A stretch of 64,000 nucleotides of DNA from the NCBI RefSeq assembly GCF_014201135.1, contig NZ_JACHDR010000001.1:1054001-1118000 (forward strand), given 5' to 3'. Within the stretch, counting starts at the first letter, position 1, and each line of letters begins with the position of its first letter. A program made the translations under genes and the position numbers. Under the pieces are notes generated by a model that searched no databases, was not told the DNA's origin, and worked only from the letters and a program-made list of their open reading frames with translations. Of this stretch, positions 1 to 64,000 are shown piece by piece. The stretch is from Neomicrococcus aestuarii (lineage in GTDB: Bacteria; Actinomycetota; Actinomycetes; Actinomycetales; Micrococcaceae).

Positions 1-229
1 GGTGCAACGTTTTGACGCGGCCGTCGAGACACTCTTGGAATCCGGTGATGTCAGCGACTTCGGTGACGGGAACGCCGGCGCTAGCGATGCGCTGCGCGGT
101 GGAGCCGGTGGAAACAATGCTCACCCCAGCCTCATGCAGTCCGACAGCTAACTCCTCGAGGCCGGTCTTGTCATATACAGAAATAAGGGCTCGGCGGATG
201 GGTACGCGGTCAAGAACTGCTGAGGACAC
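1..229 (-). CDS. purH: PurH, bifunctional AICAR transformylase / IMP cyclohydrolase (N-terminal part)
   Basis: Only the first 76 codons are in the window; the gene runs off the left edge. The reverse strand reads a typical IMP cyclohydrolase start: [13 protein letters not shown] near residue 12, STGSTAQ near 40 and GRVKTLH at the edge. PurH performs the last two steps of IMP synthesis. The start is GTG, with AGGAGC seven bases upstream. In related actinobacteria purN usually sits directly upstream; here purN is about 3.8 kb away with three unrelated genes between. The identification is firm although the gene is partial. Confidence 0.93.
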
Positions 230-339
230 AAATGCTCCTTGCACAAAGCGGGTATTTGCTCTAGCTTATCGCTTCCACGCTCAGTTCTTATGGTCGCGGG
301 CGCGCAGTTACGTTCCGCTGTTCCCACAGATTCGGGAGA

Positions 340-945
340 TTACGACGACGCTGGCTCGCGTTCCGCTGTCACAAGGTCCGGGAAGTGCTGCTCGAGTTGT
401 TCGGGAGTGAGGCAGCGTTTGAGGAGGGTTTCGGCGTGGTCGTCATCGGCGACGAAGCCAATGAGGGCTTGGTTCTTGCCGACGGCCAGTTCCGCGGTCA
501 CGTCTTGGATGACGCGCACCATGAGGGCGTAGTAGGTGCGGATGGTCTCGCTCCATCCATCCTTGGCAATCATCTCGCTCAGGCCGCGCTGCCAAATGCT
601 GGCGGCTTCTTCGCCGGCTAGCTCCATGGCGCACCAGTGCCAGCCGCTGCAGTCCCACCGCTCTGAGTAGTACCCGGAGATCTCTTCAAGCTCCGTATCC
701 AGATCCTCGATGCGTGGATCTTCCAGTGCTGACAGTGCCCCGGCCTCCCGGTGATCCCGGGCGTAGGCCTCTTCTGAGTTCATGGCGAGCACGGGCATTT
801 CGATAGTCTCCGCGGGCTCTGTGGGCACCCCGTGGAGGGCAATCGCGTAGAACGTGTGCTCCGGGTGATCCTCAATGACCTCCCGTGCGTGCCTGATGAC
901 TGAAGCCCGCATGGCGTTTTCGAGAGCGTTCCAATCTAGTCCCAT
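340..945 (-). CDS. DUF4303 family protein
   Basis: A 201-residue soluble protein, acidic, with conserved Trp/Tyr-rich blocks (YYSERWDCSGWHWC near residue 95), which fit the DUF4303 family of unknown function. No signal peptide or membrane segment is visible. There is no good Shine-Dalgarno sequence; instead TAGTGT lies exactly six bases before the ATG, suggesting a leaderless mRNA. The last codons (Ala-Ser-Ser-stop) are supplied by a copy of the dispersed TACGACGACGC repeat read from the opposite strand. The family call is from memory of sequence character, so moderate. Confidence 0.7.
   Translation of the reverse strand: MGLDWNALENAMRASVIRHAREVIEDHPEHTFYAIALHGVPTEPAETIEMPVLAMNSEEAYARDHREAGALSALEDPRIEDLDTELEEISGYYSERWDCSGWHWCAMELAGEEAASIWQRGLSEMIAKDGWSETIRTYYALMVRVIQDVTAELAVGKNQALIGFVADDDHAETLLKRCLTPEQLEQHFPDLVTAEREPASS
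341..351 (+). repeat. TACGACGACGC repeat, exact copy over a stop codon
   Basis: Exact 11-mer. On the gene strand it reads GCGTCGTCGTA followed by A, giving the final Ala-Ser-Ser and the TAA stop of the DUF4303 gene. Confidence 0.8.
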
Positions 946-951
946 AGCGAA

Positions 952-957
952 ACACTA
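952..957 (-). promoter_or_regulatory. -10 box for leaderless DUF4303 mRNA
   Basis: TAGTGT on the minus strand, six bases before the ATG at 945. The spacing puts the transcription start on the initiation codon. Confidence 0.5.
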
Positions 958-1024
958 CTCCGCCGTGGTGTTCTCGACTAGGGATTGATTTTCCCTGTAA
1001 ATGGAGGGCTCTTTAAACGCCAAA

Positions 1025-1071
1025 TGCGGCGCTTCCCGGATTCGAAATATCGAAAGAGGGGGAACGCCGCA
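1025..1071 (-). terminator. Hairpin downstream of the NRAMP gene
   Basis: Arms TGCGGCG-C-TTCCC and GGGAA-CGCCGCA pair with one bulge; an inner TCGA/TCGA pair closes the loop. It lies 25 bases past the stop of the NRAMP-like gene. Confidence 0.65.
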
Positions 1072-1095
1072 CTCGGGTGGTCGGGCGCTAAGAAG

Positions 1096-2451
1096 TTACT
1101 TCAGCGCCGACATGATGGAGTTGATGAGCTGGTACACGCCCAAGGAGATGAACAGCAAGGCCGTGATGACCAACGCGAGGTTGGTGTACCACTTGTTGCG
1201 CCACTCGTCCGGGATTCCGTACTTCTTGACGTTCAAGAGCGGGAGGAGCGTGATGGCGAGGAACGGCATGAACAGCGCGCCGAGCACGCCGTAGGCCAGC
1301 ACCAAGCCAATGGGCTGATCCAGCATCAGAAGCAGCATCGGTGGGAACGTCAGCCACAGAATGTAGAAGCGGAAGTACTTGCCGTGGGCGCGGGAGTCCG
1401 GGTGATCGGATCCCTTGCCGCGGAAGTTGCCCCAGAAGTCGGCGAACATGAGCGAAACACCGTTCCACACGCCAATGACGGAGGAGAATGCTGCGCCGAA
1501 GAAGCCTACGAGGAAGGCCTTACCAATGACCACGCCATAACGCTCTTCAAGCACGCGGTTCAGATCCAACAGGCCCTTGTCGCCAGCGGAGATCGTGACA
1601 CCGGCGACGGAGACTACCTCGGCGCCCACAATAAGCATGCTGAGCACAAAGATGCCGGTCATGACGTACGCCATGGTGTTGTCGATACGCATCACGCGCA
1701 TGAAGCGAGGGGTAGCCCAACCCTTTTCACGCAACCAGTAGCCGTAGGCCGCAAGGGTGATGGTGCCGCCAACGCCGCCTGCGAGCGCAAGCGTGTACAA
1801 GATTCCATCTTCTGGCAAGCGAGGGATGAGGCCGGCCAGCATGTCAGGGATGTTTGGTACGGCGATGACCGCGAGGCCAACGATGGTAATGAACATCAAG
1901 AGCACCAGTACTGCGGTGATCTTTTCAAAGACGGCGTAGCGGTTGAACCACACCAAGACGAATCCGGCGAGGCCGGTGGCAATTGCGAACACCCAGAGCG
2001 GGATGCCCGGGAAGAGGGCCGCGAGCGGGAGCGCGGTGGAGGACATGGCGGAAGCGCCGTAAACAATGCCCCAGATGAGGATGTACGGGCCGAAGTACCA
2101 GACGGTCCACTTACCCAGGGAGCGCCAGCCTTCGAAGATGGTCTTGCCGGTGGCGAGGCTGTAACGGCCCGCGCCCTCCACAAGAACAATCTTCAAGATG
2201 ACGCCCACTACAACAGCCCACAAGAGCATGTATCCGTAGCGGGAGCCGGCGGCAAGGGTCGCCACCATGTCGGCGGCGCCTACGCCCGTGGCCGCTACAA
2301 CGAGGCCCGGGCCAATAATTTTCCATTTTTGCGGAGGCAGGTTTCCGTCCGCGTCTGGCTCGATGTCATCGAAGCCTGCGTGGCGTTCGCCTTTCGCAAC
2401 GTGGTGGGCTTTGTAGCCGTCACCATCTTGATGCTGGGGTTGTTCAGTCAT
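1096..2451 (-). CDS. NRAMP-like divalent metal transporter with non-canonical motifs
   Basis: 451 residues with about eleven hydrophobic segments after a hydrophilic N-terminus of about 40 residues. The overall pattern matches COG1914 (NRAMP). However, where MntH-type proteins have DPGN in the first helix this protein reads ATGVGAADMVA (residues 55-65), and no MPH is visible in helix six, where the text is IVGAEVV. It therefore belongs to the divergent NRAMP-related branch, and its substrate cannot be assigned from sequence. The ATG at 2451 is chosen over the longer frame because AGAGG sits six bases upstream and the extra N-terminus has no transporter character. A palindrome, ACACCTGTAGGTGT, lies just upstream. 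Confidence 0.82.
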   Translation of the reverse strand: MTEQPQHQDGDGYKAHHVAKGERHAGFDDIEPDADGNLPPQKWKIIGPGLVVAATGVGAADMVATLAAGSRYGYMLLWAVVVGVILKIVLVEGAGRYSLATGKTIFEGWRSLGKWTVWYFGPYILIWGIVYGASAMSSTALPLAALFPGIPLWVFAIATGLAGFVLVWFNRYAVFEKITAVLVLLMFITIVGLAVIAVPNIPDMLAGLIPRLPEDGILYTLALAGGVGGTITLAAYGYWLREKGWATPRFMRVMRIDNTMAYVMTGIFVLSMLIVGAEVVSVAGVTISAGDKGLLDLNRVLEERYGVVIGKAFLVGFFGAAFSSVIGVWNGVSLMFADFWGNFRGKGSDHPDSRAHGKYFRFYILWLTFPPMLLLMLDQPIGLVLAYGVLGALFMPFLAITLLPLLNVKKYGIPDEWRNKWYTNLALVITALLFISLGVYQLINSIMSALK

Positions 2452-2478
2452 GGGATCCTCTTGAGTGCGAGACGTGTG

Positions 2479-2492
2479 ACACCTGTAGGTGT
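2479..2492. promoter_or_regulatory. Palindrome upstream of the NRAMP-like gene
   Basis: ACACCTGTAGGTGT, six-base arms around GT, 28 bases before the NRAMP start. It could be an operator; no regulator is assigned. Confidence 0.4.
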
Positions 2493-2619
2493 GACGAGAG
2501 ATGCATTCTCTAGGAAACCACATTGAATTGCGGGTAGATACTTAACACTTGAAGTTGCGAAGTAATCTTTAACCAGCATTCCCGCTGAAATGCGTGTCAA
2601 CACAAGGGATCTCGTAACG

Positions 2620-3969
2620 ATGAGCGTGACTACAAGTTCTATGTCGTCTGGTGTTCAGGTAGTGCAAAACCTCCCGTGGAAGTGGGGTGTTCAGGGCCGA
2701 ATTTTCATTATTGGTGGCCTGGGATTCATGTTTGATGCGTGGGATGTCACGCTCAACGGCGCTCTCATTCCGCTGATCATGCAAGAGTGGGGGCTGGATC
2801 GCTCCACCGCCGCTCTCATGAGCACGTCAAACCTCATTGGTATGGCCGTGGGCGCGTTCGTTTGGGGCACGGTTGCCGACCGCATTGGTCGCAAAGCGGC
2901 TTTCACATGGACGTTGCTAATCTTCTCGCTGTTCACGGTGGCCGGCGCCTTCTCCCCGAGCTTCGAGCTCTTCACTCTTTTCCGCTTCATTGCGGGCTTC
3001 GGTCTGGGTGGTTGTATCCCGGTGGATTACGCGCTGGTGGGTGAGTTCACTCCCACGAAGCAGCGCGGCAAGGTGATGACCGCGATGGATGGCTGGTGGC
3101 CCGTGGGCGCCGCGCTGTCCTTCTTCGTGTCCGCCATGGTGATCTCGCTGTTTGATAACTGGCGTTTCATTTTGTTGGCCATGGTGTTGCCAGCGTTGTT
3201 GGTCTTCTGGGTGCGATTGCACGTCCCGGAGTCACCCTTGTTCTTGATTCGCAAGGGTCAACGGGCTGAAGCGCGGAAGGTCATCGATGATTTGGTGGCC
3301 CGCACTGGCGCTCCCCAGCAGGAGTACACGCTGCCTGAGTCCTCTTCCGTTCCGAAGCTTTCCGCCGGTTCTATTGGCCAGCAGCTCGCCGGTATTTGGA
3401 AGTTCAATTGGCGCATCACGGCCGTTGCCTGGTCACTGTTCTTGACCATTCTGTTGGTGTACTACCTTGCGCTGACGTGGATGCCGTCCATCCTTCAGCA
3501 GGCTGGCATGGCCGCAAATACTTCGTTGTTCATGACGGCGATCATGGCCGCTGTAGGAATGATCGGTGTGGTTGCCGCGGTCGCTATTGAGAAGGTTGGC
3601 CGCAAACGCATTCTGGCAATTACTGGCCCGTTGTCCGGCTTGATTCTCGTGATGGTGTCGCTGTCCTTGGGCACCCCCACCACGGCCGTTATCTGGCTTT
3701 TGGTGTTCGGCTTCGTGATCCAGGTCTGCATCCCGGTGTTGTACGCGTACGTCTCCGAGCTCTACCCCACGGAGTTGCGCGGCTCCGGCTTCGGCTGGGC
3801 CTCCACCATTAGCCGTTTGGGCGCGGGCTTCGGCCCAGTGCTCTTTGCGCTGTACTGGCCGGTGATCGGCTTGCCGACGCTGTTCTTGATTGCCACGGGC
3901 TTGGTAGTTCTTGCCGTGATTTTCATGCTGATTGCGGCGCCGGAGACGGCTGATCAGGAGCTTGAGTAA
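2620..3969 (+). CDS. MFS transporter, aromatic acid/sugar/niacin-type
   Basis: 449 residues with about twelve membrane segments. The MFS signature after helix 2 is present (GTVADRIGRKAAFT, residues ~90-103), with its counterpart IEKVGRKRIL in the second half and PESPLFLIRKG in the central loop. An Asp in the first helix (FMFDAWDVT) is typical of the AAHS/NiaP-type symporters, so a small organic acid, sugar or niacin-like substrate is plausible but not shown. The ATG at 2620 is preferred because AAGGGA precedes it; an upstream in-frame ATG at 2590 has no ribosome site. The gene is convergent with purN. Confidence 0.88.
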   Translation: MSVTTSSMSSGVQVVQNLPWKWGVQGRIFIIGGLGFMFDAWDVTLNGALIPLIMQEWGLDRSTAALMSTSNLIGMAVGAFVWGTVADRIGRKAAFTWTLLIFSLFTVAGAFSPSFELFTLFRFIAGFGLGGCIPVDYALVGEFTPTKQRGKVMTAMDGWWPVGAALSFFVSAMVISLFDNWRFILLAMVLPALLVFWVRLHVPESPLFLIRKGQRAEARKVIDDLVARTGAPQQEYTLPESSSVPKLSAGSIGQQLAGIWKFNWRITAVAWSLFLTILLVYYLALTWMPSILQQAGMAANTSLFMTAIMAAVGMIGVVAAVAIEKVGRKRILAITGPLSGLILVMVSLSLGTPTTAVIWLLVFGFVIQVCIPVLYAYVSELYPTELRGSGFGWASTISRLGAGFGPVLFALYWPVIGLPTLFLIATGLVVLAVIFMLIAAPETADQELE

Positions 3970-3978
3970 ATTTTCCGG

Positions 3979-4001
3979 TACGACGACGCAGCTTAGGTTG
4001 C
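3979..4001 (+). repeat. TACGACGACGC-AGCT repeat abutting the purN stop
   Basis: Exact 11-mer followed by AGCTTAGGTTGC, the short version of the two-box element seen at 31478 and 31572. It fills the gap between the convergent MFS and purN genes and runs over the purN stop codon. Confidence 0.8.
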
Positions 4002-4559
4002 GCTGAGTTCTTGCAGTACGCGGATCAAGAGTTTGCGCTCTTCGATTTTGATCCGTTCGTGCAGGCTTTCCTCGGTGTCGTCATCCAAGACGGGGACTAC
4101 CTGCTGAGCGATGATGGGGCCCGTGTCTACGCCGGTATCGGCGTAGTGCACAGTGCACCCGGTGACTTTGACGCCGTAGTTGAGGGCGTCTCGAACACCG
4201 TGCGCACCGGGGAACGCTGGCAACAGGGCTGGGTGTGTGTTGACGTAGCGGTTCTCGAAAGCGTTGATGAATTCTTCGTTGACGATCCGCATGAATCCTG
4301 AGGAAATCACGTAGTCGGGCTGGTAGCTCAAGCACTTTTCCGTGAGCGCGTGGTTCCACTCGGCGCGGTCTGTATAGGACTTGAAGTCCACCACGAACGT
4401 CTCGTAGCCGGCTTCCTCCGAGCGTTCCACTCCCCCGGTACCGAACTTGTCTGCGCCGACCGCAGCGATCTCAAGCTGAGGCAACTGACCGTCAGCTGCG
4501 GCGTCGAGCACCGCTTGGAGGTTGGAACCGGAACCTGAAACGAGGAAAACTGCGCGCAT
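3993..4559 (-). CDS. purN: PurN, phosphoribosylglycinamide formyltransferase
   Basis: 188 residues, full length for PurN. The enzyme transfers a formyl group from 10-formyl-THF to GAR in purine synthesis. It shows SGSGSNLQAV at residues 7-16 (phosphate-binding start), ISSGFMRIV, the signature NTHPALLPAFPGAHGVRDAL, and VHYADTGVDTGPII with the conserved Asp. The start at 4559 matches family starts (MRAVFLVSG); a -10-like TAAGAT lies seven bases upstream. purH is not adjacent, unlike in many relatives. Confidence 0.95.
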   Translation of the reverse strand: MRAVFLVSGSGSNLQAVLDAAADGQLPQLEIAAVGADKFGTGGVERSEEAGYETFVVDFKSYTDRAEWNHALTEKCLSYQPDYVISSGFMRIVNEEFINAFENRYVNTHPALLPAFPGAHGVRDALNYGVKVTGCTVHYADTGVDTGPIIAQQVVPVLDDDTEESLHERIKIEERKLLIRVLQELSAT

Positions 4560-4631
4560 TCCACCGATCTTATGCTCTTTGCACCGGTGAGCGCCGCTTT
4601 CGCGACCCACGTGAAGTGCGTGTGCTCCCGA

Positions 4632-4637
4632 TAGAGT
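4632..4637 (+). promoter_or_regulatory. -10 box, leaderless start
   Basis: TAGAGT six bases before the ATG at 4644, with no Shine-Dalgarno sequence. Confidence 0.5.
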
Positions 4638-4643
4638 TACTGC

Positions 4644-5060
4644 ATGACTGCTACGCGCCCACCAGATTCCAAGCGTCCCGCGAGCACCGAGGAACTGTTG
4701 GCGAACGCCGCACGCTTACGCGGGACGGTCATGTTGGTCTTGGCCGCAAGCATTTTGACGCTGTTGCCCCTGCCGTGGAAGTTCTTGACGATCCCCGTGG
4801 GAATCTTGGCGATCATTTCGGGAATTCGCACCCTGTTGAAGAGCCGCCGTATTGAGGGCATGGGATTCGTGAACGCCACCATCGTCATCGCGGTGGTGGG
4901 TTGCCTAATGTTTACCGTCTCGGTGACGCTTCAGGGCATCTTTTTCCAGCCGACCATGGACTACCAGACGTGCGTCACGCAGTCCCTCACGAGCCGCTCA
5001 CTAGAACAGTGCGCGCGTGATTTCAACGATTCGCTGATGAACCAAGTGCTCGGACGTTAG
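4644..5060 (+). CDS. Small membrane protein, unknown function
   Basis: 138 residues. After a hydrophilic N-terminus (~28 residues) come three hydrophobic segments (about 29-47, 49-63 and 75-95), then a polar C-terminal tail with two cysteines (YQTCVTQ and LEQCARD) that would lie outside if the topology is N-in. I do not recognise a named family. It is transcribed divergently from purN, apparently from a leaderless promoter, and its stop overlaps that of the convergent DUF6350 gene by four bases. Confidence 0.75.
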   Translation: MTATRPPDSKRPASTEELLANAARLRGTVMLVLAASILTLLPLPWKFLTIPVGILAIISGIRTLLKSRRIEGMGFVNATIVIAVVGCLMFTVSVTLQGIFFQPTMDYQTCVTQSLTSRSLEQCARDFNDSLMNQVLGR

Positions 5061-6388
5061 TCCTCTAGTACGGGATCGCGTTCTAGGTACGGGGAGACCA
5101 AGTATCCGGCGATGACGCCTATAGCCACTTCGCCTGCAACCCACGCTGCGACAAGCCACATGTGGGGGCCAAGTTCGCTGAGCCGGCCAATGCCTGCCGA
5201 CCCTCCTGAGATGAAGGCAGCGAAGGCGGTGAGCAGTCCCGCCCCTACACCGACGGCAACGCCGAGGAAGAGTGTGGAGAGGGAGAAGGAGAGCCAACGC
5301 ATCTGAATTTTGCGGTCTAGCCAGTCGTCAAAGTGGTTCTCACCTTCGCGCATGAACCACCAGCCGGCCGCGAATCCGGCCAACACTGGCAAGAGAATGA
5401 ACAACCATGCGGCATCCAAGGATCCCGTGGGCAGCGCGGTGAGGAACGGGATTGCTGGTAGCGGACCGACTGTGGTTTCAAACGGGCTGAGATGTGAGCC
5501 CACACCCAGGGTGAATCCGGCGCCGCTGATCCACGCCATGGTCCACACCACCAAGTTGGGGATCATGGCTACTTGTGCCAGAGTCACCACAATTCCGCCG
5601 ACCAGGCCGGGGCGCAATTGCTGGTACACGTTGGAGCCATCGGCCCAGTGCATGAACAACGCGATCGCCAAGACGAGGGCGGCTGAAGCAACGAGTCCCA
5701 TGAAGGCAACGAAGGCGGACTTGGTGATGGCTGCGACGTAGGAACCTGCCCATCTGGATGCTTGGCTTGATTGCGCGATGCGCTCTGAGAGATCCACGCC
5801 TATCAGTCGTGACCACGAGCCTGCTTCGCGACGCGTTCCGATCACTACGCCGATGCCAAGGATGATCATGGGCATCAGGATCGATGCCCAGATGTGGGGG
5901 CGTACGTCCGCGGTGCGAACCGCAAAGCCAGTAATGAAGCCAAAGAAGCCGTAGGCAACCAGTGCGCCTGCAATGCCCTGCCACAGTTGATCCGCATAGG
6001 AAGCCCGTGCAATCCTGCGGCCCGCCCTCCATGCGAAGAGGAACGGGATGATGGGAAACAAGAGAGGCGTGAGCGTCATGACGCCGCTGATCTCCGTGAC
6101 GCCGTCGGCGGCCACCGTGGAAATATCCAGCGGCACTCCGTGGGCTTTCAACCACACTTGGCCGCTGAGGCGAAGCGCACTCTCAATACTGCTATTGCCC
6201 CAGCCGCCAGTCAGCCACACGCCCACCACCGGAACGGCAAAAATGAGCGCCACAAAGATCGCCACTTGGAGAGCTTCGAGGGCACCTTGAAGTACCAGAG
6301 GAAGCGGAATTCCCTCACGGAACACTCGAAGGAGTGCGCGAGGATTCGTCTTGGACGTGGCTTCCGCTTTCTTTTTCATCAGCTCCAT
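5057..6388 (-). CDS. DUF6350 family polytopic membrane protein
   Basis: 443 residues from the chosen ATG, with many hydrophobic segments and no catalytic motif. Actinobacteria often carry such a protein (DUF6350) immediately upstream of purN/purH; here it is still near purN but separated by a small convergent gene. Sequence blocks such as RALLRVFREGIPLPLVLQGALEALQ at the N-terminus fit that family. The start is uncertain: 6388 and 6379 are both possible, and a longer frame lacks membrane-protein character. The function is unknown. Confidence 0.8.
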   Translation of the reverse strand: MELMKKKAEATSKTNPRALLRVFREGIPLPLVLQGALEALQVAIFVALIFAVPVVGVWLTGGWGNSSIESALRLSGQVWLKAHGVPLDISTVAADGVTEISGVMTLTPLLFPIIPFLFAWRAGRRIARASYADQLWQGIAGALVAYGFFGFITGFAVRTADVRPHIWASILMPMIILGIGVVIGTRREAGSWSRLIGVDLSERIAQSSQASRWAGSYVAAITKSAFVAFMGLVASAALVLAIALFMHWADGSNVYQQLRPGLVGGIVVTLAQVAMIPNLVVWTMAWISGAGFTLGVGSHLSPFETTVGPLPAIPFLTALPTGSLDAAWLFILLPVLAGFAAGWWFMREGENHFDDWLDRKIQMRWLSFSLSTLFLGVAVGVGAGLLTAFAAFISGGSAGIGRLSELGPHMWLVAAWVAGEVAIGVIAGYLVSPYLERDPVLED

Positions 6389-6434
6389 GGTGCCATTCTT
6401 GGCGGGTGCTTTCGCTGAACGGCGCGGCCCATGA

Positions 6435-6440
6435 TAAGAC
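6435..6440 (+). promoter_or_regulatory. -10-like box before AEC gene
   Basis: TAAGAC six bases before the GTG at 6447; no ribosome site is present. It deviates from TANNNT at the last base. Confidence 0.35.
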
Positions 6441-6446
6441 CGATGG

Positions 6447-7421
6447 GTGGATATTTCGCTCTTACTGCGCGCGTTAGTCCCAACCGCGGCGCTGTTGGGG
6501 TTGGGATGGGCGTTGCGCAAACACCTGAACTTCAAGGATGCGTTCTGGGTGGAACTCGAACGGCTCACCTATTACTTCCTCCTCCCCGCGCTCTTCATCA
6601 GCAGCTTGGCGACGGCAAACCTGACAAAGATTCCTGCTTTCAGCATGGTGGGCGTCATCATCATTTCCTCTGTGCTGGGCGGCCTCTTGCTGTTGCCCTT
6701 CCGCACGCTTGCAACCGGGAACAACGGTCCCGCCTTCACCTCCGTGTATCAAGGCGCCGTTCGGTTCAATAACTACATCGGTCTGGTCCTTGCCACCGCG
6801 CTCTTCGGCGCGGATGGACTCGCGCTTGCCGCTCTGGCCAACGCCGCGCTCGTCCCCACCGTCAACATCACGTCCACTTTGGTGTTCGCTCGCTATGGCA
6901 GCACCGACGTGCGCGGTTGGGCGATCTTTCGAGCGATCTACACCAATCCTTTGGTGGTGGCGTGCTTTGTAGGGCTGGCTCTCAACTTGAGCGGGCTGTG
7001 GTTCAGCAATATCAATGACGACGCCGCTGCGGCCACTTCCACGATCGCCGCACCTTTCGTGGAGATCCTGAAAATCTTGGGACAAGCCGCTCTGCCGATC
7101 GGCCTGTTGTGCGTGGGTGCGGGACTGCGAGCTACGTCATTGCGGGGATTCGTTAAGCCGATGCTCTGGGCGAGCTCTTTCCGCTTCGTAATCATCCCAA
7201 CCCTCGCGCTAGCCCTGTGCCTCTGGGCTGGACTAAGGGGCCCGGCGGCCGCTGTCGTCATCTTGTTCCAATCGATCCCCACAGCTTCGAGCGCGTACGT
7301 GCTGTCGCGTCGTCTGGGAGGCGATTCCCCTCTCATGGCCGCCATCATCGCAACCCAAACGGCGTCGTCGTTCTTAACGATTCCCGCATGGATTGCTCTC
7401 ACCGCCATTTTTGTCCGCTAG
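6447..7421 (+). CDS. AEC (auxin efflux carrier) family transporter
   Basis: 324 residues with about ten hydrophobic segments in the two-half pattern of the AEC/BART superfamily. Typical blocks are ERLTYYFLLPALFISSLA near residue 37, an N-terminal half ending in NPLVVACFVGLALNLSG, and a second half with QAALPIGLLCVGAGL. Family members export or exchange small organic anions such as malate or malonate; the substrate here is unknown. The start is GTG with no Shine-Dalgarno sequence, apparently leaderless. The gene diverges from the DUF6350 gene. Confidence 0.88.
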   Translation: MDISLLLRALVPTAALLGLGWALRKHLNFKDAFWVELERLTYYFLLPALFISSLATANLTKIPAFSMVGVIIISSVLGGLLLLPFRTLATGNNGPAFTSVYQGAVRFNNYIGLVLATALFGADGLALAALANAALVPTVNITSTLVFARYGSTDVRGWAIFRAIYTNPLVVACFVGLALNLSGLWFSNINDDAAAATSTIAAPFVEILKILGQAALPIGLLCVGAGLRATSLRGFVKPMLWASSFRFVIIPTLALALCLWAGLRGPAAAVVILFQSIPTASSAYVLSRRLGGDSPLMAAIIATQTASSFLTIPAWIALTAIFVR

Positions 7422-7563
7422 CCGGCGCCCTCCCGCGCTCGCACTTCGTGGCATTCAGGACGCAAGACACGCACGAAACGATTTCACGAAAGTTCACCCG
7501 CGGTAAGTGTGGAATTAACTTTGAGGCAATAGTGCGGTCACCGGGACAGCGGAGGGTAAGAGA

Positions 7564-8742
7564 GTGAGAGTAGCTGTAGTAGCCGAGTCCTTCTTGCCGC
7601 ACATGAATGGCGTGACGAATTCCGTCATTCGCGTCCTTCGCCATTTGCGAAGCCGAGGTCACGAGGCGCTAGTCATCGCACCGGCGCAATCGTGGTCCGG
7701 GCCCTTGTGGGCGGCGGAATCAACTCCCGAGGAAGTCGAGGGTTTCCCGGTAGTCAATCTGCCAGCACTCCCGCTCAATGGCTACCCTAATGTCCGCGTT
7801 GCAGCCGGAACGGTAGCGCGCGTTCGTCGTATTCTCGCCGGCTTTAGCCCGGACGTCGTTCACGTGGCAAGCCCATTCGTACTCGGTTGGCGCGCTATTC
7901 AGGCCGCACAACAGCTCGGCTTGCCCACCATCTCCATCTACCAGACGGAAATCCCCGCCTATGCCGGCCGCTACGGCTTGCCCTGGCTTGAGGATGTCCT
8001 CTGGAACCACGTCAAACTCATGCACGAATCCTCCACCGTGAACCTCGTGCCGTCCTCCTACTCGATGAACCAGCTTCGGGAGCTTGGCATTCGCCGCGTT
8101 CATTACTGGCGCCGCGGTGTAGATCAAGAACAGTTCAACCCATCGCGTCGTTCCGAGGCCTTCCGGGCTCAGGCTGCTCCTAATGGCGAAAAGATCATCG
8201 GTTTCGTAGGCCGGTTGGCAGCCGAGAAGCAAGTTGCCGACCTCGCGGTCCTCGACAATCTTCCGGGCACCCGGTTGGTCATTGTGGGATCTGGACCGCT
8301 TAAGGATGAATTGCGCGCGAAGCTGCCCAACGCTTACTTCGCTGGATTCCTCGGCGGAAACGATCTCGGCGAGGCAGTGGCTTCCTTCGATCTCTTCGTA
8401 CACCCGGGCGAATCAGAGACGTTCTGCCAGACCATTCAAGAGGCCATGTCCGCGCGTGTGCCGGTGGTGGCGGTGGGCCGCGGAGGACCGCTGGATTTGG
8501 TGGATTCTTCCCGCACAGGTTGGCTCTATAAGCCTGGGGACCTCGCGGACTTGCGCTCGCGGGTTCAGGATTTGGTGTACGACGACGTCAAGCGGGAAGC
8601 GTTCGCCGCTGCGGCTTTGGAGAGTGTTGCGGGACGCACGTGGGAAGCGATCTGCGATCAGCTCATCGAGCATTACGAGCGGGCAATTCACGTGAAGTCT
8701 CGGCATCTCCACACCGAGGCCCTCTCCTGGATGGACCGCTAA
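7564..8742 (+). CDS. mgtA: GT4 glycosyltransferase, MgtA-like GDP-mannose-dependent alpha-mannosyltransferase
   Basis: 392 residues. The N-terminus MRVAVVAESFLPHMNGVTNSV is nearly diagnostic of mycobacterial and Micrococcus MgtA, which adds mannose to a lipid acceptor in lipomannan or dimannosyl-diacylglycerol synthesis. The GT-B second half shows GFVGRLAAEKQV (residue ~217) and the E-x7-E region HPGESETFCQTIQEAMSARVPV with the nucleotide-sugar glutamates. The start is GTG with GGAGGG nine bases upstream. The membrane association expected of the family is through surface patches; no membrane helix is seen. The acceptor is not determined by sequence. Confidence 0.88.
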   Translation: MRVAVVAESFLPHMNGVTNSVIRVLRHLRSRGHEALVIAPAQSWSGPLWAAESTPEEVEGFPVVNLPALPLNGYPNVRVAAGTVARVRRILAGFSPDVVHVASPFVLGWRAIQAAQQLGLPTISIYQTEIPAYAGRYGLPWLEDVLWNHVKLMHESSTVNLVPSSYSMNQLRELGIRRVHYWRRGVDQEQFNPSRRSEAFRAQAAPNGEKIIGFVGRLAAEKQVADLAVLDNLPGTRLVIVGSGPLKDELRAKLPNAYFAGFLGGNDLGEAVASFDLFVHPGESETFCQTIQEAMSARVPVVAVGRGGPLDLVDSSRTGWLYKPGDLADLRSRVQDLVYDDVKREAFAAAALESVAGRTWEAICDQLIEHYERAIHVKSRHLHTEALSWMDR

Positions 8743-8875
8743 CACCGCTCGAAGTCTGCGCGAGAGGTGTTGAAGTTCTTCTCAGTTGGCGTTCAGGAAA
8801 ATTTCAGTTTCGTTGCGTACGTTGTAAGTACCGGCTATTCCGGGAAGCACTATCCATCAACGAAAGGACTGGATC

Positions 8876-9070
8876 ATGGGACTCGGCGACAAGATTTCTA
8901 ACAAGGCAGAAGAGTTGTCCGGCAAGGCTAAGGAAGCCTTCGGCGACGCTACCAACAACGAGCGCCTGCAGGCCGAAGGCCAGGCAGATCAGGCATCGGC
9001 TGGCGTAAAGCAGGCTGGCGAGAACGTCAAGGACGCCGCCAAGGACGTCAAGGACGGCTTCTCCAAGTAA
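8876..9070 (+). CDS. CsbD family stress protein
   Basis: 64 residues, highly charged, Ala/Lys-rich and predicted helical, with the CsbD pattern of repeated K-x-EEL-x-GKAKE blocks. Family members are general-stress proteins of unknown mechanism. A clear AAAGGA ribosome site lies nine bases upstream of the ATG. It is a single gene with a strong hairpin terminator 70 bases past the stop. Confidence 0.93.
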   Translation: MGLGDKISNKAEELSGKAKEAFGDATNNERLQAEGQADQASAGVKQAGENVKDAAKDVKDGFSK

Positions 9071-9138
9071 GCGCTTCAACGCTTCTCGCGTGACGCATTC
9101 AGTTCGGCGGCATTTGTTGCCTCGTAGCTAGCGTCACT

Positions 9139-9185
9139 ATGCAGGTGGCCCCCGGTGAGCATCGCTCACCGGGGGCCACCTGCAT
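9139..9185. terminator. Long perfect hairpin terminator between csbD and the FMN reductase gene
   Basis: A 22-bp perfect stem (9139-9160 with 9164-9185), arm core CAGGTGGCCCCCGGTGAGC, three-base loop ATC. It lies between convergent genes and can serve both. Confidence 0.85.
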
Positions 9186-9252
9186 TAAGCCGTCGCAACC
9201 AGTAAACAGGTGCCACAACTTTCTGGCGACGTCGCCAAAGACTAAAAAGTGA

Positions 9253-9879
9253 CTACTTTGAAATGTTTGCCAGCAATTGCTCGAACGGCAATGAGGTCAT
9301 GGACGAACCCTGGCCAAAGTTCTCCTCAGCGCGATTGCGAGGAGCGCTACTAATGGCACTTGCCAGCTCCTTGCCGGCACGCTCGATGCGAGACATCAAC
9401 AGTCCTTCACCCTGACCATCGCCCCAATCTTCGGGTGCCGCGAAGACGCTCGTAGGCATCTGTTGCGTGCGCAGGTAGCTGAAGATTGGTCTCATGACGT
9501 AGTCGATCATGAGACTGTGGCGAGCCGACCCACCCGTGGCGCCCAGCAAGACCGGCATGCCTTCAAGGGGCTTGGGATCAAAAGTGTCAATGAAGGACTT
9601 GAAAAGCCCACTCACGGACGCCGTGTAGGTGGGGCTCACGAGCACTAGACCGTCCGCCTCAAGCACGGCGTCCTTCACTTCTTGAAGCGCCGGAGCAGCG
9701 AACCCGGACACCATGTTGTTTGCGATGTCCCCCGCGTAGTCGCGCAAGCTCACCATGCGAACCTCAGCATCAAAGCCTTGGGCCGATAGCGCACGTTCAG
9801 TGGCATGACCCAAGTGTTCGCCCAGCATGGTGGCAGTGGAAGGCACGCCCATGCCTCCGGAAACGACGACAATCTTCAT
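9253..9879 (-). CDS. NADPH-dependent FMN reductase, CE1759 type
   Basis: 208 residues with a flavodoxin-like fold: MKIVVVSGGMGVPSTA at the start, LVLVSPTYTASVSGLFKSFID near residue 80 (FMN phosphate/ring contacts) and LLGATGGSARHS near 115. Such enzymes reduce FMN with NADPH, supplying reduced flavin to monooxygenases or for ferric reduction. It stands alone. GAGAGG precedes the ATG, and an inverted repeat TTTGTAT/ATACAAA lies 22 bases upstream of the start, a likely operator. Physiological partners are unknown. Confidence 0.87.
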   Translation of the reverse strand: MKIVVVSGGMGVPSTATMLGEHLGHATERALSAQGFDAEVRMVSLRDYAGDIANNMVSGFAAPALQEVKDAVLEADGLVLVSPTYTASVSGLFKSFIDTFDPKPLEGMPVLLGATGGSARHSLMIDYVMRPIFSYLRTQQMPTSVFAAPEDWGDGQGEGLLMSRIERAGKELASAISSAPRNRAEENFGQGSSMTSLPFEQLLANISK

Positions 9880-9900
9880 CGCAGGCCTCTCTTCTCAAAA

Positions 9901-9924
9901 TTTGTATGCACTTGAATATACAAA
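9901..9924. promoter_or_regulatory. Inverted repeat upstream of FMN reductase gene
   Basis: TTTGTAT and ATACAAA separated by ten bases, the second arm 39 bases from the start codon. It resembles a dimeric repressor site (MarR or TetR size); the regulator is unknown. Confidence 0.5.
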
Positions 9925-9970
9925 CGATGAGTGCGGCTCATTCATTCCCTTCGGCCAGGAAACGTTAAAC

Positions 9971-10004
9971 AAGAATGGCGCCCCGAAAACGGGACGCCAT
10001 TCTT
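9971..10004 (-). terminator. Hairpin terminator of the rpf gene
   Basis: Arms AAGAATGGCGCCCCG and CGGGACGCCATTCTT, 14 of 15 pairs, loop AAAA, twelve bases past the rpf stop. Confidence 0.8.
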
Positions 10005-10015
10005 GGTCAACCTAT

Positions 10016-11375
<1,360 letters not shown>

Positions 11376-12149
11376 CTACGCGTCCTTGAGCTGAGCAATG
11401 TAGGAAATAGTGCGATCTAAAGCGCGCTCAAATTCCTCACCTGCGTGATTCTCGCGCAGCTTCGGCTCAAGTTCCTCAATAAAGGGGTATTCGCTCAAAT
11501 CGGAGCCGCGGGCGTCGTCGTGTGCTCCACAAGAGCCGGATTCAGGACCGACGTCAGAAATATCAACATCCGCCCCGGCTAGCTCCAGGAGCAAGTGACC
11601 CAAGAGGAAACTGGAATAGGCGCGGTACGCGCGAACAGTGGCTTCTTCCGAGAATCCGCTCTCGCGCAAAGCTTGCAAGAAACGATTGATCCACGTGAGA
11701 CTTCGCATGGGTGGGCGGATCCACGGAGCTTCCGGTGGCCGGGTAGCAATCACGGGGAAAACTTGAGGGTGCTCTTGAGCGACCTTGCGGAAACCGTGGG
11801 ACAAGCGACGCACAAAGCTTTCCCACCCCTCGGTGGCTTCTTTGTGAACTTCCGGGTTGGATTCAAGATCTTCGAGAACAAGTTCAACGATGCCGTCTAT
11901 GAGCACATCGCGCGACGGAACATACCTATAAAGGGACATCGCTTGAACACCGAGCCGAGCTGCCAGATTGCGCATGGAGAGCTGGTGGATTGATTCATCC
12001 TCAATCAGCTCGGCGCCGGTCCTGAGTATTAATCCAAGATCCAGCCGGCCACGGCTTGATTTGCGACGACTCGCAAGATCGGTTGTTTCGAAATCCTGCC
12101 CCTCTGCCGCGGTTCTGACTGCTTCAGACGGGGGCTTATTCATCCCCAT
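11376..12149 (-). CDS. TetR family transcriptional regulator (TetR_C-type ligand domain)
   Basis: 257 residues. The helix-turn-helix lies at about residues 60-85 (LSMRNLAARLGVQAMSLYRYVPSRD), followed by a long C-terminal ligand domain. A 45-residue polar N-terminal tail precedes the HTH. The start at 12149 has AGAGAGG upstream. It diverges from the yihY-like gene, which it might control together with itself. The effector is unknown. A copy of the dispersed repeat (HDDA in frame) lies in its C-terminal half at 11512. Confidence 0.88.
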   Translation of the reverse strand: MGMNKPPSEAVRTAAEGQDFETTDLASRRKSSRGRLDLGLILRTGAELIEDESIHQLSMRNLAARLGVQAMSLYRYVPSRDVLIDGIVELVLEDLESNPEVHKEATEGWESFVRRLSHGFRKVAQEHPQVFPVIATRPPEAPWIRPPMRSLTWINRFLQALRESGFSEEATVRAYRAYSSFLLGHLLLELAGADVDISDVGPESGSCGAHDDARGSDLSEYPFIEELEPKLRENHAGEEFERALDRTISYIAQLKDA

Positions 12150-12373
12150 TGACCTCTCTCTTTCCCCTCCATGTTGAAGAATATCAACACAAGTGCATGA
12201 AAGTTTGTGCTTTGGAACGAATAAGTCGGTAGGCTCGCTCACCTTATACTGTAAGTTCATCCACGTGTGAGTGACAAGCATTCGCCCGTTCCAATGAAGG
12301 GCCCGCGCCGCAACAATCACATTTAGACTTACAACGAAGACCTGCTGTGAAAGTTCACCCAACGGAGGCCGTC

Positions 12374-13591
12374 ATGACCGTTTCGCCACTTAGTGGAACC
12401 CGTTCAGCTATAGACACGATCGAATCGAACGATCCCGAATTCCGCGAGATTGTGGAAAATCCACCGCGGCTTAAAGGCAAAGTTCTCAAGTACTCGTTAG
12501 GCAGGGCGCTTCGTGAATTCACGCGAGACGGCTGCTTGGACATGGCAGCGGGCCTTACGTACCGCGCTGTCTTTGCAATCTTCCCTGGCCTCTTGGCCTT
12601 GGTCTCTCTCCTTGGCGTGATCGGTCAGGCTGAAACCACCACCCAGTTCATGGTGGATCTCATCAACCAAATGGGTTCCAAGGAAATGGCAAAGACCCTC
12701 GAACAGCCCATCATGCAGCTCGCATCCTCGAGCGGAGCTGGACTTGGTCTCTTGATTGGTGTGCTCGGCGGCATTTGGACGGCCTCAAACTACGTGGTGG
12801 CCTTCAGCAAGTCTCTCAACACCATCTTTGAGGTAGACGAGGGTCGCCCCATCTGGTCCTTGCGTGCTGTTACCTACACCGTCACTCTCGTGATTGTGTT
12901 GCTCGCTGTCTTGGCCATTGCACTTCTCATCCTGTCAGGCCCGGTAGCTACCGGCTTGGGTGCTGTGATTGGGCTTGGACCGCAGGCCCTAGCGGTGTGG
13001 AACATCGCCAAGTGGCCGTTGCTTGTCCTGATTGCGATCTTCATGATCTCCACGCTGTATTACTGGACGCCGAACGCTCGTCAGTCCAAGTACCGCATTC
13101 TTTCTTTCGGCGCTTTCATCGCCTTGTTGGTGATTGGTCTGGCGACGTTGGGCTTCTCCGTGTACCTCGCCAACTTCAGCAACTACAACGCGACGTACGG
13201 CTCCATTGGTGGCGTGATCGTCTTCCTGCTGTGGCTGTGGATCATGAACGCCGTGTTGCTCTTTGGTGCTGAAGTCGACGCCGAGCTCGAGCGCGGCCGC
13301 CAGCTACAGTCCGGAATCGACGCCGAAGATACCCTCAAGCTTCCGGTGCGTGGTTTCAAGGCAACCTTGAAGAAGGAAGAAAAGTACATCAAGGATGTGC
13401 AGGAGGCGCAGGATTTGCGCCACGAGTACAACCCGGAAAAGCACAAGGATCCCGAAGCCGAAAGCGAGAAGCGGATGTGGACCGTGCTGGCCGGCGGCTT
13501 GGCCGTTTTCCTCGGAGTGGGGCTGGTTCGCAAGATCCGCGGCGACGGACCGCTTTTTGACAACGTTGACGGCGAAGACGCCAAGTCTTAG
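12374..13591 (+). CDS. YihY/virulence factor BrkB family membrane protein
   Basis: 405 residues. Residues ~50-300 carry six or seven membrane helices with the family motifs DMAAGLTYRAVFAIFPGLLAL, YYWTPNARQ, and GGVIVFLLWLWIMNAVLLFGAEVDAE. A charged cytoplasmic tail of about 75 residues and a final hydrophobic segment follow. The family was once misnamed ribonuclease BN; its real function is not established. The ATG at 12374 has CGGAGG six bases upstream, better than the upstream in-frame GTG. Confidence 0.9.
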   Translation: MTVSPLSGTRSAIDTIESNDPEFREIVENPPRLKGKVLKYSLGRALREFTRDGCLDMAAGLTYRAVFAIFPGLLALVSLLGVIGQAETTTQFMVDLINQMGSKEMAKTLEQPIMQLASSSGAGLGLLIGVLGGIWTASNYVVAFSKSLNTIFEVDEGRPIWSLRAVTYTVTLVIVLLAVLAIALLILSGPVATGLGAVIGLGPQALAVWNIAKWPLLVLIAIFMISTLYYWTPNARQSKYRILSFGAFIALLVIGLATLGFSVYLANFSNYNATYGSIGGVIVFLLWLWIMNAVLLFGAEVDAELERGRQLQSGIDAEDTLKLPVRGFKATLKKEEKYIKDVQEAQDLRHEYNPEKHKDPEAESEKRMWTVLAGGLAVFLGVGLVRKIRGDGPLFDNVDGEDAKS

Positions 13592-13614
13592 CGGATTTTG
13601 ATACGGTTCACCCC

Positions 13615-14058
13615 ATGAGCTGCATCATGATCATCAACGGGCCCAACCTGAACCTTCTCGGCAAGCGCGAGCCTGAAATCTACGGCACCACCACGCTGGC
13701 CGAGATCGAACAGGCCTGCCAAGAGATCGCGGACAAGAACCAGGTCACTCTCGAGTTCCTACAGTCCAACCACGAGGGCGTGATCATCGATTGGATCCAC
13801 GAAGCGCGCGATCGTTGTGACGCACTACTGATCAACCCGGGCGCCTTCACCCACACCTCGGTGGCCATTCGGGACGCACTGTCGGCGTTCAACGGCCCCA
13901 AGGTGGAATGCCACCTCTCCAACGTGCACGCTCGCGAGGAGTTCCGCCACCATTCCTACATCTCTCCCGTGGTCAACTCGATCATCATCGGGGCCGGCTG
14001 GCGTGGCTACACCATGGGTCTGAATTACTTGATGGATTCACTGGCAGACGCGAAGTAG
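13615..14058 (+). CDS. aroQ: AroQ, type II 3-dehydroquinate dehydratase
   Basis: 147 residues, normal for the type II enzyme of the shikimate pathway, which converts 3-dehydroquinate to 3-dehydroshikimate. GPNLNLLGKREPEIYG (residues 9-24) contains the catalytic Arg and Tyr, NPGAFTHTS lies near 82, and HLSNVHAREEFRHHS near 102 carries the catalytic His and substrate-binding residues. No strong ribosome site is present; TACGGT lies seven bases upstream. A bidirectional terminator follows. Confidence 0.95.
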   Translation: MSCIMIINGPNLNLLGKREPEIYGTTTLAEIEQACQEIADKNQVTLEFLQSNHEGVIIDWIHEARDRCDALLINPGAFTHTSVAIRDALSAFNGPKVECHLSNVHAREEFRHHSYISPVVNSIIIGAGWRGYTMGLNYLMDSLADAK

Positions 14059-14088
14059 TTAGCTCTTTCGCTGATTTAAGCGCTGATT

Positions 14089-14143
14089 AAACGCAGAAAG
14101 CGGCACCTTGAGTGTGAAAACTCAGGTGCCGCTTTCTGCGTTT
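14089..14143. terminator. Bidirectional terminator between aroQ and the SIP gene
   Basis: A long stem: AAACGCAGAAAGCGGCACCT pairs with AGGTGCCGCTTTCTGCGTTT, with a further GAGT/ACTC pair inside. It lies between convergent genes. Confidence 0.9.
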
Positions 14144-14193
14144 CTGGAGCTCTAGAACGTCCGGCCCGGACGTTGACGCCCCCGACTAAGGCT

Positions 14194-15042
14194 TTAGGCG
14201 TCCGGGAAGATCTTGCCGATCGGCTCGCGCTTCTCAGCCTGGAACGTGTCCTCAGCTCGCCCGTAAGCCCAGTACGCGGACAAGGACATCATGCGACGAT
14301 CGATCCCGCGATCATCTGCCAAATAGCGGCGCAACGACTTGATCATTTCGCGCTCACCGTGGGCGAAGACCTGCACCAGACCGGATCGCCACGGGTACTT
14401 CATGACCTCGGCGGCGAGCTTGGTGGTGGTCGACGTGAACTCTGCTTTGCGGTGCACCCAGCGGATTTCCACGGCAGACGGCTTAGCTAGCTCAATTTCA
14501 TCCTCGGCGTCCTGCACTTCGATGAAGGCAACGCCCTCCGCGTTCGAAGGCATGGCTTCCAGCGCGGTTGCGATCGCCGGCAGCGCAGATTCATCGCCGG
14601 CGAGTAGGTGCCAATCGACGCTTTCTTCAGGCTTGTAGTTACCGCCGGGGCCGTTGAAACAGACGACGTCGCCTGGTTGCGCTTGCGCTGCCCACGGCCC
14701 GGCCAGTCCGTCCTCACCATGGACAACGAAGTCGACGTCGATGGTTCCGTTCTGGTGATCCACTTTTCGCACGGTGTACGTACGACGCACAGGAACTGCT
14801 TCTGGCCCGTGATCGCGGCGGATGGCGTCGATGTCATACGGCGGCGTGAGTCCCAGAGACGGGTCTGCGAAGAGGAGCTTGATGTACTTGTCTGTCACGG
14901 GACGATCCGTGAAATCTTTGAAACCTTCCCCACCGAAGGTCAGCCGGACCATATGTGGGTTGATCCGTTGAGTGGCTACCACTTCCATGGCAACCTGCGG
15001 ACGGGGCGCGCGTGGCGCGGTATCGGGTGTTGGTTGGGTCAT
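14194..15042 (-). CDS. Siderophore-interacting protein (flavin-dependent ferric reductase)
   Basis: 282 residues of the SIP/ViuB family. The N-terminal FAD-binding beta-barrel includes RRTYTVRKVD near residue 84 and FVVHGEDGLAGPWAAQAQPGD; the NAD(P)-binding half includes LLAGDESALPAI near 147 and VQVFAHGEREMIK near 222. These cytoplasmic enzymes reduce ferric-siderophores. It overlaps the upstream thioesterase gene by four bases, so the two are co-transcribed, and it has AAAGGAAG upstream. No siderophore transport genes are in view. Confidence 0.92.
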   Translation of the reverse strand: MTQPTPDTAPRAPRPQVAMEVVATQRINPHMVRLTFGGEGFKDFTDRPVTDKYIKLLFADPSLGLTPPYDIDAIRRDHGPEAVPVRRTYTVRKVDHQNGTIDVDFVVHGEDGLAGPWAAQAQPGDVVCFNGPGGNYKPEESVDWHLLAGDESALPAIATALEAMPSNAEGVAFIEVQDAEDEIELAKPSAVEIRWVHRKAEFTSTTTKLAAEVMKYPWRSGLVQVFAHGEREMIKSLRRYLADDRGIDRRMMSLSAYWAYGRAEDTFQAEKREPIGKIFPDA

Positions 15043-15512
15043 GAGGACTTCCTTTCACCGAAGACGGGAGGACCGGAGAATCTCTCCATCCTCCGTTTCT
15101 CGTCACTGCTAATCCGCAAAAGCCGCTGCGTCTCAGTTGAGAAGAAGGCCAGCGTAGTGCTGGCCTTGATGCACAGCGTGTTTTCTACGGGATCAAAAAA
15201 TTCGTAACACACGTCAAAGCTTGCGGCCTTGATATTAGCGATCCATACTTCCACGCGTACCGGGACGTTGCGGTACTCCAAGGGTGACAAGTACCGCACC
15301 CGGTGGTCCACTACCAGCACTTGCGTGCTCGGGGAAACATCGTTCAGGAAGGTAGCCGGAGCCGGAACGCCTTCGCGTCCAGTCCCTCCGGGAACTCCCA
15401 GCGCGTGCACTCGTGCCTCTTCCATGAGGCGCACGCTATTGACGTTGTTGATGTGACCATACGCATCCATGTCTCCCCAGCGCATGGGGACGTCCACCAC
15501 AATTCGAGCCAT
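15039..15512 (-). CDS. Acyl-CoA thioesterase, 4HBT hotdog family
   Basis: 157 residues. The N-terminal block RWGDMDAYGHINNVNSVRLMEEAR (residues ~11-34) holds the Asp of 4-hydroxybenzoyl-CoA thioesterase-like hotdog proteins. The substrate is unknown. AGGAGAG precedes the ATG. Its stop overlaps the start of the siderophore-interacting protein gene. Confidence 0.9.
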   Translation of the reverse strand: MARIVVDVPMRWGDMDAYGHINNVNSVRLMEEARVHALGVPGGTGREGVPAPATFLNDVSPSTQVLVVDHRVRYLSPLEYRNVPVRVEVWIANIKAASFDVCYEFFDPVENTLCIKASTTLAFFSTETQRLLRISSDEKRRMERFSGPPVFGERKSS

Positions 15513-15554
15513 GAACTCTCCTAGCTTGCCCCGCGCCTCACGCGGGTTGACCTC

Positions 15555-16652
15555 TTAAAGCGAGCTTGCGTCGTCGTGCGCGCTCACTTGACTGTCCGCC
15601 TGTGCCGCAGGAAGCAAACCGAGCTTCTCAAGCTTCGCAGCGATTTTCGCGCCGTCTGGCTCATAGATCCACGGCGTTCCCGGCGTGGATCCCATCATTT
15701 CTTCCGAACGACCACCGGCGAGCACGGCTTCAGACGGCGTGAGCTGTCGAATGACAATGGCCCGCACGTGATCCGGGTAGCGGCGCGCAAACTCGGCGTA
15801 AATCTCCGGGTCATGCTGCCCATCATCGCCAATCAACAACCATTTGACGTCCGGGAACTCGTCCGCGAGGCGCCGCAACTGATTAACCTTGTGTTGCATT
15901 CCCGAACGGAACCAGCGGCCCTCAGTTGGCCCCCAGTCTGTCAACAAGAGCGGCCCCTTGGGGTAGAGATTGCGCTTGAGGAAGCGCTGCAACGTCTGCG
16001 CTACGTTCCAAGCGCCGGTGGACAAGTAGATCACTGGGGCGTGGACGTTGTGCTGGACCAGACGCTCGAGCATCACGGCCATGCCGGGGGTTGGAACGCG
16101 CGCGTGCTCATCCAGCACGAAGGAGTTCCAGGCCGCCAACAGCGGACGTGGCAGCGCGGTCACCACCACGGTATCGTCAATATCGGAGACGATGCCAAAG
16201 GTTTGCTCTTGGTCCACCACGTACACATGCGCGTGGGATGGTTCGCCGCCATCAGCCAATAGCTCGATGGTGTGCCAGCCGGCCGGAAGCTTCGCGCGGA
16301 TCCGAATATCCACCACGCCGCCACGGTCTGCGTCTACATAGAATTCGCTGCCCGCCACTCGGACGCGTACCTCGGCGTAGGGAACAGGCGCGGACGTAAA
16401 GTTACGCCAGCCTCGGACGCCATCCGTGACAACGTTCGGCAACGGGAGCCCATTCTCGAAGGCTTCTTCACGCGCCATCACCACTCGAGCCATCACGCGG
16501 ACCCACGAATCGGATAAACCGTACCCGCGGAATGCAAAAACGGTTTGCACCCAACCGCGTTCTTCGGCACGGCGCAAACGGAACGCATGCCAGCCGTCTT
16601 CGAGCTTGATTGCCGGGTTGTCCCAGAAATCTGACTTCTTCAACAATGCCAT
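15555..16652 (-). CDS. APP1-type phosphatidate phosphatase domain protein (DUF2183)
   Basis: 365 residues. The HAD-type motif SDIDDTVVVT is at 156-165, STGAWN follows near 220 and LLIGDDGQHDPEIYAEF near 283, the arrangement of the APP1/DUF2183 phosphatase domain. The first 150 residues form a beta-rich domain. APP1 in yeast dephosphorylates phosphatidate; the bacterial role is not established. The C-terminus ends HDDASSL, encoded by a copy of the dispersed repeat, probably an addition to the core protein. Confidence 0.87.
   Translation of the reverse strand: MALLKKSDFWDNPAIKLEDGWHAFRLRRAEERGWVQTVFAFRGYGLSDSWVRVMARVVMAREEAFENGLPLPNVVTDGVRGWRNFTSAPVPYAEVRVRVAGSEFYVDADRGGVVDIRIRAKLPAGWHTIELLADGGEPSHAHVYVVDQEQTFGIVSDIDDTVVVTALPRPLLAAWNSFVLDEHARVPTPGMAVMLERLVQHNVHAPVIYLSTGAWNVAQTLQRFLKRNLYPKGPLLLTDWGPTEGRWFRSGMQHKVNQLRRLADEFPDVKWLLIGDDGQHDPEIYAEFARRYPDHVRAIVIRQLTPSEAVLAGGRSEEMMGSTPGTPWIYEPDGAKIAAKLEKLGLLPAAQADSQVSAHDDASSL
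15568..15578 (-). repeat. TACGACGACGC repeat, one mismatch, at a coding end
   Basis: On the minus strand CACGACGACGCAAGCTC. In frame it encodes His-Asp-Asp-Ala-Ser-Ser near the stop of the DUF2183 gene. Confidence 0.7.
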
Positions 16653-16804
16653 GGTGACAGTGTTTCATGACGTGCGTGGCTTTTCTGATTTCCCGGCAAC
16701 GAATGCGTCATGCAGTTCGGGCTCATGACGGGCTGTGACCGGCTTATGAACGAATTATTCGGCGCACCCTTTACGTCTTCTACAAGGCGTACAAGAATGA
16801 ACTC

Positions 16805-17245
16805 ATGATGTTCGAACACGCCGATGGCGCCCCTGTCCTTCACCTCACCGAAGACCAGTCATGGCAATTGCTGGACAAGACTAAGCACGGCCGCATTGCC
16901 CTCTATGCCGGAGTGGAGGTGGACATTTTCCCGGTCAATTTCTCCACGACTGATCGCGTGATCTACGTCCGCACTGCGCCGGGTTCTAAGCTCGCCGAGC
17001 TGACCATCAACCCGAAGGTCGCGTTCGAAGCTGACGGCATCTTGAGTGACGAAGCGTGGTCCGTGATTGTTCACGGCACCGCCAAGAACCTTGAGACCGA
17101 AGCTGAAATCGCCACCGCCCGAGAGTCCGGCGTGACCCCCTGGGTTCCCACCACGAAGGAATCGTGGGTCAGCATCACGCCGACAGCCGTTACGGGTCGT
17201 CACTTCGTTTTCGGTAAGCAGCCCGAGCTCGACGACGAAATCTAG
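16805..17245 (+). CDS. Pyridoxamine 5'-phosphate oxidase-fold (PPOX) protein
   Basis: 146 residues with the split-barrel flavin/F420-binding pattern: GRIALYAGVEVDIFPVNFSTTDRVIYVRTAPGSKL near residues 30-64, then VIVHGTAK near 91, and a C-terminal ITPTAVTGRHF. Similar small actinobacterial proteins bind FMN, F420 or biliverdin; which cofactor is used here cannot be decided. No ribosome site is evident and the start could be either of two consecutive ATGs. Confidence 0.83.
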   Translation: MMFEHADGAPVLHLTEDQSWQLLDKTKHGRIALYAGVEVDIFPVNFSTTDRVIYVRTAPGSKLAELTINPKVAFEADGILSDEAWSVIVHGTAKNLETEAEIATARESGVTPWVPTTKESWVSITPTAVTGRHFVFGKQPELDDEI

Positions 17246-17278
17246 CCTTCGCCATCAGGCACGTGAAGGCATCACAGC

Positions 17279-17284
17279 TACTCT
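17279..17284 (+). promoter_or_regulatory. -10 box, leaderless start
   Basis: TACTCT six bases before the ATG at 17291; no Shine-Dalgarno sequence. Confidence 0.45.
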
Positions 17285-17290
17285 GGAACT

Positions 17291-18229
17291 ATGGCTGTGG
17301 ACCCTCATTCTTCATCTGAAACCATCTCTTCGACCGCTCTTCGCGCTACGGCGGTCGAAGCAGCGCTTGCGGCCGGACCTGCGCTACGAGCAGCATTCCG
17401 TGGTGGTGTGAGCGCGCGCGAGAAGAGCAATGCTCACGATCTCGTGACGGACGTGGATGTGGCTACCGAACGCACTCTTGCGGACATCTTGCGGACGGCC
17501 TACCCGGAGTCCACGTTTTGGGGCGAAGAATCCACGCAGGGCGCGCGCCCCACTGAGTCGGGGAACGCATCCGAAAAGAGCGCGCTCGAATGGATCGTGG
17601 ATCCCATTGACGGCACCTCCAACTTCGTTCACGGCGTAGCCCTGTTCTCGATTTCGGTCGCCGCCACTCTCAACCAGCAACTCGTAGCGGGCGTGGTCTA
17701 TGACCCCATCGCCGACCTACTGTTTTCCGCCGATGAACACGGCGCCTATCTCAACGGGGAACCGTTGCCCTCCCGCGCACAGACTCCACGCGCCGACGCG
17801 GCACCCGCGCAAGGCAGCGGCGTCGTACTGGAACCGCGCAGCGAGCGCTCCTTAAGCCTCTTTACGGACTACCCGTCGGCCGAGACGATCGCCGAGGACG
17901 GGATGCTCGCTCTGGAAGCCTTTGGGGATTTGGTGACCACGTACGCCACCGTGCGCCGTCCCGTGAGTACCGCGCAGTCGCTGGTGCATTTAGCGGCGGG
18001 CTGGTCCGATGTCTGGTTTGGGTTCGGACTAAAGGCGTGGGACGTTGCCGCGGGCGCGTTCATCATTCAGCAGGCCGGCGGGCGCTTCGAAGCCATCCGG
18101 CCTGCGGATTCTTCCCAGTACGACGACGCACACCCGCTCACAGCCCCGGCCCACTACGCGCTGGGGCCCGGCGTGGAGTCCGAGACCGCGCGTGCGTGGG
18201 TTGCCCGCATCCTGGAACAGCGGCGGTAA
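17291..18229 (+). CDS. Inositol monophosphatase family protein
   Basis: 312 residues. The metal and substrate motifs are all present: DLVTDVDVATE (~51-61), GEES near 77, WIVDPIDGTSNFVHG near 103-117, and KAWDVAAGAFIIQQAGG near 251. The family hydrolyses inositol-1-phosphate, or in actinobacteria also histidinol phosphate or PAP. It is longer than typical, with an insert near residue 165 and a C-terminal part carrying a repeat-derived QYDDA stretch. Apparently transcribed as a leaderless single gene. Confidence 0.9.
   Translation: MAVDPHSSSETISSTALRATAVEAALAAGPALRAAFRGGVSAREKSNAHDLVTDVDVATERTLADILRTAYPESTFWGEESTQGARPTESGNASEKSALEWIVDPIDGTSNFVHGVALFSISVAATLNQQLVAGVVYDPIADLLFSADEHGAYLNGEPLPSRAQTPRADAAPAQGSGVVLEPRSERSLSLFTDYPSAETIAEDGMLALEAFGDLVTTYATVRRPVSTAQSLVHLAAGWSDVWFGFGLKAWDVAAGAFIIQQAGGRFEAIRPADSSQYDDAHPLTAPAHYALGPGVESETARAWVARILEQRR
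18119..18129 (+). repeat. TACGACGACGC repeat, exact, inside a gene
   Basis: Encodes Tyr-Asp-Asp-Ala in the C-terminal part of the inositol monophosphatase family protein. Confidence 0.6.
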
Positions 18230-18255
18230 TAGGCTTCGTTCCCGTTTCAGGTGTC

Positions 18256-19938
18256 TTAGAGACTGGCCGCCGAACGGCCCGCAATCATCCCGCTGAACAA
18301 GCAACCGCCCAAGAAGGTGCCTTCGAGGGAGCGGTAGCCGTGCAGGCCGCCGCCGCCAAAACCGGAGGCCTCTCCGGCGGCGAAGAGACCCGTGATGGGG
18401 GTGCCGTCGTGGCGCAGCACGCGCCCGTCAAGATCGGTTTCGAGGCCGCCCAAGGTTTTGCGCGTGAGAATGTGCAAGCGAACGGCTATCAGCGGGCCCG
18501 CTTCCGGAGCCACGAGGCGACCCGGCGGAACCGTGCGGATCAGCTTGTCCCCCGCATAGCTTCGCGCCGCACGCACGGCGTCAATTTGGGCGTCGGTGCC
18601 GGTTTCACCCACGCCCGCGTCTCGAGCCGCGACTGTCTGAACGAGTTGCTCGGCGTCGATGAGCCCCTCGCCGGTGAGTTGGTTCATTTCATCAGCAAGT
18701 TCCCGGACCGAATCCGCCATGACAAAGTCCGCCCCGCGGTACACGAACACCCGGACCGGATCCGGCATCTCGGCGCGAGCGCGCCGCAACACGTCACGGA
18801 TGGATTTATCCGTAAGGTCCGGGTTCTGTTCAGAGCCGGAGAGCGCGAACTCTTTACCGATGATGTCTTTATTGAGGATGAACCATGAGTAGTCGTGTCC
18901 CGTGCCCCTCAAGCGGGTGAGCGTTCCGAGGGTGTCGAAACCGGGCCAGAGCCGGTCCGGCAAGCGGTTGCCCTGAGCATCAAGCCACAAGGAGCTGGGG
19001 CCGGGCAGAATGCGGATGCCGTGCTTCGGCCAGACCGGATCCCAGTTTTCGATGCCTTCCGTGTAATGCCACATCCGGTCACGGTTGATCACGCGGCCGC
19101 CCGCGTTTTCCACTGCCTCGATTCCGGAGCCGTCGACGTAGGCTGGAACGCCCGTCAGGAAGTGCTCGGGCGCGGATCCGAGCCGTTCCGGCCACGCGGC
19201 GCGGACTTTGTCAGGGTTGCCGCCGATGCCACCGGTGGCAATGACCACGCGCGGTGCGGTCAGTCTGAAAGATCCCACGACGTCGCGCGATGATACTTCG
19301 CCACGTTCGGCGCTATCGGGAGCCAGAATGTCGCCGGAGACTCCTGTGACTGCGCTAGTGGCGTCGTCGTAATCAATATTCTGCAAGCGGTGCCTCCAGC
19401 CGAACCGCACCTGACCGGTGGAGGCGGCGCGCAACACGCGTTCAATGAACGGCTTCAGCAGGCCGGGCCCGGTCCCCCACGTGATGTGGAAGCGCGGAAC
19501 TGAGTTGCCGATGCCGCCGGTCTCGCCGCGTTCGGCCCACCCCACCACGGGGAACAGCGAAACGCCGCGATCTCGCAGCCACGCACGCTTCTCGCCGCCC
19601 GCCCACTCCACGTATTTCTCGGCCCACAAACGCGGCCAATAATCCTCGGGACGGTCAAACCCTGCGGTCAAACCCCAGTCCTGCTTCGCGAGTTCCAGAG
19701 AGTCTTTGACGCCGAAGCGCCGCTGTTCGGGCGAATCCACCAGGAACAGCCCACCGAAACTCCACCAGGCCTGGCCACCCAAGTTATTGGGGCCTTCCTG
19801 ATCCAGGATTAAAACGGAACGGCCGGCCTCCACCGCTTCACAAGCAGCGACAAGACCGGCCAATCCCACTCCGACCACAATCACGTCAGCGCTAGAAGGG
19901 TGTGATGACAAGTTGGCATGGTGCTCAGTGGCAGTCAT
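18256..19938 (-). CDS. FAD-binding dehydrogenase (COG3573/KsdD-like)
   Basis: 560 residues. The N-terminal dinucleotide fold ADVIVVGVGLAGLVAACEAVEAGRSVLILDQE lies at 17-48 and the closing FAD motif GLFAAGEASGFGGGG near 527. Members are soluble FAD oxidoreductases related to 3-ketosteroid dehydrogenase; substrates are mostly unknown. It starts nine bases after the ThDP enzyme gene and so belongs to the same operon (ureohydrolase, ThDP enzyme, dehydrogenase). A role in oxidising an intermediate of that pathway is inference only. Confidence 0.87.
   Translation of the reverse strand: MTATEHHANLSSHPSSADVIVVGVGLAGLVAACEAVEAGRSVLILDQEGPNNLGGQAWWSFGGLFLVDSPEQRRFGVKDSLELAKQDWGLTAGFDRPEDYWPRLWAEKYVEWAGGEKRAWLRDRGVSLFPVVGWAERGETGGIGNSVPRFHITWGTGPGLLKPFIERVLRAASTGQVRFGWRHRLQNIDYDDATSAVTGVSGDILAPDSAERGEVSSRDVVGSFRLTAPRVVIATGGIGGNPDKVRAAWPERLGSAPEHFLTGVPAYVDGSGIEAVENAGGRVINRDRMWHYTEGIENWDPVWPKHGIRILPGPSSLWLDAQGNRLPDRLWPGFDTLGTLTRLRGTGHDYSWFILNKDIIGKEFALSGSEQNPDLTDKSIRDVLRRARAEMPDPVRVFVYRGADFVMADSVRELADEMNQLTGEGLIDAEQLVQTVAARDAGVGETGTDAQIDAVRAARSYAGDKLIRTVPPGRLVAPEAGPLIAVRLHILTRKTLGGLETDLDGRVLRHDGTPITGLFAAGEASGFGGGGLHGYRSLEGTFLGGCLFSGMIAGRSAASL
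19361..19371 (-). repeat. TACGACGACGC repeat, exact, inside a gene
   Basis: Reads Tyr-Asp-Asp-Ala in frame in the FAD dehydrogenase (DYDDATS). It may be a chance coding match rather than an inserted copy. Confidence 0.45.
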
Positions 19939-19947
19939 GCCCCCAGC

Positions 19948-21723
19948 CTATGCGTTCCCAGATTCCATTTCAGCTAGCTCGTCGAGGTGGGTTGGCGCGA
20001 ACATCTTCAGCAGTGTTTCCACCACGACGACGTTAGGCCCCTCCCCCGCGAACGCTTCAGTAAGCGCTTGACCCACGTTCTCTGGCGCCACCTTTTGGGC
20101 GGGCACCCCGAAGGATTCTGCGAGCGCTACGAAATCCGGGCGGGCGAGTTCGGTGGCGGTCGCCTTGCCGAAGGCGCCTTCCATGTATTCGCGCAGGATT
20201 CCGTAGCCGCCGTCGTCCACAATCAACCACGTGACGGGCACGTTGTGCTGTTTAGCGGTGGCGAGTTCGGAGATCGAGTACATCGAGGAGCCGTCACCGG
20301 CCACAGCGAGGACGCGTTGCGGCGTGTCATCGCCGTCTGCATCCCGGTTCTCGTACACGGCCAAGCCCATGGCCCCGCCGATAGCGCTCGGGAACCCGAA
20401 GCCGAGCCCGCCCGCACCCTGAGCGGAGTGGAATTCGCCCGAGCGAGCGTCCCAGCAGTTCCAGGCCCAGTACGCTGCGATGGTCATGTCCCAGAAGGTG
20501 TGCATGTTATCCGGGACGGCCGCGCGGATGTCCGCCATGAACTGGCGTTCTTTCGCGAGGTCTTGAGCGTCGAAGCGTGCCGTGACCTTCGCGAGGACGC
20601 GCTTGACGGCCTCGGCCGGCGTGACGTTCCCAGTCTCGGCGCCAAAGAGGGAAGCCCAATCGCGCGTGATCACGGATTCACCGGAAGTGGCATCTTGTCC
20701 CGCGTTCGTGAGGGCATCAGATAAGTACTCAAGGGCTACCTTAGCGTCGGCGCGAATACCGAGGGCGGGAACGTTGGATTCCAGCACGCGGGGTTCGGCG
20801 TCGATCTGAATGAGGCGACCGCGCGGAGCGAGCGTGAAGTAGTTGGAGGACACTTCGCCGAGCGACGATCCCACCACAATGAGAACGTCGGCTTCTTCGA
20901 GCACCTCGGTGGTGTACCGGTCTTCGATCCACGCTTGTAAAGAGAGCGGGTGCTCCCACGGGAACGCACCGTTTCCGCCGGGCGTGCAGATCACGGGAGC
21001 GTCGAGCTTTTCGGCGACCGCAAGCAGCGCGTCCTTGCCGCCCGCTCGGCGCACGCCGCCACCGGCCACGATCGCCGGACGCTTCGCTTCGGAGAGCCAA
21101 CGCACGGCCTCATCCACAAGCTCAAGGCGTGGAGGGTGCTCGTATGCTTCGGCGAGCGCGTCATCCACGGGAGGGACAAACACTTCGGCCAACAGAACGT
21201 CTTGAGGAACTTCAATCCACACGGGACCTTGCGGCACCGTGATGGCGTCAGCCCACGCGTCCTGAATTGCCGACGGAATACCGGAAGCGTGGTGCACGGT
21301 GCGCTGGGACTTGGTGACGTTCGCGGCAGAGGCCTTCTGGTCATCAAGCTGGTGCAACATGCCCTTGCGGCGAGCGCCCAAACCGGACAGTGGGATCTGC
21401 GACGCCACCACCACCATGGGAACCGAGGTTGCGTACGCTTCCTGCAGGCCGGCCAAGGACGTCAACGCGCCTGGACCCGTGGACAGGAACAGCACGCCCA
21501 CTTCTCCTGTAGCGCGCGAGTAACCGTCGGCTGCGAAGGCCGCGTTGTTTTCTACGCGGGAGGAGACGAAGTGCAGGTCTGAGCGCGAGAGCGCGTCGAA
21601 CAAGCCCAGCGCGTGCTGTCCGGGAATGCCGAATACGGTCTTGGCGCCGAGCGCCTCGAGGGTCTCGACAACGAGGTCACCGCCATTACGGCGCGCAACG
21701 GACGTGTCAGTAACTGTGGTCAT
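19948..21723 (-). CDS. Thiamine-diphosphate-dependent enzyme, possibly 2-ketoarginine decarboxylase-like
   Basis: 591 residues with three domains of the acetolactate synthase/decarboxylase family. The N-terminal Pyr domain carries catalytic Glu58 in SSRVENNAAFAADGY, a central domain includes PAIVAGGGVRRAG, and the C-terminal PP domain has GDGSSMYSISELATAKQ followed by VDDGGYG, where the usual Asn-Asn reads Asp-Asp. The neighbouring ureohydrolase suggests the AruI reaction (2-ketoarginine to 4-guanidinobutyraldehyde), but acetolactate-type chemistry cannot be excluded. The start at 21723 is preferred (GGAG upstream); the longer frame extends into the spacer. Confidence 0.85.
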   Translation of the reverse strand: MTTVTDTSVARRNGGDLVVETLEALGAKTVFGIPGQHALGLFDALSRSDLHFVSSRVENNAAFAADGYSRATGEVGVLFLSTGPGALTSLAGLQEAYATSVPMVVVASQIPLSGLGARRKGMLHQLDDQKASAANVTKSQRTVHHASGIPSAIQDAWADAITVPQGPVWIEVPQDVLLAEVFVPPVDDALAEAYEHPPRLELVDEAVRWLSEAKRPAIVAGGGVRRAGGKDALLAVAEKLDAPVICTPGGNGAFPWEHPLSLQAWIEDRYTTEVLEEADVLIVVGSSLGEVSSNYFTLAPRGRLIQIDAEPRVLESNVPALGIRADAKVALEYLSDALTNAGQDATSGESVITRDWASLFGAETGNVTPAEAVKRVLAKVTARFDAQDLAKERQFMADIRAAVPDNMHTFWDMTIAAYWAWNCWDARSGEFHSAQGAGGLGFGFPSAIGGAMGLAVYENRDADGDDTPQRVLAVAGDGSSMYSISELATAKQHNVPVTWLIVDDGGYGILREYMEGAFGKATATELARPDFVALAESFGVPAQKVAPENVGQALTEAFAGEGPNVVVVETLLKMFAPTHLDELAEMESGNA

Positions 21724-21757
21724 CGTGGGTGAGCTCCGTCGTCGTTCTGGGCAGGCG

Positions 21758-22762
21758 TTATTCAGCGGAAGTACCGGAAGCGGACTCGGCCGCAACCCGC
21801 GCCTGATCCGCGAACAGCGAGATCAGGTCATAAGCAACGTGAGAGCCGGCCACGCCGGTGATCTCAGCATGATCGTACGCCGGTGCCACCTCAACGAGGT
21901 CCGCGCCCACCAGGTTCATACCGCGCAGGCCGCGGATGATCTCGAGCAGCTCGCGCGAGGTGATGCCGCCGGCCTCAGGCGTTCCGGTGCCGGGAGCGTG
22001 GGCGGGATCGAGCACGTCGATATCGATGGAAATGTAGAGCGGACGGTTGCCGATGCGCTGGCGCAACTTGTCCACGACCTCGGCCACGCCTTGGTAGTAG
22101 ACGTCCGAGCTGGTGATGATGCCGAAGCCGAAGCGGCGGTCATCTTCGAGGTCGCGCTTGCCGTAGAGCGGTCCGCGCGTTCCGACGTGAGAGATGGCTT
22201 CCGTGTCCAGGATGCCTTCCTCGACCGCGCGACGGAACGGGGTGCCGTGAGTGTATTCGGCGCCGAAGTAGGTGTCCCACGTGTCCAGGTGAGCGTCAAA
22301 GTGAAGCATCGCCACCGGTTCGCCCGCGCGTTCGCTCGCGGCACGCAGCAGCGGCAGCGCGATGGTGTGGTCGCCACCGAGGGTCAAGAGCTTGGAGCCG
22401 TCGGCGGTGAGATCCAGCGCGTTCTGCTGAATGGTTTCGATGGCCTCGTTGATGTTGAACGGGTTCACTGCCATGTCGCCGGCGTCGGCAACCTGAATGT
22501 GTTCGAACGGGCTGAGGTCAACGGCAGGGTTGTAGGGGCGGATCAGGCGCGAGGATTCGCGGATGTGGTTGGCGCCGAAGCGCGCGCCGGGGCGGTAGGA
22601 GACGCCGGTGTCAAAGGGGACGCCCACGATCTTGAGGTCCGCTTGCTCTACTTGATCCAGTCGTGGCAAGCGCGCGTAGGTGGCGGCGCCGGCGTAGCGA
22701 GGGATTTCAGCGGCGTTGATGGGTCCAAGCTTGCCGTTCGCTTCGATGCGAATTTCCTTCAT
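21758..22762 (-). CDS. Agmatinase/guanidinobutyrase-type ureohydrolase
   Basis: 334 residues. The binuclear manganese motifs are intact: GGDHT at 129-133, [10 protein letters not shown] at 154-163 and [22 protein letters not shown] near 235-256. These enzymes split guanidino compounds into urea and an amine. The locus (symporter, XRE-cupin regulator, ThDP enzyme) fits 4-guanidinobutyrate or a similar acid better than polyamine synthesis, because no arginine decarboxylase or other polyamine gene is present. It is the first gene of the minus-strand operon, 35 bases before the ThDP gene. Confidence 0.9.
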
Positions 22763-22800
22763 CGATGATTCCCGTACCTTTCGCGGAAGTTGCCTGTAAT

Positions 22801-22814
22801 GAAACAACAGTTTC
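22801..22814. promoter_or_regulatory. Palindrome in the ureohydrolase promoter region
   Basis: GAAACAACAGTTTC: five-base arms around AACA, 39 bases upstream of the ureohydrolase start. A candidate site for the adjacent XRE-cupin regulator. Confidence 0.45.
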
Positions 22815-22887
22815 TTATGATGCTATTTTCTGATGTGACCTAGGTCAAGTCTCCAGCACTGAGCTGAGACTTGCTAGTACCGGCGAT

Positions 22888-23487
22888 CTAGTACGACGGC
22901 GCAGCTCGGCCCGAGTGGGCGGCCGCAGGGACCAGGGTCCACAAGACCACGGCGCGCTCGCCGGAGGGGTTGCGCCACGAGTGCGGCTCGCGACCGGGGT
23001 AGGTCACGGTGTCGCCGGCGCTGAGTTCGATGGTGTCGCGGGAGAAACGGATGACGAACTCGCCTTCCACGACGTGCAGGACTTCGACTTCACAGTCCAC
23101 ACTGTAAAGCTCCGCTTCGCCCTCACCATACGGCTCGATATCGGCGCGAATCACCTGAACGCGCCGTTCCCCATGGCCGGTCAGGAGGCGCTCGTCAATG
23201 CCTTGGCCGCCGAGGTTGATCTTGCGGGCTTCGCTGCGTCGGACCACCTTGAGTGGCGGCTCCTCAAACAGGGATCCCACGTCAATGGAGAGCGCTTTGC
23301 ACAGATTCAGGAGCGTTGCCACGGACGGCGAGGTGAGATCCCGCTCGACGCGTGAGAGGAAGCCTTTCGTGAGTCCCGTAGCTTCCGCCACTTGGTCCAT
23401 GGTGAGCCTGCTCTGCTTGCGCGCGGCGCGCAATCGCGCACCAATGGCAAGGGATTCACTCCCCGCCTCGAGCTCAATTGCCTTCAT
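22888..23487 (-). CDS. XRE family regulator with cupin sensor domain (PuuR-like)
   Basis: 199 residues. The N-terminal helix-turn-helix (about 16-70: LRAARKQSRLTMDQVAEATGLTKGFLSRVERDLTSPSVATLLNLCKAL, in two blocks) is followed by a C-terminal cupin (~110-190, VLHVVEGEFVIRFS and PHSWRNPSGERAVVLW). Such regulators control amine and amino-acid catabolism. It lies between the ureohydrolase operon and the divergent sodium symporter, so it probably regulates both. GGAGAGG supports the ATG at 23487. The last residues, AAPSY, come from a dispersed-repeat copy. Confidence 0.9.
   Translation of the reverse strand: MKAIELEAGSESLAIGARLRAARKQSRLTMDQVAEATGLTKGFLSRVERDLTSPSVATLLNLCKALSIDVGSLFEEPPLKVVRRSEARKINLGGQGIDERLLTGHGERRVQVIRADIEPYGEGEAELYSVDCEVEVLHVVEGEFVIRFSRDTIELSAGDTVTYPGREPHSWRNPSGERAVVLWTLVPAAAHSGRAAPSY
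22892..22902 (+). repeat. TACGACGACGC repeat, one mismatch, at a stop codon
   Basis: TACGACGGCGC followed by AGCTC. On the gene strand it encodes Ala-Ala-Pro-Ser-Tyr immediately before the TAG of the XRE-cupin gene. Confidence 0.7.
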
Positions 23488-23597
23488 GAATGCCTCTCCA
23501 CTACTTCGCGTCTGCACACCGTGTTGCACTTATGACTACCATCACATTAGCCTGTGAGGCAATAGATGTTTCCTGCTAGTCAATATTTGAGGTGTCC

Positions 23598-25115
23598 ATG
23601 GAATGGATCAATATCGCGATCGTGGTGTTCTACCTGGTCGCAATGCTCGCCTTCGGATTCTGGGGTAAGAGCCGCACGAAGAACAGCTCGGACTACCTCG
23701 TAGCCGGCCGCCGCTTGGGCCCGTTCTTGTACACGGGAACTATGGCGGCCGTGGTCTTGGGTGGCGCATCCACCGTGGGTGGCGTGGGACTTGGCTATAA
23801 GTGGGGGCTTTCCGGAGCCTGGCTGGTCATCGCCATTGGCGTGGGCGTCATTCTCTTGAGCTTGGCCTTCGCGCCAGCCCTCCAGCGCTTGAAGATCTTC
23901 ACGGTCTCCCAGATGCTGACGCTTCGTTACGGATCCCGCAACGCCACCCAGATGAGTGCCGTTGTGATGCTCGCGTACACCGTGATGCTGTGCGCTACCT
24001 CCACTTCCGCATACGCCACCATCTTCGTGGTGCTGTTCGGTTGGGATCGCTGGCTCGCCATTCTGGTGGGCGGCATCATTGTGGTGATTTACTCGACCAT
24101 CGGCGGCATGTGGTCCATCACCTTGGCCGATCAGGTTCAGTTCATCATCAAGACCGTTGGCGTCTTCTTCCTCATGCTTCCCTTCGTGCTCAACGCAGCT
24201 GGCGGCTGGAGCGGACTGCAGGATCGCCTTGAGAGCGACTTCTTCACGTGGGACTTCATTGGCCTACCTTCGATCATCACGTACTTCGTGGTCTACACCT
24301 TGGGCCTTCTCATTGGTCAGGACATTTGGCAGCGCGTCTTCACCGCCAAGACTCCGTCCGTCGCCCGTTGGGGCGGAGCCACCGCCGGCATCTACTGCGT
24401 GCTTTACGGCATTGCGGGAGCGATCATCGGCATGGCTGCACGCGTAGCTCTACCCACGATTGACGTTGCAAACCTTGGCAAGGACGTTGTGTACGCAGAG
24501 GTCGCCATGAACATCCTGCCGATCGCCCTCGGCGGCATTGTGCTGGCCGCAGCTGTAGCCGCAATGATGTCCACCGCTTCCGGCGCGCTCATCGCAGCAG
24601 CAACGGTAGCCCGCACGGACGTCACGCCTTTCGTAGCGAGCTGGTTCGGCAAGACCATCACGGTCAACTCGGAAGAGAACCCGGAGCACGACATCAAGGC
24701 CAACCGCTGGTGGGTCTTTGCTTTGGGCTTGCTCGCCATCTTGCTGGCAATCTCCGTGAGCGACGTAGTAGCTGCGCTCACCATTGCCTACGACATTCTG
24801 GTGGGTGGCCTGCTGGTCGCCATTCTGGGTGGCCTCTTGTGGAAGCGCGGCAACGGCACCGGTGCTGCACTGTCCATGGTGGTGGGAACCGTGGTGACGT
24901 TGACCACCATGATCATCCTGGAAATCAATGCGGCCGCACCGTTTGATGGCATCTACGCCAACGAACCGATCTACTACGGCTTGATCTCCTCGGCAGTGGT
25001 CTACGTCGCGGCTTCGCTGGTCACGCGACCTACCTCCCCTGAGGTTCGCAAGAACTGGGAAGAACGCCTTGCGGGCCATGCCGAGCACGAAGGTGTCACC
25101 ACCTCCGCACTGTAG
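23598..25115 (+). CDS. Sodium:solute symporter (SSS family)
   Basis: 505 residues with about thirteen membrane segments. SSS hallmarks are SSDYLVAGRRLGPFLYTGTM near residue 30, a long GGASTVGGVGLGYKWGLSGAWLV block, and IAAATVARTDVT before helix nine. SSS proteins import sugars, amino acids, carboxylates or urea-like solutes with sodium. Divergent from the XRE-cupin gene and the ureohydrolase operon, it is likely the uptake system for that pathway's guanidino or amino-acid substrate. The ATG at 23598 follows GAGG. Confidence 0.92.
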   Translation: MEWINIAIVVFYLVAMLAFGFWGKSRTKNSSDYLVAGRRLGPFLYTGTMAAVVLGGASTVGGVGLGYKWGLSGAWLVIAIGVGVILLSLAFAPALQRLKIFTVSQMLTLRYGSRNATQMSAVVMLAYTVMLCATSTSAYATIFVVLFGWDRWLAILVGGIIVVIYSTIGGMWSITLADQVQFIIKTVGVFFLMLPFVLNAAGGWSGLQDRLESDFFTWDFIGLPSIITYFVVYTLGLLIGQDIWQRVFTAKTPSVARWGGATAGIYCVLYGIAGAIIGMAARVALPTIDVANLGKDVVYAEVAMNILPIALGGIVLAAAVAAMMSTASGALIAAATVARTDVTPFVASWFGKTITVNSEENPEHDIKANRWWVFALGLLAILLAISVSDVVAALTIAYDILVGGLLVAILGGLLWKRGNGTGAALSMVVGTVVTLTTMIILEINAAAPFDGIYANEPIYYGLISSAVVYVAASLVTRPTSPEVRKNWEERLAGHAEHEGVTTSAL

Positions 25116-25145
25116 CTCTGGCGACGGGTGCGATTGAGGGTGGGC

Positions 25146-25151
25146 TATACT
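25146..25151 (+). promoter_or_regulatory. -10 box for the riboswitch transcript
   Basis: TATACT a few bases before the conserved riboswitch core. The -35 element is not clear. Confidence 0.4.
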
Positions 25152-25157
25152 CTTCGA

Positions 25158-25325
25158 CTGAAGGGGAGTAGTTCCATCCTCAATCCGCCCCCACCATAAG
25201 GCGCTTTGAGGTAGCGGAAATGTCGACATACTGGCCGATTCCATTGTGAGAATTGACCCGGCATTCCACCTCTCGCTTAACACCCGTCATGGTGTTGCGT
25301 GAGGCGAGCGAGACCTTCGGCCCGC
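25158..25325 (+). ncRNA. yybP-ykoY manganese riboswitch
   Basis: The leader begins CTGAAGGGGAGTAG and ends GCGAGCGAGACCTTCGGCC, the two conserved blocks of the yybP-ykoY class. Between them a stem-loop with CGTCAT in its loop and AACACC/GGTGTT arms matches the second conserved arm. The class senses Mn2+ and generally activates manganese-export genes. It lies about 100 bases before a ferritin-like/VIT transporter gene. The expression platform was not resolved. Confidence 0.87.
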
Positions 25326-25423
25326 GTTCAAGCAGCGCGAGTGCCGAAGTTTCGCGTACCTTTCAACGTGTTACCTCGTCACTTCGCTCTTGAGTCAACA
25401 TCGAGCACGAGGAACACTCACCC

Positions 25424-26548
25424 ATGACAACCATTCCTCCCGCAGACCAGCCGTTGCTGGATAGGGAGCCCAGCAAGGCTGATATCCGCCGCTGGCAACA
25501 GTATCTAGCGGACGAACGGGCCGAAGGCGCCATCTACCGAGAACTGGCTAACCGCCGAGACGGCGAAGAGCGCACCATTCTGTTGGGACTTGCCGAGGCT
25601 GAAAAGCGTCACGAAATGCACTGGCTCAGCCTGCTAGGTGACCACGCCAACGATCGCCGACGCCCTAGCGCTCGCCGCATTCTTCTTCGTTTCCTGGCCC
25701 GCCACTTTGGCTCCGTCTTTGTCCTTGCCCTCGCGCAACGCTCCGAAGGCAATTCCCCCTACGCGGCAGACCAAGACGCTACGCGCACCATGGCCGCTGA
25801 TGAGCTCATTCACGAAGAAGTTATCCGAGGCTTAGCTATTCGCGGCCGCAACCGTATGTCCGGCAACTTCCGCGCCGCAGTCTTCGGCGCCAACGACGGC
25901 CTGGTCTCCAACCTCGCGTTGGTTCTAGGTATTGGCGCCACCGGCGTAGCGAACTCCGTTGTCCTGTTCACGGGCATCGCGGGACTCTTGGCTGGTGCAC
26001 TCTCCATGGGCGCTGGCGAGTTCGTCTCCGTTCGTTCCCAGCGCGAATTGCTGTCAGCTTCCAAGCCCACCCAGATCACCCTGTCCGCAGCCCCTGAGCT
26101 TGATATCAATGCCAACGAGCTGGTGCTGGTGTACCGGGCCCGTGGCATGTCCAAGGAAGATGCCGAACACCGCGCCGCCGAGCGTTTGGGCTACTTCGCG
26201 TGCGACTGCAACCCGACGTTCTCTCTTCAGCCGGAACTGCAAGAAGAGGACGAGGACGAGTTCGAAACCACCGGTTCAGCGTGGGGCGCCGCCGGTTCCA
26301 GCTTCTTGTTCTTCGCGTCCGGCGCTGTGATCCCCATCCTCCCGTACCTCTTCGGCATGGGTGGCACGCCCGCCATCATCACCTCCACGATCCTTGTGGG
26401 CATCGCACTGTTGATGACCGGTGGCATCGTGGGACTCCTCTCCGGGGCTTCACCGCTCAAGCGCGGCATCCGCCAGCTGGCGATCGGCCTCGGAGCCGCA
26501 GCCGTGACCTACGTGTTGGGCCTGCTGTTCGGAACTTCCGTGGCGTAG
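25424..26548 (+). CDS. Ferritin-like/VIT1 fusion membrane transporter (MbfA-like), probable Mn/Fe exporter
   Basis: 374 residues. The N-terminal ~140 form a rubrerythrin-like helical domain with metal-ligand candidates ERAEGAIYRE (31-40), EAEKRHEMHW (58-67) and DELIHEE. The VIT1/CCC1 domain follows (~150-374), with ANDGLVSNLALVLGIG, GALSMGAGEFVSVRSQRE, a cytosolic loop, and three more helices. This is the layout of MbfA, an inner-membrane iron exporter. The manganese riboswitch upstream argues that here Mn2+ is at least one substrate. A shared hairpin terminator overlaps the next gene's end. Confidence 0.9.
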   Translation: MTTIPPADQPLLDREPSKADIRRWQQYLADERAEGAIYRELANRRDGEERTILLGLAEAEKRHEMHWLSLLGDHANDRRRPSARRILLRFLARHFGSVFVLALAQRSEGNSPYAADQDATRTMAADELIHEEVIRGLAIRGRNRMSGNFRAAVFGANDGLVSNLALVLGIGATGVANSVVLFTGIAGLLAGALSMGAGEFVSVRSQRELLSASKPTQITLSAAPELDINANELVLVYRARGMSKEDAEHRAAERLGYFACDCNPTFSLQPELQEEDEDEFETTGSAWGAAGSSFLFFASGAVIPILPYLFGMGGTPAIITSTILVGIALLMTGGIVGLLSGASPLKRGIRQLAIGLGAAAVTYVLGLLFGTSVA

Positions 26549-26550
26549 CG

Positions 26551-27759
26551 TCAGCCTTTTTGAGAGCTAGCCTCTGCATCGTGAGCGCGGTCATTCAATC
26601 GGATGACCGCGCTCACGGCGTCTTCCACCGAATCCACCAATTCAACGAGCGGCTCCATGGAGCGCTCTCGAGACAGTGACTGCAAGAGCTGCCACGCGGG
26701 CAATTGCTCCGTCCAATACTTCTTGCCCACCAGCACCATGGGCGCTACGTTCGCCACAGACCCGTAGTAGTTCTCACACGCGTCTTGGAAGATCTCCTGC
26801 ACCGTGCCCGCAGCTCCCGGCATGAACACCACTCCCCCACGCGTCCGATCCAACAAGACAGCCTCCCGGACCGAGTTCGCGAAGTACTTCGCGATGTCCG
26901 TGGCAAAGAGATTCGGCGGCTCGTGCCCGTAAAACCACGTCGGAATGCCAATCGAACGCACACCGTTCGGGAATTCCTCCAGCACCTCCCACGCCGCCCG
27001 CGCCCATACGGAAACTGAGGGCCTAAAGGAGGGCGCACCTGCGAGAGTGTCCAGCGCGCGCTGAGCTGCGTCGTCGTCCTCCCGAGAAAGGTACGCACCC
27101 AGGTTGGAGGCCTCCATCGCGCCCGGGCCGCCGCCGGTAGCCACGGTGAATCCGGCCTGCGCCAACAGCCGCCCCATGCGCGCGGTCTGCGCGTAGACGT
27201 CGCTGCCGCGCTCGGCGCCGTGCCCGCCCATGATTCCCACGATCTTCCGCGGATCCCACCGCTTGAGCGTCTGATTCAGCGCGGTTCCGATCGAATAATC
27301 GTGCAGAGCGGCCGCAAGCGTCGCATCCAAGCTCGCCGTGCTCGGCGCCAAAGATGTGTGCGCCCACGCGTAAATTTGCGCATCCGGAACCTGCTCGTAC
27401 GGCGTTTCCTGCACGCCCGCGAACAATTCGCGCGGGGAATACAGCTCCCCGCGATACGCATCAAACGGGACGCCCGGGAGAATCGGGAAAATCAGGGCGC
27501 CGCGAGCGCGCAACCACGGCTCCAGTCCGGACGGCAGCGTGCACCCCAAAAACACCGCGCCCGACGGCTTGAGCAGCTTCACTTGCGGGCCGCGCGCGCT
27601 CACATCCACGGACTGCACGTGCCAGCCGGCCATGGAGCCGCCGCCGGGCTTGCCCTGCTCGGCCGCCCGCAACGCAATTGCTACGCGCCGATCAAAGTCC
27701 TCGAGGGAATCAATATCCACGGTCCTTGGCAACGGGTGCGCAATGGTGAGTTGATTCAT
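26551..27759 (-). CDS. LOG family (Rossmann-fold nucleotide-binding) protein
   Basis: 402 residues. The C-terminal half carries the LOG pattern GIMGGHGAERGSDVY, VATGGGPGAMEASNLGAYL and the PGAAGTVQEIFQDACENYY block, close to the PGGxGTxxE motif of cytokinin-activating LOG phosphoribohydrolases. The first ~180 residues are an extra domain found in larger relatives. The role is uncertain. TATGCT six bases before the ATG suggests a leaderless mRNA. The gene's end contains a perfect hairpin that can terminate the convergent VIT gene. Confidence 0.83.
   Translation of the reverse strand: MNQLTIAHPLPRTVDIDSLEDFDRRVAIALRAAEQGKPGGGSMAGWHVQSVDVSARGPQVKLLKPSGAVFLGCTLPSGLEPWLRARGALIFPILPGVPFDAYRGELYSPRELFAGVQETPYEQVPDAQIYAWAHTSLAPSTASLDATLAAALHDYSIGTALNQTLKRWDPRKIVGIMGGHGAERGSDVYAQTARMGRLLAQAGFTVATGGGPGAMEASNLGAYLSREDDDAAQRALDTLAGAPSFRPSVSVWARAAWEVLEEFPNGVRSIGIPTWFYGHEPPNLFATDIAKYFANSVREAVLLDRTRGGVVFMPGAAGTVQEIFQDACENYYGSVANVAPMVLVGKKYWTEQLPAWQLLQSLSRERSMEPLVELVDSVEDAVSAVIRLNDRAHDAEASSQKG
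26581..26616. terminator. Perfect hairpin inside the LOG coding end
   Basis: GTGAGCGCGGTCAT pairs with ATGACCGCGCTCAC, 14 bp, eight-base loop. It sits 33 bases past the VIT stop but within the last codons of the convergent LOG gene. Confidence 0.75.
27068..27078 (-). repeat. TACGACGACGC repeat, one mismatch, inside a gene
   Basis: On the minus strand GACGACGACGCAGCTC, including the AGCT extension, encoding Asp-Asp-Asp-Ala-Ala in the LOG protein. Confidence 0.55.
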
Positions 27760-27765
27760 AGTGCC

Positions 27766-27771
27766 AGCATA
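27766..27771 (-). promoter_or_regulatory. -10 box, leaderless LOG mRNA
   Basis: TATGCT six bases before the ATG at 27759 on the minus strand. Confidence 0.5.
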
Positions 27772-27864
27772 CGATTGGCGCCAAACCGGTACAGAAACGT
27801 CATCCTGTGTCCACAGCACATGAACCGAGTTTGAAGAACCGCGTAAAGGTGAAACGATCAAAGG

Positions 27865-30800
27865 ATGAATGCTGAGTCTTACCCCCTCGTGGATGCCCGA
27901 AGAATCCTCAAGGTTGTGGGTGGACCAACGTTCGCGCGCGGCAAGCAATACTCCATGGAGCACCGCGTTGACTCCATCACCTTCACGGATAACATCCTCC
28001 AGGCCACGGTCCAAGGTTCAGCGAAGAACCCGTACCGCACCACCGTCAAACTCAAGGGTGCGCCGGAGGATCTCGATATTGAGGCGAACTCTTGCTCGTG
28101 CCCCGTGGGTTTTGATTGCAAGCACGTTGCCGCGGCGCTGATTGAATCCAATACGCGCCACCTGCAAAAGCGCAACGAACTGCAGTTGGTGCAGTCCCGC
28201 GAAGAGCCGTCCTGGCAAGAGGGCTTCGAACGCATGCTGGGCATTACGTTCCAGAACTCCACGCAGCGCACGGATCCGGAGGCCATTCAGCCACTCGCAT
28301 TGCAGTTTGAGCTCGTGGATGCGCAGGCCGTGAACTATTCGGGGTGGATGCCGCGCAGCACCAGTCAGCCTTCGCGCAGCCGCTACCGCCTAGCCGTCCG
28401 CCCCATGGTCAAGAACGGCGCCGGCAAATGGGTGCGCTCCAACCTGCGCTGGAACACCATTTCTTTCAAGACGTACGGGCTCACCCTGGATGAGGAACAG
28501 CACCGCTGGTTCTGCCAGTTCGTGCCGCTCTACCGCGCCAACGGGCAGCTGTACTTCGGCAATGACAACGACTGGATCTTCCTCGACGAGTTCTCCTCGC
28601 CACTCTTCTGGCCGCTCTTGCACGAGGCCTCCTCGCTGGGCATCGAGCTCATCACCAGCTCGAACGATGTTGTGGTGGAGATGGGGCCGCGCGCTCGCGT
28701 TGAGGTGGGCATTTCCCAGGACGACGACGCAGGCTTGCGTCTTGCTCCCGCGCTTCACTTCGATGGGGTTGAGGAGCCGCTAGTGCTCACGGATGACCGT
28801 GCCGTGGGCAGCATCGGAACGTTCGGCGTGTACTTCGAGGATCCCGAGCATCACCGCATTGTGCTCAGCCCGGTTCATGGGCGTCTCAACGCCTCCGAGC
28901 TCGCGTTGGTGCGTCAGCCTGACGAGCTGCGAATTCCGTCCGAAGCCACCCAGGAGTTCTTGGGAACCGGTTACCCGCGGATGCGCCGACGCGTGCGCGT
29001 TCAACCGCTGGATGCTTCCATTGAGCTGCCGGAGATCGCCCCGCCGGTGTTCATTGTGGGCGTGACCTTCTTAGGTGAAGACGCCACCGCGTTGGACTGG
29101 TGGTTTGAGTACAACAACGTGCATGCCTCCAAGGTGCCGGATGATCTGCGCGATCCCGAGGTGGAGCAGGACATCAAGGCGCAGGTGCGGTTGCTGCTTG
29201 CGGATTCTCCGTCGGTACTTGAGAGCTTCGACGCTCTCGCGCCAAAGACCCTCGAGGGCTTGGACACGGTTGATTTTGTGCGGCGCGTTTTGCCGAAGCT
29301 CGAAGCTTTCGAGGGCGTGCGCGTCACGTTCAAGGGCACCCGACCGCAATACCGCGAACTCACGGAAGCTCCAGAGTTCGCCGTCAACGTGGTGGAAACC
29401 GAACGCCGCGACTGGTTTGACCTTGGCTTGCTCATCAAGCTGGGCGATCGCGAAATTCCGCTCGCCGACATCCTGCGCGCGCTCAGCCGCGGTCAGACCC
29501 GGCTGTTGATGTCTGACAAGACCTACTTCAGCCTTGAGCACCCGCTCTTTGACAAGCTCAAGGAGCTCGTCGCCGAAGCTCGCAGCCTGCAGGACAAGCC
29601 GAACGAACTCAAGATCACGCGGTACCAAGCGTCCTTGTGGGACGAACTCGACGAGCTTGCCACTCAGTCCGAGGCACCAGATTCTTGGAACGCTCACGTC
29701 TCAGGGCTACTTGCGCTGTCCGAGAGCGACGAGATCGAGGTTCCTGCAAACCTTAACGCCGAGCTTCGCCCGTACCAGCGCGAAGGCTTCAATTGGCTCG
29801 CGAGCCTCTGGAACGGCGGACTGGGCGGCGTTCTGGCCGATGACATGGGCCTCGGTAAGACCGTTCAGGCTCTCGCGCTGATCCTGCACGCTCACGCGTC
29901 CATGAAGGACAAGAAGCTTCCGTTCCTTGTAGTGGCTCCTACCTCGGTGGTCCCCAACTGGGAGGCCGAAGCCAAACGCTTCGCCCCAGACCTGAAGGTG
30001 GCCACCATCATGGACACCCGCGCGAAATCCAAAGAATCCATTGCGGATATCGCGGCAGCGAACGACGTCGTCGTCACCTCCTACACCCTCTTCCGACTGG
30101 ATGCGCCTTCCTACCAAGCCGTGGAATGGGGCGCGCTGCTGTTGGACGAAGCGCAGTTCGTCAAGAACAAGGCCACCAAGGCCCACCACGCAGCCCGCGA
30201 TCTGAACGCTCACATGAAGCTCGCGATCACCGGTACGCCGATGGAAAACAACCTCATGGAGCTGTGGGCGTTGCTCACGCTGACCTCCCCTGGACTGTTC
30301 CCGTCTGCCGTGAAGTTCAACGAGAATTACGCGCGACCCATCGCGAACTCGGGCGATCAGAAGAGCCTGGAACGCTTGCGCAAACGCGTGCGCCCGTTCA
30401 TGCTGCGCCGCACCAAAGAAGCGGTGGTCAGCGACCTTCCGCCGAAGCAGGAACAGGTTCTGCACGTCGAACTCGCGCCGAAGCACCGCAAGCTCTATGA
30501 CACGCACTTGCAGCGTGAGCGCCAGAAGATCTTGCGCCTCGTTGAGGACATGGACCGCAACCGCTTCACCATTTTCCAGTCCCTCACGGTGCTGCGCATG
30601 ATGGCGTTGGATGCTGCGCTCATTGATCAGGAGTACGAGGGCGTGCCGTCCGCCAAGCTAGATCTTTTGCTGGAGCAGCTCGAGGAAATCGTCCAGGACG
30701 GCCACCGCGCGCTGATCTTCAGCCAGTTCACGTCCTTCCTGCACCGCGCGGAGGATCGCATCAAGGCGGCCGGCATCGAGTACGCCTACCTTGATGGCAG

Positions 30801-31155
30801 CACGCGAAACCGTGGCGAGGTCATCAACTCATTCAAGGAGGGTGGCGCACCGGTGTTCCTCATCAGCCTCAAGGCTGGTGGATTCGGCTTGAACCTCACG
30901 GAAGCCGACTACGTCTTCCTCCTGGATCCGTGGTGGAACCCTGCTGCCGAAGAGCAGGCAGTGGACCGTACTCACCGCATCGGTCAGCTGCGTTCGGTGA
31001 TGGTCTATCGCATGGTCGCCCAGGACACCATCGAGGAGAAGGTGGTTGCTCTGCAGGACGCGAAGCGCGAACTCATCTCCTCGGTGATGGACGGCGGGGA
31101 CGGCTTCGCGTCGCGCCTCACAGCCGACGACATCCGTCAGCTACTCGCCGAGTAG
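27865..31155 (+). CDS. SWIM zinc finger SNF2-family ATPase
   Basis: 1096 residues. A SWIM zinc finger near the N-terminus (CSCPVGFDCKHV, 77-88) is followed by a long middle region of unknown fold (~120-620) and a SNF2 motor. The motor shows GVLADDMGLGKTVQ near 658, LLLDEAQFVKN near 758, TGTPMENNLMELW, and a helicase C half with SLKAGGFGLNLTEADYVFLLDPWWNP and RTHRIGQ. These are double-stranded DNA translocases that remodel bound proteins; the bacterial role is poorly known. AAAGG precedes the ATG at 27865 but is very close. Confidence 0.92.
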   Translation: MNAESYPLVDARRILKVVGGPTFARGKQYSMEHRVDSITFTDNILQATVQGSAKNPYRTTVKLKGAPEDLDIEANSCSCPVGFDCKHVAAALIESNTRHLQKRNELQLVQSREEPSWQEGFERMLGITFQNSTQRTDPEAIQPLALQFELVDAQAVNYSGWMPRSTSQPSRSRYRLAVRPMVKNGAGKWVRSNLRWNTISFKTYGLTLDEEQHRWFCQFVPLYRANGQLYFGNDNDWIFLDEFSSPLFWPLLHEASSLGIELITSSNDVVVEMGPRARVEVGISQDDDAGLRLAPALHFDGVEEPLVLTDDRAVGSIGTFGVYFEDPEHHRIVLSPVHGRLNASELALVRQPDELRIPSEATQEFLGTGYPRMRRRVRVQPLDASIELPEIAPPVFIVGVTFLGEDATALDWWFEYNNVHASKVPDDLRDPEVEQDIKAQVRLLLADSPSVLESFDALAPKTLEGLDTVDFVRRVLPKLEAFEGVRVTFKGTRPQYRELTEAPEFAVNVVETERRDWFDLGLLIKLGDREIPLADILRALSRGQTRLLMSDKTYFSLEHPLFDKLKELVAEARSLQDKPNELKITRYQASLWDELDELATQSEAPDSWNAHVSGLLALSESDEIEVPANLNAELRPYQREGFNWLASLWNGGLGGVLADDMGLGKTVQALALILHAHASMKDKKLPFLVVAPTSVVPNWEAEAKRFAPDLKVATIMDTRAKSKESIADIAAANDVVVTSYTLFRLDAPSYQAVEWGALLLDEAQFVKNKATKAHHAARDLNAHMKLAITGTPMENNLMELWALLTLTSPGLFPSAVKFNENYARPIANSGDQKSLERLRKRVRPFMLRRTKEAVVSDLPPKQEQVLHVELAPKHRKLYDTHLQRERQKILRLVEDMDRNRFTIFQSLTVLRMMALDAALIDQEYEGVPSAKLDLLLEQLEEIVQDGHRALIFSQFTSFLHRAEDRIKAAGIEYAYLDGSTRNRGEVINSFKEGGAPVFLISLKAGGFGLNLTEADYVFLLDPWWNPAAEEQAVDRTHRIGQLRSVMVYRMVAQDTIEEKVVALQDAKRELISSVMDGGDGFASRLTADDIRQLLAE
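28730..28740 (+). repeat. TACGACGACGC repeat, one mismatch, inside a gene
   Basis: GACGACGACGC encoding Asp-Asp-Asp-Ala in the middle region of the SNF2 protein. It may be coincidental. Confidence 0.35.
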
Positions 31156-31184
31156 TCCTCGGCTACCCGTAGTCCCCGCGCTCC

Positions 31185-31394
31185 CCCTATGCGCGGCCCG
31201 GTTCATCCCCAGTGCTCCGCAGAGTTCATACCTGGCCTAGTTCACCTCGTGCGCGGCGCTAACCCTATGCGCGGCCAAAATTCAGCAACTTTTTCGAGTT
31301 TTCTTGTCGAGAATCGTCCGCATATAGGGGCGGGTTGTAGCGAAGTGACCTCGCATGGCGGGAGGTTGTATAGAACTGGCCTCACATGAGGGGT
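31185..31394. repeat. Degenerate ~31-bp repeat units
   Basis: Two adjacent units at 31333-31363 and 31364-31394 share 23 of 31 bases (GGTTGTA start, CCTC, CATG, GGG). Weaker units in the opposite orientation include the duplicated CCCTATGCGCGGCC at 31186 and 31263. They are too diverged for CRISPR. Confidence 0.55.
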
Positions 31395-31477
31395 CGGTGG
31401 ACGCGGTTCGTAGCGATTGTTGCGTGGCCACTGGGCGCTCACCCGGACCGACCGCAACATTTCCTACGTTTCGCCAA

Positions 31478-31518
31478 TACGACGACGCCCGGCCCGGTCC
31501 GTTCGTAGCTAGCGTTGC
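31478..31518 (+). repeat. 41-bp two-box element, copy 1
   Basis: Box A TACGACGACGC, then GGCCCGGTCCG, then box B GTAGCTAGCGTTGC. It matches copy 2 at 34 of 41 positions. Confidence 0.8.
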
Positions 31519-31571
31519 AAAAACGGCGCGATTTTCGATACGAGTCCGCAACACCAGCTACATCTAGTCAG

Positions 31572-31612
31572 TACGACGACGCTGGGCCCGGTCCGAAAGT
31601 AGCTAAAGTTGC
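31572..31612 (+). repeat. 41-bp two-box element, copy 2
   Basis: Box A TACGACGACGC, then GGGCCCGGTCCG, then box B GTAGCTAAAGTTGC. Same spacing as copy 1, 94 bases downstream of it. Confidence 0.8.
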
Positions 31613-31664
31613 GCGGCGGCTGGGGAAGAACCCGCGAGATGACGGCTCAAGTGCGCCCAGAACG

Positions 31665-31710
31665 CATAGAGCCCGTCTCGCCGAAGTGATTCGACGAGAC
31701 GGGCTCTATG
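31665..31710 (-). terminator. Hairpin downstream of sucCD
   Basis: A 16-bp perfect stem: CATAGAGCCCGTCTCG with CGAGACGGGCTCTATG, 14-base loop, 69 bases past the sucD stop. No U-run follows. Confidence 0.75.
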
Positions 31711-31778
31711 AATGAGAAGCGGGATCCCGCAACTCAGTGGCTAGAAACTTGGCCCAGGAGAACCCGGGCCAAGAAGAA

Positions 31779-32678
31779 CTAGGCCTGGTAGATTTCGCGC
31801 AACAACTTGGCGGTCTCGGAAGGCGTCTTGCCAACCTTTACGCCTGCTGCCTCGAGAGCTTCCTTCTTGGCCTGTGCCGTTCCAGCGGAGCCGGAGACGA
31901 TGGCGCCGGCGTGGCCCATGGTCTTGCCCTCTGGTGCGGTGAAGCCTGCAACGTAGCCAACCACTGGCTTCGTGACGTTGTTCTTGATGAACTCTGCAGC
32001 GCGCTCTTCAGCGTCGCCACCGATTTCACCGATCATCACGATTGCCTTGGTCTCTGGGTCAGCTTCGAAAGCGGCCAGAGCGTCAATGTGGGTGGTGCCG
32101 ATGACTGGGTCGCCACCGATACCGATCGCGGTGGAGAAGCCCAGGTCGCGAAGTTCGTACATCATCTGGTAGGTCAAGGTGCCGGACTTGGAAACAAGTC
32201 CAACGCCACCCTTGCCGGTGATGTTCGCTGGGGTGATGCCCACGAGGGACTCACCTGGGGTGATGATGCCTGGGCAGTTAGGGCCGATGATGCGGGTCTT
32301 CGGCGTGCCATCTTCCTTGACGTTCTGCTGGGAGAGCGCAAAGAATTCGGCGGAGTCCTGTACAGGAACGCCTTCGGTGATGACTACCAGCAAGCCGATT
32401 TCGGCGTCGATAGCCTCAACGGCTGCGTCCTTGGTGAACTGTGGTGGAACGAAGGCGATGGACACGTCAGCGCCGGTCTCAGCCATTGCTTCCTTGACGG
32501 TTCCGTAAACCTTGATTTCCTTGTCACCGTGGGTGACGGTGGTGCCAGCCTTGCGAGCGTTTACGCCGCCCACAATGTTGGTGCCTGCTGCGAGCATGCG
32601 GGCGGTGTGCTTTGCACCTTCGCTACCGGTGATGCCCTGAACGATGACTTTGGAGTCCTTGTTGATGAAAATAGCCAT
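31779..32678 (-). CDS. sucD: SucD, succinyl-CoA ligase subunit alpha
   Basis: 299 residues, full length. The CoA-binding start is [35 protein letters not shown] is present, and the phosphorylated His is His256 in [15 protein letters not shown]. With SucC it interconverts succinyl-CoA and succinate with nucleotide synthesis in the TCA cycle. The gene follows sucC after 18 bases. Confidence 0.97.
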
Positions 32679-32696
32679 GATCTGTCTCCTACAGTC

Positions 32697-33860
32697 TTAA
32701 GCGTTCGCCAGCTCGGCGGCCTTGTCGGCGCCCTCGTCCATGCTGAATGCTTGGGTGACGAGCGGGTGGTTGGCGTCAGAGAGAATCTTGCGGCCTTCTT
32801 CAACGTTGTTGCCGTCGAGGCGAACAACAAGAGGCTTGGTTGCCTTCTCGCCGAGGATTTCGAGAGCCTTGACGATGCCGTTGGCGACGGCGTCACATGC
32901 GGTGATGCCGCCGAAGACGTTCACGAACACGCTCTTGACCTGTGCGTCGTTCAAGATGATGTCGAGGCCGTTAGCCATGACCTCTGCGGAAGCGCCGCCT
33001 CCGATGTCGAGGAAGTTTGCTGGCTTCACGTTGCCGTGGTTTTCGCCAGCGTAAGCAACGACGTCGAGGGTGGACATGACGAGGCCTGCACCGTTACCGA
33101 TGATGCCTACTTCGCCGTCCAGCTTGACGTAGTTGAGGTCCAGTTCCTTGGCGCGAAGCTCGATTGGATCGGCTGCAGCCTTGTCTTCGAGGGCTGCGTG
33201 GCCTTCGTGACGGAATTCAGCGTTGTCATCGAGGGAGACCTTGCCGTCGAGAGCAACGATGTCGCCTGCGCCGGTCTTCACGAGTGGGTTGACCTCAACG
33301 AGGGTTGCGTCTTCGTTCTTGAAGACACCCCAGAGCTTGACGATGACGTCTGCAACCTTGCTGCGCAGCTCTTCAGGGAAGTTAGCCTGCTCAACGATTT
33401 CAGCGGCCTTGGCTGCGTCGATGCCCACTGCTGGGTCAACGGCTACCTTGGCGAGAGCCTCGGGGCGCTCAACGGCGAGCTGTTCAATCTCCATGCCGCC
33501 TTCAACGGAGCACATGGCGAGGTAGTTGCGGTTGGCGCGGTCCAGGAGCACGGAGAAGTAGTATTCCTCGGCGATGTCCGCACCCTGAGCAATCATGACC
33601 TTGTTGACCGTGTGGCCCTTGATGTCCATGCCCAAGATATCCAAGGCGTACTGGAACGCCTCGTCTGGAGTCTTCGCTACCTTGACGCCGCCGGCCTTAC
33701 CGCGGCCGCCAACCTTTACTTGTGCCTTGACCACCACGACGCCGCCGATTTTCTCAGCTGCTGCCTTGGCTTCTTCTGGAGTGTAAGCCACGATCCCAGC
33801 AAGCACAGGTACCCCGTGTGCTTCGAAGAGATCGCGTGCCTGGTATTCATACAGGTCCAC
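32697..33860 (-). CDS. sucC: SucC, succinyl-CoA ligase subunit beta
   Basis: 387 residues, normal length. The ATP-grasp domain starts [19 protein letters not shown] with [19 protein letters not shown] near residue 42, LVEVNPLV near 200, and the C-terminal domain has [16 protein letters not shown] and [13 protein letters not shown]. The upstream 260 bases contain the promoter region and a dispersed-repeat copy near the pcrA end. Confidence 0.97.
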
Positions 33861-34053
33861 GTTTGTGTCCTTCTACGTCGAAGTCTGCTGACTCGGTTTT
33901 TAGGATGGGACGGACGAGTAGACGCCCGCGCCTCAACAAGACTTTAGTCCCGCCAAGAGGCATACACCCAAAGACTATCGGTCAAGGTGACCAAGCACAC
34001 AGTTCTACAGTTCGTAGAGATCGCGGCTGATGCGCTACCTTATTTTCCTTAAG

Positions 34054-34064
34054 TACGACGACGC
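34054..34064 (+). repeat. TACGACGACGC-AGCT repeat, exact, intergenic
   Basis: TACGACGACGCAGCTC, 57 bases downstream of the pcrA stop in the gap between pcrA and sucC. Confidence 0.75.
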
Positions 34065-34120
34065 AGCTCACCAAGTGCCGCAGATCCCGGAAATACTCGG
34101 CTTCAGCGGCTAGTTAGTGG

Positions 34121-36670
34121 CTAGTTTTTGGTGAGCGGTGCGTAGCGCAGCAGCAGTCGCTTTTCGCCGCCATCAAACTTCACCTTCGCCACGGTCTTGT
34201 CTCCAGCGCCTTCGAGCGCCACCACGGTTCCCTCACCAAAGCTTGAGTGCGTGACGGAATCGCCGACGACCAACTGGATGATGTCTTTGTTGGCACGCGA
34301 GGCTGCGGCGTTTGAACCGCTGCTCGTGGAAGCGGGACCAGTCCGGAGTTCGTGTTCTTCGGGATCTCCAGCCTTGCGTCCAGGTCGCGATGAGCCGAAG
34401 GAGGAACCATCGCTGGAGCTACCGTGTGCTCCCCAGTAGGAACCGCGATCGTAGCGGCTCGTGGCGAAGTCTTCGCGCCCATAGCTGTTACGTTCGTAGC
34501 CGTCACGTTCGCCGCTGCTGCGTTCGTAGCCGGAGCCGAATCCACCACTGAATCCGCCGCCGAAGCCACCGAAACCGCTAAATCGTGGCGCGCTGGCTTC
34601 GCGTTTCCATTCGATGAGATGCTCGGGGATTTCCTCGAGGAACTGACTTGGCGGGTTGCTCTGGCTCTGACCCCACAAGCTGCGTACTTCCGACCGCGTC
34701 AAGTAGAGACGTTCGCGAGCGCGCGTGAGACCTACGTAGGCAAGGCGGCGTTCTTCGGCGAGCTCGCCGGCGTCAGTAAAGGCGCGCTGGTGTGGGAAGA
34801 TTCCGTGTTCCATACCGGTCAGGAACACCACGGGGAATTCGAGGCCCTTGGCGGTGTGCAGCGTCATGAGCGTGACTTGGCCTTCGCGGGCCGCCATCGC
34901 GGCGCCCTCATCGTCAATGGGTGCGTCCGGGACTTGATCCGCATCCGCGACGAGAGAGACCTGTTCTAGGAAGTTGCCCAAGCCCAGCTCAGGGTTAGCT
35001 GTTTCAAAGTCGCGAACCACCGAAATGAGTTCGGCAAGGTTCTCGGCACGGGAGTCATTTTGCGGGTCCCCGGTGTTTCGAACGGTTGCCCAATACCCGG
35101 TCTTTTCAAGGGTTTCATCGAGGGCCACGGCTGGGCCCTTTTGGGCAAGAGTTTCTTTGAGCTCATCCACGAGCTCCACGAATCCCTTGACCGATTTGAG
35201 TGAACGGGTAGCGATGCCAGGCGCTTCCTCGGCACGGCGGGCAGCTTCCATGAAGGAAATCCGCTCCCTCGATGCCAGCGCCGCGATGGCACCTTCGGCT
35301 CTATCCCCAATGCCGCGCTTAGGTTCGTTAATAATTCTGCGCAAGGAGACGTCGTCGTACTCATTGACAAAAATTCGCAAGTACGCGAGCGCGTCCTTGA
35401 CCTCTTTGCGGTCGTAGAAGCGGGTGCCGCCCACCACTTTGTACTTCAAGTCCACGCGGACCAGTTGCTCTTCGAGCGCGCGGGACTGCGCGTTGGTGCG
35501 GTAGAAAATCGCGACGTCGCCTGGGCGGACATCTTCTTCGTCGTTCAGGCGCAGGATTTCATCGGCGATCCATCGGGCCTCGTCGGACTCTGATTCACCC
35601 ACATAGCCGGTGATGAGCTCACCGTCGCCCATGGCCGTCCACAGTCGCTTCTCGGGACGGTTAGGGTTGCGCTGGATCACGGCGTTGGCCGCGGAAAGAA
35701 TGGTCTGGGTGGAGCGGTAGTTTTGTTCAAGCTTGACGGTGCGCGCGTTCGCGTAGTCCTGCTCAAACTCCACGATGTTGCGGATATTAGCGCCGCGGAA
35801 GGCGTAGATGGACTGGTCGGAGTCGCCCACCACCGTGAGCTCGCCCGGAGGCGTGACACCTTCGGGCCCGGTGAGTTCGCGCACCAAAGCGTACTGGGCG
35901 TGGTTGGTGTCCTGATACTCGTCCACCATCACGTGGCGGAAGCGCCGACGGTAGTTGTCAGTGATCGCCGGGAACGCGCGGAACATGTAGACCGTCTGGC
36001 TCAACAAGTCATCGAAGTCCATGGCGTTCGCCTGACGCAACCGGTTCATGTACTCCGGGTACACCTGCGCCACAGCCTGACCGATCATGTCCTTCGGTCC
36101 ATCCGGCGTGAACTCGTCCGGCGCAATGAGCTCATTCTTGAGGGATGAGATGCGGTGCTGGATGGCCTTGGGCGGGAGCTGCTTGGACTCGATTCCCAGT
36201 TCGCGCGTGATGATGGTGATCAGGCGCAAGGAGTCGGCGGAGTCGTAAATCGTGAAGTTAGAGGTCAGGCCAACAGACTCAGCCTCGCGACGCAAAATGC
36301 GTACGCACGAGGAGTGGAACGTTGAGATCCACATCTTCTGAGCGTCATCCCCCACGAGCGCTTCGATGCGCTCGCGCATTTCTGCCGCGGCCTTGTTGGT
36401 GAAGGTGATAGCAAGAATCTCGTGAGGTCGAGCAACGCCAGTGGCCAGCGCGTAGGCGATGCGGTGGGAGAGGACGCGGGTTTTACCCGATCCTGCACCG
36501 GCAATGATGAGCAAGGGCGAGCCGCGGTGCGTGACCGCTTGGGCTTGCTGTTCGTTCAGCCCGTCCAACAAGGATGAGGGCGCAGCTCGGTGCGCTTCGG
36601 CGAGACCACCGCCGTGGCGCGGCGTAGCGGTGAAATCGGCATCGGGGAAAGGGTTGAACTGAAAATCCAT
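34121..36670 (-). CDS. pcrA: PcrA/UvrD-type ATP-dependent 3'-5' DNA helicase
   Basis: 849 residues. Motif I AGAGSGKT lies at 57-64, preceded by LNEQQAQAVTH, and the SF1 motifs follow in order (DEYQDTN, GDSDQSIYAFRGA, QNYRSTQ, TLHTAKGLEFPVVFLTG, YVGLTRARERLYLT). The C-terminus has a Gly/Ser/Arg-rich stretch of about 75 residues (FGGFGGGFSGGFGSG), then the Tudor-like end with VGDSVTHSSFGEGTV. PcrA unwinds DNA in repair and replication and removes RecA. GGGGAG precedes the ATG. Confidence 0.96.
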   Translation of the reverse strand: MDFQFNPFPDADFTATPRHGGGLAEAHRAAPSSLLDGLNEQQAQAVTHRGSPLLIIAGAGSGKTRVLSHRIAYALATGVARPHEILAITFTNKAAAEMRERIEALVGDDAQKMWISTFHSSCVRILRREAESVGLTSNFTIYDSADSLRLITIITRELGIESKQLPPKAIQHRISSLKNELIAPDEFTPDGPKDMIGQAVAQVYPEYMNRLRQANAMDFDDLLSQTVYMFRAFPAITDNYRRRFRHVMVDEYQDTNHAQYALVRELTGPEGVTPPGELTVVGDSDQSIYAFRGANIRNIVEFEQDYANARTVKLEQNYRSTQTILSAANAVIQRNPNRPEKRLWTAMGDGELITGYVGESESDEARWIADEILRLNDEEDVRPGDVAIFYRTNAQSRALEEQLVRVDLKYKVVGGTRFYDRKEVKDALAYLRIFVNEYDDVSLRRIINEPKRGIGDRAEGAIAALASRERISFMEAARRAEEAPGIATRSLKSVKGFVELVDELKETLAQKGPAVALDETLEKTGYWATVRNTGDPQNDSRAENLAELISVVRDFETANPELGLGNFLEQVSLVADADQVPDAPIDDEGAAMAAREGQVTLMTLHTAKGLEFPVVFLTGMEHGIFPHQRAFTDAGELAEERRLAYVGLTRARERLYLTRSEVRSLWGQSQSNPPSQFLEEIPEHLIEWKREASAPRFSGFGGFGGGFSGGFGSGYERSSGERDGYERNSYGREDFATSRYDRGSYWGAHGSSSDGSSFGSSRPGRKAGDPEEHELRTGPASTSSGSNAAASRANKDIIQLVVGDSVTHSSFGEGTVVALEGAGDKTVAKVKFDGGEKRLLLRYAPLTKN

Positions 36671-36730
36671 GGCTCCCCTAGTTTACGGTGGGGCGACGCT
36701 CCCGGAGCCGCGCCGCGAGCGCCTGTGGAC

Positions 36731-36736
36731 AATAAT
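36731..36736 (+). promoter_or_regulatory. -10 box, leaderless start
   Basis: AATAAT six bases before the ATG at 36743. The GGAGG between them is too close to the ATG to act as a ribosome site. Confidence 0.45.
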
Positions 36737-36742
36737 GGAGGT

Positions 36743-37432
36743 ATGACCAAGAAATCACGCTCCAACCGCCCCGCTAGCAATCGGGCCGCTTCCGCATCGA
36801 GCGCTTCCAATCGTCCGGTGCAACGCGCTAACGGAACAACGCAGTCCCGCGCGCTTCCTGCCACTGCTGAAACCACCGGCCAGAAGAATTCGCCCGGCCT
36901 CATTGTGGTGGCCGCTCTTGCCGCGTCTGTGCTGCTCTTTTGGTATTACCACGGCCTCGTGCTGAACCAGATGACGGATCTTTCCGGCGGCATCACCATG
37001 CCGGACCAACTCATCCTGGGATACGGGGTGGAACATATTGAAGCTCTTCGCGGAGCCATGAACGCTGACGCCATTGGCCAGCTCAACTACGTCCACAAGA
37101 CCGCAGGTCTCATGTTCCCGCTCTTCTTTGCACTCGCGTCCGTGCTCGCCATTGGACTCACGGTGCCGCGCGGGTTCTTGCGCTGGGGTTTGTGGGTTCT
37201 TCCGCTGGCTTTCGCCGTCATTGACCTGTTGGAGAACAACGCTATTGACGCTTTGTTCACGGGGGCGCTTGATCCAGCTGCCGTAACCGCCGCGTCCATC
37301 ATGACAGTTGTGCGTTGGGCGCTTCTGTTCCTGAGCTTCGGAGCAATTGTGTTCGCGCTCATCCGCTCCTTCGTCAAGACCTTCAACCAGAAGTGGGAAG
37401 AAGCTGGACTCAAGCCAATCGGCCGGGGCTAG
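36743..37432 (+). CDS. Membrane protein of unknown function
   Basis: 229 residues. A Ser/Ala/Arg-rich cytoplasmic N-terminus (~1-50) is followed by about four hydrophobic segments (near 54-73, 120-140, 147-165 and 185-207). A loop of about 45 residues after the first helix (LNQMTDLSGGITMPDQ) is probably outside. I do not recognise a family. It diverges from pcrA with 72 bases between the starts. Upstream in-frame extension would run into pcrA and is rejected. Confidence 0.78.
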   Translation: MTKKSRSNRPASNRAASASSASNRPVQRANGTTQSRALPATAETTGQKNSPGLIVVAALAASVLLFWYYHGLVLNQMTDLSGGITMPDQLILGYGVEHIEALRGAMNADAIGQLNYVHKTAGLMFPLFFALASVLAIGLTVPRGFLRWGLWVLPLAFAVIDLLENNAIDALFTGALDPAAVTAASIMTVVRWALLFLSFGAIVFALIRSFVKTFNQKWEEAGLKPIGRG

Positions 37433-37572
37433 GTCAGCTCGGGCTGGCTATTCAGCTCGCGCTGACTCAGCACAGACTGGTTCAGAGCAGACCAGCTCAG
37501 CCTGCGGCCACATCACCTGACAGTGGTTCTTCAAGACCACTGCGCTCCCGGTAAGATAGTCCGGGAGATTGC

Positions 37573-37649
37573 GCCCCTGTAGCTCAGTAGGATAGAGCGA
37601 CCCTCTCCTAAAGGGTAGGCCGTCGGTTCGATTCCGGCCAGGGGCACCA
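37573..37649 (+). tRNA. tRNA-Arg(CCU)
   Basis: A full cloverleaf: acceptor GCCCCTG pairs with CAGGGGC, D-stem GCTC/GAGC, anticodon arm ACCCT-CTCCTAA-AGGGT with anticodon CCU, T-arm CCGTCGGTTCGATTCCGG, and encoded CCA. It reads AGG codons. It lies 75 bases before the end of the convergent carotenoid operon. Confidence 0.95.
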
Positions 37650-37715
37650 CTGCGTTATGAGACTCCACGGTGACTCTCAAGACCACCCGTATTTTCACGC
37701 CATCTCCTGTGCGTA

Positions 37716-38960
37716 TCAGCTGCTTCGAGTGGTCCACTCGAGAATCAACAGCAGCGTAACCAGAAACCCAGACGCGTAATTCAACCAAATGAATCTCCGC
37801 CAGGCAGCGTTGGTTGTCGCAGCCGTTTCATCCGTCACGCGCAGGTACGGCGCGCAATTGATGAGATACGGGAGCGCTAAGACTGCAGCGAGCGGTCCGG
37901 GCCACGGCGTCGAGAGCATCAGAAGCCCCGCGACGCCCCACATCACCAAAGAGAAGACCACGGTCTTTCGCGCCCCAACGACCGTCGCCACGGACCCGAT
38001 TCCCGCCTCGCGATCCGGGCCAATATCCTGCACGGCCCCGAAAGCATGTGCTGCAATCCCCCAACAAAAGAAGGACAGCAGAAGAACTGCAACCGAAGCG
38101 TCCAGTTGGGCGCCCGCCACCGTCATACCGACCAGAGCGGGACTCACAAAGTGAGTACTGGACGTCAATGAGTCTAGGAACGGACGTTCCTTAAACCGCA
38201 AGATGGGCGCGGAATACGCGATGACAGCAAACGTGCTGATCGCAAAGGCCAGTACCGAAAGCGGAGACCCCACCGCAAGGAGAATCACCAAGAACGGCAC
38301 GTTGCTCCACCAGCACAACCACAACATGGGCTGGTGATAGCTCGGCGGCAAGAGCGCGCCTTCCAACCCGCCCTTGCGCGGGTTGTTGATATCCGATTCG
38401 TAATCAAAGACATCGTTGATTCCATACATCGCGAGGTTGTACGGCACCAAGTAATACAGCGTTCCCACCACCAGAATCCAGTCGACCTCCCGCGTGCTCA
38501 TCAAATAGCCAGCGGCAAAGGGAAACGCCGTATTGATCCAGCTCACCGGACGAGACACCACAAACGCGTGCTTGAGCAACAGTCGCACGCTAATCGCTGG
38601 CTGGCTTCGCAAGAAGACCCACAACGCCGGCAGCAAGATGACCATCGCCACGGGATAGGCGAAGTCCTCGATAGGCGCCAACCCCACTCGAATGCCGGAA
38701 ATGAGTGACTCGCTGTAGGTGAAGAGGTTGGAGGCGATCATGAGGCTGTCGAACACTGCGGTCAGCACCAACAGGGCGGCACTTGCGATCAGCACCGCAC
38801 CCTCGTTGACTCCGGCTATTCGGACAGTCCCCCTCCATGCAGTGCTTGTTGGGGCAGTGTCTGTCTGTGCACCCCGAGCCTTCATTGAAGCGCGGCGAAG
38901 TATCAGCGACAGTCCCACGGCCAGCAAGAGGAACGCCAAGGACAGGAGCGCGTATTTCAC
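37716..38960 (-). CDS. Apparent CrtYf-CrtEb fusion: carotenoid cyclase subunit plus lycopene elongase
   Basis: 414 residues in one uninterrupted frame. Residues 1-~120 match the CrtYf half of the heterodimeric C50 carotenoid cyclase (three helices, PIEDFAYPVAMV at 96-107). Residues ~130-414 match CrtEb, the UbiA-type lycopene elongase: SRPVSWINTAFPFAAGYL at 136-153, NDVFDYESDINNPRKGG at 182-198 and QDIGPDREA at 311-319, both Asp-rich prenyl-diphosphate sites. Normally these are two genes. It overlaps crtYe by four bases and is last in the operon. Together they would make a decaprenoxanthin-like pigment. Confidence 0.88.
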   Translation of the reverse strand: MKYALLSLAFLLLAVGLSLILRRASMKARGAQTDTAPTSTAWRGTVRIAGVNEGAVLIASAALLVLTAVFDSLMIASNLFTYSESLISGIRVGLAPIEDFAYPVAMVILLPALWVFLRSQPAISVRLLLKHAFVVSRPVSWINTAFPFAAGYLMSTREVDWILVVGTLYYLVPYNLAMYGINDVFDYESDINNPRKGGLEGALLPPSYHQPMLWLCWWSNVPFLVILLAVGSPLSVLAFAISTFAVIAYSAPILRFKERPFLDSLTSSTHFVSPALVGMTVAGAQLDASVAVLLLSFFCWGIAAHAFGAVQDIGPDREAGIGSVATVVGARKTVVFSLVMWGVAGLLMLSTPWPGPLAAVLALPYLINCAPYLRVTDETAATTNAAWRRFIWLNYASGFLVTLLLILEWTTRSS

Positions 38961-39292
38961 AAGTCGCCCCGCTCGCGATAATGCCGCAGCACGCCTTCAG
39001 CCCCGGTGTACAGAATCATGGTGCACAGCACCAGAAACATCAGAAAGAAGGGCTCCTCGAGGGGCATCTGTGGGGCGATATCGATCCCCAGCATCGCCTC
39101 CGAGGTTCCGCGAATGAAGATCCCACCTGCGATTCCGGCGGCATCCCACAACAAGAGGAACACCGTTCCCGCCACGGCCACCAGCGCCGCGCTCGCAGCA
39201 TCCCGCCAAAAGAACAACCGGAACCGGTAGTCGATCAACAGCATGGACGTCATCCCGACTAGCAGAGCCCCCAGATACGCAAAGTGACTCAC
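38957..39292 (-). CDS. crtYe: CrtYe, C50 carotenoid epsilon-cyclase subunit
   Basis: 111 residues with three hydrophobic helices, the lycopene-cyclase-domain size. The block APQMPLEEPFFLMFLVLCTMI near residue 73 contains the Pro-x-Glu-Glu motif typical of these subunits. It acts with the CrtYf half encoded downstream to cyclise flavuxanthin-type C50 carotenoids. Start and stop overlap both neighbours (ATGA). Whether the cyclisation is epsilon or gamma cannot be read from sequence alone. Confidence 0.87.
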   Translation of the reverse strand: MSHFAYLGALLVGMTSMLLIDYRFRLFFWRDAASAALVAVAGTVFLLLWDAAGIAGGIFIRGTSEAMLGIDIAPQMPLEEPFFLMFLVLCTMILYTGAEGVLRHYRERGDL

Positions 39293-41007
39293 GTGGCCGC
39301 GCCTGCGTCGTCGTACTGGTCTGGAGCCACGAACTGTCCTTTGTTGCCCGAATCCGTGCCCGCCTTCCGGCCCGAACCAGACGCATAAGAACCAGTAACG
39401 GGAGCGGGAAGCGGACCGGCGGACGTGTCCCCTCGCAGATGTTTGAGAACCAGCTCGGCGCTAATCAGGCACATGGGAACGCCGACGCCCGGCGCCGTGG
39501 TGGCGCCCGCGTAGTAGAGATTTTCCACGCGCCGTGACTTGTTTTGAGCGCGGAACATCGCGCTTTGCGAGAGGATGTGGGACGGTCCCAGCATGCCGCC
39601 TTTCCACGAGTTGTAGTCGTTCGCGAAGTCCGCGGGGCCAATGGTTTGCCGGACCACAATGCGTTCCTTGAGGTCGGGAATGTGCGCCCACGAGGCAATC
39701 TGGTCGATCGCAGCATCGGCCGCACGCTCCAGCACGTCGTCACCTGCACCATTACGTCCTCCCGCGCCGAGCTGCGGATCCGCGGGGATGGGCACCAGGA
39801 CGAAGAGATTCTCGTGTCCGCTCGGCGCGACCGTGGGGTCGCTTGCGCTCGGTTTGCAGACATAGATAGAGGCTGGGTTGGGGATCCGAGTCTCGCGGCC
39901 AAAAATAGCGTCGAAGTTGCTGTCCCAATCCTTCGTAAAGAACAGGGTGTGGTGTTCGAGTTGCGGCAAGGCACCCTCAACCCCTAGCAGGACTAAAACT
40001 GCGCCCGGACCACTCTGCTTGCTGCGCCACCACCGCTCGGGGTAACTGCGAGCGCGGTACGGCAAGAGTTGGGTTTCTGTGTGGTGCAGATCCGCAGCGG
40101 ATACGACGACGCCTGCTTGCGTAAAGTGCTCCGCTCCGTCCGTATCCCTCCAGTGGACACCGTTGACTGAAGCGTGTTGGGGTTGCTTTCCGCTACGGTT
40201 CTCCAGCCCAATCTGGGTGACGGTGGCTCTCGTGGTGATGGTGACGCCAGCCTCAACGGCGAGCGCCTCAAGCCTGCGCACGAGTTGCCAGAACCCGCCG
40301 CGCGGATAGAAGACGCCTTCATCAAGATCCATCGAGCTCATCAAGTGGTACATGGCTGGCGCTTGCTGAGGCTCTGTCCCTAGAAACACCGCGGGGTATC
40401 CCAAGATCTGGCGAAGCAACGGATCCTTGAACCGCCTCGCCACGAAGTGTTCCAGGGAGGTTCCTAACAGTTGGACCAGCCGCGGCAAGGAAACTAAGAC
40501 CTCTCGCGAGGCAAGGTTCTTCCAGCTTTGGAAGGTGTTGTACAGGAAGTACCGCTCTGCCATGTGGGACGTTTTGCGAGCGGACTTCACGTAGCGTTCG
40601 AGCCTCTTTCCGCTGCCGGCTTCTCGTTCTTCGAAGACTCGACATACCTGGTTCAAACCATAGGGAACGGTCAGGTGCGTGGCGGGATGGTGTCCTACAG
40701 AATGAGGCTCTGCATGCTGGCGCTCTTCTGGCTCCGCGTAAACCTTGTATCCGGGGTCGAGCGTCATCAAATCCAGTTGCTCTCGCGCAGTCGTTCCGAT
40801 CATCTGGAAGTAGTGCTCAAAAACCTCTGGCATGAGGTACCACGAGGGGCCGGTATCAAACCGGAAGCCCTGAATGTTCAGCGTTCCGGCCCGCCCGCCC
40901 AGGCGGTCATTACGTTCTAAGAGCTCTACCTCATAGCCCTCGTGCGCCAGCAAAGTGGCTGAGGCTAGACCTGCGATACCGCCGCCAATGACTACAACCT
41001 TCTTCAA
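39289..41007 (-). CDS. crtI: CrtI, phytoene desaturase
   Basis: 572 residues. The N-terminal FAD motif KKVVVIGGGIAGLASATLLAHEG and RNDRLGGRAGTL are followed by FDTGPSWYLMPEVFEHYF, and the C-terminal block LYYAGATTAPGVGVPMCLISAELV is the carotenoid desaturase signature. It converts phytoene to lycopene. The start is TTG at 41007 with GGGGGAG seven bases upstream, overlapping the crtB stop (TTGA). About 45 extra polar residues follow the domain and end QYDDAGAAT; the YDDA comes from a dispersed-repeat copy. Confidence 0.93.
   Translation of the reverse strand: MKKVVVIGGGIAGLASATLLAHEGYEVELLERNDRLGGRAGTLNIQGFRFDTGPSWYLMPEVFEHYFQMIGTTAREQLDLMTLDPGYKVYAEPEERQHAEPHSVGHHPATHLTVPYGLNQVCRVFEEREAGSGKRLERYVKSARKTSHMAERYFLYNTFQSWKNLASREVLVSLPRLVQLLGTSLEHFVARRFKDPLLRQILGYPAVFLGTEPQQAPAMYHLMSSMDLDEGVFYPRGGFWQLVRRLEALAVEAGVTITTRATVTQIGLENRSGKQPQHASVNGVHWRDTDGAEHFTQAGVVVSAADLHHTETQLLPYRARSYPERWWRSKQSGPGAVLVLLGVEGALPQLEHHTLFFTKDWDSNFDAIFGRETRIPNPASIYVCKPSASDPTVAPSGHENLFVLVPIPADPQLGAGGRNGAGDDVLERAADAAIDQIASWAHIPDLKERIVVRQTIGPADFANDYNSWKGGMLGPSHILSQSAMFRAQNKSRRVENLYYAGATTAPGVGVPMCLISAELVLKHLRGDTSAGPLPAPVTGSYASGSGRKAGTDSGNKGQFVAPDQYDDAGAAT
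39305..39315 (-). repeat. TACGACGACGC repeat, exact, at the crtI coding end
   Basis: On the minus strand it encodes Tyr-Asp-Asp-Ala five codons before the crtI stop, just upstream of the overlapping crtYe start. Confidence 0.75.
40102..40112 (+). repeat. TACGACGACGC match inside crtI
   Basis: Exact 11-mer, but in frame it gives Gly-Val-Val-Val-Ser in a conserved part of CrtI, so it may be chance codon use. Confidence 0.3.
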
Positions 41008-41954
41008 GCCGCACTCCCCCATCTGGTGTCGAGCGTGGATTGCAGGACCAGCCACGCTTTCAACGGCGCGTGCACGCGCACACGCCGACGCATGAGCTCT
41101 TGGGCGGGAGTCGCAGCAAGCTTGTCCGTGAGAGTAGAGAACAGACGCAAGGCGCAGGCCACTGCTGTACGTGCATCCTGTGGCAAGAGCGGCAATGCGG
41201 AGCGAGCGTCCTGAAGCTGGGCCCTGATGACCGTGATCCATTCATTCTTTTGCGCCTCCGTCAGGTGAATGTCCGCACCCAAATAGCTGCGACCCAAGCG
41301 TGCGGCGTCGTCCTTGAGGTCTCGCAAGAAATTCACATTCTGGAACGCGGCACCCAATTGCCGTGCACCGTGCTCCAGCATTTCCAGTGACTCCGGGCGG
41401 ACGGCCTCGTGACGAAGGAAAATGCGCAAGCACATCAGCCCAACCACCTCCGCAGATCCGAACACGTACCGGGCATGCTCCGAAGCGTCAAAGACGTGAA
41501 GTTTTGGCGAGGCCTCACTCGGGAGTCCCTCGGCGATGGGGATCTCGTTCAGGTCAGCGCGCATAGAATCGAAGAAGGGCGTGATCAGCTCGCTGGTGAT
41601 CCCTGATTCACGAGCGGTACAAGCGAAGGCGTGAACTACCGGATTGCTCGAATACCCCACGGCGATCGCCTCTTTGGTCTCGGCTTCAAGCGCACCGAGG
41701 GCACTCTGCTGCTCCGCCAGCGAGAACGCGGCTTCGGCTGTCACGCCGTCTACCAGCTCATCTGCAACCCGAACCAGAGCGTAGACGTTACGCACGTGCT
41801 GACGATGACGGGGTCCCAACAGCCGCGTAGCTATACCAAAAGAGGTGGAGTAGGCGGCGATGATCTGAGATGCTGCCCGCTCTGATGCTTGGGTGTAACG
41901 GCGCAACGCCTCGTTGCCTGAGCCAGAGTTTGTGACAGTGGCTAGATCCTTCAC
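41004..41954 (-). CDS. crtB: CrtB, phytoene synthase
   Basis: 316 residues. Both Asp-rich sites are present: VADELVDG at 63-70 and NFLRDLKDD near 208, with YSTSFG near 35 and EVVGLMCLRI near 170. It condenses two GGPP to phytoene. Its ATG overlaps the crtE stop, and its stop overlaps the crtI start. Confidence 0.95.
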   Translation of the reverse strand: MKDLATVTNSGSGNEALRRYTQASERAASQIIAAYSTSFGIATRLLGPRHRQHVRNVYALVRVADELVDGVTAEAAFSLAEQQSALGALEAETKEAIAVGYSSNPVVHAFACTARESGITSELITPFFDSMRADLNEIPIAEGLPSEASPKLHVFDASEHARYVFGSAEVVGLMCLRIFLRHEAVRPESLEMLEHGARQLGAAFQNVNFLRDLKDDAARLGRSYLGADIHLTEAQKNEWITVIRAQLQDARSALPLLPQDARTAVACALRLFSTLTDKLAATPAQELMRRRVRVHAPLKAWLVLQSTLDTRWGSAA

Positions 41955-43120
41955 GTTGCTCTCCCCTCGAGAGAAGCTGCAAGGTCCACGATGCAGCGCG
42001 CCAAAGACGGGCTACTCGCGGCAAGCCTGGAGGAAGCAGATGTGACGACTCGTTCAAAGAGCTCCGAGATCATTGTCCTAACGAACTCCTCTGCCCCGCA
42101 TTCGCGAAGAAGTGAACTCAAAAGCTCACCGTCTGAGCCCTTGAAGTCGTCCGCCCCAAACCGTTGCTGGATGGCTGGCCACGCGTTCGTGGTGCGCGCA
42201 AAAGCGATAAGCGGAGTTTCCTTCCCCTCACGAAAATCCGAGTACGCGTCTTTACCGTGGACGAACTCGTCACCGAAAGCTGACAAAATGTCATCCTGGA
42301 GCTGAAAAGCCACGCCTAAGTCCCTGCCAATGGATGCGAGGGTTGCTTCAATGTCGATGGATGCGCCGGCCAAAATGGCGGCAGCTCGCAAGGGAAACTC
42401 AAACGTATAGGTCGCCGTTTTGAGGCGAGTCATCTCGAGCGTTGCCTCAAGAGCGGGATCCAGCACACCGTCACTAAGACCAACATCTTTCAGTTCACCG
42501 ACGCAAGATTCGGTGACCGTGTGTTCAACAAGATCCAGCAAACGTAGCCGGGCTGATCGTGGAAGATCTGCGGTTGCAAAGACATGATGGGCGGAGGAGA
42601 GCATGAGGTCTCCCACCAGCAGGCCAACGCTGCGCACAAAATGTACGTCTTTGCTCTGGTTCTGGACGGGGTTTTCCGTCTCACCGAGGGTCTCCATCCC
42701 ACGAGGTTCTTCCATCTCTTTCAAGAGAGAACCCATGAGATTGGGCTTGCCACGCCGCGTGAGGTCTTCGTCGATCAAGTCATCATGAATGACGAAGGCA
42801 TAGTGCAAAAGCTCTATACCGGCCGCGATCTCCAGAGCAGCGTCCCGCCGAACCTCAGCCCGTGAGCTCGTTGATGGTTCTTTCAACCATCGAATTCCAT
42901 CCTGGTCTGGTGTCAGCGCATCGAAAACTTCCATGAGCAATCGCGGCCGCAGGAGCTTGCCGCCAGTCAGACAGGAGTTCGCCAGGTCCCAGATATGGGA
43001 AAACTGCGGTCCGTACGCCGTGGAACGGTTCCGGCCGCGAAGCATGATCCTCTGAAGGACGGCATCAATTTCAGCCGTGTAGTGCGGGTAAGTACTTCGA
43101 TCCGCGGCGACATCAACCAC
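41951..43120 (-). CDS. crtE: CrtE, geranylgeranyl diphosphate synthase
   Basis: 389 residues, somewhat long for the family. The first Asp-rich motif is HDDLIDED at 112-119, with GGKLLRPRL near 53-61, and the second is FQLQDDILSAFGDE near 270. The enzyme makes the C20 precursor for phytoene. The extra length lies at the C-terminus and a loop near residue 140. It overlaps idi by eight bases. Confidence 0.93.
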   Translation of the reverse strand: MVDVAADRSTYPHYTAEIDAVLQRIMLRGRNRSTAYGPQFSHIWDLANSCLTGGKLLRPRLLMEVFDALTPDQDGIRWLKEPSTSSRAEVRRDAALEIAAGIELLHYAFVIHDDLIDEDLTRRGKPNLMGSLLKEMEEPRGMETLGETENPVQNQSKDVHFVRSVGLLVGDLMLSSAHHVFATADLPRSARLRLLDLVEHTVTESCVGELKDVGLSDGVLDPALEATLEMTRLKTATYTFEFPLRAAAILAGASIDIEATLASIGRDLGVAFQLQDDILSAFGDEFVHGKDAYSDFREGKETPLIAFARTTNAWPAIQQRFGADDFKGSDGELLSSLLRECGAEEFVRTMISELFERVVTSASSRLAASSPSLARCIVDLAASLEGRAT

Positions 43121-43664
43121 GACTACCGCCTCCGCTCGGTTCCAGTTGGGAAAGGAACGCAGGAAGCTGTGTCCTCATCCACGGGCTGAACGCGAACGGC
43201 GCATTCTCCGCTGCGAGCGCCACCCGCTGCGGATTCGACCACTCCCATTCGAGAACTTCTTCAGCGCGGGGTTGTAGCCTGCCATCGCTGGTCGCGCAGA
43301 ACACAGGGCAGAGCTCGTTCTCCACGATGCCAGACGCGTCCACGGCCCTATAGCTGAAATCGGGAAGAATCAATCGAAGAGAGCTCAGTGATGCACCGAG
43401 TTCATAGTCCGCCCTTCGACGCACTGCGTCGGCAAGGTCCTCGCCGGGTTGAGGGTGGCCGCAAAAGCTGTTGGTCCACACGCCCGGCCACGTCATCTTT
43501 CCTAACGCTCGCCGCGTAATCAGCAAGTCACCGTGGTCGTTGAAGAGGTACACGGAGAATGCCAAGTGCAATGGCGTGCTGGTTGAGTGGACGGTCAACT
43601 TATCTTCGACCCCAACGTACGCGCCGTTTTCGTCAACCAGAACCACTTGTTCGCTCGCACCCAT
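43113..43664 (-). CDS. idi: Idi, isopentenyl-diphosphate delta-isomerase type I
   Basis: 183 residues of the NUDIX-type isomerase. TWPGVWTNSFCGHPQPGED near residue 58 contains the catalytic Cys, and EEVLEWEW near 135 the catalytic Glu/metal region. It balances IPP and DMAPP for carotenoid synthesis and is the first gene of the crt operon. AGGGAG precedes the ATG. Confidence 0.95.
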   Translation of the reverse strand: MGASEQVVLVDENGAYVGVEDKLTVHSTSTPLHLAFSVYLFNDHGDLLITRRALGKMTWPGVWTNSFCGHPQPGEDLADAVRRRADYELGASLSSLRLILPDFSYRAVDASGIVENELCPVFCATSDGRLQPRAEEVLEWEWSNPQRVALAAENAPFAFSPWMRTQLPAFLSQLEPSGGGSRG

Positions 43665-43770
43665 GGCTCCCTAACCCTTCTAAACTATCGTTGAGAATAT
43701 TTTAAACTTGATTGTATAGCACACCTTGGGATATTTTATATAAGGGAGGTAAACAATTTATGGTTGAGCT
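43665..43770. promoter_or_regulatory. Divergent crt/MarR promoter region with leader mini-frame
   Basis: This 106-base AT-rich gap has a direct repeat, GAATATTTTA and GATATTTTA, spaced about 36 bases, a possible MarR site. On the plus strand GGGAGG precedes a four-codon frame ATG-GTT-GAG-CTA-TGA at 43760 whose TGA overlaps the MarR ATG. Confidence 0.5.
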
Positions 43771-44358
43771 ATGAAAGAAGTTGGATCGACTACCGGCACA
43801 GATCACATCGCCCAAAATCTCTATATCGTGGGAAAAGGAGCGGGATCTAGCGACGTCGTCAATGCAGAAGGCGTTTCAGAAGAAGCGCGAAGTGAAATAA
43901 GCACTCTGATGAATGCCCTCGCGAACCTCAGAGAAGCGGAGTTGCGAGTCTCGGAAGCGTCGAGTCGATTCATGAAGCTCAGCAATCAGGACATGCGAGC
44001 GCTTCACTACCTGATTACGGCGAAACGACAAGGTGAACTGGTCACCCCAGGAATGATTTCAGCTCATCTTCGAATTTCTGCTGCGTCCACCACCAAACTG
44101 TTGAATCGGTTGGAACGCGACCACCACATCATTCGATTGCTGCACCCCACTGATCGTCGAGCCTTCCGCATTGAAATCACCGAAGAGACGGAAGCCTCGG
44201 CGAAGCAGACTGTTGGCAAGCTCCAATCCAGGCGCTTTCATGCAGCAGCCCGCCTGACAAGCTCTGAGCGGGAGACCGTCACCCGCTTTATCCGAGATAT
44301 GACCGAGGAAATTTCCCTCAAGAACGCCCCGTGGTCCCACGAGTCACAGCCTGAGTGA
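43771..44358 (+). CDS. MarR family regulator, probable CrtR-type carotenoid regulator
   Basis: 195 residues. The winged helix is central (~75-135: LSNQDMRALHYLI, TPGMISAHLRISAASTTKLLNRLERDHHIIRLLHPTDRRAFRIEIT in two blocks), with a ~50-residue N-terminal extension. Divergent from the crt operon, it occupies the position of corynebacterial CrtR, which represses crt genes and is released by geranylgeranyl diphosphate. That role is inferred from position. Its ATG overlaps the stop of a short upstream frame, so translation may be coupled. Confidence 0.87.
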   Translation: MKEVGSTTGTDHIAQNLYIVGKGAGSSDVVNAEGVSEEARSEISTLMNALANLREAELRVSEASSRFMKLSNQDMRALHYLITAKRQGELVTPGMISAHLRISAASTTKLLNRLERDHHIIRLLHPTDRRAFRIEITEETEASAKQTVGKLQSRRFHAAARLTSSERETVTRFIRDMTEEISLKNAPWSHESQPE

Positions 44359-44421
44359 CCGAATGCGCTGACGGGCAACCGGCCGGCACCTCCAACGAGT
44401 GCCAGCAGAAAAGGAAGCAAC

Positions 44422-46023
44422 ATGCCGTCAGACATTCACCCCGAATCGCCTAACCACGCCGACACCGGACTCTCGAACCCCAAATCCGAAGACCAACTCC
44501 TTGCAAGCCCCCGCGGCACAGAGCCGCAGTTGCGCGCGCAGCCTCGAGAATCCGGAGAAATGCCGCGAGTTCTTGTCCTCGGTGCCACCGGTTATGTTGG
44601 CGGCCGGTTGGTCCCCCGCCTTCTCGCGAGCGGGTATCGGGTCCGCGTAGTAGCTCGCTCCGTTGAGAGAGTCAAGGCGCTGCCATGGAGCAAGAACGTT
44701 GAAATCATTCACGGGGATGCCCTAGACCGCTCCACGATTCAGCGAGCAACAGACGACGTCGACGTGGTCTACTTCCTGATCCACTCCATGAGTAGCAAGG
44801 GCTCTTTCCAAGCTTTCGATCAGTCCATTGCCGAGAATGTTGCCTCGTGCGCCCGGCAGGCCGGCGTCCAAAGAATCGTGTACCTTGGCGGATTGCACCC
44901 CAACGATTTAAAGCTTTCACCGCACCTTGCGTCCCGCACCGAAGTGGGCGAGATCCTCCTAGGTTCCGGGGTGCCCACCGTGGTGCTCCAAGCGGGCGTG
45001 ATTATTGGATCCGGCTCCGCTTCCTTCGAGATGATCCGTCACCTCACCGAAGTGTTGCCCTATATGCCGGCGCCGAAGTGGGTGCTGAACCGCATTCAGC
45101 CCATCGCCGTGCGGGACGTCTTGTATTACCTCTTGGCGGCAGCCCGCTTGCCATCCTCAGTCAACCAAGCTTTCGATGTGGGAGGACCGGACGTCCTTCG
45201 CTATAGCGACATGATGAACGGTTACGCGGCCGAGGCTGGTCTCCCCCAGCGTGTCATCGCCGCGCTTCCTGTCCTCACGCCTCGCCTCGCTTCACATTGG
45301 GTGGGTCTTGTTACTCCGGTGCCGCGAAAGATCGCCCGGCCGCTAGTGGAATCGCTTCAGCATGAGTGCGTGGTCAAAAATAGGGAGATCGACGACGCCG
45401 TCCCGATTCCCGAGGGCGGGCTCACGTCCTACCGGGATTCTGTGAAGCTCGCACTCGGCAGGATTGCCGTAGATGATGTCGAGACCAGCTGGGTGGACGC
45501 ACGGATCGCCAACGCGCCGAGCGACCCACTTCCTAGCGATCCCGAATGGGCCGGACGCACCGTCTTCGTGGCGAACAATGAGAAGCTCTCCACCGCGAGC
45601 ACTGCCGAGGTGTGGAAGGTCATCACGCAAATCGGCGGACGCACCGGATGGTATTCGGCCTCATTCTTGTGGAGTGTTCGCGGTTTCATTGACCGGGTGG
45701 CGGGCGGCGTGGGACTGCGCCGCGGTCGACGATCCATGAAGGTCCTCAGCGAAGGCGACGCCCTCGACGTGTGGCGAGTAGAGCGTATGGACCCCGGGAA
45801 GCTCCTGCGCCTTCGGGCTGAGATGCTGCTCCCGGGGGACGCATGGCTGGAGCTCGGCGTTGAGCCGCACTCGGACGGATCCCGCTACTGGCAACGCGCC
45901 ATTTTCTTCCCGAGGGGCCTCACGGGAAGGCTGTACTGGGCGTCCATGCTGCCATTCCATGGCGTGATCTTTAAACGAATGGCGCACCGAATCACCACCA
46001 TCGCTGAGGATGCACAGGGCTAG
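44422..46023 (+). CDS. SDR/NmrA-type NAD(P)-binding protein with C-terminal DUF2867
   Basis: 533 residues. A ~47-residue polar tail precedes the Rossmann domain (VLVLGATGYVGGRLVPRLLASGYRVRVVAR from ~50). The atypical SDR region runs to ~300, and a DUF2867 domain (~365-530, WYSASFLWSVRGFIDRVAGGVGLRRGRR in two blocks) ends it. The combination is common in actinobacteria; the function is unknown, though some relatives are linked to lipid or quinone metabolism. AAGGAAG precedes the ATG. Confidence 0.87.
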   Translation: MPSDIHPESPNHADTGLSNPKSEDQLLASPRGTEPQLRAQPRESGEMPRVLVLGATGYVGGRLVPRLLASGYRVRVVARSVERVKALPWSKNVEIIHGDALDRSTIQRATDDVDVVYFLIHSMSSKGSFQAFDQSIAENVASCARQAGVQRIVYLGGLHPNDLKLSPHLASRTEVGEILLGSGVPTVVLQAGVIIGSGSASFEMIRHLTEVLPYMPAPKWVLNRIQPIAVRDVLYYLLAAARLPSSVNQAFDVGGPDVLRYSDMMNGYAAEAGLPQRVIAALPVLTPRLASHWVGLVTPVPRKIARPLVESLQHECVVKNREIDDAVPIPEGGLTSYRDSVKLALGRIAVDDVETSWVDARIANAPSDPLPSDPEWAGRTVFVANNEKLSTASTAEVWKVITQIGGRTGWYSASFLWSVRGFIDRVAGGVGLRRGRRSMKVLSEGDALDVWRVERMDPGKLLRLRAEMLLPGDAWLELGVEPHSDGSRYWQRAIFFPRGLTGRLYWASMLPFHGVIFKRMAHRITTIAEDAQG

Positions 46024-46042
46024 CGGGAGCACGGCGATACGA

Positions 46043-46048
46043 CACAAT
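46043..46048 (+). promoter_or_regulatory. -10-like box before the arfB-like gene
   Basis: CACAAT six bases before the GTG at 46055, no ribosome site. Confidence 0.3.
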
Positions 46049-46054
46049 GGTCAC

Positions 46055-46495
46055 GTGGATGATCTGTTCGTACCGCCGGCACCCGGTGCACCTCACGGCT
46101 TGCGTATACCCGCAAGCGAGCTTGTAGAACAGTTCTCCCGCTCCTCCGGGCCGGGTGGCCAGGGCGTCAACACCACAGACTCCCGGGTGCAGCTCAGCTT
46201 GGATTTGGCGACCACCACGGCGCTGAACGAGACCCAACGTAATCGAGTTGTCGACCAACTGGCAGACAGGAGCGCGGGCACGGTGCTCACCATCAGCGCG
46301 TCCGAGCATCGTTCGCAACGAATGAATCGCACCGCCGCACGACAACGGTTGATCGCGCTCTTGCGCGAGGCCGTGGCTCCCCCGATCATTCGCCGAGCGA
46401 GCCGTCCCACAAACGGTTCGCGGCGTCGTCGTCTTCAAGCGAAGCGCTTGCGCTCTGAAACCAAAAGCTACCGGCGGCGTCCTGCGTCCGACTAG
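46055..46495 (+). CDS. arfB: ArfB/YaeJ-like peptidyl-tRNA hydrolase
   Basis: 146 residues. The class-I release-factor GGQ is at 34-36 in SSGPGGQGVNTTDSRVQL, with no codon-recognition domain, and the C-terminus is a basic tail (RRRRLQAKRLRSETKSYRRR) that in ArfB enters the mRNA channel. Such proteins rescue ribosomes stalled without a stop codon. The GTG start at 46055 fits the family N-terminus. Part of the Arg run is encoded by a one-mismatch repeat copy at 46423. Confidence 0.9.
   Translation: MDDLFVPPAPGAPHGLRIPASELVEQFSRSSGPGGQGVNTTDSRVQLSLDLATTTALNETQRNRVVDQLADRSAGTVLTISASEHRSQRMNRTAARQRLIALLREAVAPPIIRRASRPTNGSRRRRLQAKRLRSETKSYRRRPASD
46423..46433 (-). repeat. TACGACGACGC repeat, one mismatch, inside arfB
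   Basis: GCGTCGTCGTC on the plus strand encodes part of the basic C-terminal Arg run. Selection for Arg codons may explain it. Confidence 0.35.
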
Positions 46496-46511
46496 TTGGC
46501 GCCATGGTGAC

Positions 46512-46517
46512 TAGGCT
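46512..46517 (+). promoter_or_regulatory. -10 box, leaderless start
   Basis: TAGGCT six bases before the ATG at 46524. Confidence 0.5.
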
Positions 46518-46523
46518 GGATGT

Positions 46524-47237
46524 ATGGCCACAGTCATTCTTGTGCGGCATGGTCGCACCACCGCAAATGCCACCGGAATTTTGGCCGGCCGGGCAGAAGG
46601 CGTCAGCTTGGATCAAGTGGGTCAAGATCAGGCCGCTCAGTCGGCGGATCGGCTCGCGAGCGTCCCCCTGGCTAGCGTTGTCACGAGCCCGCTCGAACGC
46701 TGCCAACAGACCTCCCAATACATTCTGGATCGGCAAACAGAAGCGCTCGCCCCACTCATAGAAGCGGATCTCACCGAGTGCGATTACGGCCAGTGGCAGG
46801 GACGTCCGCTCAGTGAGCTCGCCACCGAAGCACTGTGGCCTGTCGTGCAATCGCAACCATCCGCCGTCGTCTTCCCTGGCGGTGAAGCCATGGCCGCCAT
46901 GCAGGCACGGGCCGTGGCAGCAATGCGGCGCCACGATGCCGCGATTGAAGCCCAGCACGGACCGGGAGCCGTGTGGGTCGCGGTGAGCCACGGAGACATC
47001 ATCAAATCCATCCTCGCCGACGCGTTCGGAATGCACCTTGACCTGTTCCAGAGGATCAACGTGGGCCCGGCATCGATTTCCATCGTCAATTACGGCGCCA
47101 GCAGGCCCAGCGTTTTGGCCACCAATACGGAGGCCGGCGACCTCTCATGGCTTGCCGGAGGATTGAAATCCGCGGACGCCCCCGTCGGCGGCGGAGCGGG
47201 CAACACCAGCAACGATGTAACGCCACAAACGACGTGA
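46524..47237 (+). CDS. Histidine phosphatase family protein (MSMEG_4193-type)
   Basis: 237 residues of the phosphoglycerate-mutase-like fold: catalytic VRHGRTTANATGILAGR at the start (His9), TSPLERCQQT near 53, and VAVSHGDIIKSILADAFGM near 152 with the second His. It precedes DUF3090 and the SCO1664-family gene, a gene order conserved in actinobacteria. The substrate is unknown. A leaderless promoter is likely. Confidence 0.92.
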   Translation: MATVILVRHGRTTANATGILAGRAEGVSLDQVGQDQAAQSADRLASVPLASVVTSPLERCQQTSQYILDRQTEALAPLIEADLTECDYGQWQGRPLSELATEALWPVVQSQPSAVVFPGGEAMAAMQARAVAAMRRHDAAIEAQHGPGAVWVAVSHGDIIKSILADAFGMHLDLFQRINVGPASISIVNYGASRPSVLATNTEAGDLSWLAGGLKSADAPVGGGAGNTSNDVTPQTT

Positions 47238-47249
47238 AGCACGGGAGAC

Positions 47250-47255
47250 TAAAGT
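47250..47255 (+). promoter_or_regulatory. -10 box, leaderless start
   Basis: TAAAGT six bases before the ATG at 47262. Confidence 0.5.
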
Positions 47256-47261
47256 ACAGAT

Positions 47262-47813
47262 ATGCCTACACTTGTTCACGATTTTGACTGGCCGGATCGG
47301 TTCGTCGTCGGCACCATTGGTGAGCCGGGAGCGCGCACGTTCTATCTTCAAGCGCGCGCAGGCGCCAAGCTCACGAGCTTCGTCATGGAGAAACAACAGT
47401 CCGCGGAACTGGCTAACAAGATCGACGAAGTCCTCGACGATCTCATTGAAATTGCTGGCAACCCTTACAGCGTTCCCACCAGCATCCCCGTTGAGCTCGT
47501 GGATAACGAGCCACTGGAACCGGTTGAGGAGCAATTTCGTATTGGCATCATGAGCCTGGGCTGGGACCCCAGTAGCGCTCAGATCATCATCGAGGCTTAC
47601 CCCATTGTGGAGGTGGACCCCGAGGACGAAAGCAGCCTAGAAAAGTCCTTCGAGGAGCCTTCGGAAGTACTTCGCGTGCGGATACCGGTAGGCGCGGCGC
47701 GCGCGTTTGCCAAGCGCACTCGCGAAGTCGTGGGCGCAGGCCGTCCGCTCTGCCCGCTGTGCGGTTTCCCCATGGATCCCAGCGGACACATCTGCGGCAC
47801 CCCCGAGGTCTAA
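47262..47813 (+). CDS. DUF3090 family protein
   Basis: 183 residues. The family start HDFDWPDRFVVGTIGEPGARTFYLQAR is clear, and a C-terminal zinc-ribbon-like CPLCGFPMDPSGHIC (residues ~164-178) is present. The function is unknown. It overlaps the SCO1664-family gene by one base (TAATG), so the pair is translationally linked. Confidence 0.95.
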   Translation: MPTLVHDFDWPDRFVVGTIGEPGARTFYLQARAGAKLTSFVMEKQQSAELANKIDEVLDDLIEIAGNPYSVPTSIPVELVDNEPLEPVEEQFRIGIMSLGWDPSSAQIIIEAYPIVEVDPEDESSLEKSFEEPSEVLRVRIPVGAARAFAKRTREVVGAGRPLCPLCGFPMDPSGHICGTPEV

Positions 47814-48580
47814 TGCCAGCCACGGATCTTGAGACCGCCGAACTGACGCTTACCGGCAAGATTACCACCGCATCCAACGCCACGTTCGTGGGCAACATCG
47901 GTGACGTGAGCGTGGTCTATAAGCCCATCGCTGGGGAAAGTCCGTTGTGGGATTTCCCGGGCGCCGTATTGGCGCACCGCGAGGTGGCTGCGTATCTGGT
48001 GTCTCAGGCGTTTGGCGGCGATTTGGTGCCTCAGACGTGGTTACGCGACGGTCCGCTGGGCGAAGGTATGGTGCAGCTCTGGCAGGACGAGGATCCGGCC
48101 CAATCCGCTGTGGATCTTGTTGCCGTGGATGAGGTGCCGGAGAGCGGTTGGCGCGAGGTCTTGAAGGGTCAAGATGAGAGCGGGCGCTTGGTGGCCTTGG
48201 TGCACGAGGATTCGCAAACGCTCCGCCGCACGGCTGTCTTCGATGTGATCGTCAATAACGCCGACCGCAAGGGCAACCACATCCTTGAGATGCCTGGCGG
48301 GCACCGCTACGGGGTAGATCACGGCCTCACCTTCCACCCGGAGCACAAACTGCGCACGGTCCTGTGGGGTTGGATGGGTGATTTCCTGAGCGATGAGGAG
48401 CACGACGCCGTAGCTCGCGTCAGCGAGGGACTGGACGGCGAGTTGGGGCAACAGTTGGCAGAATTGCTGACCGCTGAAGAAATCGCGGCCCTTGCGGCAC
48501 GCTGTGAGCGCTTAAGTTCAGTGAAGAGGTTTCCAGCGCCCAGGGGTGACATGCCCGCGGTGCCATGGCCGCTGTTCTAG
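47813..48580 (+). CDS. SCO1664 family protein (PI3/4-kinase-like fold)
   Basis: 255 residues. SNATFVGNIGDVSVVYKPIAGESPLWDFPG near residue 20 holds the nucleotide-lysine region, FDVIVNNADRKGNHIL near 144 and YGVDHGLTFHPEHKLRTVLWG near 165 the catalytic-type motifs. The family resembles PI kinases; its activity is not established. In many actinobacteria mshC follows; here a ROK gene on the other strand does. A dispersed repeat lies 61 bases after the stop. Confidence 0.93.
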   Translation: MPATDLETAELTLTGKITTASNATFVGNIGDVSVVYKPIAGESPLWDFPGAVLAHREVAAYLVSQAFGGDLVPQTWLRDGPLGEGMVQLWQDEDPAQSAVDLVAVDEVPESGWREVLKGQDESGRLVALVHEDSQTLRRTAVFDVIVNNADRKGNHILEMPGGHRYGVDHGLTFHPEHKLRTVLWGWMGDFLSDEEHDAVARVSEGLDGELGQQLAELLTAEEIAALAARCERLSSVKRFPAPRGDMPAVPWPLF

Positions 48581-48641
48581 CGTCTCCTGCAGTTTTTCTC
48601 GCAAGCCCCAACCGAGGTTGCCTGACGGCGGAACGCAAGCT

Positions 48642-48652
48642 GCGTCGTCGTA
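48642..48652 (-). repeat. TACGACGACGC-AGCT repeat, exact, intergenic
   Basis: AGCTGCGTCGTCGTA on the plus strand, 61 bases past the SCO1664-family stop, with a box-B-like GAGGTTGC about 26 bases before it. Confidence 0.75.
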
Positions 48653-48662
48653 CTAATAAAAT

Positions 48663-48723
48663 GCCGCCAGAGTGCCCGCAGGGTACGACTCCATCTCGCG
48701 TCCCCAACAGCCACTCTGGCGGC
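48663..48723. terminator. Hairpin after the SCO1664-family gene
   Basis: GCCGCCAGAGTG pairs with CACTCTGGCGGC (12 bp) around a long loop. Confidence 0.6.
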
Positions 48724-48979
48724 TCCATTGACTAAGTCCCCCGGAAAAAGCAAGCCGTTCTCCCGCTGCAATAGCTGGGCCCTAAGCATCCTTCCCACCG
48801 CAGCGGGCAAGCAATCTCCGCCAAGCCAATACATATATCTAAAAGCACTGGATAGACCGAAGTCAACCATCGTGGCCAAAATGTTACATTTCTTCCCTCA
48901 TATAACAGGGGAGATTTTTCCTACCGGCCGACAATAAGTTAAAACGTTATATTTAAGGGTTCTTTGAGGCTGACATAGC

Positions 48980-49024
48980 AATGGCCTATAGTGTCCGTTT
49001 TGAACGTGGACACTGTAGGCCATT
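48980..49024 (-). terminator. Terminator of the ROK gene
   Basis: AATGGCCTATAGTGTCC pairs with GGACACTGTAGGCCATT with one mismatch, ending 19 bases from the ROK stop. Confidence 0.8.
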
Positions 49025-49042
49025 AACCGCAGAGCGATTCGG

Positions 49043-50269
49043 CTACCGCAAGAGCAGCGAGCTAGCCCGCGGAGAAATATGCGAATCCAGAATCAGGCAC
49101 GCTCCACCCATGGCGCCCACCGAGGTGCCAAGGGCCGTGTTCTGCACGGTGACTGCATGCGATCCTGCGCCCAAGAAGTGGCGGTTAATCACTGCCGCCA
49201 CTGGCTCCAGCACGAATTCTGAGACGTCGTTCCAGGTATGGCCGCCAACAAAGACCGTATTAAGATCCATGACGGAGACCAGGGTTCCCAAAGCGGAACC
49301 CAGACGCTCGGCCACCATCAAGATGATCTTCTTCGCCGCTTCGTCACCCTCGCGGGCAATCTCAGCGAGTCGACCAAGTGCCGCGTTGGGATCTGCGGCG
49401 ATATCTTCTTCGCTCATTCCCAAGTCCACTCCGTCTTCCTTGGCCAAGCCAAGCAAGAACGTGCGGTCAAGGGTGCTCGCGACGCAATCAGAACGGCCAC
49501 AAACGCCACATTCGACGCCGGTCTCGCCCACCACAAAGTGGCCGATCTCGCCGGCGTTGCCGCTGACGCCGTGAACTACCTGGCCGTCAATGACCATGCC
49601 CACGCCAATTCCTGAACCGACGTAGGTGAAGATGAAGTTGTGGTGACCCTGACCGCCGCCGATCCACTGTTCGGCGATGGTCATGGCAACGGTGTCTTTC
49701 GCGAGCGTTACCGGCATGCGCAAAGACTTAGAGAGCGGTCCTACCAGCTCAATACCCTTCCACCCGTTCAGGAGTGGCGGATTGATCAAGCGACCGTTTT
49801 CTACGTCAATAGGGCCAGGGGCAGCAATGCCCACGCCTACATAATTTGCGCGCTTGTGGCGATTCGAGCGAATCAGCACGTTCACGGCATCCGTGATCTC
49901 GCGAATAATCTCGTTCTGAGATCCCACGGGAATAGGGCGTGATTCTTCCGCGACCTTCTCGCCTGCGAGATTGACCGCTACAAGAGTCATCACTCCGGGA
50001 TCAAGGTGGATACCCACTCCGAGGAGTCGGTTATTTTCCAGCTGAAGTACTGTCCGGGGCTTGCCCGGTCCGTTAATGATGGTGCGATCTTCGCGAACCA
50101 TTCCATCGTCGAGCAGTCGGCGCACGACGTTTGAAACAGTCTGTGGTGAAAGCTTCGTTTCCTCCGCCAATTCGACTCGGCTAATTCCCTCGGGGGCGAG
50201 TCGAATACCTTCCAAAATTACGGCTTGGTTGTAGTCTCCGAGACGTTCCAGATTACTACCGCGTTGCAT
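49043..50269 (-). CDS. ROK family transcriptional regulator (NagC/XylR-type)
   Basis: 408 residues. The N-terminal winged helix (~30-60, ISRVELAEETKLSPQTVSNVVRRLLDDGMV) is joined to a ROK sugar-kinase-like domain with VGVGIAAPGPID near 137, IGVGMVIDGQVVHG near 215, and the zinc motif CGVCGRSDCVAS near 245. It senses a sugar or sugar phosphate and represses uptake genes; no sugar genes are adjacent. AGGAGG precedes the ATG. Confidence 0.92.
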   Translation of the reverse strand: MQRGSNLERLGDYNQAVILEGIRLAPEGISRVELAEETKLSPQTVSNVVRRLLDDGMVREDRTIINGPGKPRTVLQLENNRLLGVGIHLDPGVMTLVAVNLAGEKVAEESRPIPVGSQNEIIREITDAVNVLIRSNRHKRANYVGVGIAAPGPIDVENGRLINPPLLNGWKGIELVGPLSKSLRMPVTLAKDTVAMTIAEQWIGGGQGHHNFIFTYVGSGIGVGMVIDGQVVHGVSGNAGEIGHFVVGETGVECGVCGRSDCVASTLDRTFLLGLAKEDGVDLGMSEEDIAADPNAALGRLAEIAREGDEAAKKIILMVAERLGSALGTLVSVMDLNTVFVGGHTWNDVSEFVLEPVAAVINRHFLGAGSHAVTVQNTALGTSVGAMGGACLILDSHISPRASSLLLR

Positions 50270-50386
50270 TAGGTCCTCCTGTTGAGTACGTCATCTGACG
50301 CGCAGCGCGTGACTGAACACAACCCCCAAAACTTGCGGTGTCACACTTTTATTCAGTCTAAAACGAAAATCCATAGTTTTCGCTAA

Positions 50387-52246
50387 TCAATGCCGTGAGA
50401 ATTGCGTTTCGTGCAATTCTGCGTAGCGGCCCTTTAGCTCGAGAAGCTCGTAATGGTTACCTTGTTCGATTATTTCGCCATCTTCAACCACCAAAATGCT
50501 GTCCGCATCTCGAATTGTCGACAACCGGTGGGCGATGATAATCGCAGTTCGACCCTGAAGCGCTTCGGCCAGAGCGGCCTGAACTGCCGCCTCATTCGTG
50601 GAGTCCAGCGCGGCTGTGGCTTCGTCGAGAATCACAATGCGCGGTGCCTGCAACAGCAATCGCGCAATCGTCATTCGCTGGCGCTCGCCACCGGAGAGAC
50701 GGTAGCCGCGCTCGCCCACCACGGTGTCCAGTCCGTCCGGCATCGCCCGGACCAACGGCTCCAGCCGGGCGCGTCGCAACGCGTCCCACACCTCGTCTTC
50801 ACTGGCCTCAGGCGCAGCAAGCAACAAGTTATTACGAATTGTGTCGTGGAACATGTGGCCGTCTTGCGTGACCATGCCTATGGAAGAGCGCATGGACGCG
50901 AACGTCGCATCCTTTACGTTCATCTCCCCTAGTTCAATGCTTCCCGCCTCCACGTCGTAGAGCCGTGACACGAGCTGCGCGATGGTGGACTTGCCGGCAC
51001 CGCTAGACCCCACCAGCGCCGTCGTACTGCCTGCAGGAACCGTAAAGGAAATCCCCTTCAGCACTGTCGCTGACTGCCGCGAATCCAACACGGCGACATC
51101 CTCAAGAGAGGCCAAGGAGACCTGATCCGCGCTGGGGTAGGCGAAGCTGACGTCCTTGACCGCAACGGACAGAGGTCCTGCGGGCAACGGGCGAGCATCC
51201 GGCTTTTCAACGATCATGGGCTTCAAGTCCATGATCTCGAAAACGCGATCAAAGCTCACGAGCGCGCTCATGATTTCCACGCGCGCGTTCGCAAGTCCGG
51301 TGAGTGGCGCGTAGAGGCGCGTCAAGAGCATCGCGAGCGTCACCACGTCGCCTGCCGCGAGTTCCCCGCGCAGCGCGTACACGCCGCCAAGGCCATAGAC
51401 GAGGGCGAGTGCGAGAGCTGCCACCAGCGTCAGAGCGGTCACGAATACGAACTGCCTCATGGCGGTCTTCACGCCAATATCGCGCACGCTCGCGGCGCGG
51501 CGAGAGAACTCTTGGGACTCAAAATCGGGGCGACCAAACAGCTTTACCAGCGTGGCGCCGGGAGCGGAGAAGCGCTCGGTCATCTGGGTGCCCATGGTGG
51601 CGTTGTATTCGGCGGCTTCGCGGCGCAAGCGCGCGAGCGAACGGCCCATACGCCGCGCAGGCATCAAGAACACCGGCAACAAAATGACCGCGAGCACGGT
51701 GACTTGCCAGGACGTGGAGAGCATGACGATCAGCGTGAGGACGAGGGCCACGATGTTGCTGACCACGCCAGAGAGCGTTCCAGCGAACGCGGCCTGCGCA
51801 CCGATCACGTCATTGTTCAAGCGGGAGACCAGCGCGCCCGTTCGAGTGCGGCTGAAGAAGGCGATGGGCATCTTTTGCACATGGTCAAAGACTTGCGTGC
51901 GCAGATCGAAAATCACGCCTTCGCCCAGATTCGCGGACAGCCAGCGATTCACGAGCCCAATCGCGGCATCCGCGAGCGCAATCACCGCAATGATCACGGC
52001 GAGGAATACGACGACGCTGCTCGGCTCCCCTGCCACAATTGCGTCGATCACGCGGCCAGCAAGCACCGGGGTTGCCACGGCGAGCGCGGCTCCGATCACG
52101 GAGACGATGACGAACGCGGTCAGTTTGCCTTTGTAGCGGCTTGCGAACTCGAGAACACGTCGTGGTGTCCCCGGGCGGTAGGAGGATTTTTCTGCGGCCA
52201 TCGACATTCGCCAGAGCGAACCGTGGGCGGCGCCTTCCATGCTCAC
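50387..52246 (-). CDS. ABC transporter, fused permease-ATPase exporter
   Basis: 619 residues. The N-terminal six-helix exporter domain (~40-330) is followed by the ATPase (~360-619) with Walker A GSSGAGKST, Q-loop MVTQDG, signature LSGGERQR, Walker B IVILDEATAALD, and H-loop AHRLST. Heterologous multidrug or lipid export is typical; the substrate is unknown. The start is uncertain (GTG 52246 or ATG 52240) because no ribosome site is visible. A repeat-like exact 11-mer lies at 52017. Confidence 0.93.
   Translation of the reverse strand: MSMEGAAHGSLWRMSMAAEKSSYRPGTPRRVLEFASRYKGKLTAFVIVSVIGAALAVATPVLAGRVIDAIVAGEPSSVVVFLAVIIAVIALADAAIGLVNRWLSANLGEGVIFDLRTQVFDHVQKMPIAFFSRTRTGALVSRLNNDVIGAQAAFAGTLSGVVSNIVALVLTLIVMLSTSWQVTVLAVILLPVFLMPARRMGRSLARLRREAAEYNATMGTQMTERFSAPGATLVKLFGRPDFESQEFSRRAASVRDIGVKTAMRQFVFVTALTLVAALALALVYGLGGVYALRGELAAGDVVTLAMLLTRLYAPLTGLANARVEIMSALVSFDRVFEIMDLKPMIVEKPDARPLPAGPLSVAVKDVSFAYPSADQVSLASLEDVAVLDSRQSATVLKGISFTVPAGSTTALVGSSGAGKSTIAQLVSRLYDVEAGSIELGEMNVKDATFASMRSSIGMVTQDGHMFHDTIRNNLLLAAPEASEDEVWDALRRARLEPLVRAMPDGLDTVVGERGYRLSGGERQRMTIARLLLQAPRIVILDEATAALDSTNEAAVQAALAEALQGRTAIIIAHRLSTIRDADSILVVEDGEIIEQGNHYELLELKGRYAELHETQFSRH
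52017..52027 (+). repeat. TACGACGACGC match inside the ABC gene
   Basis: Exact 11-mer; in frame Ser-Ser-Val-Val-Val-Phe in a loop and membrane segment. Insertion or chance cannot be separated. Confidence 0.35.
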
Positions 52247-52313
52247 AACAGTTACCGAGCCTTTCTGCTCTCCAGAGAGATTCTCTGGTCACGAGAGCAC
52301 ACCTGCGAATGCA

Positions 52314-52345
52314 AAAGCGCCCACACAAAAGTGCGGGCGCTTTTG
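52314..52345 (-). terminator. Terminator of the formate-dehydrogenase-like operon
   Basis: AAAAGCGCCCACAC pairs with GTGCGGGCGCTTTT (one mismatch), loop AAAA, ending 77 bases past the stop. Confidence 0.8.
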
Positions 52346-52421
52346 TCTTTCTTCAATTATCCCCGTCAGAGTAGTTCGTTCCGGACGATTTAGCCGACTG
52401 GAGAATTCGAGTAGCTAGTGG

Positions 52422-54767
52422 CTAGCGAGCCGCGGCGCGGGACTCGTCGTAGCGCTTGTCAGCGTCCTGCTCGTGCGGGATAAACCGAACCGTCATGGCC
52501 TTGAAGCCCGGGGTGTTCGATTCGCGGGCCACGAGTTCACGGTGTACCAGTGCGTTCGCCTCCGGGAAGTACGCTGCCGCACATCCCTTCGCGGTGGGGT
52601 ATGACACCAGACGGAACTTGTTGGCGCGACGCTCTTCACCCTTGAACGTGGAGATCACGTCCACCATGTCACGGTCCTTGAAGCCCAACGCCTCAATGTC
52701 TTCCGGGTGTACCAGCAGCACGCGACGGCCGTTGGAGATGCCGCGGTAGCGGTCGTCCAATCCGTAGAACGTGGTGTTGTACTGGTCGTGGCTTCGCATG
52801 GTCTGAAGGATCAGGTGTCCTTCTGGTGCGCTCAGGTATTCGAGTGGGCTCACGGTGAAGCGAGCCTTACCGATGTCCGTTGCGAAGGAGCGGGTGTCAC
52901 GCGGCGGGTTAGGCAGCACGAAGCCGTTCTTTTGGCGCACGCGCAGGTTGAAGTCTTCGAATCCTGGAACAACGCGGGAGATGTGATCGCGAATGACGTC
53001 GTAATCCTCGGCCATGGCCTTCCAGTCCACCACGTGATCCTCCCCGAAGGTGGCGGTGGCCATGCGAGCGATGATGACGGGTTCGGCCAACAAGTGCTCA
53101 GAGACAGGCTTGAGGCGTCCCTGAGTGGAGTGGATGACGGACATGGAGTCTTCCACGGACAAGAATTGCGGCCCGTTGGGGTGCTTGTCGTCGCGGTCCG
53201 TGCGGCCAAGCGTCGGCAAGATGATGGACGTCTTGCCGTGCACTACGTGGGAGCGGTTGGGCTTGGTGGAGATGTGCACCGTGAGTCCGGCGCGGCGCAT
53301 GCCGGCTTCGAGAGCTTCCGTATCCGCGTTGGCCAGCGCAAAGTTGCCGCCCATGGAGACGAAGACGTCGACCTCATCCTTTTCGAAGCTCTCGAGAGCT
53401 TCGGTGGAGTCCACGCCGAATTCGCGCGGCGAGGTGATCTTAAATTCTCTATCGATGGCCTCAAGCATGGCTTCGGTGGGCTTTTCCCAAATGCCCATAG
53501 TGCGGTCGCCCTGCACGTTGGAGTGTCCGCGGACCGGGCACGCACCAGCGCCGGGCTTGCCGAAGTTGCCCTGCATGAGCAAGATGTTGATGATTTCGCG
53601 CAAGGTAGGAACGGAGTGTGGCTGCTGCGTCAGTCCCAGAGCCCAGCAGATGATGGTGGCTTTGGACTTCGCCAACAAGTTAGCGATCGTGGAGATTTCC
53701 AGACGGGAGAGCCCCGTGGCTTCTTCCGTAGCGTCCCAGTCGATCTCCGCGCGAGCGGCAAGATATTCGTCAAAGCCAACGGTCTGAGCATCCACAAACG
53801 CCCGATCCACAATGGATCCCGGGTTGCGGGCTTCCTCTTGCAAGAGCAAGTAACCGAACGCTTGGAAGAGGGCCAAGTCGCCGCCCACTTTGATCTGCAA
53901 GAAGTGATCGGAGATGGTGGTGCCATCGCCCACCACACCCTCGACGGACTGAGGGTCCTTGAACGCCATCAGGCCAGCTTCGGGAAGCGGGTTCACGGCC
54001 ACCACTACTGCGCCCTTCTTGCGGGCGTCCGCGAGCGCGGAGAGCATGCGCGGGTGGTTGGTGCCAGGGTTCTGGCCCACCACGAAGATCAGTTCTGCGT
54101 GCTCGAAGTCATCGAGGGAGACAGTGCCCTTGCCGATGCCCACGGTGGGGCGCATGGCCGATCCCGAGGATTCGTGGCACATGTTGGAGCAGTCTGGAAG
54201 GTTGTTGGTACCCAGGGAGCGCGCGAACAGCTGGTACATGAACGCGGTCTCGTTTGCGGTACGTCCCGAGGTGTAGAACACGCAGCGGTCCGGGGTGGTG
54301 TGGTTGATGTGTTCACCGATGGTCGCGAACGCTTCGTTCCACGAGATCGGCGAATAGTGGGTGTCGCCTTCGCGAATGATCATGGGGTGGGTGATTCGAC
54401 CCTGATTGCCCAACCAGTACTCGGTCTTGTCTTCAAGATCAGCGATCGAGTGCTGTGCCCACCACTCTGGAGTGACTACGCGGGTGGTGTTTTCTTCAGC
54501 AACCGCCTTGGCTCCGTTTTCACAGAACTCGGCGGGCTTACGGGCACCCGTAATGGATTCTGGCCACGCACAACCGGGGCAGTCGAAGCCGCCGCGCTGG
54601 TTGATGCGAGCGAGGGAACGAACCGTACGCGTCACGCCGGCGGCACTCAATCCACGTTCCAAGGCTACGGTGACCGCTTTGACTCCTGCGGCGCTGGTCT
54701 TCGGGGCGCCAACTTTGAGCTGGTCCTCGTTAATATCTTGAATCGGAGCTGGTTTGCTCAGCGACAT
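52422..54767 (-). CDS. FdhF/YdeP-type molybdopterin oxidoreductase
   Basis: 781 residues. The N-terminus carries a Cys pair, GGFDCPGCAWPE (Cys63, Cys66), then the molybdopterin oxidoreductase fold with CVFYTSGRTANETAFMYQLFAR, NMCHESSGSAM, VGQNPGTNHPRM, GNFGKPGAGACPVRGHSNVQGDRTMG, and a C-terminal dinucleotide-binding domain with LQTMRSHDQYNTTFYG. Relatives include E. coli YdeP and predicted formate dehydrogenases. The immediately upstream fdhD supports a sulfurated Mo-bisPGD enzyme. AGAGG precedes the ATG. Confidence 0.9.
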   Translation of the reverse strand: MSLSKPAPIQDINEDQLKVGAPKTSAAGVKAVTVALERGLSAAGVTRTVRSLARINQRGGFDCPGCAWPESITGARKPAEFCENGAKAVAEENTTRVVTPEWWAQHSIADLEDKTEYWLGNQGRITHPMIIREGDTHYSPISWNEAFATIGEHINHTTPDRCVFYTSGRTANETAFMYQLFARSLGTNNLPDCSNMCHESSGSAMRPTVGIGKGTVSLDDFEHAELIFVVGQNPGTNHPRMLSALADARKKGAVVVAVNPLPEAGLMAFKDPQSVEGVVGDGTTISDHFLQIKVGGDLALFQAFGYLLLQEEARNPGSIVDRAFVDAQTVGFDEYLAARAEIDWDATEEATGLSRLEISTIANLLAKSKATIICWALGLTQQPHSVPTLREIINILLMQGNFGKPGAGACPVRGHSNVQGDRTMGIWEKPTEAMLEAIDREFKITSPREFGVDSTEALESFEKDEVDVFVSMGGNFALANADTEALEAGMRRAGLTVHISTKPNRSHVVHGKTSIILPTLGRTDRDDKHPNGPQFLSVEDSMSVIHSTQGRLKPVSEHLLAEPVIIARMATATFGEDHVVDWKAMAEDYDVIRDHISRVVPGFEDFNLRVRQKNGFVLPNPPRDTRSFATDIGKARFTVSPLEYLSAPEGHLILQTMRSHDQYNTTFYGLDDRYRGISNGRRVLLVHPEDIEALGFKDRDMVDVISTFKGEERRANKFRLVSYPTAKGCAAAYFPEANALVHRELVARESNTPGFKAMTVRFIPHEQDADKRYDESRAAAR

Positions 54768-54779
54768 TTCACAACCTCT

Positions 54780-55643
54780 TTATGTGAGCGCATCGATCGT
54801 TGTGGGCACGACAATGCGATGGACACCCGTATATACGTTCACCGTACTAGTTCTGCTGAAACCTGCAAGCGTTAGTTGCGCCCGCTCGGCGAGCTCCACC
54901 GCCAAGGACGATGGGGCGCTCACGGCTGACAATACGGGAATTCCGGCCATCCATGCCTTCTGGACCAGCTCAAATGACGCCCGCCCGGAGACTTGAAGAA
55001 TGGTTCCGGAGAGCGGAAGTTTGCCTTCCCGCAACGCCCAGCCCACCACCTTATCCACCGCATTATGACGTCCTACATCTTCACGCAGACAGAGCAGCTC
55101 CCCGTCGGCGGTGAAGAGACCGGCTGCGTGAACGCCACCAGTTTTGGAGAACAGGGCTTGGGATTCGCGCAGGGTGTCCGGCAGCTTGAGCAGGGTGTCG
55201 AGCTTCACCGTCATGGTGTCGCCGCTGAGGTCGTAACCTCCGGATTTCTCGACCGCTTCAATGGATGCCGTGCCGCAGATACCGCAGCTTGAGCTCGTGT
55301 AGACGTGACGTTCCATGGTTAGGTCCGGTGGAACAGCGCCAGCGCCAAGTCCGGCTTCCACCACGTTGAAGGTCTGCTGACCGTTCTCATCCTCGCCGGC
55401 ACAGAACCTCATGCTGGTGAGTTGATCGGCGGCCCGTATGACGCCCTCGGACACCAAGAACCCGGCAACCAGGTCAAAATCGTGGCCCGGGGTGCGCATG
55501 GTGACGCTAAACGACTTATGTCCAAGCCGAATTTCTAGCGGCTCTTCCATGGCCATGGTCTCCTCTTTCTCGCGCGAGAAGACCTGACCGTCGGGACCAA
55601 GTCCAAGACGGGTGATGCGCTTTCGGGACGTTAGTCGGCCCAC
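54780..55643 (-). CDS. fdhD: FdhD, formate dehydrogenase sulfurtransferase
   Basis: 287 residues. The persulfide-carrying pair Cys120-x2-Cys123 is in SSSCGICGTASIE, and LREDVGRHNAVDKV and VSGRASFELVQKAWMAGIP are family blocks. FdhD passes sulfur from a cysteine desulfurase to the molybdenum cofactor of the formate dehydrogenase. The GTG start at 55643, six bases after GGGAGG, matches family N-termini (MGR-x-T-x-R-x-RI). It lies 12 bases before the oxidoreductase gene. Confidence 0.95.
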   Translation of the reverse strand: MGRLTSRKRITRLGLGPDGQVFSREKEETMAMEEPLEIRLGHKSFSVTMRTPGHDFDLVAGFLVSEGVIRAADQLTSMRFCAGEDENGQQTFNVVEAGLGAGAVPPDLTMERHVYTSSSCGICGTASIEAVEKSGGYDLSGDTMTVKLDTLLKLPDTLRESQALFSKTGGVHAAGLFTADGELLCLREDVGRHNAVDKVVGWALREGKLPLSGTILQVSGRASFELVQKAWMAGIPVLSAVSAPSSLAVELAERAQLTLAGFSRTSTVNVYTGVHRIVVPTTIDALT

Positions 55644-55668
55644 AATATTCCTCCCATAGGTTGAGGAT

Positions 55669-55679
55669 GACGACGACGC
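55669..55679 (+). repeat. TACGACGACGC repeat, one mismatch, abutting the moeA stop
   Basis: GACGACGACGCAAGCTC: the TGA of moeA is part of the AGCTCA extension. The copy lies between moeA and the fdhD ribosome site. Confidence 0.7.
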
Positions 55680-55683
55680 AAGC

Positions 55684-56898
55684 TCACCACGGGAGCTCCA
55701 ACCAGCGGACACTGTCCCCCGGTTCGGTTCCTTCTGGTGGAATGACCATGACGCCGTCTGCGTCGCCGAGACCGCGCAACATGGCGGGCCCGGTGTGTTC
55801 TCTTGAGATAACTCTGAGTTCGTGGTGGCTGTTCCCTGCAGTGTCGTCAGTGCTCAGTCCTGCTGGGACTAGTCGCACTCGTCCGGGCAATGCGGTGAAG
55901 CGCTCCCCCACGCGGATCTGGCGGGGTTCGGTAAAGGAGCGCGCTAGAACACCATCCAAGAGCGGCTGCAGGATGGTGAGGGCAGCCATGAACGCCGCCA
56001 GCGGGTTACCCGGCAGACCCACAATGACGCGATCGTCGGGAAGCTGCGCCAAGAACGCGGGATGTCCGGGCCGCATGGCGACCGAAGGAACCAGAATGCG
56101 AGCGCCCAGGTCCTCAGCGGCCTTCCGCAAAAAGTCGTGGTCCGAGTGCCCTGTCCCGCCCGTGGAGAGGATGATCTGAGCGTCAGTCGTTTCGATGGCC
56201 CTGAGCGTCGATGCTAGATCGTCCCCGATGCGCTGCACAAAGGGTGTGGCCTCGGCGGCGCCCCACGCGGTCAACACCGGTGGGAGGAACTCAGAGAAGC
56301 TATCGCGCACTTGTCCCGGAAGCGGCACGCCGGACGTCACCACTTCGCGGCCGCTCAATACCAGCCCCACCGGCGGCGAAATAACCACGTGCACGTCGTC
56401 CCAGCCGCTCGCGGCAATGACGGCGAGCCGTGGCGGTGTCAGGACGGTACCGGCAGCCAACAGCACGTCGCCAGCCTTCGCTTCGCGCTCTGCCGGGCGA
56501 ATATCGGCGCCCCAGCGTGGCTCCGGAGCCGAGAGCACGCCGTCGTACTCCGAAGCAGCCTCGGAACGGACCACAGCCGTGCAACCGTGCGGCAGCGCGC
56601 CGCCGGTAAGAATGACGCGGGCCTGATGATCGCCCAGCGTGTCGCTGGCCGCGTGGGGCTCGTCCTGCGCGGCACGGGGCTGGATCCGCCACGGTCCCGA
56701 GCCAGCCACCGCCCACCCATCCATTGCGGAGGACGCGTAATGCGGAATTCCTTGGAGCGCGGTCACGTCCCGTGCAAGCGTGCGGCCCGAAGCTCTAGAG
56801 AGTGGAACCAGTTCCTCGTGCGGAATCCGCTCGCGCACCAGGGTGCCGAGCTCGTAAGCGAGGAGTCGCGCGGTTTCCCACGCCACATCGTGGATCAT
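55684..56898 (-). CDS. moeA: MoeA, molybdopterin molybdenumtransferase
   Basis: 404 residues, full length. HYASSAMDGWAVAG near residue 52, ILTGGALPHGCTAVVRSE near 95, LSTGGTGHSDHD near 245 and IVGLPGNPLAAFMA near 293 are the MoeA signatures. It inserts molybdenum into adenylylated molybdopterin. It overlaps the upstream DUF6457 gene by four bases and precedes fdhD. Confidence 0.95.
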   Translation of the reverse strand: MIHDVAWETARLLAYELGTLVRERIPHEELVPLSRASGRTLARDVTALQGIPHYASSAMDGWAVAGSGPWRIQPRAAQDEPHAASDTLGDHQARVILTGGALPHGCTAVVRSEAASEYDGVLSAPEPRWGADIRPAEREAKAGDVLLAAGTVLTPPRLAVIAASGWDDVHVVISPPVGLVLSGREVVTSGVPLPGQVRDSFSEFLPPVLTAWGAAEATPFVQRIGDDLASTLRAIETTDAQIILSTGGTGHSDHDFLRKAAEDLGARILVPSVAMRPGHPAFLAQLPDDRVIVGLPGNPLAAFMAALTILQPLLDGVLARSFTEPRQIRVGERFTALPGRVRLVPAGLSTDDTAGNSHHELRVISREHTGPAMLRGLGDADGVMVIPPEGTEPGDSVRWLELPW

Positions 56899-57197
56899 GC
56901 AGTTTCGCTGCGGCTCTTGATGATGGAGCGCGCGTGCTTCACGGCGGAGGAAATTGCGTTATCCACGGTGGTCTGCCCGGAGGCCGCGGCCATTCCGGCG
57001 GCAAGACCCACCACGAACGTGGTCAAGGGTGCAGCGGGGCGAATCACTTGGTGGGCGGCGACGCCGGCCAGGCCCAACAACGCATCAATGTCCAGGTCCA
57101 CGTCTTCGAGTTCAAACCGGTCCAAGAGTTCGCGGGACCATTCGCGAAGCACGCGGTCCTTCTGCTCCTGAGTCAGCTCCGGCGAAGTATTTTCCAT
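56895..57197 (-). CDS. DUF6457 protein of the molybdenum-cofactor operon
   Basis: 100 residues, acidic, predicted helical. The family is recurrently found next to moeA and mobA in actinobacteria, so a cofactor-related role is likely but unknown. AGGAGG precedes the ATG at 57197, which is preferred over an upstream in-frame Met. Confidence 0.85.
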   Translation of the reverse strand: MENTSPELTQEQKDRVLREWSRELLDRFELEDVDLDIDALLGLAGVAAHQVIRPAAPLTTFVVGLAAGMAAASGQTTVDNAISSAVKHARSIIKSRSETA

Positions 57198-57285
57198 GTG
57201 TCCTCCTGATGCGCTTGGCCACAAATCAAAGCCAAACATCTAGTCTAGGGACTTCCAGCAAAAGCCCGTCCCCTGTGTCCTGACC

Positions 57286-57951
57286 TTACGGGAGGTCAAC
57301 GCCGAAGCGGCGGGCGTCCTCGGGTGAATCAATGTCCTGGGTAGCGTCGCTCGCAGAGGCCGGAAGATCGACGAACACGGCGGTATCCGCGCCCAGAAGC
57401 CACCGCAAACTCTGACCCACGAACGGATCCTTCCCAGAATGTCCTGCCGTGGAAGCGGCACGTTCCTCGGCGACTCGATCCAACAGTTGTGCGTACGGGA
57501 CGGCGCTCATGAGCCACTGCGGGTACCCCTGCGCGTCCCTGGGCACCACCAGCCGGCCGGGGTGACGCTCGATTTCGTGCCGCATTCGGGAGAGGGCTTG
57601 GCATGGGTCCACAAAATCTGCCGCAAGGAGTGCGACGACGTCTGGTTGCGTTCCCGTTTCTTGCGCGCGGTTGGTCAGTGATTCGGTAGCGCAGGCCGCG
57701 GCGGCTGCGGGTCCGGCGAGCTCGGGGCTCTCTTGGACGCGGGTGGTGTTGTGCCTGGCCGAGAGTTCTTGGTCAAGGCTCGGTGGTCCCACGACGACCG
57801 TGTGCCACAGGTCCGCTCTGAATGTTTCGTTGACAGCATCCAGAACTCCGCCGAGCAGGGTGATCCCGGAACGCCTCAGTAAAGGCTTGTTGACGCCGCC
57901 CATCCGTGAACCCGCGCCACCAGCCATGACCACTGCCGCAATAGATTGCAT
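57286..57951 (-). CDS. mobA: MobA-type molybdenum cofactor nucleotidyltransferase
   Basis: 221 residues. AAVVMAGGAGSRMGGVNKPLLRRSG at the start is the NTP-transferase loop, VALLAADFVDP near 115 holds the metal Asp, and the C-terminus has DLPASASDATQDIDSPED. MobA attaches GMP to the cofactor, as required by FdhF-type enzymes. The ATG at 57951 follows GGGAG six bases upstream; longer starts would run into the HNH gene. Confidence 0.88.
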   Translation of the reverse strand: MQSIAAVVMAGGAGSRMGGVNKPLLRRSGITLLGGVLDAVNETFRADLWHTVVVGPPSLDQELSARHNTTRVQESPELAGPAAAAACATESLTNRAQETGTQPDVVALLAADFVDPCQALSRMRHEIERHPGRLVVPRDAQGYPQWLMSAVPYAQLLDRVAEERAASTAGHSGKDPFVGQSLRWLLGADTAVFVDLPASASDATQDIDSPEDARRFGVDLP

Positions 57952-57988
57952 CGAGGCTCCCGTCCGGCCGGTGGTCTCTTCGGGGGCG

Positions 57989-58489
57989 TTAGGCGGCGTG
58001 TGCATCCAAGAAAGCATTCCAGCTGGGGGCTGGCTTTTCCAACTCGGTGATGTACCACTGCGGGCCTACCGGCCGAACGGGCTTCCGAGGTAGGGTCCAG
58101 CCCATTTGTCGCAGAGTTTTGTTGCCCTTCTTGTTATTGCAAGGCAAGCAGCAGGCAACGAGGTTCTCCCACGAGTCTTCGCCGCCAAGGGATCGTGGGT
58201 GCACATGATCCACGGTGGTAGCGGTGCGCCCACAGTACACGCATCGGTGGGAATCTCGTCGAAGCACTCCGCGACGCGTGACATGTACGGCTTCGCGGTA
58301 GGGGACGCGCACGTACCTATTGAGCAGGATGACAGTGGGTCGAGACAAGATTTCTTGTGGACCCACCACAGGGTCTTCGTAGTCCTCGGCGAGGATGCTC
58401 GCTTTGCCAGTGAGCACAAGCAAAAGCGCTCGGCGGAAGGTCACTACCGCGAGCGGTTCATATCCAGCATTCAGTACAAGAGTTCGCAT
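57989..58489 (-). CDS. HNH endonuclease family protein
   Basis: 166 residues. The HNH/treble-clef motif is CVYCGRTATTVDHVHPRSLGGEDSWENLVACCLPCNNKKGNKTL at ~88-131 in pieces: CVYC, DHVHPRSLGG, NLVACCLPCNNKKG. The N-terminus MRTLVLNAGYEPLAVV is typical of the small actinobacterial and cyanobacterial HNH group of unknown cellular role. It stands alone, with no restriction or phage genes nearby. Confidence 0.93.
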   Translation of the reverse strand: MRTLVLNAGYEPLAVVTFRRALLLVLTGKASILAEDYEDPVVGPQEILSRPTVILLNRYVRVPYREAVHVTRRGVLRRDSHRCVYCGRTATTVDHVHPRSLGGEDSWENLVACCLPCNNKKGNKTLRQMGWTLPRKPVRPVGPQWYITELEKPAPSWNAFLDAHAA

Positions 58490-58671
58490 GTGCGGTCCTC
58501 TGGGGTCCTGAGCGTTGCGGCTACGTCCTGTGCTCTAGCCGCAACTTCGAGCGTGGGATCACTTTCTAGATTAGCGCTTGCGCGTCAGAGCGCAGATTTC
58601 TCCCACCCGCGCGCACGGGCGTGTCGCAACTCACGCCGTGCGATTGCCTGGTCTTCTTGCAGGTGGAAAAC

Positions 58672-58703
58672 AAAAGAACCCCCGGAAAACCGGGGGTTCT
58701 TTT
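58672..58703 (-). terminator. Perfect terminator of the NlpC/P60 gene
   Basis: AAAAGAACCCCCGG pairs with CCGGGGGTTCTTTT, 14 bp, loop AAAA, beginning 24 bases past the stop. Confidence 0.9.
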
Positions 58704-58726
58704 GAATGTCATTGTCTCTGTAGCTA

Positions 58727-59779
58727 TTAGCCAGCGAGGGTGTAGTAGCCGTAGAGCGGGTTACGCGAGACCGAGTGGATCATGGTGTCCACGGTGGGGT
58801 TCTGCGCACCGATCATCATGCCGTTTCCAAGGTAGATGCCAACGTGGCCGCCACCGTTCTGGAAGACAAGGTCGCCTGGCTTAGGGTTGCTCGTGCGAAC
58901 GAACTGGCCCGAGCCAAGGATTGCGGAGGTGCCGCGGGAAATGCTGATGCCGTGCTGCTTGTAAACCCACTGCAGGAAACCGGAGCAGTCCCAACCGGAT
59001 GGGGAAGATCCGCCCCAAACGTATGGAACACCCGAGTAACGGGAAGCCGTAGCAGCGATGCCGCTGAGGTTTGCCGTGTTCACGGAGGGAGCAACTGGAG
59101 CAACGCTCTTAGTTGCGGCAGCCGAGGACGTCGACGATGCCGAGCTACGGGTTACTGGAGCAACGCTGGTGGCTGCTGTAGCGGAAGAAGTCGACGAAGC
59201 CGAGCTACGGGTTACTGGAGCAACCGAGGAGCTGGAGGACGTCGAAGACTGAGTGTTAGACGTAGAAGTCCGGGTGTTGGACGTTGCAGTCCGGGTGTTG
59301 GACGTTGCCGTCTGCGCCGAAGCGGTGGACTGAGCAGAGGTGTTTTCCTGAACGGAAGACGTTTCCTCGGTCTCAGCTTCAAGAGCTGGGCTGTTGGTAA
59401 CAGCAACCTCTGGAACCTCAACTACAACAGGCTTTGGCTTTGGCTTTGGTGCCGGCGCGGTCTTTACAGAAGCGCGAACCGGAGCAACAGCCTTCTTTTC
59501 CTTGACGGAAGGAGCAACAACAGCCGATACAACGGTGGACTGAAGAGCAACACGCTCGATGTTCAGTGCATCCATCGGTGCTGCAGCAGCTTCACGAGCT
59601 GCGGGGTTTGCCTGAGCTGGAACGCCCAGGGTCAGGACCATGCCCGAAGCAGCCGCGACGACAGCCGCGGAGCGACCAATCGAACCAGCGTTCGTGGCCA
59701 CGGCCTTAGAGATACCCGCAATAGAGTTTGAACGGGTAGTGCCGGCTCGACGCCGACCCAAAGCAATACGCTTCGACAA
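58727..59779 (-). CDS. Secreted NlpC/P60 peptidoglycan endopeptidase
   Basis: 350 residues. The N-terminus is basic with a signal-like hydrophobic segment (~37-57, ending AQA). A long Ala/Ser/Thr/Val linker contains internal repeats, and the C-terminal NlpC/P60 domain (~235-350) has catalytic Cys in GWDCSGFLQWVYKQHG, His in GHVGIYLGNG and a following polar residue. It hydrolyses stem-peptide bonds in cell-wall remodelling. The start is TTG at 59779, six bases after GGGAGAGG, directly behind a c-di-AMP riboswitch. Confidence 0.92.
   Translation of the reverse strand: MSKRIALGRRRAGTTRSNSIAGISKAVATNAGSIGRSAAVVAAASGMVLTLGVPAQANPAAREAAAAPMDALNIERVALQSTVVSAVVAPSVKEKKAVAPVRASVKTAPAPKPKPKPVVVEVPEVAVTNSPALEAETEETSSVQENTSAQSTASAQTATSNTRTATSNTRTSTSNTQSSTSSSSSVAPVTRSSASSTSSATAATSVAPVTRSSASSTSSAAATKSVAPVAPSVNTANLSGIAATASRYSGVPYVWGGSSPSGWDCSGFLQWVYKQHGISISRGTSAILGSGQFVRTSNPKPGDLVFQNGGGHVGIYLGNGMMIGAQNPTVDTMIHSVSRNPLYGYYTLAG
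59101..59220 (+). repeat. Two tandem 60-bp units in the NlpC/P60 linker
   Basis: 59101-59160 and 59161-59220 are near-identical 60-base units encoding the APVTRSSASSTSSA stretch of the secreted enzyme. Confidence 0.85.
59253..59315 (+). repeat. Three tandem 21-bp units in the NlpC/P60 linker
   Basis: Units starting at 59253, 59274 and 59295, each beginning GTGTT-GGACGT, encode SNTRTAT-like repeats. Confidence 0.8.
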
Positions 59780-59789
59780 TTTAGTACCT

Positions 59790-59966
59790 CTCCCAGCGCC
59801 TGCGAGGTGAGCTGTCGGGTTCGAAGACTTTCGTCTTCGACACACGTCTATCGCTAAGAGAGTTTGTGTGCTTAACCCCAAGGGCCCAAAGTGTGTGAGG
59901 CCCAAATGGGTCCCCCGCCATCGCCAATAGCTTTCTTGCGAACGGACCTCGAGCAGCGGCGATGTT
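59790..59966 (-). ncRNA. ydaO-yuaA (c-di-AMP) riboswitch
   Basis: The minus strand shows the class consensus in order: ATCGCCGCTGCTCGAGG, then GGCGGGGGACCCA, TTGGGGTTAAGC, and near the 3' end GAACCCGACAGCTCACCTCGC followed by AGGCG. The GGGAGAGG ribosome site of the NlpC/P60 gene begins directly after it, so control of translation is possible as well as of transcription. In actinobacteria this class is known upstream of cell-wall hydrolases. Confidence 0.9.
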
Positions 59967-60220
59967 CGGCTTCCCACTCAAGGGTGCCCTTCCATTTCGT
60001 CCGAGCACGCTTTAAACGGTACTTGATAAAAGTTTCAATGTCACATTCTGATCACGAAAAGGAGACGGAATGATCACGGGAAATTAGACGATCGTCTAAA
60101 GTTCCGCACGAATTCAAGGCTCCTACCCATCACGCACAGGATTAAAGAAATCCACAGCGCTTAATCAACGGGGCGCGTTATTGTTTCGTTACACCGTAAT
60201 GGTGCGAAACATGGCCGTTA
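59967..60220. other. Upstream region of the NlpC/P60 riboswitch transcript
   Basis: No gene. It contains a perfect palindrome at 60084-60099 and a direct repeat TGATCACG at 60049 and 60071. The promoter of the riboswitch RNA should lie here. Confidence 0.5.
60084..60099. promoter_or_regulatory. Perfect 16-bp palindrome, TetR-like operator
   Basis: TTAGACGATCGTCTAA, fully self-complementary, between the dtxR end and the NlpC/P60 riboswitch. The form resembles TetR-family operators; no tetR gene is adjacent. Confidence 0.6.
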
Positions 60221-60919
60221 TTAGGCACCAGGAGTGCGCACAAAAATGTGCTGTGAAACTTCGGCTGGAAGTTCCAGTGCTCCCTCGACGCCCTCGACGC
60301 GAACCAAGATGTATCCGGGTGAGCGCTCAAGGGTAATAGTGGCTCCCGGGCGGATACCGCCTTCGTTCAGCTGCGTGAGCAGTTCCGGTTCCACCTGAAT
60401 GGTTTCAGCCAAGCGCAGCACCACCATAGGGCCCGTTGCGCCGGCGTCCAGCGCGGCATCAAGATTCGTCACGGGGACAGCAATGTCAGCCCAACCCGGT
60501 CCGCCCAAAACTTCTAGGCCCGGAATGGGATTGCCGTACGGAGAGACCTCCGGCTTTCCCAATAGTTCAAAGAGACGGCGTTCGACTCGCTCGCTCATGA
60601 CGTGTTCCCACCGGCACGCTTCATCGTGGACATATTCCCACTCAAGACCAATGACGTCGGCTAGCAGTCGCTCAGCGAGACGGTGCTTTCGCATGACCTC
60701 GGTGGCAAGGGTTCGGCCGGTCTCCGTGAGCTCCAAGTGGCGGTCTCCGGATACGTGGACAAGATCGTCACGCTCCATGCGGGCCACTGTTTGAGATACC
60801 GTAGGCCCGGAATGTCCCAAGCGTTCGGCAATGCGGGCACGCAAAGGAGTAATGCTCTCTTCTTCGAGCTCCAAGATGGTGCGCAAGTACATCTCAGTGG
60901 TATCGATCAAGTCAGTCAT
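60221..60919 (-). CDS. ideR: DtxR/IdeR iron-dependent repressor
   Basis: 232 residues. The winged helix is ~20-65 ([32 protein letters not shown]). All metal ligands of DtxR appear at the same numbers: Met10, His79, Glu83, His98, Cys102, Glu105 and His106 ([14 protein letters not shown]). A dimer domain and a C-terminal SH3-like domain (~150-232) complete it. Cys102 favours the Fe-responsive over the Mn-responsive (MntR) type. GGGAG precedes the ATG. It is divergent from serC. Confidence 0.92.
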
Positions 60920-61103
60920 TGCATCTCCCGGAACTTCGTGCAGGAACGAGCTTCCCGCCGCCTGAACGTCTCCACTACTTTAGCCGTGGTTTCTGAAGTG
61001 TTCACATTCTGGGCACGGATGCGACATCCACAGGCTAATTGCACAAAATATAGGGAAGCGTTACTTCCTTACAGTTCTAACGTCTCACCCCACACCCCCC
61101 TGA

Positions 61104-62234
<1,131 letters not shown>

Positions 62235-62280
62235 ACGTCTCTGGGGCGCTAGCCCTCGTCGCACTGAGGGACACAGACAC

Positions 62281-62326
62281 CGAAGGCCGGTCACCGCATC
62301 AAGCTTCTCGCGGTAACCGGCCTTCG
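62281..62326. terminator. Bidirectional terminator between serC and DUF3027
   Basis: GAAGGCCGGTCACCGC pairs with GCGGTAACCGGCCTTC with one mismatch, loop about 12 bases. Confidence 0.85.
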
Positions 62327-62342
62327 TCGTCTTCAATATCTT

Positions 62343-62795
62343 CTAGTGAGTGGATGCTTCAGCCGCTTCAGACTCAGCCGCCTCCTCATCGGTAGCAGCC
62401 TCCTCTGCCTGCTCTGCCGACGTGTCCGCAGGCTGCTCACCTGCGGAAGCTGCGTCGTCGTGCTCCGCCTCATCCGCCTCAATATCCTCCGGCGTCACGC
62501 GCGCGGACCACGGCACCCACTCGGGAGCCAGCAACGCGCCTTCGCCCGGGATCAATCCCAGATCGCACACGGTGATCACCTTGGAGCGGGGCACGCGCGC
62601 GATGCTCACGAACCACACCCAGCCCACGTAGCCCGCCACGTTGCCGGCAAATCTGTGGGTGACCAGGCGTTCGCCGTCAGCAGTGGCGGAGAGGTGCTCG
62701 CCAAGCTGATCCGCGTCCACAACCTCTAGAAGGCGATCACGCGCAACATCCACCGCTTGGGCGAGGAAGTCATCAAGCTTGGCTTTTCGAATCAT
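62343..62795 (-). CDS. DUF3027 family protein, short form
   Basis: 150 residues. The conserved DUF3027 N-terminal part is present (KLDDFLAQAVDVARDRLLEVV, GERLVTHRFAGNVAGYVGWVW, GALLAPEWVPWSARVTPEDIE). After about residue 112 it becomes an Ala/Glu/Asp tail that starts with EHDDAAS, encoded by a dispersed-repeat copy. Many family members are longer, so the C-terminal half may be lost. Function is unknown. It overlaps the cold-shock gene by TAATG. Confidence 0.85.
   Translation of the reverse strand: MIRKAKLDDFLAQAVDVARDRLLEVVDADQLGEHLSATADGERLVTHRFAGNVAGYVGWVWFVSIARVPRSKVITVCDLGLIPGEGALLAPEWVPWSARVTPEDIEADEAEHDDAASAGEQPADTSAEQAEEAATDEEAAESEAAEASTH
62452..62462 (-). repeat. TACGACGACGC-AGCT repeat, one mismatch, at the DUF3027 domain end
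   Basis: On the minus strand CACGACGACGCAGCTTC, encoding His-Asp-Asp-Ala-Ala where conserved sequence gives way to low complexity. Confidence 0.65.
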
Positions 62796-63178
62796 TAGGC
62801 ATCCAAATCATCAGCAACGGCACGCAGTACGGCTGCAATCTTTGCACCCTGCGCCTTCTCAGGGTATCGACCCCGCCGCAATCCATTAGAAATACCGTCA
62901 AGCAACTTGATAAGGTCCTCAACCAAAATGGCTTGCTCATCGGCAGGCTTACGCTTGGCGCGAGCCACGGACGGCATTTCATCGAGCAAGCGCGCAGAGA
63001 GCGCCTGAGCACCCTTGCGGCCCTGAGCAATGCCGAACTCCATGCGTGCGCCGCCTCGGACGCTGGTGACGCCGTCTTCGAGGGCGGACGCGTGCAAGTA
63101 CACTTCTTGGCCGTCATCGGTCACCAAGAATCCAAAACCCTTCGCGGGTTCAAACCACTTCACTTTGCCGGTAGGCAC
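62795..63178 (-). CDS. Cold-shock domain protein with C-terminal extension
   Basis: 127 residues. The cold-shock fold is ~1-66 with GKVKWFEPAKGFGFLVTDDGQEVYLHASAL (RNP1 KGFGFL) and the RNP2-like VYLHAS. An additional ~60-residue helical part follows (RGRYPEKAQGAKIAAVLRAVADDL), as in the actinobacterial CSP group paired with DUF3027. It binds single-stranded nucleic acid. The GTG start at 63178 is supported by AGAGG. Confidence 0.92.
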   Translation of the reverse strand: MPTGKVKWFEPAKGFGFLVTDDGQEVYLHASALEDGVTSVRGGARMEFGIAQGRKGAQALSARLLDEMPSVARAKRKPADEQAILVEDLIKLLDGISNGLRRGRYPEKAQGAKIAAVLRAVADDLDA

Positions 63179-63378
63179 GTCAAAACCTCTTCTAATCAAA
63201 CAACAGCCCCGGCATGATCCGGGGCGTTCCTCTGCGGCGTGCGCCGCGCTTTCGTCTTCGGTGAGAGCTCCTCGCGGTGCGCAAAAAGGCATAGCACCGT
63301 AAAAGTCAGTCTTTAAAGGTTACGCTATCGAGGCCTTGTAGTCAGCTTGAAGACCGGGCTCAGAGGCGGTGTTCGCTG

Positions 63379-63384
63379 TAGGCT
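63379..63384 (+). promoter_or_regulatory. -10 box, leaderless start
   Basis: TAGGCT six bases before the GTG at 63391. Confidence 0.45.
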
Positions 63385-63390
63385 GTGTGC

Positions 63391-63651
63391 GTGAAAGCTG
63401 CAGAAAATCCCACTCCCACTTCGTCGGTTTCTCGCACCCTGCTCCTGTTGGCGGTGGGGGTGGCGAGCCTGTCACTGATTGCGCTTTTTGTCACGTTGGT
63501 GCTCTACGCGATGAGCGTGACGCCGTGGCCCGGACTGATTGCGATTGGCTTGTACGGCTTGCCGGTGGCGTTCATGTTCCTGATTGCGTATTTGTTGGTT
63601 TCTTTGCGAGCACGACGACGCAGCTCGGCTACCGCTGCCATGGAGCGTTAG
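63391..63651 (+). CDS. Small two-helix membrane protein, unknown function
   Basis: 86 residues with two hydrophobic segments (about 18-40 and 46-67). A short Arg-rich tail follows (LRARRRSSATAAMER), of which RRRSS comes from a one-mismatch repeat copy. No family is recognised. An in-frame GTG two codons earlier is possible; the chosen start has the -10 box at leaderless spacing. Confidence 0.7.
   Translation: MKAAENPTPTSSVSRTLLLLAVGVASLSLIALFVTLVLYAMSVTPWPGLIAIGLYGLPVAFMFLIAYLLVSLRARRRSSATAAMER
63611..63621 (+). repeat. TACGACGACGC-AGCT repeat, one mismatch, at a coding end
   Basis: CACGACGACGCAGCTC. In frame Arg-Arg-Arg-Ser-Ser, ten codons before the stop of the small membrane protein. Confidence 0.7.
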
Positions 63652-63711
63652 TAGATATTTCATAAAGGTGACTCACAGTCGATTCCCAGCTTTCTCCTCC
63701 ACCATGGTCAT

Positions 63712-64000
63712 ATGAATTCCAGAAATGCCGAGGCTAAGTTGCTGGTTGTCGATGACGAACCAAACATTCGCGAACTACTGTCAACGTCTTTGCGATTCGC
63801 TGGATTCGACGTGGTTGCGGCTGCCGATGGCCGCGAAGCCCTCGCAGCTGTAGAGCGCGAACAGCCGGATCTCGCGGTTCTCGACGTAATGCTTCCTGAC
63901 ATGGACGGCTTTACTGTCACTCGTAAATTGCGTGCCGCAGGACGCCACTTCCCGGTCTTGTTCCTGACGGCCCGAGATGACACGGATGACAAGGTCACCG
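63712..64000 (+). CDS. OmpR-type response regulator (N-terminal part)
   Basis: 96 codons are in view; the gene continues beyond the window. It shows a receiver domain: LLVVDDEPNIRELLSTSL with the acidic pair near residues 13-14, phosphoacceptor Asp in LAVLDVMLPDMDGF near 57, Thr and following residues in LFLTARD near 84. The C-terminal DNA-binding domain is outside the window; OmpR family is inferred from the receiver type. No ribosome site is seen; a short frame ATG-GTC-ATA-TGA overlaps its ATG. Confidence 0.88.
   Translation, partial: MNSRNAEAKLLVVDDEPNIRELLSTSLRFAGFDVVAAADGREALAAVEREQPDLAVLDVMLPDMDGFTVTRKLRAAGRHFPVLFLTARDDTDDKVT

Follow-up and report, generated by a model that had tools for sequence, protein, structure and literature searches.

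Sequence-specific DNA uptake is known only from two Gram-negative families, the Neisseriaceae and the Pasteurellaceae, according to the excerpted parts of one published account (PMC12616744). Uptake sequences are described there as occurring in hundreds or thousands of copies, often as inverted repeats that act as terminators, and as forming dialects that keep a constant inner core, with weak downstream segments in the Pasteurellaceae type (PMC12616744). Among actinobacteria, Micrococcus luteus undergoes natural transformation with comEA, comEC and Flp pili, and the excerpts of that study mention no uptake sequence (PMC6370729). A screen in Veillonella, likewise available as an excerpt, found no sequence of at least 10 bases that was present 100 times (PMC5397411). 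Our own literature searches on uptake sequences in Actinobacteria, Micrococcus and Gram-positive bacteria returned no title reporting an actinobacterial case, and when TACGACGACGCAG and its complement were sought as text in publications, one herpesvirus paper was the only match.

Here we analyzed a repeat in the chromosome of Neomicrococcus aestuarii, a 16-base word, AGTACGACGACGCAGC, with the near-invariant core ACGACG-N-CG. The whole stretch of DNA under study (64 kb, hereafter the window) contains 18 matches to the 12-mer ACGACGACGCAG with at most one mismatch compared with 0.75 expected, a number that was as high in none of 100 shuffles, and this 12-mer is the most over-represented one in the sampled host genome (51 versus 0.62 expected). 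Searches of the entire host genome (~2.9 Mb, two contigs) with at most one mismatch retrieved 273 matches to AGTACGACGACGCAGC (133 versus 140 by strand) and 331 to the 15-mer GTACGACGACGCAGC (163 forward, 168 reverse), compared with 0 and 0 for the reversed 15-mer. A 464-kb sample of host DNA contained 11, 44 and 47 copies of AGTACGACGACGCAGC with 0, 1 and 2 mismatches (permuted words, 0, 0.07 and 0.4), exact copies being a minority (11 of 102). Positions 4-9 and 11-12 of the core were 98-100% constant even when three mismatches were allowed anywhere, and positions 3, 10 and 14 were variable. Examination of the surroundings from -23 to +52 revealed no strong similarity outside the core beyond weak preferences (a T-rich run from -4 to -1, a T at both 17 and 22, and a weakly C/T-rich stretch at 34-36), which were alike in coding and non-coding copies; one 15-kb sister stretch with three sites (L079, overlapping L060) is counted twice in this flank sample, as it is in the k-mer and sister-alignment density samples. 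At about one copy per 4.6 kb (up to two mismatches, host and sister stretches), the word is less dense than the uptake sequences of Neisseria or Haemophilus.

Being short, present in many copies, constant in its inner core and found in inverted pairs, the word resembles the DUS of the Neisseriaceae as excerpted (PMC12616744), from which it differs in its unrelated sequence, its actinobacterial host, its greater length (16 bases plus weak flanks) and the lack of a known ComP. It resembles the USS of the Pasteurellaceae in combining a core with weak distant segments, the host copies being both coding and intergenic, and it differs in its unrelated sequence, in having weak segments on both sides and in the kind of pilus and envelope of its host. 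The core, ACGACGNCG, is neither the CTG core of the DUS nor the GCGG core of the USS in the words printed in that excerpt (PMC12616744).

The word is restricted to one genus and shared with a close relative, the one congener compared. In this sister species GTACGACGACGCAGC yielded 119 + 93 = 212 matches (reversed control, 0 and 1). None of the 247 further genomes sampled from the order contained more than 7 matches to AGTACGACGACGCAGC, compared with the host total given above, and in a scan of 197 genomes of the family, host and sister included, the other 195 had at most 27 matches to GTACGACGACGCAGC, most of them a handful. Among 84,980 genomes, a collection that may omit the host and its near kin, a 19-base pattern matched three stretches from other species, and it also occurred in four viral contigs, once in each. 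Raised counts were seen in two genera of the same family, g6 and g21. The fetched matches from g6 mostly end in GCCGC (16 of 21), as expected of high-GC coding DNA; of nine from g21, only four end in GCCGC and three in GCAGC. The mild excess in g21, of 67-81 matches per genome at up to two mismatches in G021, G048 and G091 (reversed control, 2-7), may reflect coding DNA or else a related but weaker signal. In a k-mer scan that covered 120 kb per genus in seven other genera, ACGACGG-like leading 10-mers were 3- to 7-fold above expectation; for the two leading 10-mers of the host the excess was 24- to 42-fold, and in the sister it was 12- to 21-fold. Z-scores reached 12.3 in G044 versus 12.6 in the sister sample, and a few words in G043 exceeded expectation ~20-fold or more. 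Since some z-scores from other genera equal those of the sister, the k-mer scan alone does not set the genus apart, whereas the word counts do. The sister also contains a palindromic 12-mer, GTCTGCGCAGAC, with 8 occurrences over both strands (four places) in 120 kb (L051-L056) versus 0.04 expected.

The initial annotation of the window had proposed that five unrelated proteins end in three different readings of one DNA word, and this was borne out, the tails being as described (Table 1). The complement reads A-S/P-S-Y or runs into a stop codon, the motif strand reads Y/H-D-D-A, and the motif strand in a shifted frame reads R-R-R-S-S. For four of the five tails the alignment with the sister species extends to the final residue, and the sister carries a version of the word there, its DUF4303 protein continuing beyond the word; the tail of the CrtI-like oxidase is the only one with no sister copy. 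Outside the genus, the tail of the XRE regulator, HSGRAAPSY, occurred in none of 22 orthologues from other genera, most of which end a few residues after VPAAS, and HDDASSL of the phosphatase was not shown by any of 22 other-genus orthologues, three of whose tails were seen incompletely. Because orthologues from other genera lack these tails, the C-terminal extensions of both proteins look genus-specific, with the word as a part of them. The initial annotation had named conservation in distant orthologues as what would refute it; the tails are kept in the congener and absent from other genera. It had also asked whether homology stops at the repeat boundary; in both proteins homology to other genera ends several residues before the word.

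Table 1. Copies of the 16-base word, proteins ending in it and other repeats in the 64-kb window (gene calls are from our own codon-usage script; starts are approximate and at least ORF 26551-28014 was missed by it).
Feature	Position	Strand	Mismatches	Remarks
DUF4303 protein	340-945	-		ends EPASS, stop; word at 339-354; Pfam support
APP1/DUF2183 phosphatase	15555-16652	-		ends HDDASSL, stop; word at 15565-15580; Pfam APP1_cat, which we take to be the former DUF2183
XRE-cupin regulator	22888-23487	-		ends RAAPSY, stop; word at 22890-22905; Pfam HTH and cupin
CrtI-like oxidase	39289-41007	-		ends QYDDAGAAT, stop; word at 39302-39317; Pfam amine-oxidase fold
Small membrane protein	63391-63651	+		ends RRRSSATAAMER, stop; word at 63609-63624; no Pfam match
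Word copy	339-354	+	3	writes ASS and stop codon of DUF4303 protein
Word copy	3977-3992	+	1	convergent gap; genes end at 3969 and 3993
Word copy	15565-15580	-	4	core kept (mismatches to 16-mer); writes HDDAS near phosphatase end
Word copy	17814-17829	-	2	within + strand gene; missing in sister
Word copy	18117-18132	+	2	in gene; no sister copy at 3-mismatch rule
Word copy	21733-21748	-	2	just downstream of gene 21758-22762(-); sister has same 16 bases
Word copy (focal)	22890-22905	+	1	G at tolerant position 10; complement AAPSY adjoins XRE-cupin stop codon; sister copy in same place differs at position 10 only
Word copy	27065-27080	-	1	in ORF 26551-28014(-); one base different in sister
Word copy	28718-28733	+	2	in ORF 27865-31155(+); no sister copy at 3-mismatch rule
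Word copy	31570-31585	+	2	intergenic; no copy in sister interval
Word copy	34052-34067	+	0	intergenic; sister exact too, flanks 55% identical
Word copy	39302-39317	-	1	writes QYDDAG near CrtI-like oxidase end; missing in sister, tail differs
Word copy	48639-48654	-	0	intergenic
Word copy	52005-52020	+	2	opposite strand of gene 50387-52240(-); aligned ungapped to g21 orthologue
Word copy	62449-62464	-	1	in gene 62343-62795(-); sister identical
Word copy	63609-63624	+	1	writes RRRSS in small membrane protein
Inverted repeat	9139-9185			perfect, 22 bases, short loop, terminator-like
Inverted repeat	14089-14143			perfect, 20 bases, short loop, terminator-like
Tandem repeat	59094-59213			60-base unit, two copies 83% alike

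Given its properties, we propose that the repeat is a genus-wide analogue of a DNA uptake sequence, a reading to which we assign a probability of roughly one half. The host genome encodes comEA, an intact comEC and dprA, as well as two Tad clusters that include an ATPase and TadE-like pilins. Competence in M. luteus likewise involves ComEA, ComEC and Flp/Tad pili in the excerpts of that study (PMC6370729). Since such genes are common and not markers of the genus (comEC in 10, dprA in 11 and type II/IV secretion ATPases in all of 14 control genomes), they are permissive evidence only.

A comparison with the sister species showed that most anchored copies are inherited in place. Anchors were available for 44 of 100 host sites (56 had none), and for 34 of these 44 the sister has a copy in the same place and orientation, compared with 3.45% for a random interval (sister match and its null both at up to three mismatches); the remaining 10 have no sister copy. 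Among intergenic anchored copies, 11 of 13 have one. Two of the positionally conserved sites fall in a block of L033 (~1600-13500, corresponding to ~301.6-313.5 kb of contig C1 of the host, G000), a collinear segment of ~11 kb that is mostly 95-98% identical to the sister, compared with an average of ~78% for long host-sister alignments, which suggests recent homologous exchange between the two species by some route. The block carries housekeeping genes, including, by eye, one dxr-like and one site-2 protease-like gene. The second host contig, C2 (61 kb, L090-L092), is plasmid-like, with stretches of L091 that match plasmids of Arthrobacter and Glutamicibacter at 98% and 93% identity, and the 60 kb of it that were sampled contain no copy of the word versus 12.9 expected. 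C2 has a repeat family of its own around ACTCTGTTAGTA. No depletion of the word was seen in chromosomal islands, the density in chromosomal DNA with no sister alignment being 1.76 versus 1.99 per 10 kb.

Genome-wide spread, a near-invariant core, positional conservation and absence from C2 would fit equally well if the word were the binding site of an intracellular chromosome protein, with a role in the nucleoid, condensation, recombination or repair and not in uptake. This is the main rival explanation, and we consider it unlikely. The word has no marked strand imbalance in any sampled stretch, unlike polar motifs such as Chi and KOPS. Nor is a single unit palindromic, unlike most binding sites of dimers. 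Moreover, close pairs of copies are inverted far more often than direct (13 versus 2, p 0.007), and this excess and the weak flank preferences are closer to what is seen in uptake sequences. An identical pattern could, however, arise from any other protein of the chromosome whose site is not a palindrome.

The alignments also bear on whether the word descends from an old REP- or MITE-like mobile repeat that spread in the ancestor of the genus and is now decaying in place. Positional inheritance, the occasional hairpin pairs and the genus-specific XRE tail agree with such a history, and REP elements and REPINs with their RAYT are likewise dispersed intergenic repeats with some hairpin pairs; unlike them, single copies of the word are not palindromic and two-thirds lie in genes. 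A decaying element is expected to decay uniformly, whereas eight positions of the word hardly change and positions 10 and 14 do so freely. Among the 11 intergenic copies that could be aligned, identity was 100% over those eight core bases, compared with 63% for the flanks and 45% for positions 10 and 14, and in 23 aligned coding copies the core was 99.5% identical compared with 76%. Judged from these alignments, the pattern is one of conservation of a DNA site and not of decay of a dispersed element. Between -23 and +52, no strong similarity was seen beyond the core and the weak preferences. For 57 of 100 host sites, orthologous DNA was either not fetched or not aligned, and three more sites lay at alignment edges; the other 40 aligned with the sister ungapped over 16 bases in 34 cases and with gaps in six. 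For the 10 anchored copies with no counterpart in the sister, six lie within alignments in which no clean insertion was seen by eye, and four are unaligned. When in-gene copies were compared with other genera, 13 rows of at least 45% identity comprised four ungapped alignments, four with a gap within 8 residues and five that did not span the site, which may give a weak indication of the origin of these copies. A search of the host genome for a Y1 transposase of the REP/IS200 type (PF01797, E 0.001) gave no match. We therefore regard an old mobile repeat as improbable. The initial annotation had favoured a younger form of it, a mobile element that landed at gene ends and was absorbed; this is disfavoured by the ungapped, conserved sister copies, including four of the five tails, by the site-specific variation and by the missing Y1 transposase.

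To place the copies relative to genes, we used 544 kb of host and 675 kb of sister DNA (1.22 Mb), accepting up to two mismatches with an intact core and excluding the duplicate sister stretch from placement and pair counts. Of the resulting 231 copies (118 host, 113 sister), gene bodies contained 131, the first and the last 60 coding bases 13 each, and intergenic DNA 72, with two at stretch edges; gene ends, where the initial annotation had the repeat landing, are thus not a favoured location. No special attraction to C-termini was found, the last 60 coding bases showing no significant enrichment (1.44-fold, p 0.23). Intergenic density was 3.6-fold higher (p 4e-16), with convergent gaps the richest, and 37 of 1088 genes had a copy within 20 bases of the stop codon compared with 11.5 expected, an enrichment that fits the intergenic DNA behind stop codons. 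These observations, together with the strong folding of six chosen inverted pairs (z -4.9 to -8.2), one of them followed by a T run, are what a transcription terminator or mRNA 3'-end element would predict. The majority of copies, however, are single and not paired, and two single copies in the window did not fold above shuffles (z +1.4 and +1.6). Furthermore, 157 of 229 classified copies lie inside genes and 72 between them, and with respect to tandem genes the copies point both ways (19 in the same orientation, 12 in the opposite one). As an explanation of the word, such an element is therefore very unlikely. A protein-level signal or codon-usage artefact producing YDDA-type tails is scarcely credible: YDDA is the commonest in-gene frame (49 of 105 in-gene sites, up to three mismatches) and the g6 matches tend to end in GCCGC, yet the word is read in several frames and on both strands, enrichment and core conservation are strongest outside genes, and the conservation of intergenic copies refutes it.

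The initial annotation was right to doubt protein-level selection: translation uses the word in more than one frame, and its non-coding core is kept while the flanks drift, so that the constraint appears to act on DNA and not on protein. If the repeat is an uptake-sequence analogue, AGTACGACGACGCAGC would be recognized, through the essential core ACGACGNCG and helper bases, by a protein at the surface or associated with a pilus, and this binding would favour the import of self-DNA by way of Tad/Flp pili, ComEA and ComEC. Imported word-bearing fragments would return by recombination to the locus they came from; near-matches that arose by chance would thereby be drawn to the consensus and kept where the local sequence tolerates them, that is, in intergenic DNA, in protein tails under loose constraint and in gene bodies where the frame is bearable. 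Inverted pairs would double as hairpins, at least one of them terminator-looking. Such molecular drive would accumulate the word in tolerant DNA, including protein tails, and would thus create C-termini in several frames; on this view the unusual tails probably arose as a side effect of the uptake tag. Our inferences are that the species is competent and has a receptor, that uptake rises when the word is present and that the resulting drive is what maintains the word.

The properties observed here are abundance, restriction to a lineage, a near-invariant core, balanced strands, positional conservation, an excess of inverted pairs and the presence of uptake genes; on this comparison the repeat matches most of the printed traits of uptake sequences and appears to fit an analogue of them better than the other explanations weighed. 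Speaking against an analogue are the comparatively low density, the minority of exact copies, the 10 of 44 anchored copies that the sister lacks, the undepleted chromosomal DNA with no sister alignment, the excess in g21 and the lean of in-gene copies to the strand of their gene (61 versus 42). The word is possibly the first candidate uptake-sequence analogue in an actinobacterium. Tentatively, and somewhat short of even odds, it may represent a third independent invention of sequence-specific self-DNA uptake, the first in an actinobacterium, with the word perhaps read by a component of a Tad/Flp pilus and not of a type IVa pilus, and with translated copies of it having given unrelated proteins new tails in several frames. 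A strong actinobacterial candidate with Tad pili would make both the frequency with which such specificity originates and its receptor directly testable, and it would illustrate that a DNA-level signal can shape the ends of proteins without selection at the protein level.
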